Counted from the stretch's first letter, positions 1 to 50,664 are shown. The stretch: 50,664 nt of DNA from a virus (IMGVR_UViG_3300033149_003997:1-50664); one strand, 5' to 3'. The notes: generated by a model from the letters alone, not told the origin. Made by a program: numbers and translations.

Positions 1-114
1 CCTGAAACCTTGTTTAGCCCTCCACCCGCAGTTTTCATCGGGCTAAGACTATTCCTCGGTCGACTCCTCGCTATCCGGCTCCTCCTCAATAGGGTCACCG
101 TTCAAAAGCGCAAT
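1..114. repeat. Terminal direct repeat, left copy
   Basis: The first 114 bases are identical to the last 114 (50551 to 50664). This shows that the sequence closes on itself. The repeat contains the 3' end of the minus-strand gene that stops at position 49. It is either assembly overlap of a circular or circularly permuted molecule, or less probably a true terminal repeat. Confidence 0.95.
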
Positions 115-411
115 CAGGTGCTTTTTAGGGGTCCGATTATCGAACTCAATCTTCTTGCGCGTCGCTACCTGACGCAGTATCTGCATCGGTATAGACTTGA
201 GATTAACAGCGGCAGTATCAAAAGCCCGGTTATTTCGGTCCAAGAGAACGAGGACGTCTGAATCAGTCTCGCCAATCCAGTGCAGCTTCCCGCCATAAAA
301 CCGGGTCGCATCAATACCGTATTCAGTGGGCTGAGCCAGCCGCTTGAGCTTGATGTTGGGCTGGCTATAGTCTACCCCGCTGACTTCCAGTGTTCCGAGC
401 ACATGAAGCAT
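49..411 (-). CDS. Small late-operon protein downstream of portal, unknown function
   Basis: A 120-residue protein of a family I do not recognise. Its ATG overlaps the TAA of the upstream gene (TAATG junction), so translation is coupled. The C-terminal 15 residues are strongly acidic (EEEPDSEESTEE). It lies between the portal-side genes and, across the circle junction, the scaffold gene, so a head-assembly role is plausible by position only. Its mRNA would end at the hairpin terminator at 50532 to 50551. Confidence 0.8.
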   Translation of the reverse strand: MLHVLGTLEVSGVDYSQPNIKLKRLAQPTEYGIDATRFYGGKLHWIGETDSDVLVLLDRNNRAFDTAAVNLKSIPMQILRQVATRKKIEFDNRTPKKHLIALLNGDPIEEEPDSEESTEE

Positions 412-830
412 TATGCAAGCCTCCCTGCGGCCATGAGCCGTTTATTGGTATCCGAAAGCCCTACATCTCCGCCATAAAGCGTTGCCAGGCGGCGCGGATC
501 CCTTACGATCCGGCGGCCCACCACATAAGGAGCGCTGGGCCGTAATATACGGTCAACGTGGTAGTCGTTTTCGTAGTATTCCTCAACGGTAATAGGGTCC
601 CGGGTGGTGTGGCCGCAGTCCAAGCAGACACCCACGGTATTACCTTCAGCATCCTCGTGCCACAGCGCCCAGCCCTCGCAACCCTCGCAGACAGGTTGCT
701 TCCATACGTCATAGCCAAAGTATCGCTTCAGGCGATTGCGCCAGAACCCCTTGGGCCTAACAACGTGCTTAAAATGGGTGGTCTCGCGGAACATGTTGGC
801 AAAGTGCTTATTGCTCTCTGCGGTCCTCAT
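411..830 (-). CDS. Zinc-ribbon-containing late protein, unknown function
   Basis: A 139-residue protein whose ATG overlaps the portal stop codon (ATGA junction). The centre carries a four-cysteine motif, CEGC followed after about 20 residues by CLDC, expected to bind one zinc. The N-terminus is basic. It is part of the portal operon. I do not recognise the family, so its job (virion component or assembly factor) is unknown. Confidence 0.8.
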   Translation of the reverse strand: MRTAESNKHFANMFRETTHFKHVVRPKGFWRNRLKRYFGYDVWKQPVCEGCEGWALWHEDAEGNTVGVCLDCGHTTRDPITVEEYYENDYHVDRILRPSAPYVVGRRIVRDPRRLATLYGGDVGLSDTNKRLMAAGRLA

Positions 831-2701
831 ACCGGGCCACCTGTGGGGGGAAGGGCGGACTGCATAGGATTACCCCCCGCAGTCAGGCCAGCTACATCCG
901 GGCTCATCATGGGCTCCTCGCCCATACCCATGCCGCCAGGCATACCGCCGGGCATACCACCCATGGCTTGCATCTGCATTTCCATAGATTCCTTTAATGC
1001 CTCTTCGTCATCATCCAAAGGCAGCCCTAAGATATCTCGTGCGAACTTACGGATCTCCACCCATGTCACCGCATTGCGACCATCAACCACCATCTGCGAT
1101 AGCTTCTCAAGCATAGCCTGAAGGAAGGCTTGGTTTTTGGGTAGGCCCGCGCCGATATTGATTTCGATGTCTAGCTCCACCTTTTTAGTCACAGCCTCAC
1201 CGTACTCATCGGTGAGCTCCTGCCACTGGGGAGTAGGAGCGCCGGGATTTTGTTCCTGGAACTGCCGCAAATAAGCCTCTTCTGGCGGGATCATCTGAGG
1301 GATTCGATTCATCTGGTCAAAGTTAATCCATAGCCACTGATCCTCGTTTTCATCCAGCCTGAACCATTTGCCCTCGTCATAATGTTCCAGCATTAACTCG
1401 AGTAGGTAGCGGCAGACTTTCTGCAGCGTAATAGACAGCTGTGTCTTTTTGTGGTCAGTAGTTTGATTGCCTTGCTGTTGTTGAATAGCCGCTTCTGTTG
1501 CTGTATCTGCGGTTTTGCCGGGCTGGCCTAGCATTAACTCGCTAAAGCGGGTCACGCGCTGCACTTCAGAATGAATGGCGTTTAGAAGCCGCCATAGCGC
1601 CTCGTTGACTTTGCCCATTTCAACCACACGGATGGTATCATTCGGTCGCTCAGCGGGAATCGGGCCGTCGTCTTGGTCGAGGTCTTCAATCGATACATTA
1701 GAATCTGGGTCGATAAAGAGGCGATTGGGCCTAGCCGCACGCCTGATCTGGTCGTACAAGTCGTTTATCATATCCTGCAATGGCCTGAGCAGCTTACCGT
1801 CGCCAAACCCTATTAACTTACCTTCTTCTGGATAGCACAGGGTGAGGAAATAAGGATATTCGTTGCAGCGGTAGAATGGTTGCGGGTCATCTTTTATCTT
1901 GAACTTTTTGCCTGTCCATTCTTTGAATGAATCAAACAGCAACACCCCGTCATCGGAAAACTCCAATAGGCGGAGCTTGCCGTCGGTCTTGGTCCACAAC
2001 TGAATTAGGTAGAACGCATCTTCGTCGTCTATGGTTTTATCTTTAGAAAACACGCCCGAACGGTCGCTTCCCCCAAAGTAGATGTAATCTACCATATCGC
2101 CGTAGGTCTCTCGCGCCCAGGTCTTTGATCGCAGCATGTACTCAGCAATATAGTCTGCAGATTCCAGGTTCATGGGGTCGGTTATTTTGGAATCGACAAA
2201 CATGCTTTGTAGAGGGGGAGCGGCAAGACGAGCAAGGCCGAAACCGTCTATGGCGTCGGGGTCCCAGTACGTTTTTAACCAACCAATGCCGAATTGGAGC
2301 CGTCGCCGTTCATGGCGATCTAATATAAGCTTAAGCCCGTTCTGGCGCAGCGTCCACTCCAGGCCAACCCTGCCTGATTCAGCAAACGCTTCATCCGAGG
2401 GACCGCGCCCACGGGTGGTAATGGAAATGTCCTTATCCACCATAGAAGCAACTTGGCCTTCGATATTAGCCAAAAAGATGTTAACCCGAGAGTTGGGATG
2501 ATTATCTTTTAGTTCCTGATCGCCAGCATAGGCTTCCGCTTCCTTTTCCCAGCGGTCGTATATATCGCCCATTTCGCCGCGATTAGCGTCTATCCGCACC
2601 AGAAAGTTGTCTACAAGCTTTCTTTCCTCTTGAGACATGTGCTCCCGGTGATCGGTGTATTGTTCTCGGTCTTCCTTTTTTGTCGTGGTCCATTCAGCCA
2701 A
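827..2701 (-). CDS. Portal protein (P22-like)
   Basis: A 624-residue protein with the length and composition of podovirus portals. It would form the dodecameric ring at the packaging vertex through which DNA enters and leaves. The C-terminal tail is rich in Gly, Met and Pro (repeated GGMPGGM), and the preceding part is helical and Gln-rich, both common in this family. The start is a TTG at 2701 preceded by AGGGGTGA. It follows the sugar cassette and a small membrane-protein gene rather than directly following terminase, which is unusual. Assigned from overall sequence character and its place in the late operon. Confidence 0.85.
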   Translation of the reverse strand: MAEWTTTKKEDREQYTDHREHMSQEERKLVDNFLVRIDANRGEMGDIYDRWEKEAEAYAGDQELKDNHPNSRVNIFLANIEGQVASMVDKDISITTRGRGPSDEAFAESGRVGLEWTLRQNGLKLILDRHERRRLQFGIGWLKTYWDPDAIDGFGLARLAAPPLQSMFVDSKITDPMNLESADYIAEYMLRSKTWARETYGDMVDYIYFGGSDRSGVFSKDKTIDDEDAFYLIQLWTKTDGKLRLLEFSDDGVLLFDSFKEWTGKKFKIKDDPQPFYRCNEYPYFLTLCYPEEGKLIGFGDGKLLRPLQDMINDLYDQIRRAARPNRLFIDPDSNVSIEDLDQDDGPIPAERPNDTIRVVEMGKVNEALWRLLNAIHSEVQRVTRFSELMLGQPGKTADTATEAAIQQQQGNQTTDHKKTQLSITLQKVCRYLLELMLEHYDEGKWFRLDENEDQWLWINFDQMNRIPQMIPPEEAYLRQFQEQNPGAPTPQWQELTDEYGEAVTKKVELDIEINIGAGLPKNQAFLQAMLEKLSQMVVDGRNAVTWVEIRKFARDILGLPLDDDEEALKESMEMQMQAMGGMPGGMPGGMGMGEEPMMSPDVAGLTAGGNPMQSALPPTGGPV

Positions 2702-2706
2702 TTACT

Positions 2707-2862
2707 TCACCCCTGCAGTGTCCGCCTAGAATACAACCCGTCCTTGTTTTTGTACTTGTCATAAGGCTTTTGAGAAGTGCTCGACCTGGGCCTCGGGGCA
2801 TATAGGCACCCCACCCAGCCAATCGCAATCCCGATTAGTAGAATCACGGCACCCCAAGCCAT
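2707..2862 (-). CDS. Small single-pass membrane protein
   Basis: A 51-residue ORF beginning MAWGAVILLIGIAIGW, one clear transmembrane helix, followed by a basic polar tail. An AAAGGGGG Shine-Dalgarno lies about 10 nt before its ATG. It overlaps the end of the dehydrogenase-like gene by 19 bp and ends 5 bp before the portal start. Function unknown. Confidence 0.65.
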   Translation of the reverse strand: MAWGAVILLIGIAIGWVGCLYAPRPRSSTSQKPYDKYKNKDGLYSRRTLQG

Positions 2863-3569
2863 GATGCGGAACCCCCTTTGGGACGATAGATTTCCTTAAG
2901 AAAAGGGCTGGGGTATTGCTTATCCAAGATTCGCGCGTTAGGGACCACACAGTGGCCTCCTATATCGCCCTCTGGCGGCTCTAAAATGTATCGCTGATAC
3001 TCAGGGTACCCCAGCTCTTGATATAAGTCGTTGTAGCTTTCATCCCATAGCCGAACCAGCTCATAGTCCATCGAAAGATCAGAGCATACAGATTCCGTGT
3101 ACCGCGCGAACTCAATATTGACACCGTAAAGCGAGGTAGAACGCAGCTTCAGAAATTCCACCCATTCCGGGCACTCCAGAACTACAGGCTCGCGGAAAGC
3201 CTCTTTGAAGAAGAGCTCCGTCAGTGCGTTGACCCCGCCCATAAAGACTGGCCACTGTTGCAGGCTCTCAGCTAGATCGGGGTGCCTGCCCTCAATAGGG
3301 CAGTGGACAGCGCCAAGAATTTGACGGGTGGTCCCTATGGCTACGGTACTGAAGATGATGGTGGCTCGGGCACAATGCCGCTGCCTGTAGCCATTGACGA
3401 TGTCAACGAAGTCTTGTGAGTAGGGAATGGCAACCAACAGCACATCAAAGGAGCCATCTGGCTCCGGCTCCTTCAGCCCGGTGTCGTAGATGGTTATGTC
3501 GTGCTGGATACCGTAGACTTCCGCTACCGCTCGCCCTATTTGGCCATAACCCACAAGTAGGGCCTTCAT
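2844..3569 (-). CDS. UDP-sugar dehydrogenase-like NAD-binding protein (shortened)
   Basis: A 241-residue protein. The N-terminus is a Rossmann fold (GYGQIG near residues 8-13, followed by an acidic residue after strand 2). A STVAIGTT stretch and a C-terminal GGHCVVPN segment recall the UDP-glucose/GDP-mannose dehydrogenase family, where GGHC carries the catalytic cysteine. Family enzymes are usually over 400 residues, so the central and C-terminal domains are reduced or absent. Its ATG overlaps the TGA of neuA. It probably acts on an activated sugar or sugar-derived carbonyl; the substrate is unknown. Confidence 0.6.
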   Translation of the reverse strand: MKALLVGYGQIGRAVAEVYGIQHDITIYDTGLKEPEPDGSFDVLLVAIPYSQDFVDIVNGYRQRHCARATIIFSTVAIGTTRQILGAVHCPIEGRHPDLAESLQQWPVFMGGVNALTELFFKEAFREPVVLECPEWVEFLKLRSTSLYGVNIEFARYTESVCSDLSMDYELVRLWDESYNDLYQELGYPEYQRYILEPPEGDIGGHCVVPNARILDKQYPSPFLKEIYRPKGGSASWLGVP

Positions 3570-4216
3570 GCCACCAGCCCCTGTTCTACCAGAGCCTGCG
3601 CGATCTGTAAATCCTCGGGCTCGTCAATTTCTATGGACCGAATCCGGGGCATTTTGTAGAGGGCGGGCTTATGGCTCCATAAAAAACCCATGTCCAGCAA
3701 CAACCGCGAAACCAAGAAGATAGCGCCGTTTCTGACGTAGCACTTGTGCTTCTGGCGATCGTAGTAACCTCGCTCTAACTGCCTGCCGTCGGGCTCGTGC
3801 AGCCTGACGGGAGGAATCCCTTCGGTGACGGATACCACACTCATAGCATTCATAATGCGGTAGAGCTCCAGTGCTCCGTTTATGTCTTCAGCGGACCGGA
3901 AGGGAGAGGTTGGTTGCAGAAGCATAACTGCATCCGTCTTGCCCCATTTGCTTTCGTACCACTGCACTGCGTCTCGCACTACAGGCAACATAGGGATGTC
4001 GTCTTTGGCCAGTTCCAGCGGTCTCTCACGAAAACGGAAGCGCTCCCCTAGATTTGAAAGGTCCAGATCGGAAGTCAGAACTACATCCGCCAGATCGGAG
4101 TCCTCTGCCGCCTCAATGGTCCACTCGACAACCATTCGTGCGCCAAGCGATTGAAGGTTTTTCTTCGGTATCCTCTTACTACCCGCACGGGCAGGAATTA
4201 CTCCTACGACTTTCAT
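3566..4216 (-). CDS. neuA: CMP-nonulosonate cytidylyltransferase (CMP-sialate synthase)
   Basis: A 216-residue enzyme that would activate a nonulosonic acid with CTP to give CMP-sugar and pyrophosphate. The N-terminal signature IPARAGSKRIPKKN binds the nucleotide, followed by the family motifs LQPTSPFR and, near the C-terminus, IDEPEDL. The ATG at 4216 was chosen because GGAGG lies 8 nt upstream and the signature then begins at residue 7; an upstream ATG at 4240 has no such site. It overlaps the end of neuC. The protein is about the length of cytidylyltransferases without the extra C-terminal esterase domain. Sugar specificity cannot be read from the sequence. Confidence 0.9.
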   Translation of the reverse strand: MKVVGVIPARAGSKRIPKKNLQSLGARMVVEWTIEAAEDSDLADVVLTSDLDLSNLGERFRFRERPLELAKDDIPMLPVVRDAVQWYESKWGKTDAVMLLQPTSPFRSAEDINGALELYRIMNAMSVVSVTEGIPPVRLHEPDGRQLERGYYDRQKHKCYVRNGAIFLVSRLLLDMGFLWSHKPALYKMPRIRSIEIDEPEDLQIAQALVEQGLVA

Positions 4217-5333
4217 AGTACGCCTCCAAATGCGCGGCAATCCGCTCGCTAGCGTATCCGTCCCCGAAAGTGAAATCGGGCTCGTAAATTTGCCCCAACT
4301 GATAGCGAACCGCGCTTAGAATCTGCTGAGTGTCATAGTCGACAAAGACCGTGTTTTTACCGTGTTCCCGGCCGTTTTGCCGAGTGCCTATACAGACGTA
4401 GGGAACCCCAAGAAACGCCCCCTCTTTTATACCCGCCGATGTATTGCCAAGTAGACAAGAGCAACCCTTGAGCAATCGCCCAAAATCTTCCGGGCTGAGG
4501 TTTTTGAAGAAATGGACGTAGTCGGGGTTTTCGATTTCTCTGAACCGCCGCAAGGCCTCGCTGATCGCGTCTTGACCTGCATCGACATTAGGCCAAAACC
4601 ATACCGTCTGCATCCGCAGATCCCTAACAGCGTCCAGGGTGGCCTGTATTTCGCTCCCCGTTGCACCATACTCAGTAGTAACTGGATGCTGTAAAACAAC
4701 AAGGTATGGCTGGCTCAGGTCAAGACACGGACCTACCCCGCCGTATTTTTGCATGAGATCAGGTTTGCGCGACCAATCTATCCCGGCCAGAAGGTCTAAA
4801 GATGGGCTTCCCACGCGGGTTACAGCCTGGTCAGGGATATCCAGCGACAAGATCTTCTGGCGTGCTTTTTCGGTTACAGGAAAGTGCAGATCAGCCAGGT
4901 GAGAAATGGCGTAGCGAACCTTGTCATCAATACTGCCGGTATCTTCTCCTCCTTCAGTATGGGCCACTGGGATGTTCATGTAGGCCGCTGCAGTCGCCAC
5001 CGCAAGCATTTCGTATCGATCCGCATGAACAAGGACTATATTGGGCCGAAGCCTCGCCAGTGTGTTAGACACATACTGCATTAAAACGCCAGTTGTCGCC
5101 GCCATGTTCTGTGGGCGGTCGCCATCTACCACGCAGTAGAGCCGCTCCTGAATTTCAAATTCCGCTTCAATTAGGTCAACGCAGCCCCAGCGGTCCAAAA
5201 GGGCCGACCCCGCAACGATGAGTTGCAGTTGTAGTCTAGGATGTTGTTCAATGGCTTGAAGTACGGATTTCAGGCGGCTGTAGTTTGCGCGGGAGGCGAC
5301 GACAACGGCGACTTTTACTTGTTGTCGCCCCAT
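4179..5333 (-). CDS. neuC: UDP-GlcNAc 2-epimerase (hydrolysing), NeuC type
   Basis: A 384-residue GT-B fold epimerase. Homologues convert UDP-N-acetylglucosamine to ManNAc plus UDP, the first step of sialic-acid synthesis. Family marks are the N-terminal VVASRANYSRL (ligand and arginine loop), HTEGGEDTGSIDD in the middle, VLQHPVTTE, and GNTSAGIKEG near the C-terminus. Length fits the full enzyme. Its start lies inside the last codons of neuB and its end overlaps neuA. With no dehydratase or aminotransferase beside it, N-acetylneuraminate is the simplest product; a variant substrate cannot be excluded. Confidence 0.88.
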   Translation of the reverse strand: MGRQQVKVAVVVASRANYSRLKSVLQAIEQHPRLQLQLIVAGSALLDRWGCVDLIEAEFEIQERLYCVVDGDRPQNMAATTGVLMQYVSNTLARLRPNIVLVHADRYEMLAVATAAAYMNIPVAHTEGGEDTGSIDDKVRYAISHLADLHFPVTEKARQKILSLDIPDQAVTRVGSPSLDLLAGIDWSRKPDLMQKYGGVGPCLDLSQPYLVVLQHPVTTEYGATGSEIQATLDAVRDLRMQTVWFWPNVDAGQDAISEALRRFREIENPDYVHFFKNLSPEDFGRLLKGCSCLLGNTSAGIKEGAFLGVPYVCIGTRQNGREHGKNTVFVDYDTQQILSAVRYQLGQIYEPDFTFGDGYASERIAAHLEAYYESRRSNSCPCG

Positions 5334-6115
5334 TTTCCTATGTAACGCCTCGCCTCCTGGTCGGGTATAGCGTTTTCGCTATACATCATCTTTTGTATCG
5401 TTTCTCGATACCTACTCAATTCATGAAACTGGGCGGGGTCTATAGAGACGGCCCAGTCACGGCTGGGCGTTTCCATATCCAACATGAAGTGCTTTTCTAA
5501 AGCCGCAACACCTAGGGCCAGCGCTACCTTAGCCACATCGGTCCCCACCGTGTGGTCAGAATATCCCACACTAGGGAAGAACTTATTTAAGGCCGCGATC
5601 CGCAATAGGTTGGCCTTTTCCAGTGGGCAGGGGTATAAGGAAACACAGTGCATAATGGTGCACCGCGCCGCTTCCGTACCTAAGAACTTAGCCAGTTCCA
5701 TGATTTCTTCGCCGCTGTGCATCCCAGTAGAGATAATGACGTGATCAAAATTGGCCAAGCACTTTTCGATGAGTTTCCACGAGTTGCAGTCCGATGAGGC
5801 TATCTTGACACGTTCCAGCCCTAAACTGGCTAAAAAGTCAACGGTATCAAGGTCAAAAATCGTGGTCAGAAACTCGATTCCGTTATTCTCACAATGCTTG
5901 AGTAGGCTTTCGTGGTCTTTGTAGGACAGCTCGTGCTGTTTGTAGTATTGGTATTCGCTCTCGTAGTTCGGCCAGGTAGGGCTGAGTTTATCGGCCCGCC
6001 AGGACTGGAACTTAATCACATCCGCGCCGCATTCAGCCGCAGTGCTCGCCATTTGCTTCATAGTGTCAAGACTGCCGCCGTGGTTGGCGCACGCCTCCGC
6101 AATCAACACAGTCAT
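5315..6115 (-). CDS. neuB: Nonulosonate (sialic acid) synthase, NeuB barrel without SAF domain
   Basis: A 266-residue TIM-barrel enzyme that condenses phosphoenolpyruvate with ManNAc or a related sugar. Family marks in order are AEACANHGGS at the N-terminus, IKFQSW, KIASSD, ISTGM, HCVSLYPCP, VGYSDHTVG and ALEKHFMLD. The ATG at 6115 overlaps the methyltransferase stop (TAATG) with GGGGGT about 8 nt upstream. Cellular NeuB proteins are usually about 340 residues with a C-terminal antifreeze-like (SAF) domain; here the protein ends just after the barrel, so that domain is missing. Confidence 0.9.
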   Translation of the reverse strand: MTVLIAEACANHGGSLDTMKQMASTAAECGADVIKFQSWRADKLSPTWPNYESEYQYYKQHELSYKDHESLLKHCENNGIEFLTTIFDLDTVDFLASLGLERVKIASSDCNSWKLIEKCLANFDHVIISTGMHSGEEIMELAKFLGTEAARCTIMHCVSLYPCPLEKANLLRIAALNKFFPSVGYSDHTVGTDVAKVALALGVAALEKHFMLDMETPSRDWAVSIDPAQFHELSRYRETIQKMMYSENAIPDQEARRYIGKWGDNK

Positions 6116-6984
6116 TACCGATACCCCCAACTTCCCATGAGAACCTTGAGTTCAATCACCTTGTCCATCATCTGTAGGTGGTTTACTAAGGCAAGCACGT
6201 CCGGAGGTTGATATTTAGGTTCCTGTGGCTCGCCTGCCTCCGAAAGAACGTAGAGTTTCTCACCAATCCGCTCATCTAGCACCCAGTATTGGGTAGGTTT
6301 CAAGCCCACTTTCATCAAGCACGCCACCAGAACCGGTAGGGTAAACTGATAAAGGTGCGCGCAACTCATGAAAGCGTCGGTGGTGATGTTTATCATCCGT
6401 GTTTCCAGGTTAGGAACACTGATAAGTAGGTGCCCCTCGGGAGCCATCAGTCGTCGCAGATGCCTCAACGCTTCCACTGGGCTTGGCAAGTGCTCCAACG
6501 TATTCAGCATGGTCACCAGATCAAAGGGCTTGTCCGGCTCGTAGTTTTCCAACCTTTCCGAGATAATGCGCGGATGCTTTATCTCGGCGTTGGGCTCCAG
6601 GCCCCATGCATCCAGGGCCTTACTAAGCCGATCCACCAACTTGCCGGTAGAACACCCAACGTCCAGCATCCGCTTTATACCAGCGGGCAACTGACGAATC
6701 ACGCTCATGGCGTTGGTTGCATGTATATCTTCAATCTCAGGATTGATGGGGTATAATTCCCGGTATTGGGTGCGGTAGAACTCGTCCAACTCTTCATCAC
6801 TCATGCGAGGCGTTACATAGACCAACCCGCAGTTTAGGCAAATGACGGATCGACCGTTTTGGATCCGGCCATCTTCGTCACGCGCAACCGTTCCGCGCAG
6901 TACTCCGGCCGCCTCTCGCGCTCCCTTATCCCATATGACCAGATAATCGTCTCGGCCACATAGGTCGCACTTCACGTCTATCAT
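6115..6984 (-). CDS. Zinc-ribbon class I SAM methyltransferase, sugar-modification type
   Basis: A 289-residue protein. The first 60 residues carry CDLC and CLNCG pairs followed by VYVTPR and a FYRTQY helix, the N-terminal zinc-binding layout of methyltransferases found in surface-polysaccharide loci. The SAM-binding motif MLDVGCSTG follows, then LEPNAE and MLNTLEHLPSP. It would methylate a sugar or sugar nucleotide, which fits its place beside neuB. Its ATG overlaps the preceding stop. The acceptor is unknown. Confidence 0.8.
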   Translation of the reverse strand: MIDVKCDLCGRDDYLVIWDKGAREAAGVLRGTVARDEDGRIQNGRSVICLNCGLVYVTPRMSDEELDEFYRTQYRELYPINPEIEDIHATNAMSVIRQLPAGIKRMLDVGCSTGKLVDRLSKALDAWGLEPNAEIKHPRIISERLENYEPDKPFDLVTMLNTLEHLPSPVEALRHLRRLMAPEGHLLISVPNLETRMINITTDAFMSCAHLYQFTLPVLVACLMKVGLKPTQYWVLDERIGEKLYVLSEAGEPQEPKYQPPDVLALVNHLQMMDKVIELKVLMGSWGYR

Positions 6985-7265
6985 GATTCATAAACCAGCA
7001 TTTGGTAGCTGGCGGTAGTAGAGGTAGACACTAGAGCAAGGTACTGCGCTATCAGGTCTATAGTGTCTCCTTCTTCGAGCATCCAGCAGTCTGTAGTTCC
7101 CGGCGCAGTACTGAGTGATGAAATGTAGACTATACCGGTAGTACACTCGACGGTAAACGGCTGATAGCCCGAGAAGTTAACCACAGAAGGGCTGCTACCG
7201 TCAGTACTAGCCAGCCGCTCTGAATAGATTGTCTTGACCTTAGGGAATAGCGGGCGGGTGTACAT
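6981..7265 (-). CDS. Small beta-rich protein inside the sugar cassette, unknown
   Basis: A 94-residue protein rich in Ser, Thr, Val and Tyr with alternating polar and hydrophobic stretches, resembling small virion decoration proteins rather than an enzyme. The ATG at 7265 was chosen because GGGAGCG lies 7 nt upstream. The gene begins inside the end of the 2-hydroxyacid dehydrogenase gene and its stop overlaps the methyltransferase ATG, so it is co-translated with the sugar enzymes. The family is not recognised. Confidence 0.6.
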   Translation of the reverse strand: MYTRPLFPKVKTIYSERLASTDGSSPSVVNFSGYQPFTVECTTGIVYISSLSTAPGTTDCWMLEEGDTIDLIAQYLALVSTSTTASYQMLVYES

Positions 7266-8181
7266 TGATTCGCTCCCTTTCAATGAAGTCTCTAATCTTT
7301 TCCGCAATAAAGACTTGGGTTTTTTCGCGCGATTCCCGCGTGTTTCCGGCTATGTGAGGAGTGATCAGTAATCTGCCGCGTACATCGGCATAGCGGAACA
7401 AGGGAGAATCCCACAGCAGGCCCTCGGCTTCGTGACAGACAACGTCAAGGGCCGCTCCGGCCAGTTTACCAGCTCGCAGGGCATTGATTAGGGCTCGCTC
7501 GTCGACCACCGCGCCCCGGCTGGTATTGACAAAGTAAGCCGTAGACTTCATCGTTTCAAAAAAGTGTGCGTTGCACATACCTTTGGTGGTTTGATCTAGT
7601 GGTACATGCACTGAAACGATATCTGATTCACGCAACAGGTCTTGTAAAGGCGCGCTCCCACTACCGACAACATCGCAGTAGAGCACCCGCATGCCGAAAC
7701 CCTGCCCAATTATGGCCACCTGCCGCCCCACGCGCCCCATACCGACGATGCCAAGGGTTTTCCCGCGTAGTTCGGTGCCCTGCCAGCGCTCGCGGTTCCA
7801 GTCGCCGGACAAAACGTCCTGATGTGCCCAGGGGATCTTGCGAATCAGGGCCAAAACCAGAGCCCATGTGTGTTCGGCGGTGGCATAGACATCGTCTAAA
7901 AAACCCCGCTCACCGTTCAACGAGATAATCCTAATGCCCTTAGTCCGTGCATGAGCGACATCGATATGATCAAGCCCAGTCGTGCAGGATGCAATGAACC
8001 GGAGCTCCGGCATGGAGTCAATCATCCTCCATGTAACCGGAATATGGAGGCTCGCAATCAGCCCCTCAGCGCACGACATCAATTTGTGAGGGTTATAGGT
8101 CTCGTGATACTCAATCGCGGCCACAGGGGCCAAAATGGAGGTTGCCTCCCGCCCCCAGCGGTCAAAGCTGACGATATACAC
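7240..8181 (-). CDS. D-isomer-specific 2-hydroxyacid dehydrogenase
   Basis: A 313-residue NAD(P)-dependent dehydrogenase of the phosphoglycerate/hydroxypyruvate family. It contains the dinucleotide site GIVGMGRVG, the catalytic-arginine segment NTSRGAVVDE, AALDVV, and the catalytic histidine in TPHIAGNT. Length is typical of the family. The start is a GTG at 8181, just after the stop of the small gene upstream, with AGGGGA about 10 nt before it. It is the first enzyme of the cassette after terminase. This family is not part of the standard sialic-acid route; it may supply or consume a 2-keto or 2-hydroxy acid. Confidence 0.85.
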   Translation of the reverse strand: MYIVSFDRWGREATSILAPVAAIEYHETYNPHKLMSCAEGLIASLHIPVTWRMIDSMPELRFIASCTTGLDHIDVAHARTKGIRIISLNGERGFLDDVYATAEHTWALVLALIRKIPWAHQDVLSGDWNRERWQGTELRGKTLGIVGMGRVGRQVAIIGQGFGMRVLYCDVVGSGSAPLQDLLRESDIVSVHVPLDQTTKGMCNAHFFETMKSTAYFVNTSRGAVVDERALINALRAGKLAGAALDVVCHEAEGLLWDSPLFRYADVRGRLLITPHIAGNTRESREKTQVFIAEKIRDFIERERINVHPPAIP

Positions 8182-8182
8182 C

Positions 8183-8362
8183 CTATCGCCTTCCCCTGCG
8201 CAAGTGCTGAGGCAGTGGTTTGCCCGGATTCCTGCGCTTGAAGCTCTTCCTGGCCTTGGAGTATGCAGCTGCAGCCGCCTGGTCGCTTGGGTGACCCGCC
8301 GCTATCATCTCTCTGATGTTGCTGCTAATAACCGACATGCTGTAACCCGACTTGAGCGGCAT
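8183..8362 (-). CDS. Small basic phage protein downstream of large terminase
   Basis: A 59-residue protein beginning [20 protein letters not shown] and ending in a very basic tail. The pattern MPLKxG...ISxNIxxMIxxGxPxxQAxAxAxSKAxKS recurs in small proteins near terminase and portal genes of many phages; their role is not known to me. The start has GGGGGGT 5 nt upstream and lies 3 bp from the terminase stop. Confidence 0.75.
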
Positions 8363-8364
8363 GA

Positions 8365-9744
8365 CTACCCCCCAATCACCCGGACCTGCTTCCGCAACTT
8401 CCGAATTTCGGCGTCGGAATAGCCCAAAAGACGCAATTCGCCAATATGGTAAGTGCCTTCTAGCTTCGGCTTTTCGGGTTTATTAGGCCGGGGACGAGAC
8501 ATAAGCCCGTATCGTAGCGCGTCGTAGGCGTGATCCTCCGCATCTGTATCCACGTCCTCCGGTCTCTTATCGTCTAGGGGTAGCGCCGGAAGCGTCCTGA
8601 TGAGGTTGGTGCAGTTGGCAAACACCTTGAGCTTGGCTGTCTTCTGCCCCTGTTCGTCTTCATAGGGCTGGAGGAACTCATGCACATGCAGTTTACCGTT
8701 TAGGCGGTCGTTATTGGCTTGGCGAGGCCTATAGCCCCGCTTCCCCCAGATTTCGGCCACGCTGGAGCCCGTCTCCGGATGCTTATTCCACACATCTGGG
8801 GGAGCCAGTCTATACCGGATCGGCTCACCATGTTCCATTTCAAGAACTTGGTCCGCCTGATCAGATGCAACCACTCCGGCCCGATAATACTCGCGGTAGA
8901 CATAGATGGTCTCGTCTGGCGCAATTGCAAACCATAAGACACAGCTGGGATCGGAATAACCAAAGTCCTGGGCGGTGAACCGCCGCCAGTCCGGCGGAAT
9001 AGGAAACGGCTGAATAACGTGTATGGCCGGGTCCCATTCGCCGAATGCCTGTCCCATAAATGAGTACCAGTCGCCGGTTAGCAGAGCTTTTCGCAAGTTT
9101 TCGTCGGGAATGGCCTGAAGGCGGCGTAAATACTCCGGGTCAGCCTCCATCAGGTGTGGATTGTCCCGCACCGTGGCCGGAATAAAGAGCCTCGTGCGCC
9201 CAACCTCGTCCGTGAACACGGTCTCAGGTGTAGCAGGTTGAATAAACCGTTCCCGTACCCACAAAAGACCCACGCCAACAGGGTTGGACGTGGCGCGGAT
9301 AGTCGGTTTCGCACCCCGGATAACTGTGCGGTTCCAGCCAAAAAGCGTCGTGAACTGAAACTCAGTAAACTGCGTCAGCTCGTCAAAGCAGATATCCAGG
9401 TAGTTTCCGCCCTGATACTGCCAGACATCGCCTTCATCGTTGCAATGCCCCAACCTGAGCGTGGAACTATTGGGGAATCGCCAGGTGCGCTCCTGTTTAT
9501 TAAACGTCGCACCCGTAGGAGTTAGGAGTTCATAGGCGCGAGGTATGATCTGGTTCTGAAACTCGGGAAAAGTGCGCCTAAGAAGCAACCCCTGTGAGCT
9601 GGGAATCTGCGTGCGGCGCATAATCTGCCAAATGAGAACTGCGTCCGTTTTGCCGCCGCCAGCCGCGCCGCCATACAGAACCTCGTCTACTTCCGTCGCC
9701 CTCAAAAACAACCTCTGACGAGGGGAGGCCGTCCACTCAATCAT
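8365..9744 (-). CDS. terL: Terminase large subunit
   Basis: A 459-residue DNA-packaging motor. The N-terminal ATPase has Walker [10 protein letters not shown] (25-33) and Walker B ICFDE (acidic pair at 121-122). The C-terminal nuclease begins with [10 protein letters not shown], whose aspartate is the first metal ligand, and ends with [13 protein letters not shown], the usual last acidic cluster. It translocates DNA into the capsid through the portal and cuts the concatemer. The ATG overlaps the terS stop region. Downstream, where portal would normally follow, the sugar cassette intervenes. Confidence 0.93.
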
Positions 9745-10165
9745 CGGCCTCCGGCCCGTCTATCACTATTTTCAGGCCGTCACCAGTGATTTCATGCTTG
9801 GAGAATTCAGCGTACTTGCGCGGATTCGCACCCTTAAGCAAGAAAATCAGCAGGGTATCGGAATACCTGGTGATTTCGCCAACCTTCTCACCTCGGTAGA
9901 AGACGTCTTCTGTAACGCCTTCTCTAGCGCGCCTCCACGCCTCTTCCTCGAGCAGATCCGTGACCTCTTCCCGCATGCGGGTGAATATGGCCGCATATTC
10001 GGGGTCCTGCTCCAGCCAAGTGTAGTGGGTCCGGCGGTGGATGCCGGCCTGCTGCGCCGCCTTAGAAATCATGCCCAGGTTATAGTAGTGGAGCAAAAAC
10101 GCACGCTGGTTCAGGTTCTTCAGCTGCTTTAGTTCGCGCTCTAGTTCGTTGGTTATCTTAGGCAC
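9737..10165 (-). CDS. terS: Terminase small subunit
   Basis: A 142-residue protein with an N-terminal helix-turn-helix (GMISKAAQQAGIHRRTHYTW) followed by helical oligomerisation segments, the usual arrangement of DNA-recognising small terminases. The GTG start at 10165 has AAGGAT 9 nt upstream. It is the first gene of the packaging operon and overlaps terL by 8 bp. Confidence 0.85.
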   Translation of the reverse strand: MPKITNELERELKQLKNLNQRAFLLHYYNLGMISKAAQQAGIHRRTHYTWLEQDPEYAAIFTRMREEVTDLLEEEAWRRAREGVTEDVFYRGEKVGEITRYSDTLLIFLLKGANPRKYAEFSKHEITGDGLKIVIDGPEADD

Positions 10166-10226
10166 AAAGAATCATCCTTTACGGAGGGTGGAGCGGCTCC
10201 TGTGAGGAGAAGCACCTGTCGAAATA

Positions 10227-10235
10227 TGGTATAAT
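10227..10235 (+). promoter_or_regulatory. Extended -10 promoter for the antisense small gene
   Basis: TGGTATAAT is a perfect extended -10 element (TGn plus TATAAT), about 35 nt before an AAAGGGGTG ribosome site and the ATG at 10271. No good -35 is seen, as is usual for extended -10 promoters. The complementary strand also reads TATTAT, so a weak leftward promoter for terS may overlap. Confidence 0.65.
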
Positions 10236-10270
10236 ACAGTGGTCTAACATATCTGGAAAGGGGTGAAATC

Positions 10271-10450
10271 ATGGCTTTTGAATACCGGCGGCGAAAAGGA
10301 TCAGATGTCTGGCACTTCTGCACTAACTGCCCAGATTGGCCCACCAAGGACTACGAGAGTAGGTGGGAGAAACCCACCAGCGGCGAGCTAGACAACACTT
10401 GTAGAGCAATGGAGAGAGACGGCAGATGCAGTAAGAACTACAAGAAGTAG
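10271..10450 (+). CDS. Small Cys-containing protein in a single-gene cassette
   Basis: A 59-residue basic protein with the pattern WHFCTNCPDWP, then KPTSGEL, and two later cysteines, suggesting a small zinc-binding fold. Similar short proteins occur as orphans in many bacteria; I know of no defined function. It reads against the surrounding minus-strand genes and has its own promoter, ribosome site and terminator, so it behaves as an autonomous cassette that could be expressed from the prophage. Confidence 0.8.
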   Translation: MAFEYRRRKGSDVWHFCTNCPDWPTKDYESRWEKPTSGELDNTCRAMERDGRCSKNYKK

Positions 10451-10458
10451 GCGAGCAA

Positions 10459-10498
10459 GGGGCCGCATCTCCATGGCGCAGATGCGGCCCCTGTTTTT
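10459..10498 (+). terminator. Rho-independent terminator of the small cassette
   Basis: A 12-bp perfect stem, GGGGCCGCATCT pairing with AGATGCGGCCCC around a 9-nt loop, is followed by TGTTTTT. It begins 9 bp after the stop codon of the plus-strand gene. Confidence 0.9.
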
Positions 10499-10512
10499 CG
10501 GCAAGCCCCGGG

Positions 10513-10595
10513 CCGAAGGTTCCCACGCTCCGGGCCTTGCGCAGCGCCCTGAACACTGCGGCCCGTCATCGCTGCCGGTACATCCCGGCCTTCGG
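10513..10595. ncRNA. Candidate structured RNA element (three-way junction)
   Basis: A GC-rich intergenic stretch with no convincing gene. An outer stem CCGAAGG (10513-10519) pairs with CCTTCGG (10589-10595). It encloses a hairpin CGGGCC/GGCCCG (10531-10536, 10560-10565) continued by GCAG/CTGC (10541-10544, 10556-10559), and a second hairpin GCCGG/CCGGC (10574-10578, 10585-10589). Together they make a three-way junction. GC-rich sequence with smaller stems continues to about 10665. The strand is uncertain: on the minus strand it would be the 3' region of the gene ending at 10689. I match it to no known RNA family. Confidence 0.45.
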
Positions 10596-10688
10596 TTGTC
10601 CCCGCGCATGCCTGCCTGTGGTGCGGCGGGCGGCTGGGCAACCCTGCCACCGCTCTCGGACCAGGTAGCCTTGCCCTTACCCGCACAA

Positions 10689-10898
10689 CTACTTTCTATA
10701 CCGGCCGAAAATCAAAGTAAACGAATCGTCGTCAATGTCGTAAACTACGCCTTGCGAGTATAAGTATTGGCCGTCATACTGGAGTCGGCATCGCCGGAGA
10801 AGCTCAATCATCGGCGGTAACTCGTGCCTACTGAGAGAAAAGGAGCGTATTGGAAATGATGCATCCTTCTCTCCTTGCAAGCGTATATGCAAACCCAT
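10689..10898 (-). CDS. Small protein, unknown
   Basis: A 69-residue protein starting MGLHIRLQGEK, basic, with a C-terminal beta-like segment (YLYSQGVVYDIDDDSFTLIFG). The start at 10898 lies just outside the stop of the upstream gene; a longer reading into that gene would only copy its sequence in another frame. It is the last gene of the 14.6 to 10.7 kb minus-strand block. Function unknown. Confidence 0.55.
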   Translation of the reverse strand: MGLHIRLQGEKDASFPIRSFSLSRHELPPMIELLRRCRLQYDGQYLYSQGVVYDIDDDSFTLIFGRYRK

Positions 10899-10899
10899 C

Positions 10900-11274
10900 C
10901 TATTGCTCACTTTGAACCTCCTTTGCTTCGGCCCGTAGACACACGCGCGTCCGACTGCCACACTCCGGACACTTGCCCGGGTACTTGTCCCAGACCCCTG
11001 GCTCGCATGGCGGTATAGCATGGGCGCACTTAGTGCATTGAACCAGTAATCTCTCCTTAACTGCGCGATCTGCGTCACCGCTTAGGAAGTGCCCTCTCTC
11101 ATCCTTGCGCAGATGGCCTTCGTAAAACCAATAAGATTCATGGCTAAGTATATGGTACCAGCAACCCGGGTCGTCGTCCCAAACCTTGCGCCTTACACGT
11201 GGCCTCGGAGCGCACTCGGTTCTAATCGCTTTACGAACCCAAAGCACTTTCTTCGGGCTGGCCGCACGCCTCAC
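10900..11274 (-). CDS. Zinc-ribbon protein, unknown
   Basis: About 124 residues. The GTG at 11274 is preferred over an upstream ATG at 11322 because GGGAGGGG precedes it at normal distance and the overlap with the previous gene falls to 44 bp. A CTKC and CPEC pair separated by about 19 residues forms a zinc ribbon near the C-terminus; the middle contains CWYHILSHESYWFYEGH. The family is not recognised. Confidence 0.6.
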   Translation of the reverse strand: MRRAASPKKVLWVRKAIRTECAPRPRVRRKVWDDDPGCWYHILSHESYWFYEGHLRKDERGHFLSGDADRAVKERLLVQCTKCAHAIPPCEPGVWDKYPGKCPECGSRTRVCLRAEAKEVQSEQ

Positions 11275-11512
11275 TTCGTCCCCTCCCTTTGTCTTTCTGA
11301 GGCCGAGCAAACCCATATTCATTCAGGTCGTTCTCGATTGCCTGCATGCAATGCCCACAGAAGTCCCACCGTCGGCTGGGATCGCAAGCGACCAGGCATA
11401 CGCCGGACCTAGGCGCATTCCGGAGGTATCTACTGACGGACCATAACTCCTCATTCTCGGCATCAATGCTCTTCTTGCACCGATCACATATAATCTTGCG
11501 TACCTCAGTCAT
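11231..11512 (-). CDS. Small double-CxxC protein, unknown
   Basis: A 93-residue protein with CDRC near residue 9 and CGHC near residue 52, the typical spacing of a two-knuckle zinc fold. The Lys- and Arg-rich C-terminal tail overlaps the next gene. It starts with ATG overlapping the end of the preceding gene. Possibly nucleic-acid binding; function unknown. Confidence 0.65.
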   Translation of the reverse strand: MTEVRKIICDRCKKSIDAENEELWSVSRYLRNAPRSGVCLVACDPSRRWDFCGHCMQAIENDLNEYGFARPQKDKGRGRSEACGQPEESALGS

Positions 11513-11861
11513 TCTTGCCCCTGCCTAAAAGCTGGAGCAACCCAAGTAGGGTCCACGCATTTTCCGCCTCCGCCTTGGCCTCCTCAATGGAGGGTGCGCT
11601 ACCCTGCATGGACCGCGCCCCTCTCTCCATGCTCCATTCATAATAGCCAGCGCCGTTAGGCTCTAGCTCAACGCAGTTACCATAGACACACCCACCGTCT
11701 CCCCACTGCAGGTAGGCGCATTCCTCCCCGTCTGAGGCTACGTATGATGTTAACAGCCAGTCTCCTGACTCGTATTTCTTAAATCCACCCATATACCGCA
11801 AATGTTCCCGGTATCGTTGCATGGCTGGGCTTTCGTTTGCATGGCAGGCTTTAGTATCCAC
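11505..11861 (-). CDS. Small phage protein, aW-tail family (copy 1)
   Basis: A 118-residue protein starting with GTG after a GGGAGGGGGA site. The C-terminal half has the layout YEWSMERG...ASIEEAKAEAENAWTLL, which recurs in the proteins at 13225-13539 (minus) and 28203-28499 (plus): a WxxxR strand, a short turn, then a helix rich in AKAE ending in W. These form a dispersed paralogous family in this genome. Function unknown. Confidence 0.65.
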   Translation of the reverse strand: MDTKACHANESPAMQRYREHLRYMGGFKKYESGDWLLTSYVASDGEECAYLQWGDGGCVYGNCVELEPNGAGYYEWSMERGARSMQGSAPSIEEAKAEAENAWTLLGLLQLLGRGKND

Positions 11862-11947
11862 TACTCCCCCTCCCTACTTCTCCGCCCGTGGCCGTAGCCA
11901 ACCAGAAAACCCACTATGTGCAACCACAAGATGGCAAACCAGATCAC
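11861..11947 (-). CDS. Possible 28-residue membrane peptide
   Basis: A GTG-started ORF encoding one hydrophobic helix (VIWFAILWLHIVGFLVGY) and a short basic tail. GGGGGTGA stands upstream and its TAG overlaps the next GTG. It fills the gap between two genes with normal coupling signals, but such a short ORF could be chance. Confidence 0.4.
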   Translation of the reverse strand: MIWFAILWLHIVGFLVGYGHGRRSREGE

Positions 11948-11959
11948 GGGATCACCCCC

Positions 11960-12154
11960 TCACTCTCGCAGCCTCAACCAGCACACCTTCGCCACGCAGT
12001 ACGCCAGGATCGGCCAGCAGAAAAACGCCCACACCGTGGTCGTCAGTGCCTCATAAGGACCTATGGTGGGCTCCTCCCGGAGTATCTGATACGTGACGGC
12101 CGCCCATCCCAACCCAAGGAGTAGGTACAAGGCGGTGAGGAAGACGGCTAGCAT
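11960..12154 (-). CDS. Small two-helix membrane protein
   Basis: A 64-residue protein with two hydrophobic segments (residues 2-22 and 39-57) joined by a polar loop. The ATG overlaps the end of the upstream gene. Function unknown; small membrane proteins of this kind are frequent phage accessory products. Confidence 0.6.
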   Translation of the reverse strand: MLAVFLTALYLLLGLGWAAVTYQILREEPTIGPYEALTTTVWAFFCWPILAYCVAKVCWLRLRE

Positions 12155-12462
12155 GACTGATTCTCCTCGCCCGTGGCTGGGAGGAATATCTCGGGGTTGT
12201 CTTGTATGACTTGGTATAGCGCAACCTCCAGGATGCTTATCGCAGGATGCTCTAAGTGCAGCTCAAACTGAGAGTTGATTTGCTCAATGATTTCGTGGAG
12301 CAGCGCACTCTCTTGATTCGGCATCGGCACAGTGGAATCGAGCTTTATATACAGCCCATTACCGCAACTGCAACCGAGGCGACCGGTATCCCGCACCAGA
12401 TGAGGGTCCCGAGAACACCGGTACACGTGCCCTCCGATCTTCACTGTAGAAGGTATTCTCAC
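12148..12462 (-). CDS. Metallopeptidase-like protein with altered HExxH site
   Basis: A 104-residue protein clearly related to the one at 12917-13228. Both begin IPSxVKIG, have a tyrosine strand, an IKL segment, and a helix LxHExxxxI. Here the motif is HEIIE (56-60), so the second zinc histidine of HExxH is replaced by glutamate. It may be an inactive or binding-only copy. The GTG start overlaps the stop of the preceding gene. Confidence 0.65.
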   Translation of the reverse strand: MRIPSTVKIGGHVYRCSRDPHLVRDTGRLGCSCGNGLYIKLDSTVPMPNQESALLHEIIEQINSQFELHLEHPAISILEVALYQVIQDNPEIFLPATGEENQSC

Positions 12463-12905
12463 GGCAGCCAGCTCTCCAAACGCTTCATGGCCTTCTCGAT
12501 GCCATCCCGGAGGTAGTCCCGCTCCTCGCGCAACTCATCTCTCTCCAAGCGCAGTGCGGCCATCAGAGCGAACTGGCGCTCCATTCGGCGGCCCACAATC
12601 GGGGCCACCACATGCCGATGCCAAAGCACACTGAACATGCGCCACGGTCGAATATCCCGCATAAACTCCCAACCGTACCCGTGACCGTACTGGTCATGCC
12701 ACCCCATACGGAAAAGAACCACAAACAGGGTGCGATTCAGCCAGTATAGAAAACGGTAACCCATCCCGGCGGGGCGACACTCCAGCTCATGGCACAGGGG
12801 ATCGTGGGCCACGATTTTCCACTTCCGGCGGCGGAACTCAACGATATCTCCGACCAAAGGCGCACGGCCCAAGCGCTCCCATGCGTCATACAGTGGTAGT
12901 CTCAC
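12459..12905 (-). CDS. Coiled-coil-ended hypothetical protein
   Basis: A 148-residue protein. The middle is aromatic and partly hydrophobic (YRFLYWLNRTLFVVLF), and residues 110-145 form a charged helix (LRLERDELREERDYL) likely to be coiled coil. The GTG start has TAGGGGGCA upstream. The family is not recognised. Confidence 0.65.
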   Translation of the reverse strand: MRLPLYDAWERLGRAPLVGDIVEFRRRKWKIVAHDPLCHELECRPAGMGYRFLYWLNRTLFVVLFRMGWHDQYGHGYGWEFMRDIRPWRMFSVLWHRHVVAPIVGRRMERQFALMAALRLERDELREERDYLRDGIEKAMKRLESWLP

Positions 12906-12916
12906 TGCGCTGCCCC

Positions 12917-13228
12917 CTACTTAAGAGCGTCTGTAAACTGCGTGTTTTCGGTCAGCAGGCTATACAACCCCACAGCAAGGCGGCAAATCTGTGTCTCCTC
13001 TAAGCCCGTACAAAGCACCTCATCTAAAGCATGGAGCACTTCATGAATAAGGGTGATTCGCAATCGAGTGTCCCCATATGATGTGGCCAGTTTAATCAGT
13101 TGGTCGCAGTATACGGCCTGCCCGTACAACCACTTCTCTTCGTTGTTGGTCTCATCATAGTTGATCTCGTCATAGGTCTTGATTTCGTATGTATAAGGAC
13201 CGATTTTAACCTCAGACGGTATGTTCAC
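12917..13228 (-). CDS. Small predicted zinc metallopeptidase (HEVLH)
   Basis: A 103-residue protein with the zinc-binding motif HEVLH at residues 62-66 within LIHEVLHALDE, a helix typical of minimal zincin domains of the SprT/ImmA kind seen in phage genomes. The GTG at 13228 was chosen because GAGGAGGAGG precedes it and it overlaps the preceding TGA (GTGA junction). It is a paralogue of the HEIIE-bearing gene two positions downstream. Its substrate is unknown; regulators of prophage induction are one possibility known for this fold. Confidence 0.65.
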   Translation of the reverse strand: MNIPSEVKIGPYTYEIKTYDEINYDETNNEEKWLYGQAVYCDQLIKLATSYGDTRLRITLIHEVLHALDEVLCTGLEETQICRLAVGLYSLLTENTQFTDALK

Positions 13229-13539
13229 TGCGCCTCCTCCTCGGAGCCATCCTCTGGTAAGCGAAACCGTATCCGCCCGCCACACTCTGGGCAGACGCAC
13301 CACTGCGTGCGCGACAGAATCTCATCAGTCATTCGCCACGCTTTTTCCGCCTGGGCCTTGGCGGCCTCAAACGTGGGCTCCTGGCCGTGCAATACGGCAT
13401 ATATGCGCCCGTCTCGGCGAATGCCCCAGTGGAACCCATCGGGCCGTCTCCTGGCCTGCACCCTCGCGCTATTGGCGTCGTCCAACCGATACACAAGATC
13501 ACCGTCGCGGCCGCTCCGCCACGGAATGAACATACCCAT
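13225..13539 (-). CDS. Small phage protein, aW-tail family with zinc ribbon (copy 2)
   Basis: A 104-residue protein. It shares FHWGIRRDG...PTFEAAKAQAEKAW with the aW-tail family also found at 11505-11861 and 28203-28499. The C-terminus adds CVCPECGGRIRF, a possible half zinc ribbon. It overlaps the metallopeptidase start. Function unknown. Confidence 0.65.
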   Translation of the reverse strand: MGMFIPWRSGRDGDLVYRLDDANSARVQARRRPDGFHWGIRRDGRIYAVLHGQEPTFEAAKAQAEKAWRMTDEILSRTQWCVCPECGGRIRFRLPEDGSEEEAQ

Positions 13540-13551
13540 ACCCCTCTCCCC

Positions 13552-14322
13552 TCACAGCACCACTTCCGCATGTTTTTCGCTGGCATACATCCTCAGAATG
13601 GGCGAGCCACGGTCCACCGGAGAATAGAGCTTCCGCTGGCCGTATCCTCCATATGAAAGCCATGCTCCCGACGAGAAGTACACCCGCCGAATCTCCGGCA
13701 CCTTTCGATTTCTCGCGTCGGGGACGAAATAGGCATCCGAGAAGGAATATTTCTTGTGGATGTGGCCGCAGGAATAAATGTCGGCCAGGACGATATCCGA
13801 CAGCCAGGAGAGTTTGTTCAGCTTTCCCCCATCCGTCCTCCCGCCGCCCGTCCCGTGGGCGACGTAATGGTGGTAGACCTGGGGCTTTCCATTTCCTTTC
13901 CGCCGGCCGAACCTCCATTTCAGCACGGCACCATCCCGGGCATATGGCACCCCCAGCATCCGGGCGAGTATCTCCGAGACGTCCACACCGGTGGTCTTCG
14001 TGATTCGCTCCTCGTGGTTTCCAGAGAGGATACACGCGATTCTCCCCTCCCGAGCCAAGGGAGCGAAGAGTGATTCGGCGTAGTATAGCGCCTCGTTCAC
14101 CCGCATTTCCGCCTCGTGTGGCCCACCCGGTGAACCGGCGATCGCCACATCGAACACGTCCCCGACTATGGCCGTCATCCGGTTTTCGGCACCCAGCACC
14201 CACGAGACCGCCCGTTCCACTTCCTGGGATTCGAATTCAGGTGATTCGATATGCAAATCCCCCAGCTGCAGATATTCCACGGTTTCGAAGTCCGGCGAAA
14301 GATCGCACTCAATCAGTCGCAC
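13552..14322 (-). CDS. Calcineurin-like metallophosphoesterase
   Basis: A 256-residue phosphoesterase with all family motifs: GDLH (21-24), GDVFD (54-58), GNHE (101-104), a histidine in AHG (155-157) and GHIH (186-189). These bind two metal ions and hydrolyse phosphoesters of nucleic acids, nucleotides or proteins. The GTG start at 14322 has GGAGG upstream and lies inside the preceding gene. It heads a block of otherwise unknown minus-strand genes, so its substrate cannot be inferred. Confidence 0.88.
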   Translation of the reverse strand: MRLIECDLSPDFETVEYLQLGDLHIESPEFESQEVERAVSWVLGAENRMTAIVGDVFDVAIAGSPGGPHEAEMRVNEALYYAESLFAPLAREGRIACILSGNHEERITKTTGVDVSEILARMLGVPYARDGAVLKWRFGRRKGNGKPQVYHHYVAHGTGGGRTDGGKLNKLSWLSDIVLADIYSCGHIHKKYSFSDAYFVPDARNRKVPEIRRVYFSSGAWLSYGGYGQRKLYSPVDRGSPILRMYASEKHAEVVL

Positions 14323-14599
14323 GCATGGCCTCCGGTCCTAGTCCCGACTCGTCCCCGGACACGTCTCCCATCCACTCCGTCACCAGCTCCAACCTCTCCC
14401 TCGCCCGCCGGCGACACTCTCTCGCTGACCACGACGGGTGATCCTCCCGATATGCCGCCGCGAGACCGTCTACCACGGTGGGGTTCCACGCGTTTTTTCC
14501 GGCGTGAGGAGGCGTGGATGCTGTCCCCACACCCAAATCCCCTCTCACTCTCCACAACTTCGCTCTACGTCTAGCTTTCAGAGATCCGGTTTTCTTCAC
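14309..14599 (-). CDS. Basic small protein, first gene of the minus-strand block
   Basis: About 96 residues from a GTG at 14599. The first 25 residues are very basic, and a Trp- and Arg-rich helix follows (YREDHPSWSARECRRRARERLELV). It overlaps the phosphoesterase gene by 14 bp. The region upstream has an AT-rich TATATA stretch that may hold its promoter. The family is not recognised. Confidence 0.6.
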   Translation of the reverse strand: MKKTGSLKARRRAKLWRVRGDLGVGTASTPPHAGKNAWNPTVVDGLAAAYREDHPSWSARECRRRARERLELVTEWMGDVSGDESGLGPEAMRATD

Positions 14600-14840
14600 A
14601 GCTTCACACCCAACAAACCGTATATAATGAAGGAACAGCTTCAAAAAAGAGAAAGAGCCGCGCGAAAACGACACAGCTCTTCGCCTACCACGGTACCACA
14701 TTTTTCCGCCTCGTGATTCACGGTTTTTTCACGAGTTTTTCACGGTTTTTTCACGCCTCATTTCTCGGAATCCCCGCAAGTCCTTTCCCCATGCGGGTTT
14801 CGGGGTGCTGAGATTTTTTCAGAAAATCCCGCAATATATG
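14600..14840. other. Divergent intergenic control region
   Basis: This gap separates the leftward block from the rightward early operon. It holds an AT-rich TATATAATG stretch near 14621-14629, the TTCACG array described separately, and an inverted repeat CCCGC/GCGGG at 14773-14797 with a short CTGA/TCAG hairpin behind it. No supported gene. Confidence 0.6.
14717..14755. repeat. Four TTCACG sites at 11-bp period
   Basis: TTCACG begins at 14717, 14728, 14739 and 14750, an exact 11-bp spacing. Two 17-bp units (14717-14733 and 14739-14755) are identical. T-tracts lie between the sites, so all four present the same helix face on potentially bent DNA. This is the layout of a multi-site protein-binding region (operator or origin) upstream of the early promoter. 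Confidence 0.7.
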
Positions 14841-14869
14841 TTGACAGCAACACAGCCACGTGGTATGAT
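14841..14869 (+). promoter_or_regulatory. Strong sigma-70 type early promoter
   Basis: TTGACA (14841-14846) and TATGAT (14864-14869) are separated by exactly 17 bp. It drives the plus-strand genes from 14903. A ribosome site AGGAGGG follows before the first ATG. The TTCACG array lies 86 bp upstream of the -35. Confidence 0.85.
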
Positions 14870-14902
14870 TTATACACAAACCAGTCCAGGAGGGATTCAG
14901 AG

Positions 14903-15136
14903 ATGAGCGAGATGTCGTACTCCACAGTCACTACGACCATCACCAAGTATGTGCCACACATGCTCCCCAGTTTCGCAGATAGGTGGAGCCGCTGGCCGGT
15001 TGGGGCCGCCGCCACAGAAATCGCCCGGGAGCTCGAAAAGATTGCCGAATGTCGTGACCAAATCGGGTTGCCCGAGACTGCGGCCGAGTGCCGCCAGTGT
15101 GCTCGGGCCATCAGAATCCATGCGAAAGGTGAATAA
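14903..15136 (+). CDS. First early-operon protein, unknown
   Basis: A 77-residue, mostly helical protein (TEIARELEKIAECRDQIGLPETAAECRQCARAI). It is the first gene after the consensus promoter and has an AGGAGGG site. Function unknown; it is placed where anti-host or regulatory early proteins are often found. Confidence 0.75.
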   Translation: MSEMSYSTVTTTITKYVPHMLPSFADRWSRWPVGAAATEIARELEKIAECRDQIGLPETAAECRQCARAIRIHAKGE

Positions 15137-15139
15137 AGT

Positions 15140-15436
15140 ATGTCGCAGCAAATAACCGTACGCACAACGCAGAAACCCGACGGGACTTTATACTTGTGGG
15201 AGGAGCTTGCCCGTGGAACGGACGACACGGGCAGAGAGTACGGGCTGGGGATAAGTGTGGGCGGAGGGACTATCCTCCTACATTCGCCTGACTGTCCATG
15301 GATGACCATCCGCACGGAGGACTTGATATCTGCGTACATCGATTGGCTGGCCCGCCGGGAGCCTATCCCGGCAGAAGGGAGAATGGAAAATGAAATTCGG
15401 CATCAGTATCCCCGGCCAGAAAGACGTCACCACTGA
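15140..15436 (+). CDS. Early-operon small protein, unknown
   Basis: A 98-residue protein with an N-terminal beta-like half (ITVRTTQKPDGTLYLW) and a helix DLISAYIDWLARR. The ATG is 4 bp after the previous stop. The last 15 codons overlap the next gene. The family is not recognised. Confidence 0.65.
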   Translation: MSQQITVRTTQKPDGTLYLWEELARGTDDTGREYGLGISVGGGTILLHSPDCPWMTIRTEDLISAYIDWLARREPIPAEGRMENEIRHQYPRPERRHH

Positions 15437-15629
15437 AGGCACCTACGAAGAAGCCATATCCGCCTTTGAGGAGGCACTCTGGGAGGCGGGAATCCTCCCG
15501 GAGGACGAGAATCTGAACGCGTCCGATCTCGGGTATGGGGGGGGCACCTCGCTCCGCCATGTGCTCGAAACCACTGGCCTCCTCCATTACGGCGAGGGGG
15601 CCGACGTTCCCACGCTGGAGAAGATCTGA
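15390..15629 (+). CDS. Early-operon small protein, unknown
   Basis: A 79-residue acidic protein starting MKFGISIPGQKD with a helix TYEEAISAFEEALWEAG. GAAGGGAGAATGG precedes the ATG. It overlaps the preceding gene by 47 bp. The mRNA continues into the triple-hairpin element. Confidence 0.65.
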   Translation: MKFGISIPGQKDVTTEGTYEEAISAFEEALWEAGILPEDENLNASDLGYGGGTSLRHVLETTGLLHYGEGADVPTLEKI

Positions 15630-15635
15630 GCCGAA

Positions 15636-15699
15636 ACGCCCCACGCGGGGCGTCGCGCAGGACTGACCGCCTGCGCCTGACGAGGCAGGTTGCCGTCAG
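15636..15699 (+). other. Three consecutive hairpins in the early transcript
   Basis: Back-to-back perfect stems: ACGCCCC/GGGGCGT (15636-15653), GCGCAGG/CCTGCGC (15655-15676), and CTGAC/GTCAG with an inner GGCA/TGCC (15677-15699). No U-run follows any of them, so they are not simple terminators. They fill the gap before the AGTCCAGGAGG site of the next gene and may act as a structured leader or antitermination-type element. Confidence 0.6.
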
Positions 15700-15722
15700 A
15701 CTAAGTCCAGGAGGGGGATAGA

Positions 15723-15977
15723 GTGGCGCCCCAATACGAAATCAAAGGTAGAACGCCAGAAGGCAAAGTAATGTTGGCGGCAGTCGTCGTAGAAAAGGGC
15801 GGAATGATATCGGAAACACCAAGCGGCGCATGGCTCGCCGACTGCATTGACACGCCCAGACTCCAAGACGACATAATGCACGCCTTCGGCGACAAGTGCC
15901 ACGACCTAGATCTGTGGCTCTGGGAAGGGAACCAGCAATTATATCCGGCCTACCTGCGTAAGGTTGACGACCTGTAG
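15723..15977 (+). CDS. Early-operon small protein, unknown
   Basis: An 84-residue protein from a GTG start with GGAGGGGG upstream. The N-terminal half looks like beta strands (YEIKGRTPEGKVMLAAVVV). No family recognised. It is preceded by the hairpin element. Confidence 0.65.
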   Translation: MAPQYEIKGRTPEGKVMLAAVVVEKGGMISETPSGAWLADCIDTPRLQDDIMHAFGDKCHDLDLWLWEGNQQLYPAYLRKVDDL

Positions 15978-15992
15978 AAAGGGGACTAAACA

Positions 15993-16160
15993 ATGGCCGA
16001 GCCGACGATCGCACTGCACTTCCGGACTTCGGTTGAGCTCTCGGAGCGAGTTGCCCAGGCGGCTTTTGCACTGGGCTGGACGAAAAAGGATGTCGTGGAG
16101 GCGTGCCTACGGGCGCACCTCCCAGAGTTAGAGATGCAGGCGCAGAAGCAGTCCGAGTAA
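15993..16160 (+). CDS. Ribbon-helix-helix-like small regulator
   Basis: A 55-residue protein with a short strand (TIALHFRTS) followed by two helices (VELSERVAQAAFALG and TKKDVVEACLRAHL), the order and length of Arc/CopG-type ribbon-helix-helix DNA-binding domains. AAAGGGGA stands upstream of the ATG. It is a candidate regulator of the early promoter or of the 11-bp site array. Assigned from the secondary-structure pattern only. Confidence 0.55.
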   Translation: MAEPTIALHFRTSVELSERVAQAAFALGWTKKDVVEACLRAHLPELEMQAQKQSE

Positions 16161-16210
16161 ACCCAATTGGCCTGGCCGGGGGCCTTGTACCCGGCAGAGA
16201 GGGGATCAAA

Positions 16211-16558
16211 ATGACCATCTCAATCAAGAAGACTATCCACCACGACGCGGAGGCTCTACGACCCGAAATTACTGTTAAGGAGACATATCGGCTAGATGGC
16301 GCGCGGATCATACGTGCCTACCTGGGGCGAGACTTGTGTCACGTCAACCCGGCGTGGGATTGTGAAACCTGTGACTTCTGCCAGCGGGTCGAACCGCAGG
16401 GGCACCTCGAGTGCACTGCGCCCGAGCAGGCCCAGGTCGTCGGGATCAGCGAGATTTTGAGGCAGCTTCCCCACCTTGAGGAGTACGAGATCGAAGACCT
16501 GCTGCGAGACGAAAAGGATCACGCCTTCGACTTGACGGAGTGTGACGAGGAGGAGTAA
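16211..16558 (+). CDS. Cys-containing early protein, unknown
   Basis: A 115-residue protein from the ATG at 16211, preceded by GAGAGGGG. The middle has CETCDFC and further cysteines on both sides, suggesting a metal-binding fold; the C-terminus is acidic. It is the last gene before the integrase region. Confidence 0.65.
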   Translation: MTISIKKTIHHDAEALRPEITVKETYRLDGARIIRAYLGRDLCHVNPAWDCETCDFCQRVEPQGHLECTAPEQAQVVGISEILRQLPHLEEYEIEDLLRDEKDHAFDLTECDEEE

Positions 16559-16617
16559 AATCATAGTGCGCCGTATGAGTGGTCTCACGGTGCAAGAGCT
16601 GAATCCCTCTGATGCCT

Positions 16618-16660
16618 CTCCCCGCTAGGGGAGTTGGCGCTTTATAGGGGAATAATTCCC
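16618..16660. other. Hairpin and palindrome between early genes and integrase
   Basis: CTCCCC/GGGGAG with a GCTA loop (16618-16633) may weakly terminate the early transcript; only TTTAT follows. The 13-bp palindrome GGGAATAATTCCC (16648-16660) lies 70 bp beyond the 3' end of the convergent integrase gene, a position where attP or accessory integrase sites could lie. No tRNA-like sequence is present. Confidence 0.4.
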
Positions 16661-16685
16661 AACTACACACCGATGGTCCCATATG

Positions 16686-16707
16686 AAAACCCCCTCCGAA
16701 GAGAGGG
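16686..16707 (-). terminator. Terminator of the integrase gene
   Basis: On the minus strand, CCCTC pairs with GAGGG around a short loop and is followed by GGTTTTC, 24 bp after the integrase stop. Confidence 0.65.
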
Positions 16708-16730
16708 CCTTACTCTGTAACCCAAACTAC

Positions 16731-17705
16731 TTAAACCGTGACAGCTTGCGTAGCCAGGGGGTGCGAGGTAATATAGTGGCGGCGCACATGTTCCCGGCTG
16801 ACGTGGAGATAGACCTGAGTGCTCTGAAGAGACGCATGCCCCAAGAGCTCTTGCACAGCCGTTAATGGGGCACCGTGTTCAACCAGGTGGGTTGCACACG
16901 TATGTCGGAGGGTGTGCGCTTTTACCTTCCTTATTCCCGCTCTTCTTGACGCAGTGGCTAACAGACGGGAAACAGCCATTCGCGATAATCTCTCACTACC
17001 GTATCCGATAAACAGCGCCAGTGAATCGTCCCATCGGGGGAACTTTTTCCGCCAGTGGCTGATCCACTCGTCGAGAAGTTCCAGCACCGATTCACAAACA
17101 CAGACAATCCGGTCTTTGGATAGCTTGGCATGTCTCACTCGTATTTCACCACCTTCCCAGTTGATATCGTCCAAGTCTAACCCTACCAGCTCCCCAACCC
17201 GCAACCCGGTGGCATAGAGCAAAGTGCAGGCAGTCCGGTCGCGGAACCCAATAGGAGTGTTGGGAAAGGAGCCCAGTAGTCTCGCCGTTTGATTCTCTGT
17301 CAGTACATTAGGTAGCGACTTTCGTTGTGCGGTAGGTGGCTTGATGCCGTCAAAGGGGTTGCTCTTAGCTTTTTCCTCACTTTGCAGGAATTGATAATAC
17401 ACTCGGAGCATGGACTGAATTCGCACTATAGTGGAAGGTTTATATTCGCCTATCAACTCGTCTACAAAAGCCGCGGCGGTGTACAAATCGGCATCGGTAA
17501 GGCCTAACTGCTGCCCAAGTAGGTAGTCGTGCCAGCGCGCAATCCACAGACAATACCAGTCGATGCGCGGTTGGCTCGTAACGCCCTGCCTGTACCGTAG
17601 GTAGTGACGGAACCGTCCAAGCATATCGACCACCTTCCGTGTTTTTTGGGGTTCTGTATTCTTCGTTAAAAACCCGCCAATTCTTGCAGCTTTCAAAACA
17701 TTCAA
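16731..17705 (-). CDS. int: Tyrosine recombinase (phage integrase)
   Basis: A 324-residue site-specific recombinase of XerC/D-like build. It has an N-terminal SAM-like DNA-binding domain (about 20-130) and a catalytic domain with Arg169 (TGLRVGEL), Lys194, HTLRH (His264, Arg267), GH at 289-290 and the nucleophile Tyr299. All catalytic residues are present. The ATG has AGAAGGGA upstream. It would insert and excise the phage genome, marking the phage as temperate. A terminator-like hairpin just upstream separates it from the repressor transcript. Confidence 0.93.
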   Translation of the reverse strand: MNVLKAARIGGFLTKNTEPQKTRKVVDMLGRFRHYLRYRQGVTSQPRIDWYCLWIARWHDYLLGQQLGLTDADLYTAAAFVDELIGEYKPSTIVRIQSMLRVYYQFLQSEEKAKSNPFDGIKPPTAQRKSLPNVLTENQTARLLGSFPNTPIGFRDRTACTLLYATGLRVGELVGLDLDDINWEGGEIRVRHAKLSKDRIVCVCESVLELLDEWISHWRKKFPRWDDSLALFIGYGSERLSRMAVSRLLATASRRAGIRKVKAHTLRHTCATHLVEHGAPLTAVQELLGHASLQSTQVYLHVSREHVRRHYITSHPLATQAVTV

Positions 17706-17722
17706 ATCCCTTCTAGAAATTG

Positions 17723-17744
17723 AAAACTCACCGCATACGGCGAG
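17723..17744 (-). terminator. Terminator between repressor and integrase
   Basis: On the minus strand, CTCGCCG pairs with CGGTGAG (one G-U pair) around TATG and is followed by TTTTC. It ends 18 bp before the integrase start, so it would stop repressor mRNA and keep integrase low in the lysogen. Confidence 0.7.
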
Positions 17745-17787
17745 TCCCTGCTCAACTTGTCCTTTTTCCTGTTGGCTGTTAGCCGTT

Positions 17788-17805
17788 ACAATTCTGGCGA
17801 ATTGT
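17788..17805. other. Perfect 7-bp inverted repeat upstream of integrase
   Basis: ACAATTC and GAATTGT flank TGGC. No U-run follows on either strand. It lies between the repressor stop and integrase and could be a protein-binding site (excisionase, integrase arm or operator). Confidence 0.4.
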
Positions 17806-17819
17806 ATCAGCTCACAGCC

Positions 17820-18185
17820 TCACGCACAAGCTACTTGCGCGATCATCGGCGAGCTAAAACCCGCTGATGTCATCGGATCAGCGGCTAATCTCGCCAATCG
17901 CCAAAAGGCATACTGAACAACCTCTTTGCGCTCTGCCTCCGGCAACTCACGCATGAGGCGCGTCAGCGCATTCTCCTCGGTTGGCTCGTCAATAAACACA
18001 GCTGGAGAAACACCTAAAGTATCGGCTATCTGAGCCAGAACTCGCAAACTAGGCATTTGGTGCCCATTTTCAATTGCGCTTATATAGCTCTGGGTGACAC
18101 CAGCGCCATCCGCCAAGTCACTACCCCTAAGCCCCGCCTGTTTACGATACATACGAACTCGCGCTCCCAATACCTTCAAATCCAC
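17820..18185 (-). CDS. CI-like XRE repressor
   Basis: A 121-residue protein from the GTG at 18185, which has GAGGAGGTGGG upstream; a longer frame would run through the promoter. The N-terminal helix-turn-helix of the XRE/HTH_3 family is clear (GSDLADGAGVTQSYISAIENGHQMPSL), followed by LAQIADTLGVSP. No C-terminal peptidase domain is present, so it is not a LexA-type self-cleaving repressor. It is transcribed divergently from the Cro-like gene and is the probable lysogeny repressor. Confidence 0.85.
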   Translation of the reverse strand: MDLKVLGARVRMYRKQAGLRGSDLADGAGVTQSYISAIENGHQMPSLRVLAQIADTLGVSPAVFIDEPTEENALTRLMRELPEAERKEVVQYAFWRLARLAADPMTSAGFSSPMIAQVACA

Positions 18186-18208
18186 TACACCCACCTCCTC
18201 GCCCTTAC

Positions 18209-18237
18209 AGAGTACCACATAATGAAATATATCACAA
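18209..18237 (-). promoter_or_regulatory. Repressor promoter (leftward)
   Basis: On the minus strand TTGTGA and TACTCT are spaced by 17 bp, about 24 bp before the repressor GTG. Confidence 0.65.
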
Positions 18238-18238
18238 G

Positions 18239-18333
18239 GGGTTATGCAGAAAGCCGACAACATTTCCAGAGTTCTGCACAGTAATTTCAACTCAACCTAA
18301 AGAAACAACCGGAATATGGCTTGACGCATAACC
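18239..18333. promoter_or_regulatory. Candidate switch operators (paired GCATAACC sites)
   Basis: GGTTATGC at 18239-18246 and its inverse GCATAACC at 18326-18333 abut or overlap the -35 regions of the two divergent promoters. The second is joined by a CACCGGTG palindrome at 18332-18339. The symmetric placement suggests binding sites for the repressor and the Cro-like protein. Confidence 0.5.
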
Positions 18334-18350
18334 ACCGGTGATGTTATATT
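18321..18350 (+). promoter_or_regulatory. Early rightward promoter of the switch
   Basis: TTGACG (18321-18326) and TATATT (18345-18350) are spaced by 18 bp, or by 17 bp using TTATAT. It stands 30 bp before the Cro-like gene. Confidence 0.75.
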
Positions 18351-18379
18351 AGATATGGTTGGAACTGGAGGGCAGTAGA

Positions 18380-18589
18380 ATGGCCGAGGTAACGTCACTT
18401 AGGGTGGCAAGGGAAGCACTAGGGCTAAGCCAACAAGAGCTGGGGGAGCGCCTGGGCGTCTACCAGTCCTACGTTTCTATGGTTGAGGGGGGGCACAGAA
18501 CACCAAGCCTCCCTGTAGCCCATCGTTGGGCGGAGACCTTGGAATTAGACGTTGACCGTTTCTGCGATCTTCTCAAAAAGGAGGGATAA
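18380..18589 (+). CDS. Cro-like XRE regulator
   Basis: A 69-residue helix-turn-helix protein (LSQQELGERLGVYQSYVSMVEGGHRTPSL) covering just the XRE domain, the usual size of Cro. The ATG at 18380 has GGAGGG upstream; an earlier in-frame ATG overlaps the promoter start region. It is divergent from the CI-like gene and first in the recombination and replication operon. Confidence 0.85.
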   Translation: MAEVTSLRVAREALGLSQQELGERLGVYQSYVSMVEGGHRTPSLPVAHRWAETLELDVDRFCDLLKKEG

Positions 18590-18591
18590 CC

Positions 18592-18840
18592 ATGGCACTA
18601 GTGATCAGCCTCGAGGATAACGAGGCCGAGGACAGGCCCCTGAAGGCAGAGGCACACAAAATCAACGGGCAGTGGTCACTCCATCTGGTCCGGGGAGACA
18701 AGGACCTATATGTCACACTCAGTCAAGCCGACTGGGAGAAGGTCTGCAGGGCAATCCAGCCGCTCCAGCGGGACGTTTTTTCCTGGTGTCGGTGGAGAAG
18801 GCAAAAACTAACGGAAGCAGGCGCGAAGGTAACCACATAA
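18592..18840 (+). CDS. Small protein after Cro, unknown
   Basis: An 82-residue protein with an acidic N-terminus, a beta-like middle (KINGQWSLHLVRGDKDLYVTLS) and a helical basic C-terminus. AAGGAGGGATAACC precedes the ATG. The family is not recognised. Confidence 0.65.
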   Translation: MALVISLEDNEAEDRPLKAEAHKINGQWSLHLVRGDKDLYVTLSQADWEKVCRAIQPLQRDVFSWCRWRRQKLTEAGAKVTT

Positions 18841-18908
18841 CCCCAGTCCAGGAGGTAAGGTCACTTGCGCCTGCTCCTCCAGGATAGCACGAAAGGAGTG
18901 ACAACACA

Positions 18909-19865
18909 ATGGCAATGCCTCTACGAGCCGAGGTTCTCTGCTCCACAAAGGATATGGACCGCGTGGAATGGCTGAGGTGGCGTAAGAAGGGGATCGGCTC
19001 TTCAGACGCCGCCGCTGTGGCGGGGGTAAGCCGCTGGAGTGGTCCCATAGCGGTCTACTTAGACAAAGTACAGGACATCTCACCGGACGACGAGACAGAC
19101 AACGAGGCCATGCAGTGGGGCACCATCCTGGAAGACGTGGTGGCCTCTGAGTTCGCACGTCGGACAGGCCTCAAGGTACAGCGTAGGAACGCGATCCTCC
19201 AACACCCCGAATATGCGCACATGCTCGCAAACATAGATAGGCTGATTGTCGACCCCGAGAACGGCTGGGGGGTCCTTGAAGTCAAGACGACCGGGGCTTG
19301 GAATAAGGACGAGTGGGCGGACGGCAAGGTGCCCGAGGAGGTCCAGGTCCAGGTCCAGCATCAGCTAGCCGTCACGGGGCTGGAATACGCCTATGTGGCG
19401 GTTCTCATCGGTGGGCAACAGTACCAGCACGCACGCATAGACAGGGACGAAGAGGTCATTTCGGCCCTCGTCCAGATAGAATCTGACTTCTGGAAACTGG
19501 TAGAGAACCGGACCCCGCCCGAAATGGACGGCACAGGTGCGGCCTCAGACCTACTCGCCGCCCTGTATCCCACCGCCGAAGAGGGAGAACCCATAGAACT
19601 CCCGCCCACCGCAGAGCAACTCATAGCCGAATATCAAGCTGCTAGCGCAGACGAAAAGGCCGCCAAGGCACGGAAAGACGCTGCGGCTAACGGCCTCAAG
19701 TCCCTGCTCGGTAGCCGCGAACAGGGCTTCTGCGGGGATCGAGTGGTGTCTTGGAAACAGGTCACCAGTACCCGGTTCGACAGCAAGGCGCTCCGGAAAG
19801 CGCGCCCTGACATCTACCAGGATTTCTGCACGCAGAGCGAATATCGGCGGTTCACGGTCCGCTGA
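18909..19865 (+). CDS. YqaJ-type (lambda-exonuclease-like) recombination nuclease
   Basis: A 318-residue PD-(D/E)XK exonuclease that would resect double-stranded ends to feed RecT. Motifs are an N-terminal RxxGIGSSDAAAVAG, then MQWGTILEDVV, IDRLI with the metal aspartate, the LEVKTT E-x-K pair and the QVQHQL helix. The C-terminal third is an Ala- and Glu-rich helical tail ending with a REQGFCGDRVVSWK strand typical of this family. The AAAGGAG site at about 18892 decides the start. It is followed at once by recT. Confidence 0.9.
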   Translation: MAMPLRAEVLCSTKDMDRVEWLRWRKKGIGSSDAAAVAGVSRWSGPIAVYLDKVQDISPDDETDNEAMQWGTILEDVVASEFARRTGLKVQRRNAILQHPEYAHMLANIDRLIVDPENGWGVLEVKTTGAWNKDEWADGKVPEEVQVQVQHQLAVTGLEYAYVAVLIGGQQYQHARIDRDEEVISALVQIESDFWKLVENRTPPEMDGTGAASDLLAALYPTAEEGEPIELPPTAEQLIAEYQAASADEKAAKARKDAAANGLKSLLGSREQGFCGDRVVSWKQVTSTRFDSKALRKARPDIYQDFCTQSEYRRFTVR

Positions 19866-19881
19866 GAAGGAGGGAATTATA

Positions 19882-20700
19882 ATGCCTAAAGACCTGAAGG
19901 AAAAACTGAACGAGAAGGCCGTCACCCCTACCAAGGGCAAGCGACCGGAAATGGCGATCCGGGAGTATCTGGAGCGGCAGAAGTCCGAGATACAGCGGGC
20001 ACTGCCTAAGCACCTGGACGCTGAGAGGCTTACCCGGATCGCAATGACGACTATCCGCCTCAACCCCCAGCTACAGCAATGCACCGTAGCGAGCCTTTTA
20101 GGAGCGGTCATGCAGGCCGCACAGCTCGGCCTTGAACCGGGGCTCCTCGGACACTGCTATCTCATCCCCTTCAAAAACAACAAGAAGGGGACCCACGAAG
20201 TCCAGTTCATGATCGGTTACAAAGGTATGATCGACCTGGCGAGGCGGAGCGGAAACATCCAGAGCATATATGCCCACGAGGTTCGGGAAAATGACGAGTT
20301 CGAGTATGAGTACGGATTGCAGCCCAAACTCGTTCACAAGCCCGCCATGTCCGACCGCGGCAAGGTAATCGGATACTACGCTGTCGCGCACTTCAAAGAC
20401 GGTGGCTACCAGTTTGAGTTCATGCCGATGGAAAAGGTCGAGGAACGGCGGCAGCGGTCTGCGGCGGCCAAAAGTGGGCCGTGGGTGACCGATTTTGACG
20501 AGATGGCCAAAAAGACGGTTATCCGCTACATGTTCAAGTACCTGCCCGTCTCGGTTGAGATACAACAGAGCATTGCCCATGACGAGACGGTCAAGGCCAG
20601 TCCCGAAGACGAACCCCACCACCCCGATCAGGAAGACTACATCGACATCGGCGATCCGCCGCCCGTAGAAGACGGCGACGTTGACCTGGGGGTGGGCTAA
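19882..20700 (+). CDS. recT: RecT single-strand annealing protein
   Basis: A 272-residue protein matching RecT along its core: LxRIAMTTIRLNPQLQQC, GAVMQAAQLGLEPG, YLIPFKNN, VQFMIGYKGMIDLARRSG, then YGLQPKLVHKP and the MAKKTVIRYMFKYLP helix. It anneals complementary strands together with the upstream exonuclease. The acidic C-terminal tail (EDEPHHPDQEDYIDIGD) may contact SSB or other partners. AGGAGGG lies before the ATG. Confidence 0.93.
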   Translation: MPKDLKEKLNEKAVTPTKGKRPEMAIREYLERQKSEIQRALPKHLDAERLTRIAMTTIRLNPQLQQCTVASLLGAVMQAAQLGLEPGLLGHCYLIPFKNNKKGTHEVQFMIGYKGMIDLARRSGNIQSIYAHEVRENDEFEYEYGLQPKLVHKPAMSDRGKVIGYYAVAHFKDGGYQFEFMPMEKVEERRQRSAAAKSGPWVTDFDEMAKKTVIRYMFKYLPVSVEIQQSIAHDETVKASPEDEPHHPDQEDYIDIGDPPPVEDGDVDLGVG

Positions 20701-20895
20701 GTGTCTGCCACCCTTAATTGCGTACCCGATCCGACGCAGATAGGCCACCCCGGAGGGTTGAGTTCTAGGGACGGAGAGTATGTCGAGATAGTCAGGGAGG
20801 TATTACATGCGCTGCATGTCGCTCTGTGCAACGCGCAATACCACACCAAAGAAGACCTGGACGACATACTGGAGGCTGTGAAGGACAGCTATTGA
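20701..20895 (+). CDS. Small protein between recT and ssb, unknown
   Basis: A 64-residue protein from a GTG directly after the recT stop, using GGGGGTGGG within recT as its ribosome site. The second half is helical (VREVLHALHVALCNAQYHTKEDLDDILEAV). Function unknown. Confidence 0.6.
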   Translation: MSATLNCVPDPTQIGHPGGLSSRDGEYVEIVREVLHALHVALCNAQYHTKEDLDDILEAVKDSY

Positions 20896-20955
20896 GATAC
20901 ATCGTTGGGGGGCGGGGAATCAGGGGTTCCTCGCCCCCGGGAGGGAGTAGGGAAC

Positions 20956-21153
20956 ATGCTTTCAACAGATCCGAACATCGGGGCTGACCGGCGAGAGATC
21001 ACCCGCAGAGTATTAGCGCAAAATATACAGGAGGCCATTGCAGACGTGGCCCTGCCTTTGGTGGAGCAACTTATCGTAACCATAGCCAGGCAGCAAGCTC
21101 AGAAGACTGAGCGCTGGCTGTGGAGTGCCGAGTGCAAGGAGAATGCGGAATGA
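20956..21153 (+). CDS. Small helical protein before ssb, unknown
   Basis: A 65-residue protein from the ATG at 20956 behind GAGGGAGTAGGG. It is almost wholly helical (ITRRVLAQNIQEAIADVALPLVEQLIVTIARQ). Its stop overlaps the ssb ATG, so the two are coupled. Confidence 0.65.
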   Translation: MLSTDPNIGADRREITRRVLAQNIQEAIADVALPLVEQLIVTIARQQAQKTERWLWSAECKENAE

Positions 21154-21512
21154 ACACGGTCATTTTGATAGGCCGCCTGACCCGCGATCCCGACCTACGC
21201 TATACCGCCGGCGGAAACGCCAGCTGTTACTTCTGTCTAGCCGTGGACAGGCCGTTCACCAACCAGCAGGGCGAAAAGGAAACCGACTTCATCGACGTGG
21301 TCTGCTGGCGCAAGCTGGCCGAGACCGTGGGCAAGCATCTCGGTAAGGGCCGCCTAGTCGCCGTACAAGGCCGCCTGCAGACCCGTACCTACGAAAAGGA
21401 CGGGCAGAAGCGCAAGGCATACGAGGTAGTTGCAGAAAATGTCCGGTTCCTCGACTGGCCCAAAGGCGAGGACGCTTCCACCGCTGACGAAGACGACTTT
21501 CCCGAGTTCTAG
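21150..21512 (+). CDS. ssb: Single-stranded DNA-binding protein
   Basis: A 120-residue SSB. The OB-fold signature runs from MNTVILIGRLTRDPDLRYT through FIDVVCWRKLAETV, GKGRLVAVQGRLQTRTYE and EVVAENVRFLD. The tail ends in DDFPEF, the conserved acidic tip that recruits partner proteins. The ATG overlaps the previous stop (ATGA). Confidence 0.95.
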   Translation: MNTVILIGRLTRDPDLRYTAGGNASCYFCLAVDRPFTNQQGEKETDFIDVVCWRKLAETVGKHLGKGRLVAVQGRLQTRTYEKDGQKRKAYEVVAENVRFLDWPKGEDASTADEDDFPEF

Positions 21513-21539
21513 CCACACCCTGTGGGAGGGGGAAGAGGA

Positions 21540-21827
21540 ATGATACAACAGGTGAAGACTGACTTTGCGAGGTACAGCCTCATTGAGCTTTGCGCCATGA
21601 GGGACGAACTTGTCCAGTACTGGGAGGAGAGTGCGTTAGAGGAAGGCGCCCGGCTGGACAGTGCCTTATCTGCCATTGTTGGCCCGGAGTATAAGAAGCA
21701 GCGGGCCATGTATCTAAACGTGATAGGCACACCGCTCCTCCTAGAACTCACCCAGCGCATGCACGACTATATTCTTGCGCGGGTTGCCGTGTACCCTGAT
21801 GAGCTGGAACAGCAGCCTTCGTCGTAA
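21540..21827 (+). CDS. Small helical protein, unknown
   Basis: A 95-residue protein from the ATG at 21540 behind GGGAGGGGGAAGAGG. It is helical and acidic, with the segment LIELCAMRDELVQYWEESALEEGARLDSAL. The end overlaps the HNH gene. The family is not recognised. Confidence 0.65.
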   Translation: MIQQVKTDFARYSLIELCAMRDELVQYWEESALEEGARLDSALSAIVGPEYKKQRAMYLNVIGTPLLLELTQRMHDYILARVAVYPDELEQQPSS

Positions 21828-22143
21828 AACACCACTGCGCCAGAAGTCGCCGCTCAAACGTACCACTCCATTGAAAGCCAACAAACCGCTCAATCGCTCG
21901 AGATCACGGCTGAAGCGGCACTACAGAGGGATAGGTCCACAGCTGCGACGTTCGGTATTTGACCGGGACGGGTGGCGGTGTCAGCGGTGCGGGTCTACTC
22001 GGGGTCTGCACCCACACCACCTGAAGGCAAGGGGGCGGGGCGGGAAGGACGATCTAGGGAACCTGATTACGCTGTGCTTTGAGTGTCATCGCTGGGTACA
22101 CGAACACCCGGCGGAATCCAGGGAGAGGGGATTGCTGAGATGA
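21799..22143 (+). CDS. HNH endonuclease
   Basis: About 114 residues. The N-terminus is a basic, repetitive segment (RKTPLRQKSPLKRTTPLK). The HNH/zinc domain follows: RDGWRCQRCG, HPHHLKARGRGG, NLITLCFECHRWVHEHP, with two CxxC pairs and the central HH. It could act in DNA packaging, recombination or host DNA attack. Here it sits in the recombination block rather than beside terminase. The start is uncertain because no strong ribosome site is visible; the ATG at 21799 is the simplest. Confidence 0.85.
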   Translation: MSWNSSLRRKTPLRQKSPLKRTTPLKANKPLNRSRSRLKRHYRGIGPQLRRSVFDRDGWRCQRCGSTRGLHPHHLKARGRGGKDDLGNLITLCFECHRWVHEHPAESRERGLLR

Positions 22144-22289
22144 GTTACGACGAGGAGCACTGGGAGAAGCGGTGGGCGTACTACTGGGATAGAATGTTCG
22201 CTATCCAGCGGTGGGTGCCCTATATTGTGTTGGGTTTAGTGGTTGGCTGGATGGTGTATTGCACAGTCGCAAGGGGGTTGCTGCGGTGA
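22140..22289 (+). CDS. Small membrane protein
   Basis: A 49-residue protein: a Trp- and Tyr-rich N-terminus (EEHWEKRWAYYWDRM) and one transmembrane helix (VPYIVLGLVVGWMVYCTVA). GGGAGAGGGG lies upstream and the start overlaps the HNH stop. Confidence 0.65.
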   Translation: MSYDEEHWEKRWAYYWDRMFAIQRWVPYIVLGLVVGWMVYCTVARGLLR

Positions 22290-22645
22290 CCATACCGGAG
22301 GGACTCACAAAGATTCTCGAAGAGCTGGCGGCCAAGCTGGGCACCACGGTGGAACACCTATGGGCTGTGACAATCAAGCAGCAGGTGATGGTGGGTTGGT
22401 TCTGCTTCGTCGCTGGAATGCTTTTAACTGCAGTATCTATAGCCACCGCAATATATTGCTTTATTGTTGCGCAGCGACTGCGTAAGGGCAACCGTTACGG
22501 GTGGGAATATTGGTTGTTCGGGGCCGCCCTTTTTGGGCTGCCCTTTGTGGTTGCTATCGGTATTTACTTCTATGATGGAATATTCCGCCTAGCCAATCTA
22601 GACTACTATGCGTTTCGGGCCATTCTGGGGATGCTGGGCCAATGA
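22286..22645 (+). CDS. Three-helix membrane protein
   Basis: A 119-residue protein from a GTG overlapping the previous TGA. An amphipathic N-terminal helix is followed by transmembrane segments at roughly residues 36-58 and 73-95 and a hydrophobic C-terminal stretch. Function unknown; the paired small membrane genes suggest a local accessory unit. Confidence 0.65.
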   Translation: MTIPEGLTKILEELAAKLGTTVEHLWAVTIKQQVMVGWFCFVAGMLLTAVSIATAIYCFIVAQRLRKGNRYGWEYWLFGAALFGLPFVVAIGIYFYDGIFRLANLDYYAFRAILGMLGQ

Positions 22646-22938
22646 CCGCCCTGCTGAACGACATCTACCACGATGTTCTGGAAGCACTCTGCTGGCTCGC
22701 TGACCGGGCACCTCGCTTTATGCGGCGCTGGATACGGCTGATACTGCACCGAACCGGGCGGTTCTGTTGGGAGTGCCTTGTGCGGTGGGAATGGGCCGAG
22801 CCCGGCCGCCGCCGGGACCTGTTTTACGAAATCAACCCATGGGCGGGGGACGCGCGGCAATACTGCGGTGACAACTACAGCCACGGCTGCGGTGCCCCCT
22901 TTTGTGCGCTGAAGAAGAAGCGGGGAGAGCGACAATGA
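22642..22938 (+). CDS. Basic Cys- and Trp-containing protein, unknown
   Basis: A 98-residue protein with a helical N-terminus (LNDIYHDVLEALCWLADRAP), an Arg- and Trp-rich middle and a C-terminal cysteine cluster (QYCGDNYSHGCGAPFC). The ATG overlaps the previous stop. The family is not recognised. Confidence 0.65.
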   Translation: MTALLNDIYHDVLEALCWLADRAPRFMRRWIRLILHRTGRFCWECLVRWEWAEPGRRRDLFYEINPWAGDARQYCGDNYSHGCGAPFCALKKKRGERQ

Positions 22939-23024
22939 CGGCGTTTCTGAAATCTCTTGAGCTGATCCTGGCACTGACAGCCCTAGTCGCCGCTGTGGGC
23001 TGGGCTATCAGCGAGTGTAAGTGA
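22935..23024 (+). CDS. 29-residue membrane peptide
   Basis: The ORF encodes one hydrophobic helix (LELILALTALVAAVGWAI) ending SECK. The ATG overlaps the previous TGA and GGGGAGAG lies upstream. Confidence 0.5.
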   Translation: MTAFLKSLELILALTALVAAVGWAISECK

Positions 23025-23036
23025 GGAGGGGAAACA

Positions 23037-23213
23037 GTGAACGCGCCTTTGAGTTTTGCCTTAGGTCAGTTGATTGTACTCGTCGAGACTGCCATCGAGT
23101 GGCTGGAGGACGACCCTGACTTCGGTGATTGTGCACTCAACAAATTAAAGAAGACCGTGCTTGAAGTCCAGATGTGTATAGAAGACGCCTTGGAAAAGGA
23201 GGGGGAGCAGTGA
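23037..23213 (+). CDS. Small acidic helical protein, tandem-family copy A
   Basis: A 58-residue protein from a GTG behind GAGGAGGGGAAACA. It is related to the gene at 23633-23803: MNAxxxxALGxLIxxVExxxxWLExD, then a lysine- and leucine-containing helix and a cysteine near residue 47. Too short for routine detection. Function unknown. Confidence 0.65.
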   Translation: MNAPLSFALGQLIVLVETAIEWLEDDPDFGDCALNKLKKTVLEVQMCIEDALEKEGEQ

Positions 23214-23452
23214 AGCTGCACTTTGTTTTGGCGGACACTTGGGTTACCACCTGCGCCGTCATGCACGAAAACCAAATCACGCCTTATCGGAAGCGAATCG
23301 TAACCGTGGAACTAACCCCCGAACAGATGCAGACGATTGCCCCGCGCTGTGTCGGTTATAACGGTAGCACACCCATGTTTGAGGAGCTACTGGAAGTAAT
23401 CCTGGAACGCGACGAGGAGGAGCGCAACGAGGAGGCGCCTACTGATGAGTAA
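23210..23452 (+). CDS. Small protein, unknown
   Basis: An 80-residue protein from a GTG overlapping the previous TGA, with AAGGAGGGGGAGCA as ribosome site. It has a beta-like N-terminal half (LHFVLADTWVTTCAVMHE) and an acidic helical C-terminus (FEELLEVILERDEEERNEE). Confidence 0.65.
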   Translation: MKLHFVLADTWVTTCAVMHENQITPYRKRIVTVELTPEQMQTIAPRCVGYNGSTPMFEELLEVILERDEEERNEEAPTDE

Positions 23453-23636
23453 ACCCAATCCCGAGAAAGTGCACCCCGCTCTGGCGAGGGAAGCCTTGCG
23501 CCGCGCCGGAGGAGAACGGACCGCAGCCTATAGCCAGTACATCGGGCTGTGCTACCAAGCAACAGGTAGTCTCGCGCCGGGCTGTGACAATAAAGACCTA
23601 CAGGCCTTCTACGACCGAGAGGAGGGGGAACAATGA
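23445..23636 (+). CDS. Small protein, unknown
   Basis: A 63-residue protein with an N-terminal helix (HPALAREALRRAGGERTAAYSQ) and an acidic end. The start overlaps the previous gene. No family recognised. Confidence 0.6.
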   Translation: MSKPNPEKVHPALAREALRRAGGERTAAYSQYIGLCYQATGSLAPGCDNKDLQAFYDREEGEQ

Positions 23637-23803
23637 ACGCCCGTTTCTACATGGCTCTAGGGCGGCTAATTGAGGTCGTTGAGGCTACTGCTGACTGGTT
23701 GGAGGAAGACGCCGAGGCCTTCTACTACACCGACAAACTGAGGAGCGCCGTGTGTGGTGTTTGGCAGTGTGTTGATGAGGGCGAGGTGTCCAGTGATGGC
23801 TGA
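23633..23803 (+). CDS. Small acidic helical protein, tandem-family copy B
   Basis: A 56-residue paralogue of the protein at 23037-23213, sharing MNA, ALGxLI, VExxxxWLExD and a late cysteine. GAGGAGGGGGAACA precedes the ATG, and the start overlaps the previous stop. The two copies are separated by two unrelated genes. Confidence 0.65.
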   Translation: MNARFYMALGRLIEVVEATADWLEEDAEAFYYTDKLRSAVCGVWQCVDEGEVSSDG

Positions 23804-23855
23804 CTGGACCATCTCGGAGATCGCCGACATTGCGGCGGATGCAATACACAGATGA
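23796..23855 (+). CDS. Possible 19-residue peptide
   Basis: MADWTISEIADIAADAIHR from an ATG inside the previous gene, with GAGG about 10 nt upstream. It may be real given the coupling style of this operon, but it is too short to be certain. Confidence 0.25.
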   Translation: MADWTISEIADIAADAIHR

Positions 23856-23941
23856 GCACGCGCAGCGGATATAGAAGACTAGTTCTCCCCAGCGTAGTCT
23901 ATGCGGGTTCGGTTTGATTCATGCACGAGAGGTCGGAAATC

Positions 23942-24847
23942 GTGGCTAGACCGACAAAGCGCACAATAGATTACTTCCCTCACTTTGTTGGAGGCGGCAA
24001 GACGCTCACGATCCTCGAAAGCCGGTTCGGCAACGACGGCTATGCCTTCTGGTTTAAGCTACTTGAGATTCTAGGCGGGACCGACGGCCACGTTTATGCA
24101 TACATAAACCCCGTTGACGTGGAGTTTCTGCTTGCAAAAACTCGGGTGAGCCGAGATACTGCAGACGCTATCCTGAATCTACTTGCAGAATTAGGGGCAA
24201 TCGACCCTGATTTATGGGCAGAGGGCATAATTTGGTCTGATAACTTTGTTCAAAATATCAGCGAGGTTTACGCCCGTAGGAAGGTTTCTGTACCACAGAA
24301 ACCCCGGGTGAGCGGGGTTTCTGCTGACATAAACTCGGCTGAGGAGGGTTTCTGTAGCGAAAACTCCGACAGAAACCCACAAAGTAAAGTAAAGTATACT
24401 AAAGTAAATAATAAAGACATATCGTCGAACGACGACGATTCCCCCTCCTTATCTTCAGAAACAGCAGAAGATATCCCTGATCCCATCGCCGAGGTTTGGG
24501 GCCACTACCAAGCGCAGTTCTCGGATGTCTGGAAGCGGTCCCTGAAGTTTACCCAAACCCGCAAAAGCGCAATCAAAGCCCGCCTCAAGTCCTACTCCGT
24601 CGAGGAGCTATGTCGCGCAGTAACCAATATCCGAGCTTCACCGTGGCATGTGGGGCAGAACCCCAACGCCAAGGTCTATGCTACCCCGGAGTTTATTTTC
24701 CGGAAGGACGAAAAGGTGGAGGAATGGCTTAACTACGACCCTGAGGAGAGGGGGAAGAGCGGTGGCAGAGCGACTGTCCGCCAGCGCGATCCAAGCCAAG
24801 TTGACTGGGATGCGGAAGCTGCAAAGTGGGCTGACGGTTTCTGCTGA
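23942..24847 (+). CDS. Replication initiator / replisome organizer (DnaD-like)
   Basis: About 301 residues. The N-terminus (ARPTKRTIDYFPHF...FGNDGYAFWFKLLEILGG) matches the Lin1244/Lin1753-type domain of Gram-positive phage replication proteins. A low-complexity linker (about 105-160) follows, then a C-terminal helical domain (VEELCRAVTNIRASPWH...ATPEFIFRKDEKVEEWL). It would bind the origin that lies inside its own linker codons and recruit the loader encoded next. The GTG at 23942 is preferred because GAGAGG precedes it; an ATG at 23921 lacks a site. Confidence 0.82.
   Translation: MARPTKRTIDYFPHFVGGGKTLTILESRFGNDGYAFWFKLLEILGGTDGHVYAYINPVDVEFLLAKTRVSRDTADAILNLLAELGAIDPDLWAEGIIWSDNFVQNISEVYARRKVSVPQKPRVSGVSADINSAEEGFCSENSDRNPQSKVKYTKVNNKDISSNDDDSPSLSSETAEDIPDPIAEVWGHYQAQFSDVWKRSLKFTQTRKSAIKARLKSYSVEELCRAVTNIRASPWHVGQNPNAKVYATPEFIFRKDEKVEEWLNYDPEERGKSGGRATVRQRDPSQVDWDAEAAKWADGFC
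24283..24418. other. Putative replication origin: iterons plus AT-rich tract
   Basis: Five copies of GGTTTCTG lie within 95 bp: direct at 24283, 24316 and 24347, inverted (CAGAAACC) at 24296 and 24370. Directly after comes an AT-rich tract with AAAGT repeats (24381-24418), a likely unwinding element. The cluster sits in the linker part of the replication initiator gene, the place many Gram-positive phages keep their origin. Confidence 0.75.
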
Positions 24848-25547
24848 CCCGTCTCAGTGCACCAGTTCTACCTCCTGCATAGAGGGCACCCTGCGGGACG
24901 GTCGTACCTGCCCGGAGTGGGGTAACCCTGTGCATGAGACCCAATGTCGGAAGCGACGGCAGAAATTCCGCAATCAGCAAGACGCAGCGGGTATTCCGGA
25001 GCGGTATCGTGACGCATGGCTGCCCCTCCTCTCCCCTCGTGCGCCGAACACGCAGCAGTTCGTCCGGGTGAAGGCCTACTTGCAACATTTACCCGAGCGG
25101 CTACGAGAGGGACGGGGGCTTATCCTGCTTGGCCCTGTGGGGTGTGGAAAAAGCACGCTGGCTACGGCCCTGGCCAATGCCGCACTGGCCCTGGAGCACA
25201 AGGTCACCTGGATAGACCTTGCCAACCTGCTAGATCGGTGCAACATGTTGAAAGCCACCAGCCGCCAAACATGGGCCGAGTACGAAGATTCGCTTCGCAC
25301 CGATCCTCTCCTGATCCTCGACGACGTGGGCGAGGAGTACCGCAGTGACTACACCAGCAACAAAGTCATGGCGATCCTAGCCGAGCGGTACAACGAGAAG
25401 AAGGCGACTGTCATAACCGCCAACCTAGCGCCGGATGACCTGCGTGGGACATATGGAGAGCGGCTCTACGACCGCTGGCGGGAAACCTCAGAGGTTGTAG
25501 TCCTCAAAGGTGAGAGCCTGAGGCGGAAGTTAGGGGGGGGAACGTAG
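24762..25547 (+). CDS. DnaC-like helicase loader ATPase
   Basis: About 261 residues from the GTG at 24762, behind GAGGGGGAAGAG. The N-terminal part contains several cysteines (a possible zinc site). The AAA+ core has Walker A GPVGCGKS (124-131), Walker B LLILDDVG (acidic pair at 187-188) and an ITANLAPDDL sensor segment, then YDRW with an arginine. It loads the host replicative helicase at the origin marked by the upstream initiator. It overlaps that gene by 86 bp. Confidence 0.88.
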   Translation: MAERLSASAIQAKLTGMRKLQSGLTVSADPSQCTSSTSCIEGTLRDGRTCPEWGNPVHETQCRKRRQKFRNQQDAAGIPERYRDAWLPLLSPRAPNTQQFVRVKAYLQHLPERLREGRGLILLGPVGCGKSTLATALANAALALEHKVTWIDLANLLDRCNMLKATSRQTWAEYEDSLRTDPLLILDDVGEEYRSDYTSNKVMAILAERYNEKKATVITANLAPDDLRGTYGERLYDRWRETSEVVVLKGESLRRKLGGGT

Positions 25548-26095
25548 TGAACCTACCCTGCGGACCGTTCGCAACCCTATACGCTGACCCTCCCTGGCCG
25601 GAATACGGGGGGGGCAGAATCAAACGCGGTGCGGATCGCCACTACAAGCTCATGTGCGTGAGCGACATCAAGGCTATGGGCGACGACATCCAAAACACCA
25701 TGGCCCCCGATTCACACTGCTATCTATGGGTTACGAATAACTACCTACCCGCAGGTTTGGAGGTGTTGAAAGCGTGGGGGTACCGATACATTACGACCAT
25801 CACTTGGGCCAAGGACAAGTTCGGCCTAGGTCAGTATTACCGGGGCCAGACAGAGCACTGTTTGTTTGGGGTACGGGGTCGGATTCCGTACCGGAAGCGG
25901 CCCAACGGCAAGCGAGCGCAAGGAGTAACAATCATTCATGCCCCGCGTCGGAAGCACTCTCAGAAGCCGGACGAAATGCGCGAGATGATTGAGGTCGTCA
26001 GCCCACCGCCATATCTAGAGCTATTCGCGCGTGAGCGGGCGCCTGGATGGATTGTATGGGGTGACGAGGTAGGGAGGGAACCCAGTGAGGGCTGA
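25547..26095 (+). CDS. MT-A70-family N6-adenine methyltransferase
   Basis: A 182-residue methyltransferase. The catalytic DPPW motif is at residues 14-17, followed by WVTNNYLPAGLEVLKAWGY, ITWAKDKFGLGQYYRGQTEHCLFGVRG and a C-terminal YLELFARERAPGWIVWGDE. It would methylate adenine in DNA, most likely to shield phage DNA from restriction or mark its own origin region. No cognate restriction gene is beside it. The GTG start overlaps the stop of the loader gene. Confidence 0.9.
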   Translation: MNLPCGPFATLYADPPWPEYGGGRIKRGADRHYKLMCVSDIKAMGDDIQNTMAPDSHCYLWVTNNYLPAGLEVLKAWGYRYITTITWAKDKFGLGQYYRGQTEHCLFGVRGRIPYRKRPNGKRAQGVTIIHAPRRKHSQKPDEMREMIEVVSPPPYLELFARERAPGWIVWGDEVGREPSEG

Positions 26096-26390
26096 ATACG
26101 ACGCGCCGGGTTTCGTGAACGGCAAGCCCGCAGAGGAGGGACGGATCGCGCTGGACGGGCGGGAGCTGTTCTGGCCGAATTCGCAGATTTCTCGGTTGAA
26201 GCGACTATGGGAAGACGGCTGGTCCCTGCGCGTCATGCAACACGTTCTTGAGAGGGAAGCGATTGAGTGCTTTGTTATGCTGTTTGATCTGTTGGCTCAG
26301 GGCGTGCTTCGCAGCCGTTACAATGGCTGGAGGGGTTGGCGTAAAGACGAGGAGTGGCGGGACGAGAGGGCCTTCGAGAGGAGTGCGTGA
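26085..26390 (+). CDS. Small protein, unknown
   Basis: A 101-residue protein from a GTG overlapping the methyltransferase end. It contains a helical LKRLWEDGWSLRVMQHVLERE and a Trp- and Arg-rich C-terminus. The segment around WSLRVMQHVLE could be a helix-turn-helix-like unit, but I do not claim it. Function unknown. Confidence 0.65.
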   Translation: MRAEYDAPGFVNGKPAEEGRIALDGRELFWPNSQISRLKRLWEDGWSLRVMQHVLEREAIECFVMLFDLLAQGVLRSRYNGWRGWRKDEEWRDERAFERSA

Positions 26391-26391
26391 T

Positions 26392-26685
26392 GTGCGCGTA
26401 AAGACATGGGGCTTTATTTGGAAAGTCACTGCGTCGGCGGATGCACACAACGATAAACGCATGACGTACACCAAGTTGATAATAACCCAAGACCCGTTAG
26501 GGGCAGATGTTCCTTCGCGTGCCATACAGGTGATAACCGGCGGTGAAGAGCCAGGGGAGAACTGGAAACTCGCTGCAGAATATGCCGTCATGCTGGAGCG
26601 CATGGAATACCTCGGCGAGTTCCACGCAACCCTGGAAGGGTCACAAGCAGAGGGCGAAGAGGAGTGCGTGAGCAATGGCGGCTAA
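26392..26685 (+). CDS. Small protein, unknown
   Basis: A 97-residue protein from the GTG at 26392 behind GAGAGGA. Beta-like N-terminal half (VKTWGFIWKVTASADAHND, YTKLIITQD) and acidic helical end. It overlaps the ATPase gene start. Confidence 0.6.
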   Translation: MRVKTWGFIWKVTASADAHNDKRMTYTKLIITQDPLGADVPSRAIQVITGGEEPGENWKLAAEYAVMLERMEYLGEFHATLEGSQAEGEEECVSNGG

Positions 26686-27493
26686 GCAGATAAAGCAAGC
26701 TGATCCTGAGCGGTTAAGCGGGATGATCGTGGCAGAAGAACCGAGTGTGCCTAAGTCTGCCTTGGTCGTGCCTGCAGCTCTCGAGGGGCGCATTGACAGG
26801 ATCATCCTTGAGTATCGGCAACGGACCAGACTCAAGACCCATGGCCTAGAACATCGTCGGAAGGTTTTGCTCATCGGTCCCCCGGGCACTGGCAAAACCA
26901 TGACCGCGAAGGTGCTATCTCATGAACTGCGGCTACCGTTGTACACCATTCAGATAGATCGTTTGATCACCAAGTTCATGGGAGAAACCAGCGCCAAGCT
27001 GCGGCAGATATTCGACCTCATGCAAAGCGAAGAAGCGGGCGTCTATCTCTTTGACGAGTTCGACGCCATCGGCGGAGAGCGTTCTCTGGAAAACGATGTG
27101 GGCGAAATGCGCCGGGTGCTAAATTCCTTTTTGCAGTTTATCGAGCAGGATTCATCTGACAGTCTCATAGTGGCAGCCACTAACAACCCGAATTTGCTGG
27201 ATCGGGCTCTCTTTCGCAGGTTTGATGATGTGTTGTACTATGAGCGCCCATCAGATGAGGAGCGGAAGTACTTGATTGAGAATCTGTTGGGTCCCTACCA
27301 AGGGCAGTGGCTGGAACAGACAATTAAGGACAGCCGCGACCTGAGCCAAGCGGAAATTGCCCGCGCCTGCCGAGACGCTATCAAGACCGCCGTATTGGCG
27401 GGGCGCAACAAAGTATGTGCAACCGAACTACTCTATGCGCTGAGGATCTGTAGGGATGTCTACCGCGAGGAGGGTTCACAGTGTACGAGCTAG
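26675..27493 (+). CDS. Stand-alone AAA+ ATPase
   Basis: A 272-residue classic AAA ATPase related to the FtsH/Cdc48 clade. It has Walker A GPPGTGKT (68-75), a pore-like KFMGETSAKLR, Walker B YLFDEFD (124-130), sensor 1 VAATNN, and the arginine-finger region DRALFRRFDD, then a C-terminal lid helix bundle. There is no attached protease or zinc domain. It probably remodels a protein or complex; the following gene (27481) overlaps it and is the first candidate partner. It is unusual in a phage early region and may be an anti-host or DNA-transaction factor. Confidence 0.85.
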   Translation: MAAKQIKQADPERLSGMIVAEEPSVPKSALVVPAALEGRIDRIILEYRQRTRLKTHGLEHRRKVLLIGPPGTGKTMTAKVLSHELRLPLYTIQIDRLITKFMGETSAKLRQIFDLMQSEEAGVYLFDEFDAIGGERSLENDVGEMRRVLNSFLQFIEQDSSDSLIVAATNNPNLLDRALFRRFDDVLYYERPSDEERKYLIENLLGPYQGQWLEQTIKDSRDLSQAEIARACRDAIKTAVLAGRNKVCATELLYALRICRDVYREEGSQCTS

Positions 27494-28002
27494 GACAGCG
27501 AGTCATCATTAGGCGGCTGCTGGAGCGGAGGAATCGGCGGTGGGTGCGCAAGGAGAGGTTTGTTCAGGGCATCGTGGTTGGGAAACGACGGTTGCGGGGT
27601 GTTATCGGGTTTCCGGGGAAACTGGCCGAGGTGTTCATGATTGCACACGACTTGGAGTGCGATTTCACCTACGTTCTCCCTGAAGACGTTGAACTCTCTG
27701 GTGAGCGGGAGGCTGTCGAATTTGCTGAGGAAGCATTGGAGGTTCCCGGAGTCCTAGCCGTTGGGGTTATTTACGGCGTACAGAACGAGGATGGCGACGA
27801 TGTACTGCGGGCGGAAGTAGTGGTTGACAAAAGCACTAGTCCTGCGGTGCGGAGAGTACACGAGATCGCTAGCTACTACCAGACTGAGGGGGTTGCGTAC
27901 ATTGATGTTTCAGTCATACCCACCGTACCCGGGTACGCTCCGGGCGATTTACTTGTGGGTATGACGTGTGTGTTCACCAAGGAGGGGGAAGTCGATGGGT
28001 GA
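27481..28002 (+). CDS. Hypothetical protein downstream of the AAA+ ATPase
   Basis: A 173-residue protein from a GTG that overlaps the ATPase end by 13 bp. The N-terminus is basic and beta-rich (GQRVIIRRLLERRNRRW, RFVQGIVVGKRRL). The C-terminal half has an alternating strand and helix pattern (LAVGVIYGVQNEDGDDVLRAEVVVD, AYIDVSVIPTV). Not recognised. Confidence 0.65.
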   Translation: MYELGQRVIIRRLLERRNRRWVRKERFVQGIVVGKRRLRGVIGFPGKLAEVFMIAHDLECDFTYVLPEDVELSGEREAVEFAEEALEVPGVLAVGVIYGVQNEDGDDVLRAEVVVDKSTSPAVRRVHEIASYYQTEGVAYIDVSVIPTVPGYAPGDLLVGMTCVFTKEGEVDG

Positions 28003-28213
28003 GGGCGCTGATTTGCTGGGGAAGCGGGTGCGTGTGGCCGCAACCCTCAAAGGCATGGTGATGGGGATGCGCGAGCCTGATGACGGCAAGTGTTTTGTGA
28101 CTATTCAGCAACAGATGATTGAGGTACCCCAAGGTGCGTTGGAAATCATGGAGGACGGCACGGACATGCCCTTTGTGCCCCTCGTGCCTGGAGGTGTTTT
28201 CTATGGCTCTTAA
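27995..28213 (+). CDS. Small beta-rich protein, unknown
   Basis: A 72-residue protein behind AAGGAGGGGGAAG. GKRVRVAATLKGMVMGMREPDDGKCFVTIQQ suggests a small barrel. Its start and end overlap the neighbouring genes. Confidence 0.6.
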   Translation: MGEGADLLGKRVRVAATLKGMVMGMREPDDGKCFVTIQQQMIEVPQGALEIMEDGTDMPFVPLVPGGVFYGS

Positions 28214-28499
28214 GTGGGAGTTACGACCGATTAACGGGGTCTATGCCCCAAAGGAGTTGCTACGGGTGGGATGTTTTTTGGACTCTGACCATGCAATAAT
28301 TACCCCCTCAGGATACGGTCGTTGCTACATCCAGGAGGGACGGGGCGAGTACCGTTGGTCGTGTAAACGAACGATTGGCGATACCGAGATTTGTGCATCT
28401 GGCACTGAATACAGCGTGGCAGATGCCAAGGCCGAGGTCGAACGTCTATGGTCACTGCTCGATTCGGCCTACGGAGAGCCGGACGACAATGAAGCTTAA
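28203..28499 (+). CDS. Small phage protein, aW-tail family (copy 3)
   Basis: A 98-residue protein: MALKWELRP, a glycine- and tyrosine-containing strand, YRWSCKRTIGD, then YSVADAKAEVERLWSLL. It shares this layout with the minus-strand proteins at 11505-11861 and 13225-13539. The ATG lies within the previous gene. A degraded second copy follows immediately. Confidence 0.65.
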   Translation: MALKWELRPINGVYAPKELLRVGCFLDSDHAIITPSGYGRCYIQEGRGEYRWSCKRTIGDTEICASGTEYSVADAKAEVERLWSLLDSAYGEPDDNEA

Positions 28500-28630
28500 G
28501 TGGGAGCACAACACGTGGCCCGACCCATTTTATGCTTACGGGCCGGGCGGACGACGTAGATGCGGCTAAGGCGGAGATCGAGGGGCTCTGGTCGGCTCTC
28601 GAATCGCTGTATGGGGAGGGGCCACGATGA
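28489..28630 (+). pseudogene. Degraded tandem copy of the aW-tail gene
   Basis: ATG at 28489 gives MKLKWEHNTWPDPFYAYG, resembling the N-terminus of the preceding protein (MALKWELRP), but the frame stops at 28569. The other frame supplies the family C-terminus, DAAKAEIEGLWSALESLYGE, ending at 28630. The central part is missing and a frameshift separates the two ends, so this looks like a duplicated copy damaged by deletion. Confidence 0.65.
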
Positions 28631-28791
28631 TCTGGCGCTATTGTCCTCATGTGATATTTTGTCTCTCGATTGTGTGTTGCGTGCTTTCGTTTTGGATAGC
28701 AGACCCGATATACGCAATTTCGCTAGGTATTGCGGGTGGTGGCATGGCACTAGCGTCGCTCTTGATTATCGTAGAGGAGGGGTTGAAGTGA
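28627..28791 (+). CDS. Small membrane protein
   Basis: A 54-residue protein with two hydrophobic segments (HVIFCLSIVCCVLSFWIA and AISLGIAGGGMALASLLIIV). The ATG overlaps the stop of the degraded copy (ATGA) and GGGGAGGGG precedes it. Function unknown. Confidence 0.6.
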   Translation: MIWRYCPHVIFCLSIVCCVLSFWIADPIYAISLGIAGGGMALASLLIIVEEGLK

Positions 28792-29264
28792 ACTGGCAAC
28801 TGATAGAACACAAGGACGGAGAGCAACCACCCTTGTTGATGGTTCGACCTCAGTTTATACAACACGATGAACTACACGTGTATGGCAACCGCGATGGTTT
28901 GAAGGTTCTGCGGGACGCTCTTGATATCGCGATCTCGCTAGGGTGCGACAGCATGTCGGAGTGGGTATGTGCACCGGACGGCGAGGGGTACCACGTTGAA
29001 ATCAATCTCGATAATTCGCACTGGCAAGGTGAGAGCTGGCAGAAGCGCGTGGATGATTTGGTCTACCTCTTCCCCTGGGGTGATAGACGGTGCGCAGAGT
29101 GTGAACTATGGGTTCATGCGAAGTGCGACAACTGCGGAGAGTCAATGGTTCTTGTCTCTTACGAAGGAGGGCGGGATTTCGGCTTATCGCACTTGATTCC
29201 GCCGGAGTGGGAAGTCCGCAACTTTCGTCTACTTTGTCCTGAATGCGCGGAGGAGGATTCCTGA
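28788..29264 (+). CDS. Protein with C-terminal zinc ribbon, unknown
   Basis: A 158-residue protein from a GTG overlapping the previous TGA, behind GAGGAGGGG. The C-terminal half has two cysteine pairs (CAEC, CDNC) and a final CPEC. The N-terminal half includes LKVLRDALDIAISLGCD. Not recognised. Confidence 0.7.
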   Translation: MNWQLIEHKDGEQPPLLMVRPQFIQHDELHVYGNRDGLKVLRDALDIAISLGCDSMSEWVCAPDGEGYHVEINLDNSHWQGESWQKRVDDLVYLFPWGDRRCAECELWVHAKCDNCGESMVLVSYEGGRDFGLSHLIPPEWEVRNFRLLCPECAEEDS

Positions 29265-29554
29265 TGAACCAGCCGGAGCCGATTTGCTACCCAGAGGAAG
29301 ATTTTGCCCCCACCAAGTGCTGTGGCACGTGTAAATGGGGTCTGGAACTCCGCGCAGGAGATGATTACTACCTGGGCACCTATTGCTTCACGCGCTGGGC
29401 TTTTGTGGATTCGGAGTATTACTGCTCGGAGTATGATGCAGTTGATCTCTCCAAACGACCAGCAAAGCAGATTCTTAGGGTTTCTTCTACGCAGCCACAT
29501 ACCTTGGTAGATAGCTGGGGCGACACGCTGGCCCTTGTACAGGAGCCACAATGA
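29264..29554 (+). CDS. CxxCKW-family small protein, copy A
   Basis: A 96-residue protein behind GGAGGATTCCTG. Core CCGTCKWGLEL...YCF...YCSEY is a Cys-rich metal-binding fold. The next gene encodes a shorter paralogue with the same core. Confidence 0.7.
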   Translation: MNQPEPICYPEEDFAPTKCCGTCKWGLELRAGDDYYLGTYCFTRWAFVDSEYYCSEYDAVDLSKRPAKQILRVSSTQPHTLVDSWGDTLALVQEPQ

Positions 29555-29778
29555 ATCTCTGTGGCGGCTGTAAATGGGCGATCGACTTCCAGCCATCTCA
29601 CCGTGGACGAATATACTGCTTCGTTTATGGTGAGTTCGTAAGTCCGCCGCAATTATGTGACTACATCAAATCTGGTGAGCCACAAGTTATCAAGATCGCT
29701 CCTGCGCTGGTGGACGGGGTTGGCAATGAGTTGAGAGTCACGGAGGGGGACAGCCATGGAACTAGTGTTAGTAACTGA
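29551..29778 (+). CDS. CxxCKW-family small protein, copy B
   Basis: A 75-residue paralogue of the preceding protein: CGGCKWAIDF...YCF...LCDY. The ATG overlaps the previous stop. Tandem duplication with later divergence is the simplest origin. Confidence 0.65.
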   Translation: MNLCGGCKWAIDFQPSHRGRIYCFVYGEFVSPPQLCDYIKSGEPQVIKIAPALVDGVGNELRVTEGDSHGTSVSN

Positions 29779-29941
29779 GCTAGACGAAGCTGCGGATCAG
29801 GTGCGGCAGGCCCGGAACCGCTGGAACGAGATAGCGGGCTCCAACGCCGCTTACCACGATGCGGCCCTGTTGGAGTTGAGGGCGGCGGAATTGCGGTACG
29901 GCGAACTGCTCAGAAGGGTGAAAGGAGGGGCGGTAGCGTGA
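29756..29941 (+). CDS. Small helical coiled-coil protein
   Basis: A 61-residue protein, almost all helix (EAADQVRQARNRWNEIAG, ALLELRAAELRYGELLRR). GAGGGGGACAGCC precedes the ATG. Confidence 0.6.
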   Translation: MELVLVTELDEAADQVRQARNRWNEIAGSNAAYHDAALLELRAAELRYGELLRRVKGGAVA

Positions 29942-30195
29942 GAGACTGGGAACTTGAAAGCGGAAGAAGCTACGGCAATTCGGCGGTATGGGCTCCTTTT
30001 GAGTACGAGGTGAGTGTGGCTTTTATAAAGGCCTCATTCTACCCTGACAAGGAAGACGCTATCCAGGACGCAAGGGTAGAGCTCGAATTAGAGGACGATG
30101 TGGAGCCTTGTTCAGTTGAGTTAGGGCAACTACAGTGGGTTCCGGATGACGGAACCGAGGGGTTCGCGTTTAAGGTATGGTTGGTTAGATTCTGA
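29938..30195 (+). CDS. Small acidic protein, unknown
   Basis: An 85-residue protein from a GTG overlapping the previous stop, behind AAAGGAGGGG. The strand-rich layout YEVSVAFIKASFYPDKEDAIQDARVELE may be a small alpha/beta fold. Not recognised. Confidence 0.6.
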   Translation: MRDWELESGRSYGNSAVWAPFEYEVSVAFIKASFYPDKEDAIQDARVELELEDDVEPCSVELGQLQWVPDDGTEGFAFKVWLVRF

Positions 30196-30208
30196 GAGGT
30201 GGAGCGGC

Positions 30209-30454
30209 GTGACCGGGGAAATAATAGGGTTCATCATATCCATGGCTTTACTTCTTGGGTTGTATATCCTGTGCGAAGGACTAACGACGCCTCGAAACCC
30301 GATCTGCACCAGGTGTGGCAGAGAGATTGAACATAGCCCGCACCTGAACCTGACGACATATTCATGTATCCACCTCGAGCCGGTCAAGCATAGGCTGTGT
30401 CTGTCATGTCAGGCGGATTTGCACGGGTTTCTGGCGAGGAAGGGAGCGGCATGA
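30209..30454 (+). CDS. Membrane-anchored zinc-ribbon protein
   Basis: An 81-residue protein from a GTG in the recurring context GGAGCGGCGTGA. One transmembrane helix (IIGFIISMALLLGLYIL) is followed by CTRC and CLSC cysteine pairs. Function unknown. Confidence 0.6.
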   Translation: MTGEIIGFIISMALLLGLYILCEGLTTPRNPICTRCGREIEHSPHLNLTTYSCIHLEPVKHRLCLSCQADLHGFLARKGAA

Positions 30455-31155
30455 AGGAAACAGACCTCTACCCACCCGTAAAACAGTGGCTGGAGGAACA
30501 GGGATACGAGGTATATCCCGAAATCCCAATAGGCAGCTCGGGCGCGGTCGCGGATGTGGTAGGGGTTAGGGAAGACGACGACGGAGCGCCAATAATTGTT
30601 ATAGTCGAACTCAAAACCTCACTCAGCCTTGCTCTGATGGAGCAGTGCCATAAGTGGCGAAAGCGCGCACATCTCATATATGCGGCGGTTCCAGCGTTGC
30701 AGCGTCGGCAGTGGCCTCGCCCAGGCTTGCGGTATTTGAGAATGGACGGCACGGGGTTATTGGAAATCGAGGAACGATACAACTTTGACACAAAGGAGAC
30801 CTATCTAAAAGCTCAAAAAACGGAATCTGCTAAATGGGAAGACGACGTGAGCCTTGCATGGTTGAGCGATCTCACTGATCTACATAAGACTTGGACTGTG
30901 GGTGGAACCGGCAAAGGCGGATACTTATCGCAATATCGACTAACAATGCTCGGCATTCGCGAGTATTTAGAGGCACGCAGCCCGGAATGGGTTGCGGTCA
31001 AGCAGATCGCGAAAGAATGCCCCCACCACTATCAAAGCCGCTATCCGTACAACTCGATTGCTAGAGCATTGGGTTTCATTGAAGATTGGGCCGAGACGAA
31101 GCTGGTTGAGGACGAACTCTGTGCACGGGTTAAGCCGGAGGGGGGAGCGGCGTGA
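30451..31155 (+). CDS. PD-(D/E)XK nuclease-like protein, long tandem copy
   Basis: A 234-residue protein. The N-terminal 120 residues look like a restriction-endonuclease fold: helix DLYPPVKQWLEEQGYEVYPE, then ADVVGV with Asp35, and IVELKTS with Glu53 and Lys55 (D...E-x-K). The C-terminal 90 residues are an added helical domain (LTMLGIREYLEARSPEWVAVKQIA) resembling a winged-helix. The ATG overlaps the previous stop. Probably a DNA nuclease or a single-domain restriction-like factor. Confidence 0.65.
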   Translation: MKETDLYPPVKQWLEEQGYEVYPEIPIGSSGAVADVVGVREDDDGAPIIVIVELKTSLSLALMEQCHKWRKRAHLIYAAVPALQRRQWPRPGLRYLRMDGTGLLEIEERYNFDTKETYLKAQKTESAKWEDDVSLAWLSDLTDLHKTWTVGGTGKGGYLSQYRLTMLGIREYLEARSPEWVAVKQIAKECPHHYQSRYPYNSIARALGFIEDWAETKLVEDELCARVKPEGGAA

Positions 31156-31577
31156 AGGAAACAGACCTCTACGCTCCGGTGAAACAGTGGCTGGAAAACA
31201 AAGGATATGAGGTATATGCTGAGGTGCAGCTATCTGCGTGTGGGCCAATCGCGGATGTTGTTGCTGTCAAGGCGGGGCCGGAGGTGGTCATAGTAGAGCT
31301 GAAGACCATGTTCGGTCTGCCTTTGCTGGAACAAACGCACAAACGGCGGCACCTTGCTCATTGGATCTATGCAGCGGTGCCCGCGCCCAAGGACACCGGG
31401 TGGCGGCACGGATATCGATATTTAGAACTAGATGGGACTGGGCTTTTGCAGGTGTTTCCTCGTGGCATCATATCCGAGGTTGTTCCGCCAGCAAAGTGCG
31501 ACGCGCCGTGGGTGGAATGGGTGAATACGCTTTGTGAGGCTCATAAGCTGGCCATTGGTGGTACTGCGTATCAGTAA
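31152..31577 (+). CDS. PD-(D/E)XK nuclease-like protein, short tandem copy
   Basis: A 141-residue paralogue of the preceding protein, with the same MKETDLYxPVKQWLE start and catalytic-type residues Asp35, Glu49 and Lys51. It ends at KLAIGGTAYQ, which aligns with the junction TVGGTGKGGYLSQ where the longer copy begins its extra helical domain. It therefore retains the nuclease core and lacks the C-terminal domain. The GTG overlaps the upstream stop. Confidence 0.65.
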   Translation: MKETDLYAPVKQWLENKGYEVYAEVQLSACGPIADVVAVKAGPEVVIVELKTMFGLPLLEQTHKRRHLAHWIYAAVPAPKDTGWRHGYRYLELDGTGLLQVFPRGIISEVVPPAKCDAPWVEWVNTLCEAHKLAIGGTAYQ

Positions 31578-31581
31578 GGAG

Positions 31582-31600
31582 AGGGGGGGGAGGGGGGGTT
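31582..31600 (+). repeat. Purine-rich G8-A-G7 tract
   Basis: Two G-runs of eight and seven split by one A lie between the short nuclease copy and the next gene and overlap its ribosome site. Such runs are prone to slippage. Confidence 0.8.
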
Positions 31601-31607
31601 GAGCGGC

Positions 31608-31853
31608 GTGAAGCCAGATATCCATCCCCGCTGTAGGCACAAAGGGTGCAACAATTACGTTCTGCTTGAGCACTCGTCCGAATGCGCGGAATGCTTTGGT
31701 CGCAGGATGGCGCGTTGGCGGAATGACCTTGTTGAGGGGCGCAGAGGGGCCATCTTTTTCTGCAAGATCGCCGATGACGGTACTGGAGGCGAGTGCGATT
31801 CCCGCACGAAGCCCGAAGACTTCTGGACTGGAGAGGAGGATGCCGATGAGTGA
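31608..31853 (+). CDS. Small Cys/His-rich protein, unknown
   Basis: An 81-residue protein from a GTG within the recurring GAGCGGCGTGA context. CRHKGCNNY and CAEC suggest a zinc finger; the C-terminus is acidic. An upstream TTG at 31599 is possible. Confidence 0.6.
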   Translation: MKPDIHPRCRHKGCNNYVLLEHSSECAECFGRRMARWRNDLVEGRRGAIFFCKIADDGTGGECDSRTKPEDFWTGEEDADE

Positions 31854-32070
31854 CGCACGAGTACAGATGTGTGTTGATGCACTGGTAAGCGACCTAGAAA
31901 AACTGGATTGGGATGGCCGATGGAGCCTTGCGGATATTTCGGCATGGGAATGCGATGTTTGGGGTAATGAAGAGTGGACATCTGATGCATTTCAGGATGC
32001 ACTGTTGCGACTGGCTAGCATAGCCATGATCCTCTGGTATAAACGTCAAAAGAGAGGAGAAGGCCGATGA
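31846..32070 (+). CDS. Small helical protein, tandem pair A
   Basis: A 74-residue protein starting MSDARVQMCVDALVSDL and ending with helix LLRLASIAMILWYKRQKRGEG. The same ending appears in the next protein. The helix with MxLW resembles that of MazG-like and related nucleotide-metabolism proteins, but this is too weak to assign. Confidence 0.6.
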   Translation: MSDARVQMCVDALVSDLEKLDWDGRWSLADISAWECDVWGNEEWTSDAFQDALLRLASIAMILWYKRQKRGEGR

Positions 32071-32339
32071 GTGATGCTATCGAAATCCGCCCTGAACTCC
32101 TTGAGTTTGCGCGGGCGATTGAGAAGACGCTGCGGAGAAACGATTGGAAGCGTCCGCAGTGGCAGGAGATGAGGGTTTGGGTGTTGAGTGGTCTCCTGGG
32201 TGAAGAGGAATTAGAGTTGCTGAAAGCGGTTCGTAGCCAAGACCCCAATGCAATATGCGCTGAGATACAAAATGTCGCAGCCATCTATATGATGCTCTGG
32301 CACAAGTACAAGGAGGGGGAGGGTAATGCGAATCCATAA
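32067..32339 (+). CDS. Small helical protein, tandem pair B
   Basis: A 90-residue protein starting MSDAIEIRPELLEFARAIEK and ending IQNVAAIYMMLWHKYKEGEG, paralogous to the preceding gene in its first and last segments. The ATG overlaps the previous stop. Confidence 0.6.
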   Translation: MSDAIEIRPELLEFARAIEKTLRRNDWKRPQWQEMRVWVLSGLLGEEELELLKAVRSQDPNAICAEIQNVAAIYMMLWHKYKEGEGNANP

Positions 32340-32601
32340 TCTCAAACAGACATGTTGCGCATATCCGTCGCAGTGGGAAGCCGAGACCGAGGATGGTCAG
32401 TGTGTGTACATACGATATCGTTGGGGGGAGCTCAAGATCGGAGTAGCCCCAACTATGTTTGAGGCCATAAAAACAGGTGAGATAGTGCTCTATTCAGGCG
32501 ACCCCTACGGGGGCTATATGGAGACAGATCAGATGCTGTCTCTGGCAGAACTGACGCTAGTCGGCGAAGGAAAGGAGGAGGGGGAGGGCAATGGCCGATA
32601 A
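32326..32601 (+). CDS. Small beta-rich protein, unknown
   Basis: A 91-residue protein behind GGAGGGGGAGGGTA. WEAETEDGQCVYIRYRWGELKIGV suggests strands; the C-terminus is Gly- and Glu-rich. Not recognised. Confidence 0.6.
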   Translation: MRIHNLKQTCCAYPSQWEAETEDGQCVYIRYRWGELKIGVAPTMFEAIKTGEIVLYSGDPYGGYMETDQMLSLAELTLVGEGKEEGEGNGR

Positions 32602-33052
32602 TGCCCCACTCACAGTTGAAGGGTTTATTGTACTACTTACTGCGGGTATCGTACTGGGAGGTGTTCTGGCCGGTATTGGAATTAACTTTGACACCGATAA
32701 TATCGAACACAAACCCAAAGAAAGACCCCAAGGCACAGTGCGCACCATAGTATCCTCATGGATAGGGGTTTTGGGGTTGATATGCATGGCTATATGCTGG
32801 CTTACGGGTTCCGAGATATGGGGGTATCTAGCGGCGCTTGGGTCACCCTTTTCTTTTTGTTATCTCATGGAAGCAACCTGCGATGCCACGGGACGGCTAA
32901 GGCGCTTCTTCAAAGCCCAACCCACAACACTCCCGCCGCTAAACACTAAAAACATGCTACGAGCTGCGCAGAAGGCGGTCTCGGTACTGACTAATCTACT
33001 AATCTGGGTGGCCCGGTATACTCATCACCAGTTGGACAAGCTCTTTAACTAA
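32591..33052 (+). CDS. Multi-pass membrane protein
   Basis: A 153-residue protein with hydrophobic helices at about residues 10-31, 56-73 and 76-93 and a basic C-terminal part that ends in another partly hydrophobic helix. GGAGGGGGAGGGCA precedes the ATG. It could be a superinfection-exclusion type protein, but nothing in the sequence fixes this. Confidence 0.65.
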   Translation: MADNAPLTVEGFIVLLTAGIVLGGVLAGIGINFDTDNIEHKPKERPQGTVRTIVSSWIGVLGLICMAICWLTGSEIWGYLAALGSPFSFCYLMEATCDATGRLRRFFKAQPTTLPPLNTKNMLRAAQKAVSVLTNLLIWVARYTHHQLDKLFN

Positions 33053-33068
33053 TCTAGGAGGGGTTACG

Positions 33069-33392
33069 ATGACTTTGCTTTATGGTGTCTTGTTTGTGTC
33101 TCTGTCCGTCGGCGTGGCCTATGGAATCTATCGCTATCTACAGTACAAGAACCCCAGCGTAGTATGTCCTATCTGCGGGGCTCCCTGCTTTGGGCTATGT
33201 GCCGTGAAAGATATTAAGGGCATGATCTGGCAGGGCTGTCCGGCATGCTTAGGGCGGCTACTCTCGGCTACCTTCTTAAACCCTACTAGCCTAGCGGAGG
33301 CCTTGCTCGGCACAAAGAACAGGGTTCGCAAGGTGCAAGAGCTGGGGCCTGCGGCAAAGGAGGAACCGTCAAATGCGGGTCATAGTGACTGA
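33069..33392 (+). CDS. Membrane-anchored zinc-ribbon protein
   Basis: A 107-residue protein: an N-terminal transmembrane helix (LLYGVLFVSLSVGVAYGIY), then CPICGAPC and CPAC pairs, then a polar tail. The design is similar to the protein at 30209-30454. Confidence 0.65.
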   Translation: MTLLYGVLFVSLSVGVAYGIYRYLQYKNPSVVCPICGAPCFGLCAVKDIKGMIWQGCPACLGRLLSATFLNPTSLAEALLGTKNRVRKVQELGPAAKEEPSNAGHSD

Positions 33393-33621
33393 CCACGCTA
33401 GGGAGAGATACAAGGAGCACGGGGGGAAGGGCCGACTTTCCGCGCTAAGGATAGCAAAGCACCTACACCCCATGCTCCGTACCGGTATTATACCCCGCAA
33501 GGACCTGAGCGTAGAAGTTGGAATCTACCCGGGCTTAGCCGCCGTTTGTGTCCCAAACCAATGGGGCGGTTGGGTAGCGGTTACTTGTGTCGATCGGAGG
33601 GCGGAAGCTCGTGGGGCGTAG
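33373..33621 (+). CDS. Small basic alpha/beta protein, unknown
   Basis: An 82-residue protein starting MRVIVTDHARERYKEHGG. The VTDHARERY opening with later VEVGIYPGLAAVCV and GGWVAVTCV strands is common among small phage proteins, some of toxin-like fold. No function is claimed. Confidence 0.6.
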   Translation: MRVIVTDHARERYKEHGGKGRLSALRIAKHLHPMLRTGIIPRKDLSVEVGIYPGLAAVCVPNQWGGWVAVTCVDRRAEARGA

Positions 33622-33985
33622 GTGGGTCTTCACCGTACCGGGTAGGCCGATTCCGAAGGCGCGGCACCGCCATGGTCAAGGGCGTGCGTATGATCCACCC
33701 AAAAACCAAGCGTATGCTGAACAGGTGCGGTGGGCAGCTCTTTCCGCCGGCCTCAAACCCGTTAAAGCCGCCGAGGTTAACTTGCACATTTATTGCGAGG
33801 ACAGACGTTATGGAGATATCGACAACTACCGCAAGGCTGTAACGGATGCCTTACATGGAATAGCCTGGAAGAACGACCGGGTCATATGGGGCGGGACCAC
33901 TACCCGGCATTTAGCCGATCCCGCCACTGCGCGTGTTGAGGTTGAAATTCGAGAAGTGAATGAGGAGGATTACTATGTTCTCTAA
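33611..33985 (+). CDS. rusA: RusA-like Holliday junction resolvase
   Basis: About 124 residues from the GTG at 33611, chosen because GGAGGG lies 9 nt upstream. The family signature is GDIDNYRKAVTDALHGIAWKND, which supplies the metal-binding aspartates (69, 71, 79 and 89), with an N-terminal FTVPGRPIPKARHRHG strand. It resolves four-way junctions left by recombination and replication before packaging. It overlaps the previous gene. Confidence 0.9.
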   Translation: MGRRWVFTVPGRPIPKARHRHGQGRAYDPPKNQAYAEQVRWAALSAGLKPVKAAEVNLHIYCEDRRYGDIDNYRKAVTDALHGIAWKNDRVIWGGTTTRHLADPATARVEVEIREVNEEDYYVL

Positions 33986-34325
33986 ACACCACGTAAAGAG
34001 CATCTACATCTCGGGTCCGTACACGGCGGAGACCGAGGAGCAAAAGAGGGCGAACATAGAGCGCGCTAACGAGGAAGCCCAGCGCTGGGCGCGGCAAGGG
34101 TACTTTGTCTACTGCCCCCACACGCAGACCGCCGACTGGGAGCACACATCCGGCCTTAAGTATGAGGACTTCCTGGCACAGGACATCTATTGGCTGTCGA
34201 AGTGCGACACCATTGCTCTCCTACCCGGCTGGGAGAAGAGCAAGGGTGCGTACATGGAGTACATCGTGGCTCGCGGGTTAGGCCTGCGGATAGTGCTCTG
34301 TGAGCAGGAGGGGGAAGGCGCATGA
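33975..34325 (+). CDS. Nucleoside deoxyribosyltransferase-like protein (DUF4406 type)
   Basis: A 116-residue protein. SIYISGPYTAETEE, a long helix NIERANEEAQRWARQGY, then CPHTQTADW, DIYWLSKCDTIALLPGWEKSKGAYMEYIVARGLG fit the small Rossmann-like family related to nucleoside 2-deoxyribosyltransferases, often encoded by phages beside nucleotide-metabolism genes. GGAGGAT precedes the ATG at 33975. Confidence 0.75.
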   Translation: MFSKHHVKSIYISGPYTAETEEQKRANIERANEEAQRWARQGYFVYCPHTQTADWEHTSGLKYEDFLAQDIYWLSKCDTIALLPGWEKSKGAYMEYIVARGLGLRIVLCEQEGEGA

Positions 34326-34681
34326 TCTACTCACCGGAACGATTCGATGAGCTACGCCGGGAGATCGGTAACCGGCGCGAGGAAATCATGAAAGCCAAAG
34401 GCAGCGAATACGCCCCCGGCGGGGATCGGCTCAAGAACTTCCATGAAATCGCCGCCTTTATGGGCATATCCTCAAGTGAGGTTGCCCTGGTCTATCTGCT
34501 GAAGCACATCCAGAGCATTAAAGAGGCCGTGCGAACCGGGCGGATCGAGTGGTATTGGGAGACCACCACTGGTGAAGGGCTCAAACAGCGTGTAGCCGAT
34601 GCCATGAATCTCCTGGAGTTTGTGGCGGCTTGTATAGATGAGGAGGTCGCTTTTGTCCACGCCGGTGACGACCAAGACTAG
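34322..34681 (+). CDS. Nucleotide-modification-associated domain protein (DUF1599-like)
   Basis: A 119-residue protein. The pattern IMKAKGSEYAPGGDRLKNFHEIAAFMG...VYLLKHIQSIKEAV...RVADAMNLLEF resembles the helical phage family linked to nucleotide modification or pyrophosphohydrolysis. It is coupled to the preceding gene by an ATGA overlap, so the pair may act on nucleotides. Confidence 0.7.
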   Translation: MIYSPERFDELRREIGNRREEIMKAKGSEYAPGGDRLKNFHEIAAFMGISSSEVALVYLLKHIQSIKEAVRTGRIEWYWETTTGEGLKQRVADAMNLLEFVAACIDEEVAFVHAGDDQD

Positions 34682-34695
34682 GAGGGACAAGCCGT

Positions 34696-35118
34696 ATGGC
34701 TTTACCCCCGAAGGTTAAAAACGAGATTGAATCACTACTCAGGGATTATCCCCTACTAAAGCAACTAGCAGAGGAAAGGCCCCAAGATTATGCCCTGCGC
34801 CACCTAGGCCGCAAACTAACAAAGGACTACATAAAAGCAGCTACACATGCAGATACAACCCAGAAAGCCGTTATGGAATTGGAAGGCGACGAAGAGTACC
34901 AGCAATCTTGCGCCATTGTGCGAGCCATTGAGGACGTGATGGAGTTCTTGCCGGACCGCCATACCGATCTCGTCCGACGCAGGTACTTCAAAAACGAACC
35001 ATGGATGGTCACATGTCGCGCCTTGAATTGCTCCACTACGGTCTATTATCGACTGAGGGATGAAGCACTGGGGCGTTTTGCGGTTCGAATGGGGCTTAGC
35101 GAGCCAATGATTGGGTAA
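34696..35118 (+). CDS. ArpU-like phage transcriptional regulator
   Basis: A 140-residue protein. A helical N-terminus is followed by a C-terminal sigma-region-4-like helix-turn-helix (FLPDRHTDLVRRRYF...WMVTCRALNCSTTVYYRLRDEALGRFA). Proteins of this type sit at the end of early operons of Gram-positive phages and are thought to activate late genes. The position here, last plus-strand gene before the convergent late operon, fits. Target sites were not identified. Confidence 0.75.
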   Translation: MALPPKVKNEIESLLRDYPLLKQLAEERPQDYALRHLGRKLTKDYIKAATHADTTQKAVMELEGDEEYQQSCAIVRAIEDVMEFLPDRHTDLVRRRYFKNEPWMVTCRALNCSTTVYYRLRDEALGRFAVRMGLSEPMIG

Positions 35119-35232
35119 AATGGCCACAGAGGCGGCTGGCGTGCGCGAGGTGGCGAGAAAGTGTTTTACGAGGGTAATTGGTCTCGCATCGTATATTCAC
35201 GCCGTCTCAGGGCAAAATAGAAGGCCATAAAA

Positions 35233-35286
35233 GACGAACACCCCCGAAAACCCGGTGGAGGCGGACCGAGTCTCGGGGGTGTCGTC
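35233..35286 (-). terminator. Terminator between convergent early and late transcripts
   Basis: A long stem pairs GACGA and CACCCCCGA (35233-35247) with TCGGGGGTG and TCGTC (35273-35286) around a 25-nt loop. Read on the minus strand it is followed by TTTTATG, so it ends the late transcript after the holin gene; it may also slow the plus-strand transcript. Confidence 0.8.
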
Positions 35287-35303
35287 TTGGGAGGGGGGTG
35301 TTG

Positions 35304-35477
35304 CTATCGGTGAGCGTCTACATACGCTTCACCGAAGATGTATCCGAGGATGGTGGCTGTGATCGCCAGCACAGCCTCGGTTGGTAGGTTAAGGTCGAGG
35401 CCTTGATTGGCGACAATCAACAACGCATTGGCTACCGCCAACCAGAACTTACGGCTAGTGAACTTTTGCTTCCACAT
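35304..35477 (-). CDS. Holin-like small membrane protein
   Basis: A 57-residue protein starting MWKQKFTSRKFWLAVANALL. Two hydrophobic helices are separated by a short NQGLDLNLPTE loop, and it ends in a GEAYVDAHR tail, the layout of small Gram-positive phage holins that permeabilise the membrane at lysis. GGAGGT lies 8 nt upstream; the ATG overlaps the amidase TAA (TAATG). Confidence 0.75.
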   Translation of the reverse strand: MWKQKFTSRKFWLAVANALLIVANQGLDLNLPTEAVLAITATILGYIFGEAYVDAHR

Positions 35478-36022
35478 TACAAGATACCTCCTAGTAGGAA
35501 TTGCTCTACGTCATACCTGAAACGATCCATGTCTACGTTTGCGCCTGGACATGAGGTTGACCACCCCGGCAGCTCCCCATGGCCCCGAATCTTCGCCTCC
35601 GGCCGGAGCGTTTTCCAATAAGCAAACAAGTGAATAGCAGCACGATACTGGCCCGACGGGATGGTTTTGGCTAGCGAGTAGTTCCCCGCCAGAGCACAAG
35701 CCCAGGAACGGCAGTTGTACTTAGGTCCGTTTTTGATGTCTGCGTGTGCGCCCATTCGATTTAGGGGCCGCCCTTGTTCTATCAGCCCGGTTTTTTGAAT
35801 CCACGCATGATAGCCGATCCCCGCCCAGCCTTTTTGTCTGTGCCAAGCGTGGATGCTTAAGGCGGCTTTATTGACATCTCTTGGAGAACCGTCGTGGTGC
35901 AACACAAGGTACTCCACTTGCTTTATCGGTAGGTTGTGACGCTCTTGTGTGACTCCCCAGCCGTACTTTTCATACGGAGGCCGTGTGATAGGTGGTGCGA
36001 CTATTGCAGGAGGCTCTACCAA
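35477..36022 (-). CDS. N-acetylmuramoyl-L-alanine amidase (endolysin)
   Basis: Amidase_2/PGRP-type enzyme cleaving the bond between muramic acid and the peptide. Motifs are VEYLVLHHDGS (first zinc histidine), HRQKGWAGIGYHAWI, and HGELPGWSTSCPG near the C-terminus. There is no evident cell-wall-binding domain, so the enzyme is a single-domain endolysin of about 181 residues or more. The TTG at 36022 has no ribosome site, and the frame stays open 24 codons further to an ATT at 36094 that overlaps the YvrJ stop, so the true start is uncertain and may be upstream. Confidence 0.88.
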   Translation of the reverse strand: MVEPPAIVAPPITRPPYEKYGWGVTQERHNLPIKQVEYLVLHHDGSPRDVNKAALSIHAWHRQKGWAGIGYHAWIQKTGLIEQGRPLNRMGAHADIKNGPKYNCRSWACALAGNYSLAKTIPSGQYRAAIHLFAYWKTLRPEAKIRGHGELPGWSTSCPGANVDMDRFRYDVEQFLLGGIL

Positions 36023-36089
36023 AACAGAAAGGGCGCGGTTCGTCGCGTCCCTAATGATGAGTAGTTCGTTTTTTATTCGGTCCGTATTA

Positions 36090-36281
36090 TCAATCCCCCT
36101 CCATGCCGAAATCGCGCTTCAACTTCTCAATATCCTCGCCGCCAGAACGCGCTACGACGAGTGTGAGAAGTTGAACTGAGCGCGTCAACTGACGCAGGAT
36201 ATTCTCCTGCCGCACCAGAAGGTAAATAGCCACGGCAATAGGGAAGCCTACAGTGCTGATCAACTGTGTCCAAGCGTCCAA
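36090..36281 (-). CDS. YvrJ-family membrane protein
   Basis: A 63-residue protein beginning DAWTQLISTVGFPIAVAIYLLVRQE, one transmembrane helix followed by a charged helix, matching the YvrJ family of Gram-positive phages and prophages. It is grouped with endolysin and holin and probably helps lysis or membrane function. It starts with TTG. Confidence 0.75.
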   Translation of the reverse strand: MDAWTQLISTVGFPIAVAIYLLVRQENILRQLTRSVQLLTLVVARSGGEDIEKLKRDFGMEGD

Positions 36282-36296
36282 CCGTGCACCCGCTTT

Positions 36297-39200
36297 CTAC
36301 TTAACAGATTCCTCGCCCAACGCCTTGCGCGCCAAATTAACCATTCTCAGCTGCAGTCTGTCGAGCTCCTTCTTCTTGGCCTGCGGCGACATCCTCTGCG
36401 ACGACAGAACCTCCTCTACTCGCTTTCTCAGATCAGATAGGTCGCGTGAAATACGCTTCATGCGGTCCAGTTTGGGCTTTTCGCGGAACCGCTGGTTTCG
36501 CTCTTTTGCGCCCCTTGCTTCCGTTTCCAATCGGCTTAGTTCACGATAGAAACGGTCGATGCTTTCGGCTTGCTGGTATTTCTGATGAAGTAACGTCTGC
36601 ACACCTGGTATACGCTCGCCCATGCCCTCGTCAGGCTTAGGTGGAGCCCCCAGCAGCGGGTCGACCGCCCTGGCTACTGTCATCGGCAACGTGCCAGCGT
36701 AGCCACGAGCAAGGTGCTCCACCTTGCGGGGGGACACGTTCAGCATTTCGCCAACAGTCCTAGCCGCTTGGGTTGTGTAAGGCCCATACTGCATTTCAGG
36801 CGGCAGCTTCTCCTCAGACCGTGGAACAATGGGCCGCTGGTGGAACATGGAGTAATTTGCCGCTACCTCAAACAGCGGGTAAATGGCGTTTATCCTTAGT
36901 GGTGACAGGCTCTCCAATTGACTACCGAAGGCCTCGCCCAGCTGGTCCAAGGCGGTTTTGTCTTGATCTACTATCCATTCCAGGGCGCGTTCCGGTAGCG
37001 TACCGAAAACCAACCCGAGTTCAAAGGGCTTGGGTATCTTTACGAATCCGCCGCTGGGCAATGGAATATGCCAAAACAGGTCGCGCTGCCAGCGAGGAAT
37101 CTCTTTGTAAGCTGGGTTCTTGTGGTTCAAAGCAAACAGCGCGATGGTAGGTAGTGTAATGGCCTTGATGGCGCGGGAAGTGAATTGTTTGGGATTTTGG
37201 GTAAAGGATCGGGCTATCTTATCTAGACCCTGAACTCCAGCATTCCAGAAGGCGTTGACCAGATTGATGTCTTTGCCCCATACACCCTTGCGGGCAAAGT
37301 CCAGCGTAACCTCGCGCGAGGCCAAAGCAGCTTCCATCAACCCCTCTTTGCCGCCGCCCGTAGCCGTCACTCCGCGAGCAAACTCCCCTAGCCGGGTAGC
37401 CTCTTCGGTTAGCTCCGATAGTGCCCGCAGGCTCTCTAGTGGATTAAACCGACGTAGCGCCCCTATAAGCGATCTGTCATCTGCCAGTAGATCCCTCAGG
37501 TTGTTCTGTAAATAGCTGCGGTCCATGGAGACAAAGCTGGAGGCCGCGCCGCCACTGGCCTGCCATTGCTGGTACATCTTGTCCCGGCGCAAAACGCTGA
37601 ATAGCCCGCGCACAAAATCTGTGCCGGGTCTATAGCCGTAACGCGACTGAATATACGCCATTGGTTGATCGCGCAAGGGGTTGCGTGCTACAAAGCCAGG
37701 GTCTAAGATCGCGCCGGCGCGGAGGGTTTTGCTGGGTATACTAAGCATTCTCAAATACCAGGACGCACTATCTCGGTCCAGCCACCGCAGAGATTGGTAT
37801 AGCTCAGGGTCCACCTGGAAGAACTCCGGCTTACCACCTCGCCAGACCGTAAGGATGTTTTCCTTGGCCGATGGCCCGGCGGGTCGGAATAATGTGGCCG
37901 CCTTCTCCAGGTCCACAATGCTTTCAATCGGTTGATCCGACAACAACGAATCCTTGAGGGCCTTCTTTATCTCCGAGAGCTGGAATTTTTGCGCCCAGAC
38001 TGGGGTGGGCACTTTTTCAACCCACTTGCCCGCACCTTCAAACTGTTCCGCTAGGTCGACCAGGGCACGGCCAACGGCATTCCGCTCACCTATATTGGCT
38101 AGGGTGTAGGTATTCTTGATGATACTTTCAAGTGGGTCTATGATTTCGCGGCTTGAACCCTTGATCCGCCGGATAGGGGAGGGCAGGTTGACAAATCCAC
38201 GGCTACCGAATCCTATGGTAGCGTTGGGGTTCTCAGTGAATACTCGGTACATGGGAACATAGTTTTGGTTCAGCTCGCGCAAGGCCCGCAGCGAAGATTC
38301 GGATACTAATCCGGTTTCTCGGGCAAATAGTTCCAGGACCTGATCTTGGAACTTTACCAGCTGATCCGCTGCCGTCTTAAACTTATCGCTACCGAGTGTC
38401 TTCAGGGTCTCCGCAACGTCATCAGCGGCGAACCCGGTCTCGATGCCACGTTTCTGCAATTCGGCGGCACGACGGGCTACGATATAAGCTCTGAAATCAT
38501 CGAGGTTATCCGCTACAGGCTTCAGCACCTGCTTAAGGCTGGGGCCAATCACCTTGCCTTCGGCATTCATTACGCTTCGTTCTATGGCCTGGCGCGCCTT
38601 ACCCGTCCAACCCCTGCTCAGCCAGGCAACTCTATAGGGGTCCTGAGAAATAGATAGTTCCGCACCGCCAGTAATATCTTGAACAGCTCGCTGAAGCGGC
38701 CTCAGCTCGTCTACAAAGCCCTTATACGCCTCTTCAAATACCCTGGCCTTAGGCTTAGTCCCTTCGGTCGATATACGGGCAAGGACGCGCTCCTTGGCGG
38801 GTAGCATTCGGTAGCTAGTTATCATCTCCTTGGCCTGGCTAAGAGCTGATTTCAACTCCGGCATTTGGTTTAAGACCTGCTCAAATTGAGCCGTAAAACC
38901 AGGGGCCGTTCTGGCCGCCTCGTCTACGTTAGTGAGGTAAAGCCTCATCCATTCGGCGATGCCCTCGCGACGTATCTGATCCGCAGTATAATTGGCCGCA
39001 GAGGTGGCCTTCCCTAGAGCCATTAATTCGGCGTCAAATCGAGGATGAGCCAAGCCAAGTTTCTTATCTAAGAAGTGTCCTACTTCATGGCTGATGGTCT
39101 CTATATCAAGAGCTTTGCGGCTACGGATAACTTCGGGCTTCACCTTAAAGATGCCCAGGACTTTCTTGCCCTTGCCCGTTCGCCCGGTACGGATAGGTAC

Positions 39201-40139
39201 TCCCAGTCGCTCTTCTAACCCTTTGATGATTTCGCTGACTTTGACAGGTTGGGCCTCGCCCTTGGCGGCCAATCGGCTTAGGATGGCTTGGTCTCCATCG
39301 GCTGCAGACCGCAATCTCCCCTGCCAGGCAACTCCTGTGGGCTTTGCTTGCTTAAGAACCCGTGGCGCCGCTTTTGCGGCGGGAGCACCGCGCTTTGTTA
39401 TTTTTTGCAGAGCCGCCTTAGCCCCTAGCCCCAGAGCCCCTAGAGCCGCCGTTGCTGCAGCCTCAGTCCCTCCGTATAACGCAGCTCCCTTTAGGGCAGA
39501 TGTAGCCACTTCGCCGACTGGCCTTCCCTCTGCTATGGCCTTACCGCCCTCAAGGAATATCCCTTGCCCAGCCCCATGTACAAGGCCAGTAGCGGCCATA
39601 CGGCCTAATGGCGACGCAATTCTGCCTATGAGCGGTTTTGCCGCTCCGACCAAAGGCTGTCCGGCCAATACGCTACTGGCACCAAACGGAAGGAGGGAAC
39701 CCGCAAAATACCCAGCACCGTGCGCCACCTTCTCGCCCGTGGTCTGTGGCTCGGCAAGTGGGACGCCCGGCATGGCTTGGGTAGGCTGGGCTAATCCAAA
39801 CGTAAGCCCCTTGCCCAAACCCGCCCCTAGTTGCGAGCTGATTCTAAACCCAGTACTAGGCTCCCAATCCGGCCGATTTACTGCCCGAAGCGACGGCGCA
39901 TACTGGGCAGGCACCTTTTCGGCCTGTCGCCGGTGCCACGCCCTCAGCCGATCCAGCACGGAGGGTGCCCTTTCATCTTTCCCCTTTTGCTGCCCTAGCC
40001 CGGCAACTCCCGGCAAGGGGGTGCTGTAAAGGTCAAAAAGAGAAGGCTGCCCACGAGGAGGGGCCTGCTTTTTCTTCATAACGCTGGGGGCGTTTACTCC
40101 CGGGAGGGGATTACTGTATAGATCAAAGAGCGAATCCAT
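36297..40139 (-). CDS. Large internal/ejection protein with zincin motif
   Basis: A 1280-residue protein, the largest here. The N-terminus carries two copies of SLFDLYSxPLPGV (3-15 and 33-45). Residues 105-245 are Gly/Ala-rich and hydrophobic, suited to membrane insertion. An HExxH zinc motif, HEVGH, sits at 351-355 with a nearby GIAEWMRLYLTN that could give the third ligand. Helical regions follow to a coiled-coil-rich C-terminus. Size, late position and composition fit internal virion proteins that podoviruses eject into the cell. The metallopeptidase-like domain may act on the cell envelope or on virion proteins; this is inference. Confidence 0.75.
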   Translation of the reverse strand: MDSLFDLYSNPLPGVNAPSVMKKKQAPPRGQPSLFDLYSTPLPGVAGLGQQKGKDERAPSVLDRLRAWHRRQAEKVPAQYAPSLRAVNRPDWEPSTGFRISSQLGAGLGKGLTFGLAQPTQAMPGVPLAEPQTTGEKVAHGAGYFAGSLLPFGASSVLAGQPLVGAAKPLIGRIASPLGRMAATGLVHGAGQGIFLEGGKAIAEGRPVGEVATSALKGAALYGGTEAAATAALGALGLGAKAALQKITKRGAPAAKAAPRVLKQAKPTGVAWQGRLRSAADGDQAILSRLAAKGEAQPVKVSEIIKGLEERLGVPIRTGRTGKGKKVLGIFKVKPEVIRSRKALDIETISHEVGHFLDKKLGLAHPRFDAELMALGKATSAANYTADQIRREGIAEWMRLYLTNVDEAARTAPGFTAQFEQVLNQMPELKSALSQAKEMITSYRMLPAKERVLARISTEGTKPKARVFEEAYKGFVDELRPLQRAVQDITGGAELSISQDPYRVAWLSRGWTGKARQAIERSVMNAEGKVIGPSLKQVLKPVADNLDDFRAYIVARRAAELQKRGIETGFAADDVAETLKTLGSDKFKTAADQLVKFQDQVLELFARETGLVSESSLRALRELNQNYVPMYRVFTENPNATIGFGSRGFVNLPSPIRRIKGSSREIIDPLESIIKNTYTLANIGERNAVGRALVDLAEQFEGAGKWVEKVPTPVWAQKFQLSEIKKALKDSLLSDQPIESIVDLEKAATLFRPAGPSAKENILTVWRGGKPEFFQVDPELYQSLRWLDRDSASWYLRMLSIPSKTLRAGAILDPGFVARNPLRDQPMAYIQSRYGYRPGTDFVRGLFSVLRRDKMYQQWQASGGAASSFVSMDRSYLQNNLRDLLADDRSLIGALRRFNPLESLRALSELTEEATRLGEFARGVTATGGGKEGLMEAALASREVTLDFARKGVWGKDINLVNAFWNAGVQGLDKIARSFTQNPKQFTSRAIKAITLPTIALFALNHKNPAYKEIPRWQRDLFWHIPLPSGGFVKIPKPFELGLVFGTLPERALEWIVDQDKTALDQLGEAFGSQLESLSPLRINAIYPLFEVAANYSMFHQRPIVPRSEEKLPPEMQYGPYTTQAARTVGEMLNVSPRKVEHLARGYAGTLPMTVARAVDPLLGAPPKPDEGMGERIPGVQTLLHQKYQQAESIDRFYRELSRLETEARGAKERNQRFREKPKLDRMKRISRDLSDLRKRVEEVLSSQRMSPQAKKKELDRLQLRMVNLARKALGEESVK

Positions 40140-40148
40140 ATATTCACC

Positions 40149-41279
40149 CTACTCCTGATTTACCGAACCCTTGTCTATGCCGCCCTCCGTGGGTTCCTCG
40201 GGCCAGTATTCGAAGGGGAACTTGGCGTTTATTTCCTTCATAAGCGCACTATAGACTTGGTGGGAGATGAGCCCGTTTTTGAGGGCGGCTATTGTTTGAG
40301 AGCGAAGATAGCGTCCCAACTCTTCTTGCTCAACCCCTTGCTGGCGAGCCGTTTCAATAGTGGACTCCAATCCCGCCAGAGCTAGTGCTACCTCTTGGTT
40401 GGGGTCAACCTCCTCAGGCAGCATTTCGGCAGGCGGTTGTATGCCTAAAATGCTGTAATCGTCTAGCGTACCCTGCCCGCTGCCGACACGTTGGGCCGCC
40501 TGATCCCGTAACTCCTCCTCGGGTGTACGATAAGCCATTTGTTCCTGCAGCCTCTGCATGGCGGCCTGGTTCTGCATCTGTTGCATGCGAATATCGTGCT
40601 TTCTGGCCTCGTAAGTCTGCTGGGCTTGATAGGAAGGAGTGCCTGCGGGAATGCCTAGGGTAATGGAGGCGATGTTATCAACGTACCCCAGCATTTGGAC
40701 CCGCTGCCAGGCACGGTCAAGTTCACGGTCTTGCTGTGCAGCAGCCTGTTGCTCTTGTTGAAACTGCAGGCCGTAGAAGTTGAACATATTCTCTAAGTCC
40801 TGCTGGCGCGAAGCTTGGGTCTGCTGTATAAGGCCAGGCAAGCCCATAGTCATGTACTGCTGTTGAATTTGCGCTGCCCTGTCGCCCGCTATGGTGGAGT
40901 TTAATATTCCCCTTTGGTTCAGATACTCCATGGCTTTTCTGGTCGCTAGATCGGCCGCCTGTTGCTGGGCCTGCTGATACGCCTTACCATAAGGCGTGCT
41001 GAAGGGATCGGCGGGCTGTTGGTTCATCCTCTGCCACAACTGAGACAACATGCCCTGCGAAGACGTGGGCTGCATAGGGGGAGTGCGCTGACCCATGCGA
41101 TACTGGCGGTTGTAGCCAAGCATTTGCCGGTGCCCCGCACTGCCAGCTTGAGGCAAAAGGGGATATCCGCCTTGCATGGCCTCATTGGCATACATGCGGA
41201 CCGTATTGGGGTCATTGCCCCGAATAGCATCTATAAGCTGTCGTCTTCTCTGTGCGAGGAAGTCTTCAGTAACAGCCAC
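40149..41279 (-). CDS. Gln-rich internal virion/ejection protein
   Basis: A 376-residue protein, very rich in Gln and Met, mostly helical (QAQQQAADLATRKAMEYLNQRG; repeated QQ runs). The LGIPAGTPSYQAQQTYEARK segment recurs in ejection-type proteins of other short-tailed phages. It is transcribed just before the 1280-residue protein. A transcription terminator precedes it, so it may have a separate promoter. Confidence 0.7.
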   Translation of the reverse strand: MAVTEDFLAQRRRQLIDAIRGNDPNTVRMYANEAMQGGYPLLPQAGSAGHRQMLGYNRQYRMGQRTPPMQPTSSQGMLSQLWQRMNQQPADPFSTPYGKAYQQAQQQAADLATRKAMEYLNQRGILNSTIAGDRAAQIQQQYMTMGLPGLIQQTQASRQQDLENMFNFYGLQFQQEQQAAAQQDRELDRAWQRVQMLGYVDNIASITLGIPAGTPSYQAQQTYEARKHDIRMQQMQNQAAMQRLQEQMAYRTPEEELRDQAAQRVGSGQGTLDDYSILGIQPPAEMLPEEVDPNQEVALALAGLESTIETARQQGVEQEELGRYLRSQTIAALKNGLISHQVYSALMKEINAKFPFEYWPEEPTEGGIDKGSVNQE

Positions 41280-41304
41280 TTAACCGACCCTTCCTTTCGC
41301 GGCC

Positions 41305-41334
41305 AAACAAAAAGGCCGCTTGGTTCGCGGCCTT
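41305..41334 (-). terminator. Terminator within the late region
   Basis: On the minus strand AAGGCCGC pairs with GCGGCCTT around 7 nt, followed by TTTGTTTGG. It lies after the stalk-domain gene and before the Gln-rich protein gene. Confidence 0.85.
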
Positions 41335-41357
41335 GCGGATTGGGGACTATATGTGTG

Positions 41358-41954
41358 TTACTTAATAAAGCCTATCCAAAGGTAATTTCCAAACGTTTGG
41401 TTATTCCTAATCTCGACGGTAACGGGCAGGGCTTTTGCGGCTAAGTAACATCGTCCCTCGTACACGAACCCACTGACCCCTGGTTCATAACCATCCGCGA
41501 TTGTAATATCTACCGAAGATGTACTTGGTATAGTTATGGTGGCGACAGGCTTCTTCCAGCTGAAATACTTGCCAAACGGGGTCAGTTCCACAAACAGTTC
41601 CCCGTCTTGCTCTATGGTGAATACCTCGTAGTTATTACCGATCCCGTCAATATTGGTTGCGACCATATACTTTATTTCTGAGATAGAATCGGGTGTGGTG
41701 GGCGGGGCGTCTACATGAACCTGCCTCTTGGATTCATCAAACCATACCCTGTACTTGAGCAATTCGCACATAGCCCGGACCGGCGCATAGCTAGTGCCGT
41801 TGACCACAATAACATCCAGGGGAGCGCGTTCGCTTTTAATGAAAAACGGGAATGTTCCCTCAATCTTGCGACCTATTAGATCAGGATTGGCATACACACC
41901 TGCACCCGTCACCAATATCACTCCAATTACAAAACCCGCTATAAAACCACGCAT
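41358..41954 (-). CDS. Secreted stalk-domain protein (copper amine oxidase N-terminal type)
   Basis: A 198-residue protein from the ATG at 41954 with AAAGGAGG upstream. It begins with a signal-like segment (MRGFIAGFVIGVILVTGAGVYA). Residues 45-90 (PLDVIVVNGTSYAPVRAMCELLKYRVWFDESKRQVHV) match the stalk domain common in secreted Clostridia and Bacilli proteins. The C-terminal part is beta-rich with a second VYEGRCYLAAKAL unit. Being host-like, secreted and followed by its own terminator, it could alter the host surface. Confidence 0.75.
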   Translation of the reverse strand: MRGFIAGFVIGVILVTGAGVYANPDLIGRKIEGTFPFFIKSERAPLDVIVVNGTSYAPVRAMCELLKYRVWFDESKRQVHVDAPPTTPDSISEIKYMVATNIDGIGNNYEVFTIEQDGELFVELTPFGKYFSWKKPVATITIPSTSSVDITIADGYEPGVSGFVYEGRCYLAAKALPVTVEIRNNQTFGNYLWIGFIK

Positions 41955-42006
41955 GACGACACCTCCTTTCACAACCATCATATGGCAGGAGGTGGAAGAA
42001 GCGCAA

Positions 42007-42813
42007 CTAGACTAAGCCATAACTCTGCAATGCGTCTATCAACTCATTCAACTTATCTATCGTCCCCGCCAGTGTTGCGGCGGTGGATAGGTTGGAAACC
42101 GCGGTTTTGCTTCTTGAGGTGGAGCCAAAAAAGCCGATGTCACCGCTGAACTCCCATATACCTACACCATAGACAGCCGGGGCTCCTGTCTTGGTGCTGC
42201 CTATAATCAGCCCCGTTGCATCGGTGGTGGGGCGAATGGCGTAGGCAATGAGCAGATCGGCAAATTCCATCGTTTTTGTGTTGTTGTGCCAAAAGCCCAC
42301 ATCGGCAATGTTGGTAGTAAGCAGGGGATTAATGTCAAAGCATAGGCCGATCTTGTCTCCACCTGCAGTATAACCAGCCAGGGTTCCGCTGCTGAGCGCG
42401 ATCCGGACAGAACCACTTGTCGCGGTCTGAATGGTTCCTCCGGTGACTACACTACCCGTAATCTCACCTGTAAAAGTAGCGTCTCCCGTGGAGTTGATGC
42501 CTACGGTCTGCGCTCCATCCTCGTTATAGAGCGAAAAGACAAAGTCCCCGGTGCTCGACGCATATCCGGCCAGTAAACGGATGGTGGTTGATCCGGCTGC
42601 TTTCATAACCAGCAGCGGCCCGTCTATTTCCGTCTCTCCGCCCTCACTCTTTATCTGGCAGTAGTTGGTGTAAAGCCGCCTCACGTTGTCGTCATCTAGG
42701 TGGTTTAGAGCGTAGTTCAGAGTTTTAGTCAGTTTAGCGAGGTGATCCACTACGTCTTTTTGATCTGCATCTGGGCCTATCTGAAAGCTGCCGTCAAACT
42801 TCAGCGTGGGCAT
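42007..42813 (-). CDS. Tail fibre-like protein
   Basis: A 268-residue protein. An N-terminal helical attachment segment (DVVDHLAKLTKTLNYALNHLDDDNVRR) is followed by a beta-rich fibre shaft with INSTGDATFTGEITG, common in phage fibres, and a helical C-terminus (IDKLNELIDALQSYGLV). It is probably a receptor-contact or accessory fibre attached to the hub encoded upstream. Confidence 0.7.
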   Translation of the reverse strand: MPTLKFDGSFQIGPDADQKDVVDHLAKLTKTLNYALNHLDDDNVRRLYTNYCQIKSEGGETEIDGPLLVMKAAGSTTIRLLAGYASSTGDFVFSLYNEDGAQTVGINSTGDATFTGEITGSVVTGGTIQTATSGSVRIALSSGTLAGYTAGGDKIGLCFDINPLLTTNIADVGFWHNNTKTMEFADLLIAYAIRPTTDATGLIIGSTKTGAPAVYGVGIWEFSGDIGFFGSTSRSKTAVSNLSTAATLAGTIDKLNELIDALQSYGLV

Positions 42814-42817
42814 AGTC

Positions 42818-44242
42818 TCACCTCGGCTTTACCCGGAAGTTCTTTTGGAGGTAGTGCACCTTGGTCTGACCCGTTCCAGCTAGTCTCAACCTGTACCAGT
42901 TCACATCCTGCAGATCGCTGCTGGGGATTAAGTGACGCACATTCTGTATATTGCTGGACGCGCCTACAGTGCTGGTTATGGTAGTGAATGAAGTGCTGTC
43001 GTTATTGTGAACGTTGGTGCTAAAGCCAATGGAAAAACTGGTACTACCAGTGGAGCGGTCGACCACCAACCACATTTCAGACAACGTCTTTTTCCCCTCT
43101 ACCGCATTTTCGTGGAAAGGCTTACTTATCCAACTCCAGCTAATGGGTGTGGTACTGTCGGCGGTTGCGTCCTCATCGCGCATGTTCCAGTACGCTCCAT
43201 CTTTATCCACCCCGTAAAGGACATTGCCGATCCGCACAAAGTCGACAAAGTTTCCCGTTTCAATGTACCACTTGCCAAGCCGAGTATCGTATTTGAGGAT
43301 CAGGTTGTTGGCCGTGGCCGCAGAGCCGTAGGGTATAGCAACGTAAATGTACTCTTCAACCGAACCCGACGCGATCTTGGCCCGATAGGTGAAGTTGATA
43401 TCATCCCAGTAGGCGTTCACTGCATCGGACACTTTGCGCGGGAGGCCGCCTGCGTACTGATAGAATCCATCATAAGCGGCCCAATAGAGTTTGCCCTGAC
43501 AGGCCACTACAGAACGGTCGCTGATGCAGCCCACCGCGCCGCCCACGTCTATTAACTCGTAGTTATCCGGCCCGGTACCGTAGAGTTCGTGCATGGAGTG
43601 CTCAGTGAAGCAAATAACGTGATCCCCATAAGTGACTATGGCGGTGCCGTTTCCGGCGGCGTTAGTGATGCGGATGCTACCGGAATCGTCGGCGGTAGTC
43701 CAATCGTTGGGTAGATCCAGGGCCGAAAAGCCTATAGACAGCCCATTGTCGTTATCTATGGCGTAAACCCGTTGCTTGTGAACGCAGAAGTACTTAGTGT
43801 CGGGTGTGTTGGTATCGCCAAAATTGAGTGCAGTGGAGGTCCCGTCCCATATTTTCTTTTGCGAGCTGTTCATCAAAATGGTGTAGCGGTTTGTGCCGTC
43901 TGCGTATTCTTCAATACGGCCTTCCGTGCTGGAGAGGCCCGTGGTGATATTGACCCAGGCCGTAGTGGCTGAGTTCCAGTATCGCCAAGTGTTGTTGTCT
44001 ATAGCGTGAAGGTAGGAGTCTTCGCGCTTTCCCAACCCAAAGGGCGACGTGGTTCCCGCAGTGCCGTAGGTACTCCGCCCCGGGCGCACGCTCAGGGCAG
44101 GGTAGTCTCGGCTGTCAAGCTCTCGATGGTAAGTGTTCTCACCGTCTTCAATGTCAAATGGGGGGACGGCTGTATTGATACCGTCCCCCAAGGTCTGCAT
44201 AACTCGTTTGGTTTGATATCGCAATGGTCGCCAGTAGGCCAA
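42818..44242 (-). CDS. Tail hub / stabilisation protein (P22 gp10-like)
   Basis: A 474-residue beta-rich protein. The opening MAYWRPLRYQTKRVMQTLGDGINT and the repeated WD- and Y-containing strands (YAIDNDNGLSIGFSA, LYWAAYDGFYQYAGGLPRKVSD) suggest a propeller-like body, as in the head-to-tail stabilisation proteins of short-tailed phages. It lies between the adaptor and the fibre gene. Confidence 0.7.
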   Translation of the reverse strand: MAYWRPLRYQTKRVMQTLGDGINTAVPPFDIEDGENTYHRELDSRDYPALSVRPGRSTYGTAGTTSPFGLGKREDSYLHAIDNNTWRYWNSATTAWVNITTGLSSTEGRIEEYADGTNRYTILMNSSQKKIWDGTSTALNFGDTNTPDTKYFCVHKQRVYAIDNDNGLSIGFSALDLPNDWTTADDSGSIRITNAAGNGTAIVTYGDHVICFTEHSMHELYGTGPDNYELIDVGGAVGCISDRSVVACQGKLYWAAYDGFYQYAGGLPRKVSDAVNAYWDDINFTYRAKIASGSVEEYIYVAIPYGSAATANNLILKYDTRLGKWYIETGNFVDFVRIGNVLYGVDKDGAYWNMRDEDATADSTTPISWSWISKPFHENAVEGKKTLSEMWLVVDRSTGSTSFSIGFSTNVHNNDSTSFTTITSTVGASSNIQNVRHLIPSSDLQDVNWYRLRLAGTGQTKVHYLQKNFRVKPR

Positions 44243-44243
44243 G

Positions 44244-44894
44244 CTAACCCTCCCACCAGCCCTGTCTATAATCCCAAGTCTCCTTGGGCTTAGCCGCTTT
44301 GCGCTTGTAATAGTCCATCTTTATCTTCTTCAAAATGGCTTGCTCGTCAGATTCATAGTTGTTTGAAAGCTCAATGTCCGGGTTGTTGCCAGATCGGGTG
44401 ATATTCTTGAGAGCCCGAAACTTTAAGATGTCCTGATACTCTGCGTTTATGGTGGGCACCGTGGTCAGGGTATTAGTCGAAAGGGCAACGGGCTCCGGCT
44501 CATAATATAGCTTGACGTTATAGCCATCTCCTGTGGCCGTAGAGGGGACGGGGTAAATACCTATGGACCCTAGGGCATCATAGTAATGATTGCCCGTCAG
44601 TTCGTCGTCTAGGCCCGCATAGTCGTAAGTGGTGTAGCTTTCAGTGCCGTCTATAGTGGTAGAGCCAGACACCTGAAGCGACACGATCTTATCAAAGGCG
44701 CAGTCGGAAGGAAGGCTGTATATGGCCTGCCCCGCTATGGTGTCGAACTCATAGCATTCCGTGGTAGCCATGTACCGCCAGATTTCATTCTGGCAATCAT
44801 CCATCCACGATATGACCCTACCATCGGTGAAGCTGGCGGTAGAGTAAGAGAGGCGGGCTTTTATATCGTCTAAGAGTTGCTGAACTGTAGGCAC
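44244..44894 (-). CDS. Head-tail adaptor protein
   Basis: A 216-residue protein starting MPTVQQLLDDIKARLSY, with WMDDCQNEIWRYMA and later YQDILKFRALKNI segments, the helical pattern of podovirus adaptor (P22 gp4 / gp6-like) proteins that bind below the portal. It ends 2 bp before the hub gene start. Confidence 0.75.
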   Translation of the reverse strand: MPTVQQLLDDIKARLSYSTASFTDGRVISWMDDCQNEIWRYMATTECYEFDTIAGQAIYSLPSDCAFDKIVSLQVSGSTTIDGTESYTTYDYAGLDDELTGNHYYDALGSIGIYPVPSTATGDGYNVKLYYEPEPVALSTNTLTTVPTINAEYQDILKFRALKNITRSGNNPDIELSNNYESDEQAILKKIKMDYYKRKAAKPKETWDYRQGWWEG

Positions 44895-44906
44895 AAGATC
44901 TTCCCC

Positions 44907-46397
44907 CTACCCTACGAAAGTCCACGACGCACCCGAATTTCGATAAAGCCCAGCTCCGCTTACACCGTCAAACCCACCCCCAGTTCCGTCTGATATTGCT
45001 AGACGCCCTGCTTTGTCGGAAGGTGCAGTTGATAGGGCAGGGAGTAGGAGACACTGATCTTGTATTATCATAGCGACACCGGAGTCGTCTGAGATAGCGG
45101 AACTGGAGTAGGGTGATGCAAAATAAGGATTATTAATTAACACGTTTTGTGTTACTGATGAATCTATTCTTATGCCCGCTTTAGCTCGGTCACCAATATA
45201 AGGCGCATTTATTACAACGCTTTCAGCATAAAGACCTATGTTTATACCATAATTTGTATCTGTGGATCCCGAATGGTACGTTCCATTAATAATGAGTCCT
45301 CGCGTATTGTTTGTCGATGCGGAAAAGTAACCCGTTATAATATCTGCCGACGTATTGCCCTCAAAGTACATGCCGTCAATAGTTGTCCCTTTGGCATATG
45401 TAATATATATACCATATCTGCTATTGGCCTCCGAAGAACATCCAGCGAAAGTATTGCTACGACTGTTTTGAGTTAGACTGAATCCATCTTTATTATGAGA
45501 TGCCGAGCAATTAAGGAACACCATGGAGTTGCAGACGCTTAGGACAAAACCGATTTCGGTTGCATAAGTGGCTTGAACATTTTCGATTGCAGAGTACCAA
45601 GACTGTGTCAGGCCAACGTTGTGATTAAAGCTTTTGACGGTTACGTTCCGCAATACGCAACCGCTACAGAAGTTGTATAAGTAGATACCATATTGCGGGG
45701 TTCCAGCGCCCTGGAACTGCACGACTAGGCCCTCGATTACTACATTATAGTGAGAGCTTCCGATGTCTGGCAGCTCCATTGCATTAGCCCCATTCACATT
45801 AGCTTCAATCTGCGTTGTGCCTGAACCCAGGTTTACCCCGCCTACGCCTTTCAAATGAATATTATTGTACAGATTTATAGTATCGGTTGTTTTATACCGG
45901 CCCTCGGGCAAGAACACTTCCCCGCCCCCTGCATTAGACGCTGCGGTTATTGCAGCGTTAATAGCGGAGGTATCGTCATTAACAGCATCTCCCACTGCTC
46001 CCCACCACTGAGGAAAGAAGCGTTGTGTTTTCATGCTCCCCGCCACAGTACCCGATCCAGCAAAAATCTGATGTAGTCCAGCGCTTAGATTTCCATTAAT
46101 AGTGACGATTTTCCCTGAGTCTATCTGTAATTTTGCGCCATCGGCAAACCATAGCGTGATATTGGGAGGTGCAGTAATATTATTCTCTATTTTGTACGTT
46201 CCCACAGGGAAAAAAACAATACCCCCATCATCATCGGCTGCTTCTATTGTGGAGTTGATACTAGAGGAATCATCTACAACACCGTTACCCGCAGCTCCGT
46301 AAGCTTTTACATTGTATATACCCATCTTATCTATAAAAAAGCTGGACATCTGTGACTGCGTGGCGTATTTGGAAAGTTGTTCACGTGCAGAAGTCAT
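44907..46397 (-). CDS. Tailspike with pectate-lyase-type beta-helix
   Basis: A 496-residue protein. An N-terminal attachment segment leads to VKAYGAAGNGVVDDSSSIN, the classical start of a right-handed beta-helix. A second such start, WWGAVGDAVNDDTSAIN, follows about 100 residues later. The body has Asn- and Gly-rich parallel-helix coils (YGIYITYAKGTTIDGMYFEGNTS), and the C-terminus a small FDGVSGAGLYRNSGASWTFVG cap. It would bind and perhaps depolymerise a surface glycan, the main host-recognition organelle. Confidence 0.85.
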   Translation of the reverse strand: MTSAREQLSKYATQSQMSSFFIDKMGIYNVKAYGAAGNGVVDDSSSINSTIEAADDDGGIVFFPVGTYKIENNITAPPNITLWFADGAKLQIDSGKIVTINGNLSAGLHQIFAGSGTVAGSMKTQRFFPQWWGAVGDAVNDDTSAINAAITAASNAGGGEVFLPEGRYKTTDTINLYNNIHLKGVGGVNLGSGTTQIEANVNGANAMELPDIGSSHYNVVIEGLVVQFQGAGTPQYGIYLYNFCSGCVLRNVTVKSFNHNVGLTQSWYSAIENVQATYATEIGFVLSVCNSMVFLNCSASHNKDGFSLTQNSRSNTFAGCSSEANSRYGIYITYAKGTTIDGMYFEGNTSADIITGYFSASTNNTRGLIINGTYHSGSTDTNYGINIGLYAESVVINAPYIGDRAKAGIRIDSSVTQNVLINNPYFASPYSSSAISDDSGVAMIIQDQCLLLPALSTAPSDKAGRLAISDGTGGGFDGVSGAGLYRNSGASWTFVG

Positions 46398-46409
46398 CTT
46401 AACACCTCT

Positions 46410-46583
46410 TTAGGTTCCATAAACAAGGTGCTCGGCCAGGGCTTTGATGGTTTCCTCGCCAAAGGCGGGAAGGAACCGGCAATCACTTTGGTCGAGCTTG
46501 GCCTGTAAGTCGCTACTCATAGGCTGAAGGCCGAGGTAGACCTTTGCCACCTCGACCATATCGGCGTTACTCAGATCGGCCAT
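46410..46583 (-). CDS. Small virion-region protein, unknown
   Basis: A 57-residue protein, MADLSNADMVEVAKVYLGLQP..., mostly helical with one cysteine. It lies between the Rossmann-like protein and the tailspike. The family is not recognised; small virion or assembly proteins are typical at this place. Confidence 0.6.
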   Translation of the reverse strand: MADLSNADMVEVAKVYLGLQPMSSDLQAKLDQSDCRFLPAFGEETIKALAEHLVYGT

Positions 46584-46586
46584 GTA

Positions 46587-47321
46587 TCACACCGTCCAGT
46601 TGGTGAGCCAGTATTTGATGTCTTCTTGGGCACCGGCTATTTGCTGAAGGCCGAATTCCATCTGCTGTAATTGCTGTTGGAGCTGCAGCTTCTGCTGGAG
46701 CAGACCCTTTTTGCGCCCCTCCAACTCCTTCATGCGGGACTTCATCTTGATGCGCATGGAGTTGTCCGTTTCAAATCCGTAGAGCAAGCCGGTCTTCAAC
46801 AAATCGGAATCAGCCGGAATAGTAACTTTGACCCCGCGGCCCTCGCAAATACCGATGATGTATTCACAGCTGGGCCGCTGATGCTGATATTCAGAATCCT
46901 GGGCCATGTCCACACCGTAGATAGCGATTTCTTCAAAGCCTTCGTAAAGAGCATAAGCTATCATCCACGAAATTGAGTTGGTGAAGTACTTGGCCCCGTA
47001 GTATCCCTGGTCTTCTAGCCATTTAACGATGTCATCCTTGGGGAACTTAACCGAGTTGGGAATGTCCTCGTACTCTTCCCACATGTAGATGGGAATGGGG
47101 GCGCTCTTGAGCCAGCCTATATGCTCCGGCTTGTTCTTTGATGGGCTCTGGCGCGAGTGAATCTCAAACCAGCGATCGGCCCGGGTTCCGGGGTGCTTCT
47201 GAAATAGCTTGTAGAGCTCGTTCAGTCCCCATATTTCATAGGATTCATCCGCAAACGGGGCCTGGTTCCAGGAGGGGGCAAAGCCCACTATAGCTACCTT
47301 GGTACGTCTTTCTTCGTCCAT
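46587..47321 (-). CDS. Rossmann-like phage protein, possibly glycan-related
   Basis: A 244-residue protein from the ATG at 47321, chosen for GGAGGCACAG upstream. It has a Rossmann-like start (KVAIVGFAPSWNQAPF), then WGLNELY, ADRWFEIHSR, FPKDDIVKWL, YFTNSISWMIAYALYEGFEEIAIYGVDM and SDLLKTGLLYGFE. The C-terminal 60 residues are a Gln-rich coiled coil. The family is widespread in tail-gene regions. The fold recalls MptE/DUF115-type proteins that include sugar transferases, but I cannot confirm it. Confidence 0.6.
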   Translation of the reverse strand: MDEERRTKVAIVGFAPSWNQAPFADESYEIWGLNELYKLFQKHPGTRADRWFEIHSRQSPSKNKPEHIGWLKSAPIPIYMWEEYEDIPNSVKFPKDDIVKWLEDQGYYGAKYFTNSISWMIAYALYEGFEEIAIYGVDMAQDSEYQHQRPSCEYIIGICEGRGVKVTIPADSDLLKTGLLYGFETDNSMRIKMKSRMKELEGRKKGLLQQKLQLQQQLQQMEFGLQQIAGAQEDIKYWLTNWTV

Positions 47322-47342
47322 ACTGTGCCTCCATGTAGTGGT

Positions 47343-47369
47343 AGGGGAGAGGCAGAAGGCCCCTCCCCT
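47343..47369 (-). other. Intergenic hairpin after the fibre-like gene
   Basis: AGGGGAG and CTCCCCT pair perfectly around 13 nt, without a U-run. It lies 17 bp beyond the stop of the gene at 47386 and may protect the 3' end of upstream mRNA. Confidence 0.6.
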
Positions 47370-47385
47370 CCGAGTTGGTTTTGAA

Positions 47386-48231
47386 TTACGTTGTTGAGGT
47401 TGTAAACGTCGGGTAGGTGTATCCCGACGAGTCGGCTCCAACACCGAGCAATATCCACTGTGAGGTCGAAACACCCATCAGCTCAACTACACCCCGGGTA
47501 CTAAAGACGATGTTGTTTGCTGCGGTGGTGTTAATGAAGCACGCCGAGGACCCACTGAAGATAGTCACTGTATCCGATGATCCAGCATAGGTACAGTAGA
47601 TGGTTTTGCGTACACCCGCCGAGGGGGCAGCCAGTACAGCGGTTACGGGGGCTCCGGTGGAGCTGGCGATGGTGGTCACGCCGTAGTTGGGTAGGGTGGC
47701 CGCAGAACTGCCAGCCGCTACACTTTCAGCTACGCCGGTGCCCAGGGTCTTATTTTCCAGCGTTTGCGCGTCCGTGGTGTTAACCAGCGTTTGCGCCCCG
47801 GTGGTGGGCCACGTTACGCTGCCTAGGGGATTGATTTCGCTGGTCTTGGCGGTTATCTTGGCCGCACTATCTTCGGTTGTCCACAAGACCCTAGCGGATT
47901 CCGCCGTTGTCGGGGGCATATAGACCAGTGAATTGACCGTAGTGGCCAACACGAGCTGAAAGGCCCCTGACGTCTTCAATTCCGCCCCGGATGCAATGGT
48001 TAACGTTGCGCCAGTGGTGGGCGCAGTAACGGTGACCTTATTGATTGATTTATTGGTGAGGTCTTGGGTTTCAGTGGTCCCGACCAGCGTCAGGACTTCG
48101 GTGGAGGGAGCGTGAATGAGAGTTGCTCCATCTACGCGTAAGCCACCCGTTGAGGTGGCTATCTTGAACTCAGTCGTGCCGCTTTTGGTATAGAGGTCGC
48201 TGCCGTCAGCTAAGACATTTTTCTGAGCCAT
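47386..48231 (-). CDS. Head fibre or fibre-like virion protein
   Basis: A 281-residue Ser-, Thr- and Ala-rich beta protein. It has two T-x-x-x-QxLxNKxx units (TETQDLTNKSINK and TTDAQTLENKTLG), common in phage fibre and head-fibre proteins. AAAGGGAG stands before the ATG. It directly follows the capsid gene, so a capsid-surface fibre is more likely than a tail part. Confidence 0.65.
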   Translation of the reverse strand: MAQKNVLADGSDLYTKSGTTEFKIATSTGGLRVDGATLIHAPSTEVLTLVGTTETQDLTNKSINKVTVTAPTTGATLTIASGAELKTSGAFQLVLATTVNSLVYMPPTTAESARVLWTTEDSAAKITAKTSEINPLGSVTWPTTGAQTLVNTTDAQTLENKTLGTGVAESVAAGSSAATLPNYGVTTIASSTGAPVTAVLAAPSAGVRKTIYCTYAGSSDTVTIFSGSSACFINTTAANNIVFSTRGVVELMGVSTSQWILLGVGADSSGYTYPTFTTSTT

Positions 48232-48252
48232 AAAGTCACTCCCTTTCCGTCA

Positions 48253-48276
48253 GTAGTCGGGATTAACCCGAACTAC
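48253..48276 (-). other. Hairpin across the capsid gene stop codon
   Basis: GTAG-TCGGG pairs with CCCGA-CTAC, with the stop codon of the capsid gene in the loop. No U-run. Confidence 0.6.
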
Positions 48277-49153
48277 CGACTATGCCGATATTCGGGAGTG
48301 CTCCGGTGTTGTAGATTGCGATTGCATTCAGATACAGGTTCTTGGTGTTGATCTTATCCTCGTCGCCGTCAAAGTCGGTCTTCATGAACCACTGGAACAA
48401 AACGTGCTCATAGCTCGTGTCCCATAGGAACCAGGCGGAAGTATTGCTAAGATAGGTGGAATATCGCCAGTCAATGCGCGGCAGGGTATTTTTGGTATTG
48501 CTCATTTCGTAGGCCTTGAGGGTGGACTGCATGATTTCCTCAATGGTGAGCTGCTTACTGTAATGAGCAAGCCCGGCGTTAGGCCGCGCCTTCATTGGCC
48601 CGCCTTGGTGGTTCTTGAAGTCGTAGAACATGTTGATAGCGGTTTGTACATTGTCGGGGCTTACCGCGCCCGTGGTCAGGGTGTCGTTGTAGGTTGCGGC
48701 AATGTCGGCCAGCGGCTTGGAATTGGAGCACAGAGGCACACCGTCCGCTAGATTGACATCAAACGCATTGTCGAACCAGTAGATGGCGTTCTCTTCCTCC
48801 AACTCGCGCATGGTCCGGGCCAGTTCCTTGGCCCGCACATCGTTGATTACGCCGTAGAGGTCGTATTTGGTGGCCTCCAGCGTAACCTCGTAGCCGTTGG
48901 CCCATGTCTTGTTGGTAATGGTGGTTTGGTAAGCCTGTTCTACCTTGCCGTACTGAATCGAACTACCTTCCTGCTTCTCTCCGGCGGCTTTTAAGTTACC
49001 CATCGAATCATAGGTTTCCGACTTCTTGGTTGCCGTCTTGGCCGTAGTGAAGTCGGGGTATTCAATGGGGTATGATTCAAAGTTGCGGGTGAAGATTTCC
49101 TTCTGGCCCGCAACGATCATCCTGGATATATCTGATGTCATGGTATAGGCCAT
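48263..49153 (-). CDS. Major capsid protein
   Basis: A 296-residue protein related in pattern to the HK97-fold, Mu gpT-type capsid subunits (MAYTMTSDISRMIVAGQKEIF...PIEYPDFTTAKTATK...TWANGYEVTLEATKYDLYG...WRYSTYLSNTSAWFLWDT). It follows the scaffold and decoration genes and has TGAGGAG upstream. No N-terminal protease or delta domain is seen; a separate scaffold is encoded. Confidence 0.85.
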   Translation of the reverse strand: MAYTMTSDISRMIVAGQKEIFTRNFESYPIEYPDFTTAKTATKKSETYDSMGNLKAAGEKQEGSSIQYGKVEQAYQTTITNKTWANGYEVTLEATKYDLYGVINDVRAKELARTMRELEEENAIYWFDNAFDVNLADGVPLCSNSKPLADIAATYNDTLTTGAVSPDNVQTAINMFYDFKNHQGGPMKARPNAGLAHYSKQLTIEEIMQSTLKAYEMSNTKNTLPRIDWRYSTYLSNTSAWFLWDTSYEHVLFQWFMKTDFDGDEDKINTKNLYLNAIAIYNTGALPNIGIVGSSG

Positions 49154-49176
49154 TAATCGTCACTCCTCATGCCGGG

Positions 49177-49190
49177 CTGGCCTAAGCCAG
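49177..49190 (-). other. Hairpin across the decoration gene stop codon
   Basis: CTGGC and GCCAG pair around a 4-nt loop, overlapping the end of the gene that stops at 49182. No U-run. Confidence 0.5.
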
Positions 49191-49706
49191 TACCGAACTA
49201 GCCAAGATACCGGTTACGACTTTGCGGGTAGTGCTGTAGGAAGTGAGCATAAGAATTCCTACCGTAGATCCGGCCAGAGTGGTCTGACCCGTGGTGGGAT
49301 CGACAAACTGAGCCGCAGAATTATCGCCGGAAGAAGTCCCGGCACCCGCAACGCGCAGCCAGCTACCTATATTAGTGGTTGCAAGGAAGAAGTTAGTGGA
49401 CCCGATATCCGTTGACGCGGTGGAGTAGTCAACCTCAACCAACTCACCCGGAGCAATCGGTTGAATGTAAATGAAGTCGTCCGTTGATCCCGGCGTGGTA
49501 GCCGCTGGCACAACGGCCAGAATACCCAAAATGCTTCCGGCACTAACGGCATCAGAGGTTCCTACATGCAGGGCAGCTAGGTTGGAAGAGGCTTCCACCA
49601 GCTTGCCTAGGTCACTTGAGTTAAAGAATCCATTTACCGTAGAGTTGCTAGGCAACGCCTTACGGTAGTGCTTGTTAATCCGATCGCCTGCGATTCTCCA
49701 GGCCAT
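49182..49706 (-). CDS. Capsid decoration/stabilising protein
   Basis: About 174 residues, beta-rich and Ser-, Thr- and Ala-rich in the C-terminal two thirds (AGSILGILAVVPAATTPGSTDDFIYIQPIAPGELVEVDYS). The N-terminal 40 residues are basic and polar. It sits between scaffold and capsid genes, where head decoration proteins are usual. The ATG at 49706 is placed 8 nt after AAGGAG; a GTG three codons earlier is an alternative. Confidence 0.65.
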   Translation of the reverse strand: MAWRIAGDRINKHYRKALPSNSTVNGFFNSSDLGKLVEASSNLAALHVGTSDAVSAGSILGILAVVPAATTPGSTDDFIYIQPIAPGELVEVDYSTASTDIGSTNFFLATTNIGSWLRVAGAGTSSGDNSAAQFVDPTTGQTTLAGSTVGILMLTSYSTTRKVVTGILASSVLA

Positions 49707-49711
49707 TCGGC

Positions 49712-50410
49712 TCACTCCTTCTGTTTCATCAGCTTCGTGTACTTTTCAGCGGTCCAGCCAGCACCGGGCTGAGCTCTTTGCAGCTCGGCCAGGACTTTGC
49801 GCTCTTCTGCAGTAAGAGGATATTGAGACTTAACGGGTGTCGGGGAAGCGTTTTCCACCTTCTTGGCAGGCTTTTTTGTTGCGGCCCTCTGCTGTTGCTT
49901 GGTCAGCATTTCGCGGGTCCGCACATCACCCCGTAGCATCATGTATGCTTCCTTTGCGCCTATATCCAGCCGCTCCATCTGCTCCAGTATCTCCGACTTG
50001 AACGCTTCAGCGTCGGCAAAGAACTCGTTGGATTGGGCTAGGTTACGTACGTCCATTTCATATGTCTTTCGTTGAAGGTTCTTGAGAAGCGCGTCTCGCT
50101 CAGCCTGCTCCCTGGCCTGAATCTCGGCCTCTGGTTCCGGCCAACCTCGCTCCATCAGGCTCTGTTTCAGCGCATAGCGTTGCTTTTCGGTCTCCTTTTG
50201 GGCCAGTACCTTTTCCGCCTCTTGCCGGCGCTTCTTCTCTTCCATGTACTTGGCCAAGGGAACGCTGTCGTGTGCGGGTTCTGGTTCGGAATCAGGCTCT
50301 TCTTCTGGTTCTTCGGGCTCTTCTTCCGGCTCCTCAGGCTCTTCGGGCTCTTCTACGATTCTTGGCTCTTCCTCGGGTTCCTCGGCGAACAACTGAAGGT
50401 CTATAAGCAT
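49712..50410 (-). CDS. Scaffolding protein
   Basis: A 232-residue protein. The MLIDLQLFAEEP start is typical of phage scaffolds. An acidic Glu- and Pro-rich segment (10-45) is followed by a long charged coiled coil (55-115) and a basic Lys-rich C-terminal region, the usual capsid-binding end. It would guide capsid assembly and then leave or be degraded. It is the first gene after the leader with two 30-nt repeats. Confidence 0.85.
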   Translation of the reverse strand: MLIDLQLFAEEPEEEPRIVEEPEEPEEPEEEPEEPEEEPDSEPEPAHDSVPLAKYMEEKKRRQEAEKVLAQKETEKQRYALKQSLMERGWPEPEAEIQAREQAERDALLKNLQRKTYEMDVRNLAQSNEFFADAEAFKSEILEQMERLDIGAKEAYMMLRGDVRTREMLTKQQQRAATKKPAKKVENASPTPVKSQYPLTAEERKVLAELQRAQPGAGWTAEKYTKLMKQKE

Positions 50411-50444
50411 CAGTATCTCTCCCTGTTTTTTGTCGGGTTTTCAT

Positions 50445-50524
50445 CCCGCGAAAGCTCGCTTACGGCGGCCAGTCGGCCCGTTTCTCGGCAGGCACCCGCG
50501 AAAGCCGCTATCGGCGGCCAGTCG
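50445..50524 (-). repeat. Tandem 30-nt elements in the scaffold leader
   Basis: Two near-identical copies (50445-50475 and 50495-50524) begin, on the minus strand, with CGACTGGCCGCCG and end with GCTTTCGCGGG. Each can fold small stems (CCGC/GCGG, or GCGA/TCGC). They lie between the upstream operon terminator and the scaffold gene, in the 5' untranslated region of the capsid genes. Confidence 0.65.
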
Positions 50525-50531
50525 TAAAATG

Positions 50532-50551
50532 AAAAGACGCCTGCAGGCGTC
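50532..50551 (-). terminator. Terminator of the portal-side late operon
   Basis: On the minus strand GACGCC pairs with GGCGTC around TGCA, followed by TTTTCATTTT. Across the circle junction it lies about 48 bp after the gene stopping at position 49. Confidence 0.85.
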
Positions 50552-50664
50552 CTGAAACCTTGTTTAGCCCTCCACCCGCAGTTTTCATCGGGCTAAGACT
50601 ATTCCTCGGTCGACTCCTCGCTATCCGGCTCCTCCTCAATAGGGTCACCGTTCAAAAGCGCAAT
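50551..50664. repeat. Terminal direct repeat, right copy
   Basis: Identical to positions 1 to 114; see the left copy. Confidence 0.95.

Follow-up and report, generated by a model that had tools for sequence, protein, structure and literature searches.

Sialic-acid-type sugars, or nonulosonates, occur in animal cells and on the surfaces of bacteria. Bacteria make them with three core enzymes, NeuC, NeuB and NeuA, and the bacterial GT42 sialyltransferases, such as CstI and CstII of Campylobacter, act on cell-surface glycans. Proteins can be modified as well: Maf enzymes place nonulosonates on the Ser and Thr residues of flagellin, and their central domain resembles Cst-II (PMC11339370). For phages, PMC12619734 cites work reporting glycans on the capsid and tail subunits of mycobacteriophages, at the C-termini (Freeman 2023), and phage-encoded O-acetyltransferases that act on capsule nonulosonates are reported as well (PMC6586298).

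Here, we describe a locus that shares features with each of these systems. It lies in IMGVR_UViG_3300033149_003997, the IMG/VR record of an uncultivated phage, whose whole 50,664 nt were analysed (the window). The phage cassette has the three core enzymes of bacterial neuC-neuB-neuA synthesis, but its NeuB lacks the SAF domain, it includes a D-2-hydroxyacid dehydrogenase homologue (HADH), a UDP-sugar dehydrogenase-like protein (DH) and a methyltransferase, and it is embedded in a phage late operon. Maf systems likewise combine a CMP-nonulosonate cassette, a GT42-like transferase (the MptE-like domain, PF01973) and a Ser/Thr-bearing protein that assembles into a filament or shell. Maf enzymes, however, have three domains and flagellin as the acceptor, whereas the candidate transferase found here, GTX, has a single domain and its proposed acceptor is a virion protein. 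By analogy, the window system may work like Maf-type flagellin nonulosonylation moved to the virion. Our reading, drawn from sequence and structure prediction and given a probability of roughly 0.6, is that a CMP-nonulosonate is produced by the phage while its particles assemble, and that GTX attaches the sugar to virion surface proteins.

As in mycobacteriophages, phage virion proteins would thus bear glycans. We know of no nonulosonate pathway in the mycobacteriophage system, and its transferases differ. The O-acetyltransferases are also encoded by phage genes and act on nonulosonic acids, but their target is the host capsule, whereas here the head operon contains all the genes of a synthesis route. 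Phage virion glycosylation is therefore known, but neither self-made nonulosonates with a dedicated transferase nor phage nonulosonate cassettes tied to virions were found in the open-access literature, to which the search was confined.

Genome context and operon structure

Both ends of the contig carry one 114-bp direct repeat, so the phage genome is complete and circular and the late operon spans the contig ends. On the minus strand, the order is TerS, TerL, a 59-aa ORF, HADH, a 94-aa Ser/Thr-rich ORF, the methyltransferase, NeuB, NeuC, NeuA, DH, a small ORF and the portal; past the portal and across the contig ends follow a scaffold-like gene, capsid, c1, GTX, and then spike and tail genes (Table 1). 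Four relatives (L107, L108, L111 and L173) carry the arrangement portal-(two ORFs)-scaffold-(ORF)-capsid-c1-GTX without interruption, which backs the circular join in the window genome.

Table 1. Features of the window discussed in the text.
Feature	Position	Strand	Remarks
Portal, P22-type	827-2701	minus	phrog_156 4e-34, PF16510; downstream border of cassette
DH, UDP-glucose/ManNAc-dehydrogenase-like	2844-3569	minus	six-member profile vs PDB 7kws, 2.5e-5
NeuA/PseF-type CMP-nonulosonate cytidylyltransferase	3566-4216	minus	PF02348 1.5e-11
NeuC-type hydrolysing UDP-GlcNAc 2-epimerase	4179-5333	minus	TIGR03568 337 bits vs cutoff 236
NeuB-type nonulosonate synthase	5315-6115	minus	PF03102 2e-61
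SAM methyltransferase with N-terminal Cys pairs	6115-6984	minus	PF13489 1e-17
94-aa Ser/Thr-rich (27%) virion-type ORF, possible acceptor	6981-7265	minus	inside cassette
HADH, D-2-hydroxyacid dehydrogenase homologue	7240-8181	minus	PF02826 3e-51, PF00389 3e-13; first enzyme gene of cassette
59-aa ORF, putative	8183-8362	minus	occupies the TerL-HADH gap
Large terminase TerL	8365-9744	minus	upstream border of cassette
GTX, GT42/Maf-like glycosyltransferase, proposed CMP-nonulosonate transferase	46587-47321	minus	ATG at 47321, RBS ggag
c1, Ser/Thr-rich (30%) virion-type protein, proposed acceptor	47386-48231	minus	directly upstream of GTX; C-terminus YPTFTTSTT
Major capsid protein	48263-49153	minus	phrog_371 9e-12; context

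A preliminary description of this DNA had placed six sugar genes between TerL and portal on one strand, joined by stop/start overlaps (TAATG, ATGA). All six were confirmed at the same coordinates, and the overlaps are as described. It had also seen no promoter or terminator around these genes, and our consensus scan of the region agrees: no signal that would set the cassette apart was seen. Promoter-like matches numbered 6 against 7.8 expected (sigma-70 consensus only) and terminator-like matches 13 against 9.9 expected, in both cases the level of chance. We infer that the cassette is co-transcribed late with the head genes. Gene order in the window and its relatives backs that earlier proposal of late expression, along with the accompanying suggestion of a CMP-activated sugar possibly meant for virion proteins.

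Enzymes of the cassette

NeuC passes the NCBIfam equivalog cutoff, which places it among the hydrolysing epimerases, and its best PDB match is the bifunctional UDP-GlcNAc 2-epimerase/ManNAc kinase GNE (4zht, 8e-64); the expected sugar is therefore ManNAc-derived, i.e., of the Neu5Ac type. The best PDB match of NeuA is likewise a sialic acid enzyme, the CMP-NeuAc synthetase 6ifd (4e-20).

NeuB, whose ATG at 6115 shares a TAATG with the methyltransferase stop, has 266 aa and comprises the TIM barrel only, without a C-terminal SAF domain; the 329-position NeuB_NnaB model aligned to it over 2-265 only. In Neisseria NeuB, the SAF domain completes the active site. Short forms are found elsewhere, as 16 of 22 phage homologues have 278 aa or fewer and the best PDB match, 6ncs, is likewise a short NeuB (290 aa). 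Residues K40, Q42, K109, S191-D192-H193, E212, H214 and D225 (numbered in the 271-aa ORF counted from 6130) are kept in the 22 phage homologues, and this catalytic barrel with its conserved active site fits a role in sialic acid biosynthesis.

The remaining enzymes would act on the sugar itself. DH has no Pfam or NCBIfam match, but its family profile matches UDP-glucose 6-dehydrogenases; the catalytic-type residues Lys141 and Cys207 (GGHC) are invariant, and a UDP-binding domain is lacking. HADH also lies upstream of NeuB in nine relatives and DH recurs as a partner of the module in eight, and because both recur in this way they are likely tailoring enzymes, to judge from sequence. The methyltransferase, which adjoins NeuB in five relatives, is likely a sugar-tailoring enzyme as well.

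A candidate transferase

The preliminary description had reported no evident sialyltransferase. That statement no longer holds, since GTX, a single-domain protein of about 245 aa whose gene comes right behind those of the major capsid protein and c1 in the late operon of the cassette, has a predicted GT42-like fold and accompanies the cassette from phage to phage. Taken alone, GTX gave no useful Pfam or PHROG match, and a single-sequence PDB search was empty. When a profile of its 70-member family was compared with PDB sequences, however, the nine best matches were all GT42 sialyltransferases (E 0.0022). A template-free AlphaFold (AF2) model (pLDDT 92.7, pTM 0.82) pointed the same way: in the Foldseek PDB search, all 15 matches below 1e-3 were CstI or CstII (best 9e-6, probability 1.00), with the next unrelated fold appearing only at 7e-3. 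Foldseek thus puts GTX within the GT42 fold, though remotely, at a TM of only 0.46, about 6 A rmsd and about 17% identity.

Alignment with CstII pairs N36, S120, D140 and Y147 of GTX (counted from the codon at 47327) with N31, T131/S132, D154 and Y162, respectively. Y147, the counterpart of Tyr162, is 97% conserved. GTX differs from CstI/CstII in that Tyr156 of CstII is replaced by Ala (A142), in that no equivalent of His188 could be assigned in the alignment (H57 and R151 are conserved), in a long C-terminal helix at 189-244, and in its phage-specific occurrence in virion operons. Residues that never or hardly ever vary include G15, W33, N36, H57, P96, N117, S120, G138, D140, E146, Y147, R151 and Y183, the conservation of the GVDMA motif being partly set by the search pattern used.

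Pfam CST-I matched 8 of the 70 family members weakly (best E 3.9e-4), and the MptE-like Maf domain matched 7 of 70, also weakly; the window GTX itself had no CST-I match, and the curated cutoff was not reached. Since GTX lacks the architecture of a Maf and falls short of the CST-I model, it is filed, on predicted structure and sequence, as a putative GT42-like family of its own, apparently specific to phages.

Distribution among phages

Among GTX relatives in IMG/VR, L090 and L091 carry a NeuB-GTX-NeuC-NeuA cassette between TerL and portal, and GTX lies inside the cassette in ten relatives, L090 included. Elsewhere it is in most cases preceded by the capsid gene and by a gene for a Ser/Thr-rich protein with a Ser/Thr tail, and this in three unrelated head modules. 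The candidate transferase is thus encoded with virion genes in three head-module types, as would be expected of a virion glycosylation system.

NeuB was present in 32 of 83 GTX-bearing IMG/VR records and in none of 62 controls picked by terminase (terL) similarity. For records of at least 15 kb, the figures were 24 of 35 and 0 of 20 (Fisher p 3e-7, an approximate value because a few GTX records are the same phage in separate assemblies); the other 11 of the 35 had no NeuB. A fairer test is provided by 19 records that share the capsid protein and were picked irrespective of NeuB or GTX. NeuB occurred in 6 of these, and GTX in the same 6 and in one 4-kb fragment. Most of the records with neither gene are fragmentary, beginning within or past the portal gene or breaking off in the cassette (L174, L176, L177, L184 and L185); L190, the most distant (29%), had neither gene in the region read. 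It is quite probable that GTX and the cassette work together.

The association extends to G044 and G046, two unrelated phages in which GTX accompanies a different set that sequence similarity and inspection mark as legionaminate-type (dehydratase, aminotransferase, NeuC, NeuB, cytidylyltransferase and amidotransferase), which suggests that GTX is constant where the sugar differs. In GTDB, a pattern scan through 84,980 genomes of bacteria and archaea gave a single GTX, whose contig also bears phage genes. The only cultured phage found with GTX is the isolated Microcystis phage Mvi-Yong1342-1 (PP496355), where the gene is misannotated and no NeuB is annotated within the stretch read. Single-sequence NeuB pattern scans of IMG/VR and GTDB gave no matches, because NeuB is too divergent for such patterns, and a portal scan was also empty. 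The cassette, which many independent assemblies carry at this same place with 26-75% identity, is a recurrent phage module, present in dozens of relatives and in unrelated phages, and not an oddity of one phage.

This distribution bears on an alternative in which GTX is a surface-glycan sialyltransferase and the sugar alters the cell surface of the host (its LPS, capsule or S-layer), late in infection or in lysogeny, blocking superinfection or freeing progeny. CstI and CstII do work on cell-surface glycans, and the window phage, having integrase and repressor-like genes, is probably temperate. Against this, unrelated phages have the genes within their head operons, GTX is preceded by the capsid gene and by that of a Ser/Thr-rich virion-type protein, and the sigma-70 consensus scan gave no promoter signal of their own. 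We consider this explanation unlikely, though worth keeping in view.

Candidate acceptors

If GTX modifies the virion, c1 would be the first acceptor to consider, its link to GTX being circumstantial. PHROGs offered no useful name for c1 or for GTX, but the c1 family is represented in 25 GTX loci. Structure prediction was weak for the whole protein (pLDDT 69), the C-terminal beta domain (residues about 178-266) being predicted confidently and the tail not. The best Foldseek match of that domain was the capsid spike of Pseudomonas phage Pa223, a weak one at 1.4e-4; tailspike and baseplate proteins came next.

Where GTX lies outside the cassette, the gene immediately before it encodes a protein with a median Ser+Thr content of 25.7% (n=52), against 13.0% for other same-strand genes (n=748; p 8e-15), and this enrichment is consistent over the three unrelated head modules. 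Families c1, c25 and c26 stand directly before GTX in many loci and have Ser/Thr-rich tails: their last ten residues are 50% Ser/Thr, compared with 10% in other clustered proteins (p 3e-24) and 20% in other Ser/Thr-rich ones, in a test run after c1 had already been picked as the GTX neighbour. In a comparison set of seven annotated phages that have related capsid proteins but in which GTX was not detected, the genes that follow the capsid gene had 8-21% Ser+Thr and all but one tail had 30% or less, so that these phages mostly lack a Ser/Thr-rich gene of this kind at this position. The Ser/Thr tail and upstream position of c1, taken with the C-terminal glycans of mycobacteriophages, make it the foremost candidate.

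A second explanation keeps virion modification but names another acceptor, such as the tail spike or another tail protein, the capsid protein or the 94-aa protein of the cassette. Several genes for Ser/Thr-rich virion proteins do lie near GTX, and adjacency need not imply an enzyme-substrate pair; homologues of the 94-aa protein are found beside GTX in two relatives (L104 and L111) and after c1 in three (L174, L177 and L179). The recurrence of c1, c25 or c26 proteins with Ser/Thr-rich tails directly before GTX argues for c1, and an acceptor set that leaves c1 out is quite improbable.

Proposed mechanism

In the virion-modification reading, NeuC would convert host UDP-GlcNAc to ManNAc, the short NeuB would join ManNAc and phosphoenolpyruvate into a Neu5Ac-type acid, which NeuA would activate with CTP to a CMP-nonulosonate, with HADH, DH and the methyltransferase probably tailoring the sugar. 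The cassette and GTX would be transcribed late with the head genes, and GTX, a soluble protein made next to the capsid protein, would attach the sugar to virion proteins at Ser/Thr residues, most likely to c1, with its Ser/Thr C-terminal tail, and to the small 94-aa protein. The likely result would be an acidic glycan coat on the particle, which might benefit the phage. Several observations count against this reading: the remoteness of the GT42 match and the CstII residues without a counterpart in GTX, the SAF-less NeuB, the longer GTX records and the Microcystis phage without NeuB, the choice of c1 before its tail was tested, and the weak c1 model. On a broader scale, we see even odds that virion nonulosonylation is widespread and specific to phages, with tailed phages of unrelated heads carrying GTX, mostly (in the longer records) together with a CMP-sialic or CMP-legionaminic pathway of their own, and coating capsid-surface proteins with a sugar whose type varies by phage.

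Should this be true, bacterial viruses would sialylate their own particles without host help, and a widespread, uncharacterised phage family, GTX, would gain a function as a compact single-domain transferase for protein glycosylation. It would also make it possible to test concretely whether the adsorption, stability or recognition of phages is shaped by their glycan coats.

It is conceivable that GTX has another role, for example as a nucleotide-binding assembly factor of GT42/MptE fold, and that the cassette feeds an unseen transferase. The fold is common to GT42 and MptE-like domains (PMC11339370), and two phosphate-contacting or catalytic residues of CstII are unmatched in GTX. The near-perfect co-occurrence with NeuB in the capsid-matched set and the position of GTX inside the cassette speak for a glycosyltransferase, however, and no other was recognised among the window genes examined; a separate role thus seems improbable. 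Hypermodification of phage DNA by the activated sugar is highly improbable: phage glycosyltransferases do put diverse glycans on DNA, according to a 2024 study cited in PMC12619734, but the genes sit in the head operon, and the window ORFs that were read include no recognised gene for base hydroxylation or nucleotide hypermodification.

Sugar genes often hitch-hike, and useless cargo or host contamination, the latter raised in the preliminary description, might account for the cassette, but this is barely credible given that its catalytic residues are kept, and contamination was rejected on the circular contig and on the many relatives with the cassette at the same location in independent assemblies.

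Genome Organization and Lifestyle

The window begins and ends with the same 114-bp direct repeat, and the contig is therefore a circular, complete genome. As a consequence of this circularity, the gene for GTX, the GT42/Maf-like glycosyltransferase, shares a late operon with the nonulosonate cassette instead of lying 40 kb away from it. Despite the late-operon position of the cassette, the phage is probably temperate, since it encodes a tyrosine integrase and HTH regulators.

Coordinates of features in the window and in other phages
Feature	Location
Direct terminal repeat, 114 bp	window 1-114 and 50551-50664
Tyrosine integrase and HTH regulators	window 16731-17705, 17820-18589
Tandem paralogues	window 30397-31155 and 31152-31577
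LPD38 protein	window 36297-40139
Putative secreted protein	window 41358-41981
GTX homologue, Microcystis phage Mvi-Yong1342-1 (isolate)	PP496355.1 34781-35584 = L191:19932-20735
Second GTX paralogue	L090:7974-8828

Elsewhere in the window, two tandem paralogues have a common N-terminal stretch (KETDLYxPVKQWLE..GYEVYxE), a late-region gene product of 1280 aa contains the large polyvalent protein domain LPD38, and a putative secreted protein encoded amid the tail genes has weak, below-cutoff similarity to the copper-amine-oxidase N-terminal domain (PF07833).

GTX and Sugar Cassettes in Other Phages

The GTX homologue of Mvi-Yong1342-1 adjoins the small terminase gene and is annotated as a “type 11 methyltransferase”, which is probably a misannotation; no NeuB annotation occurs within the displayed stretch around it. 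Some phage loci have more than one GTX gene. L168, L169 and L171 carry a tandem pair immediately 3′ of aminotransferase (DegT) and dehydratase-like SDR genes, while the L090 cassette includes a second, divergent paralogue with 27% identity to the window GTX. Two unrelated phages (L096 and L097) carry legionaminate-type cassettes that include an amidotransferase and a sulfotransferase, the latter suggesting that their glycan is decorated further.
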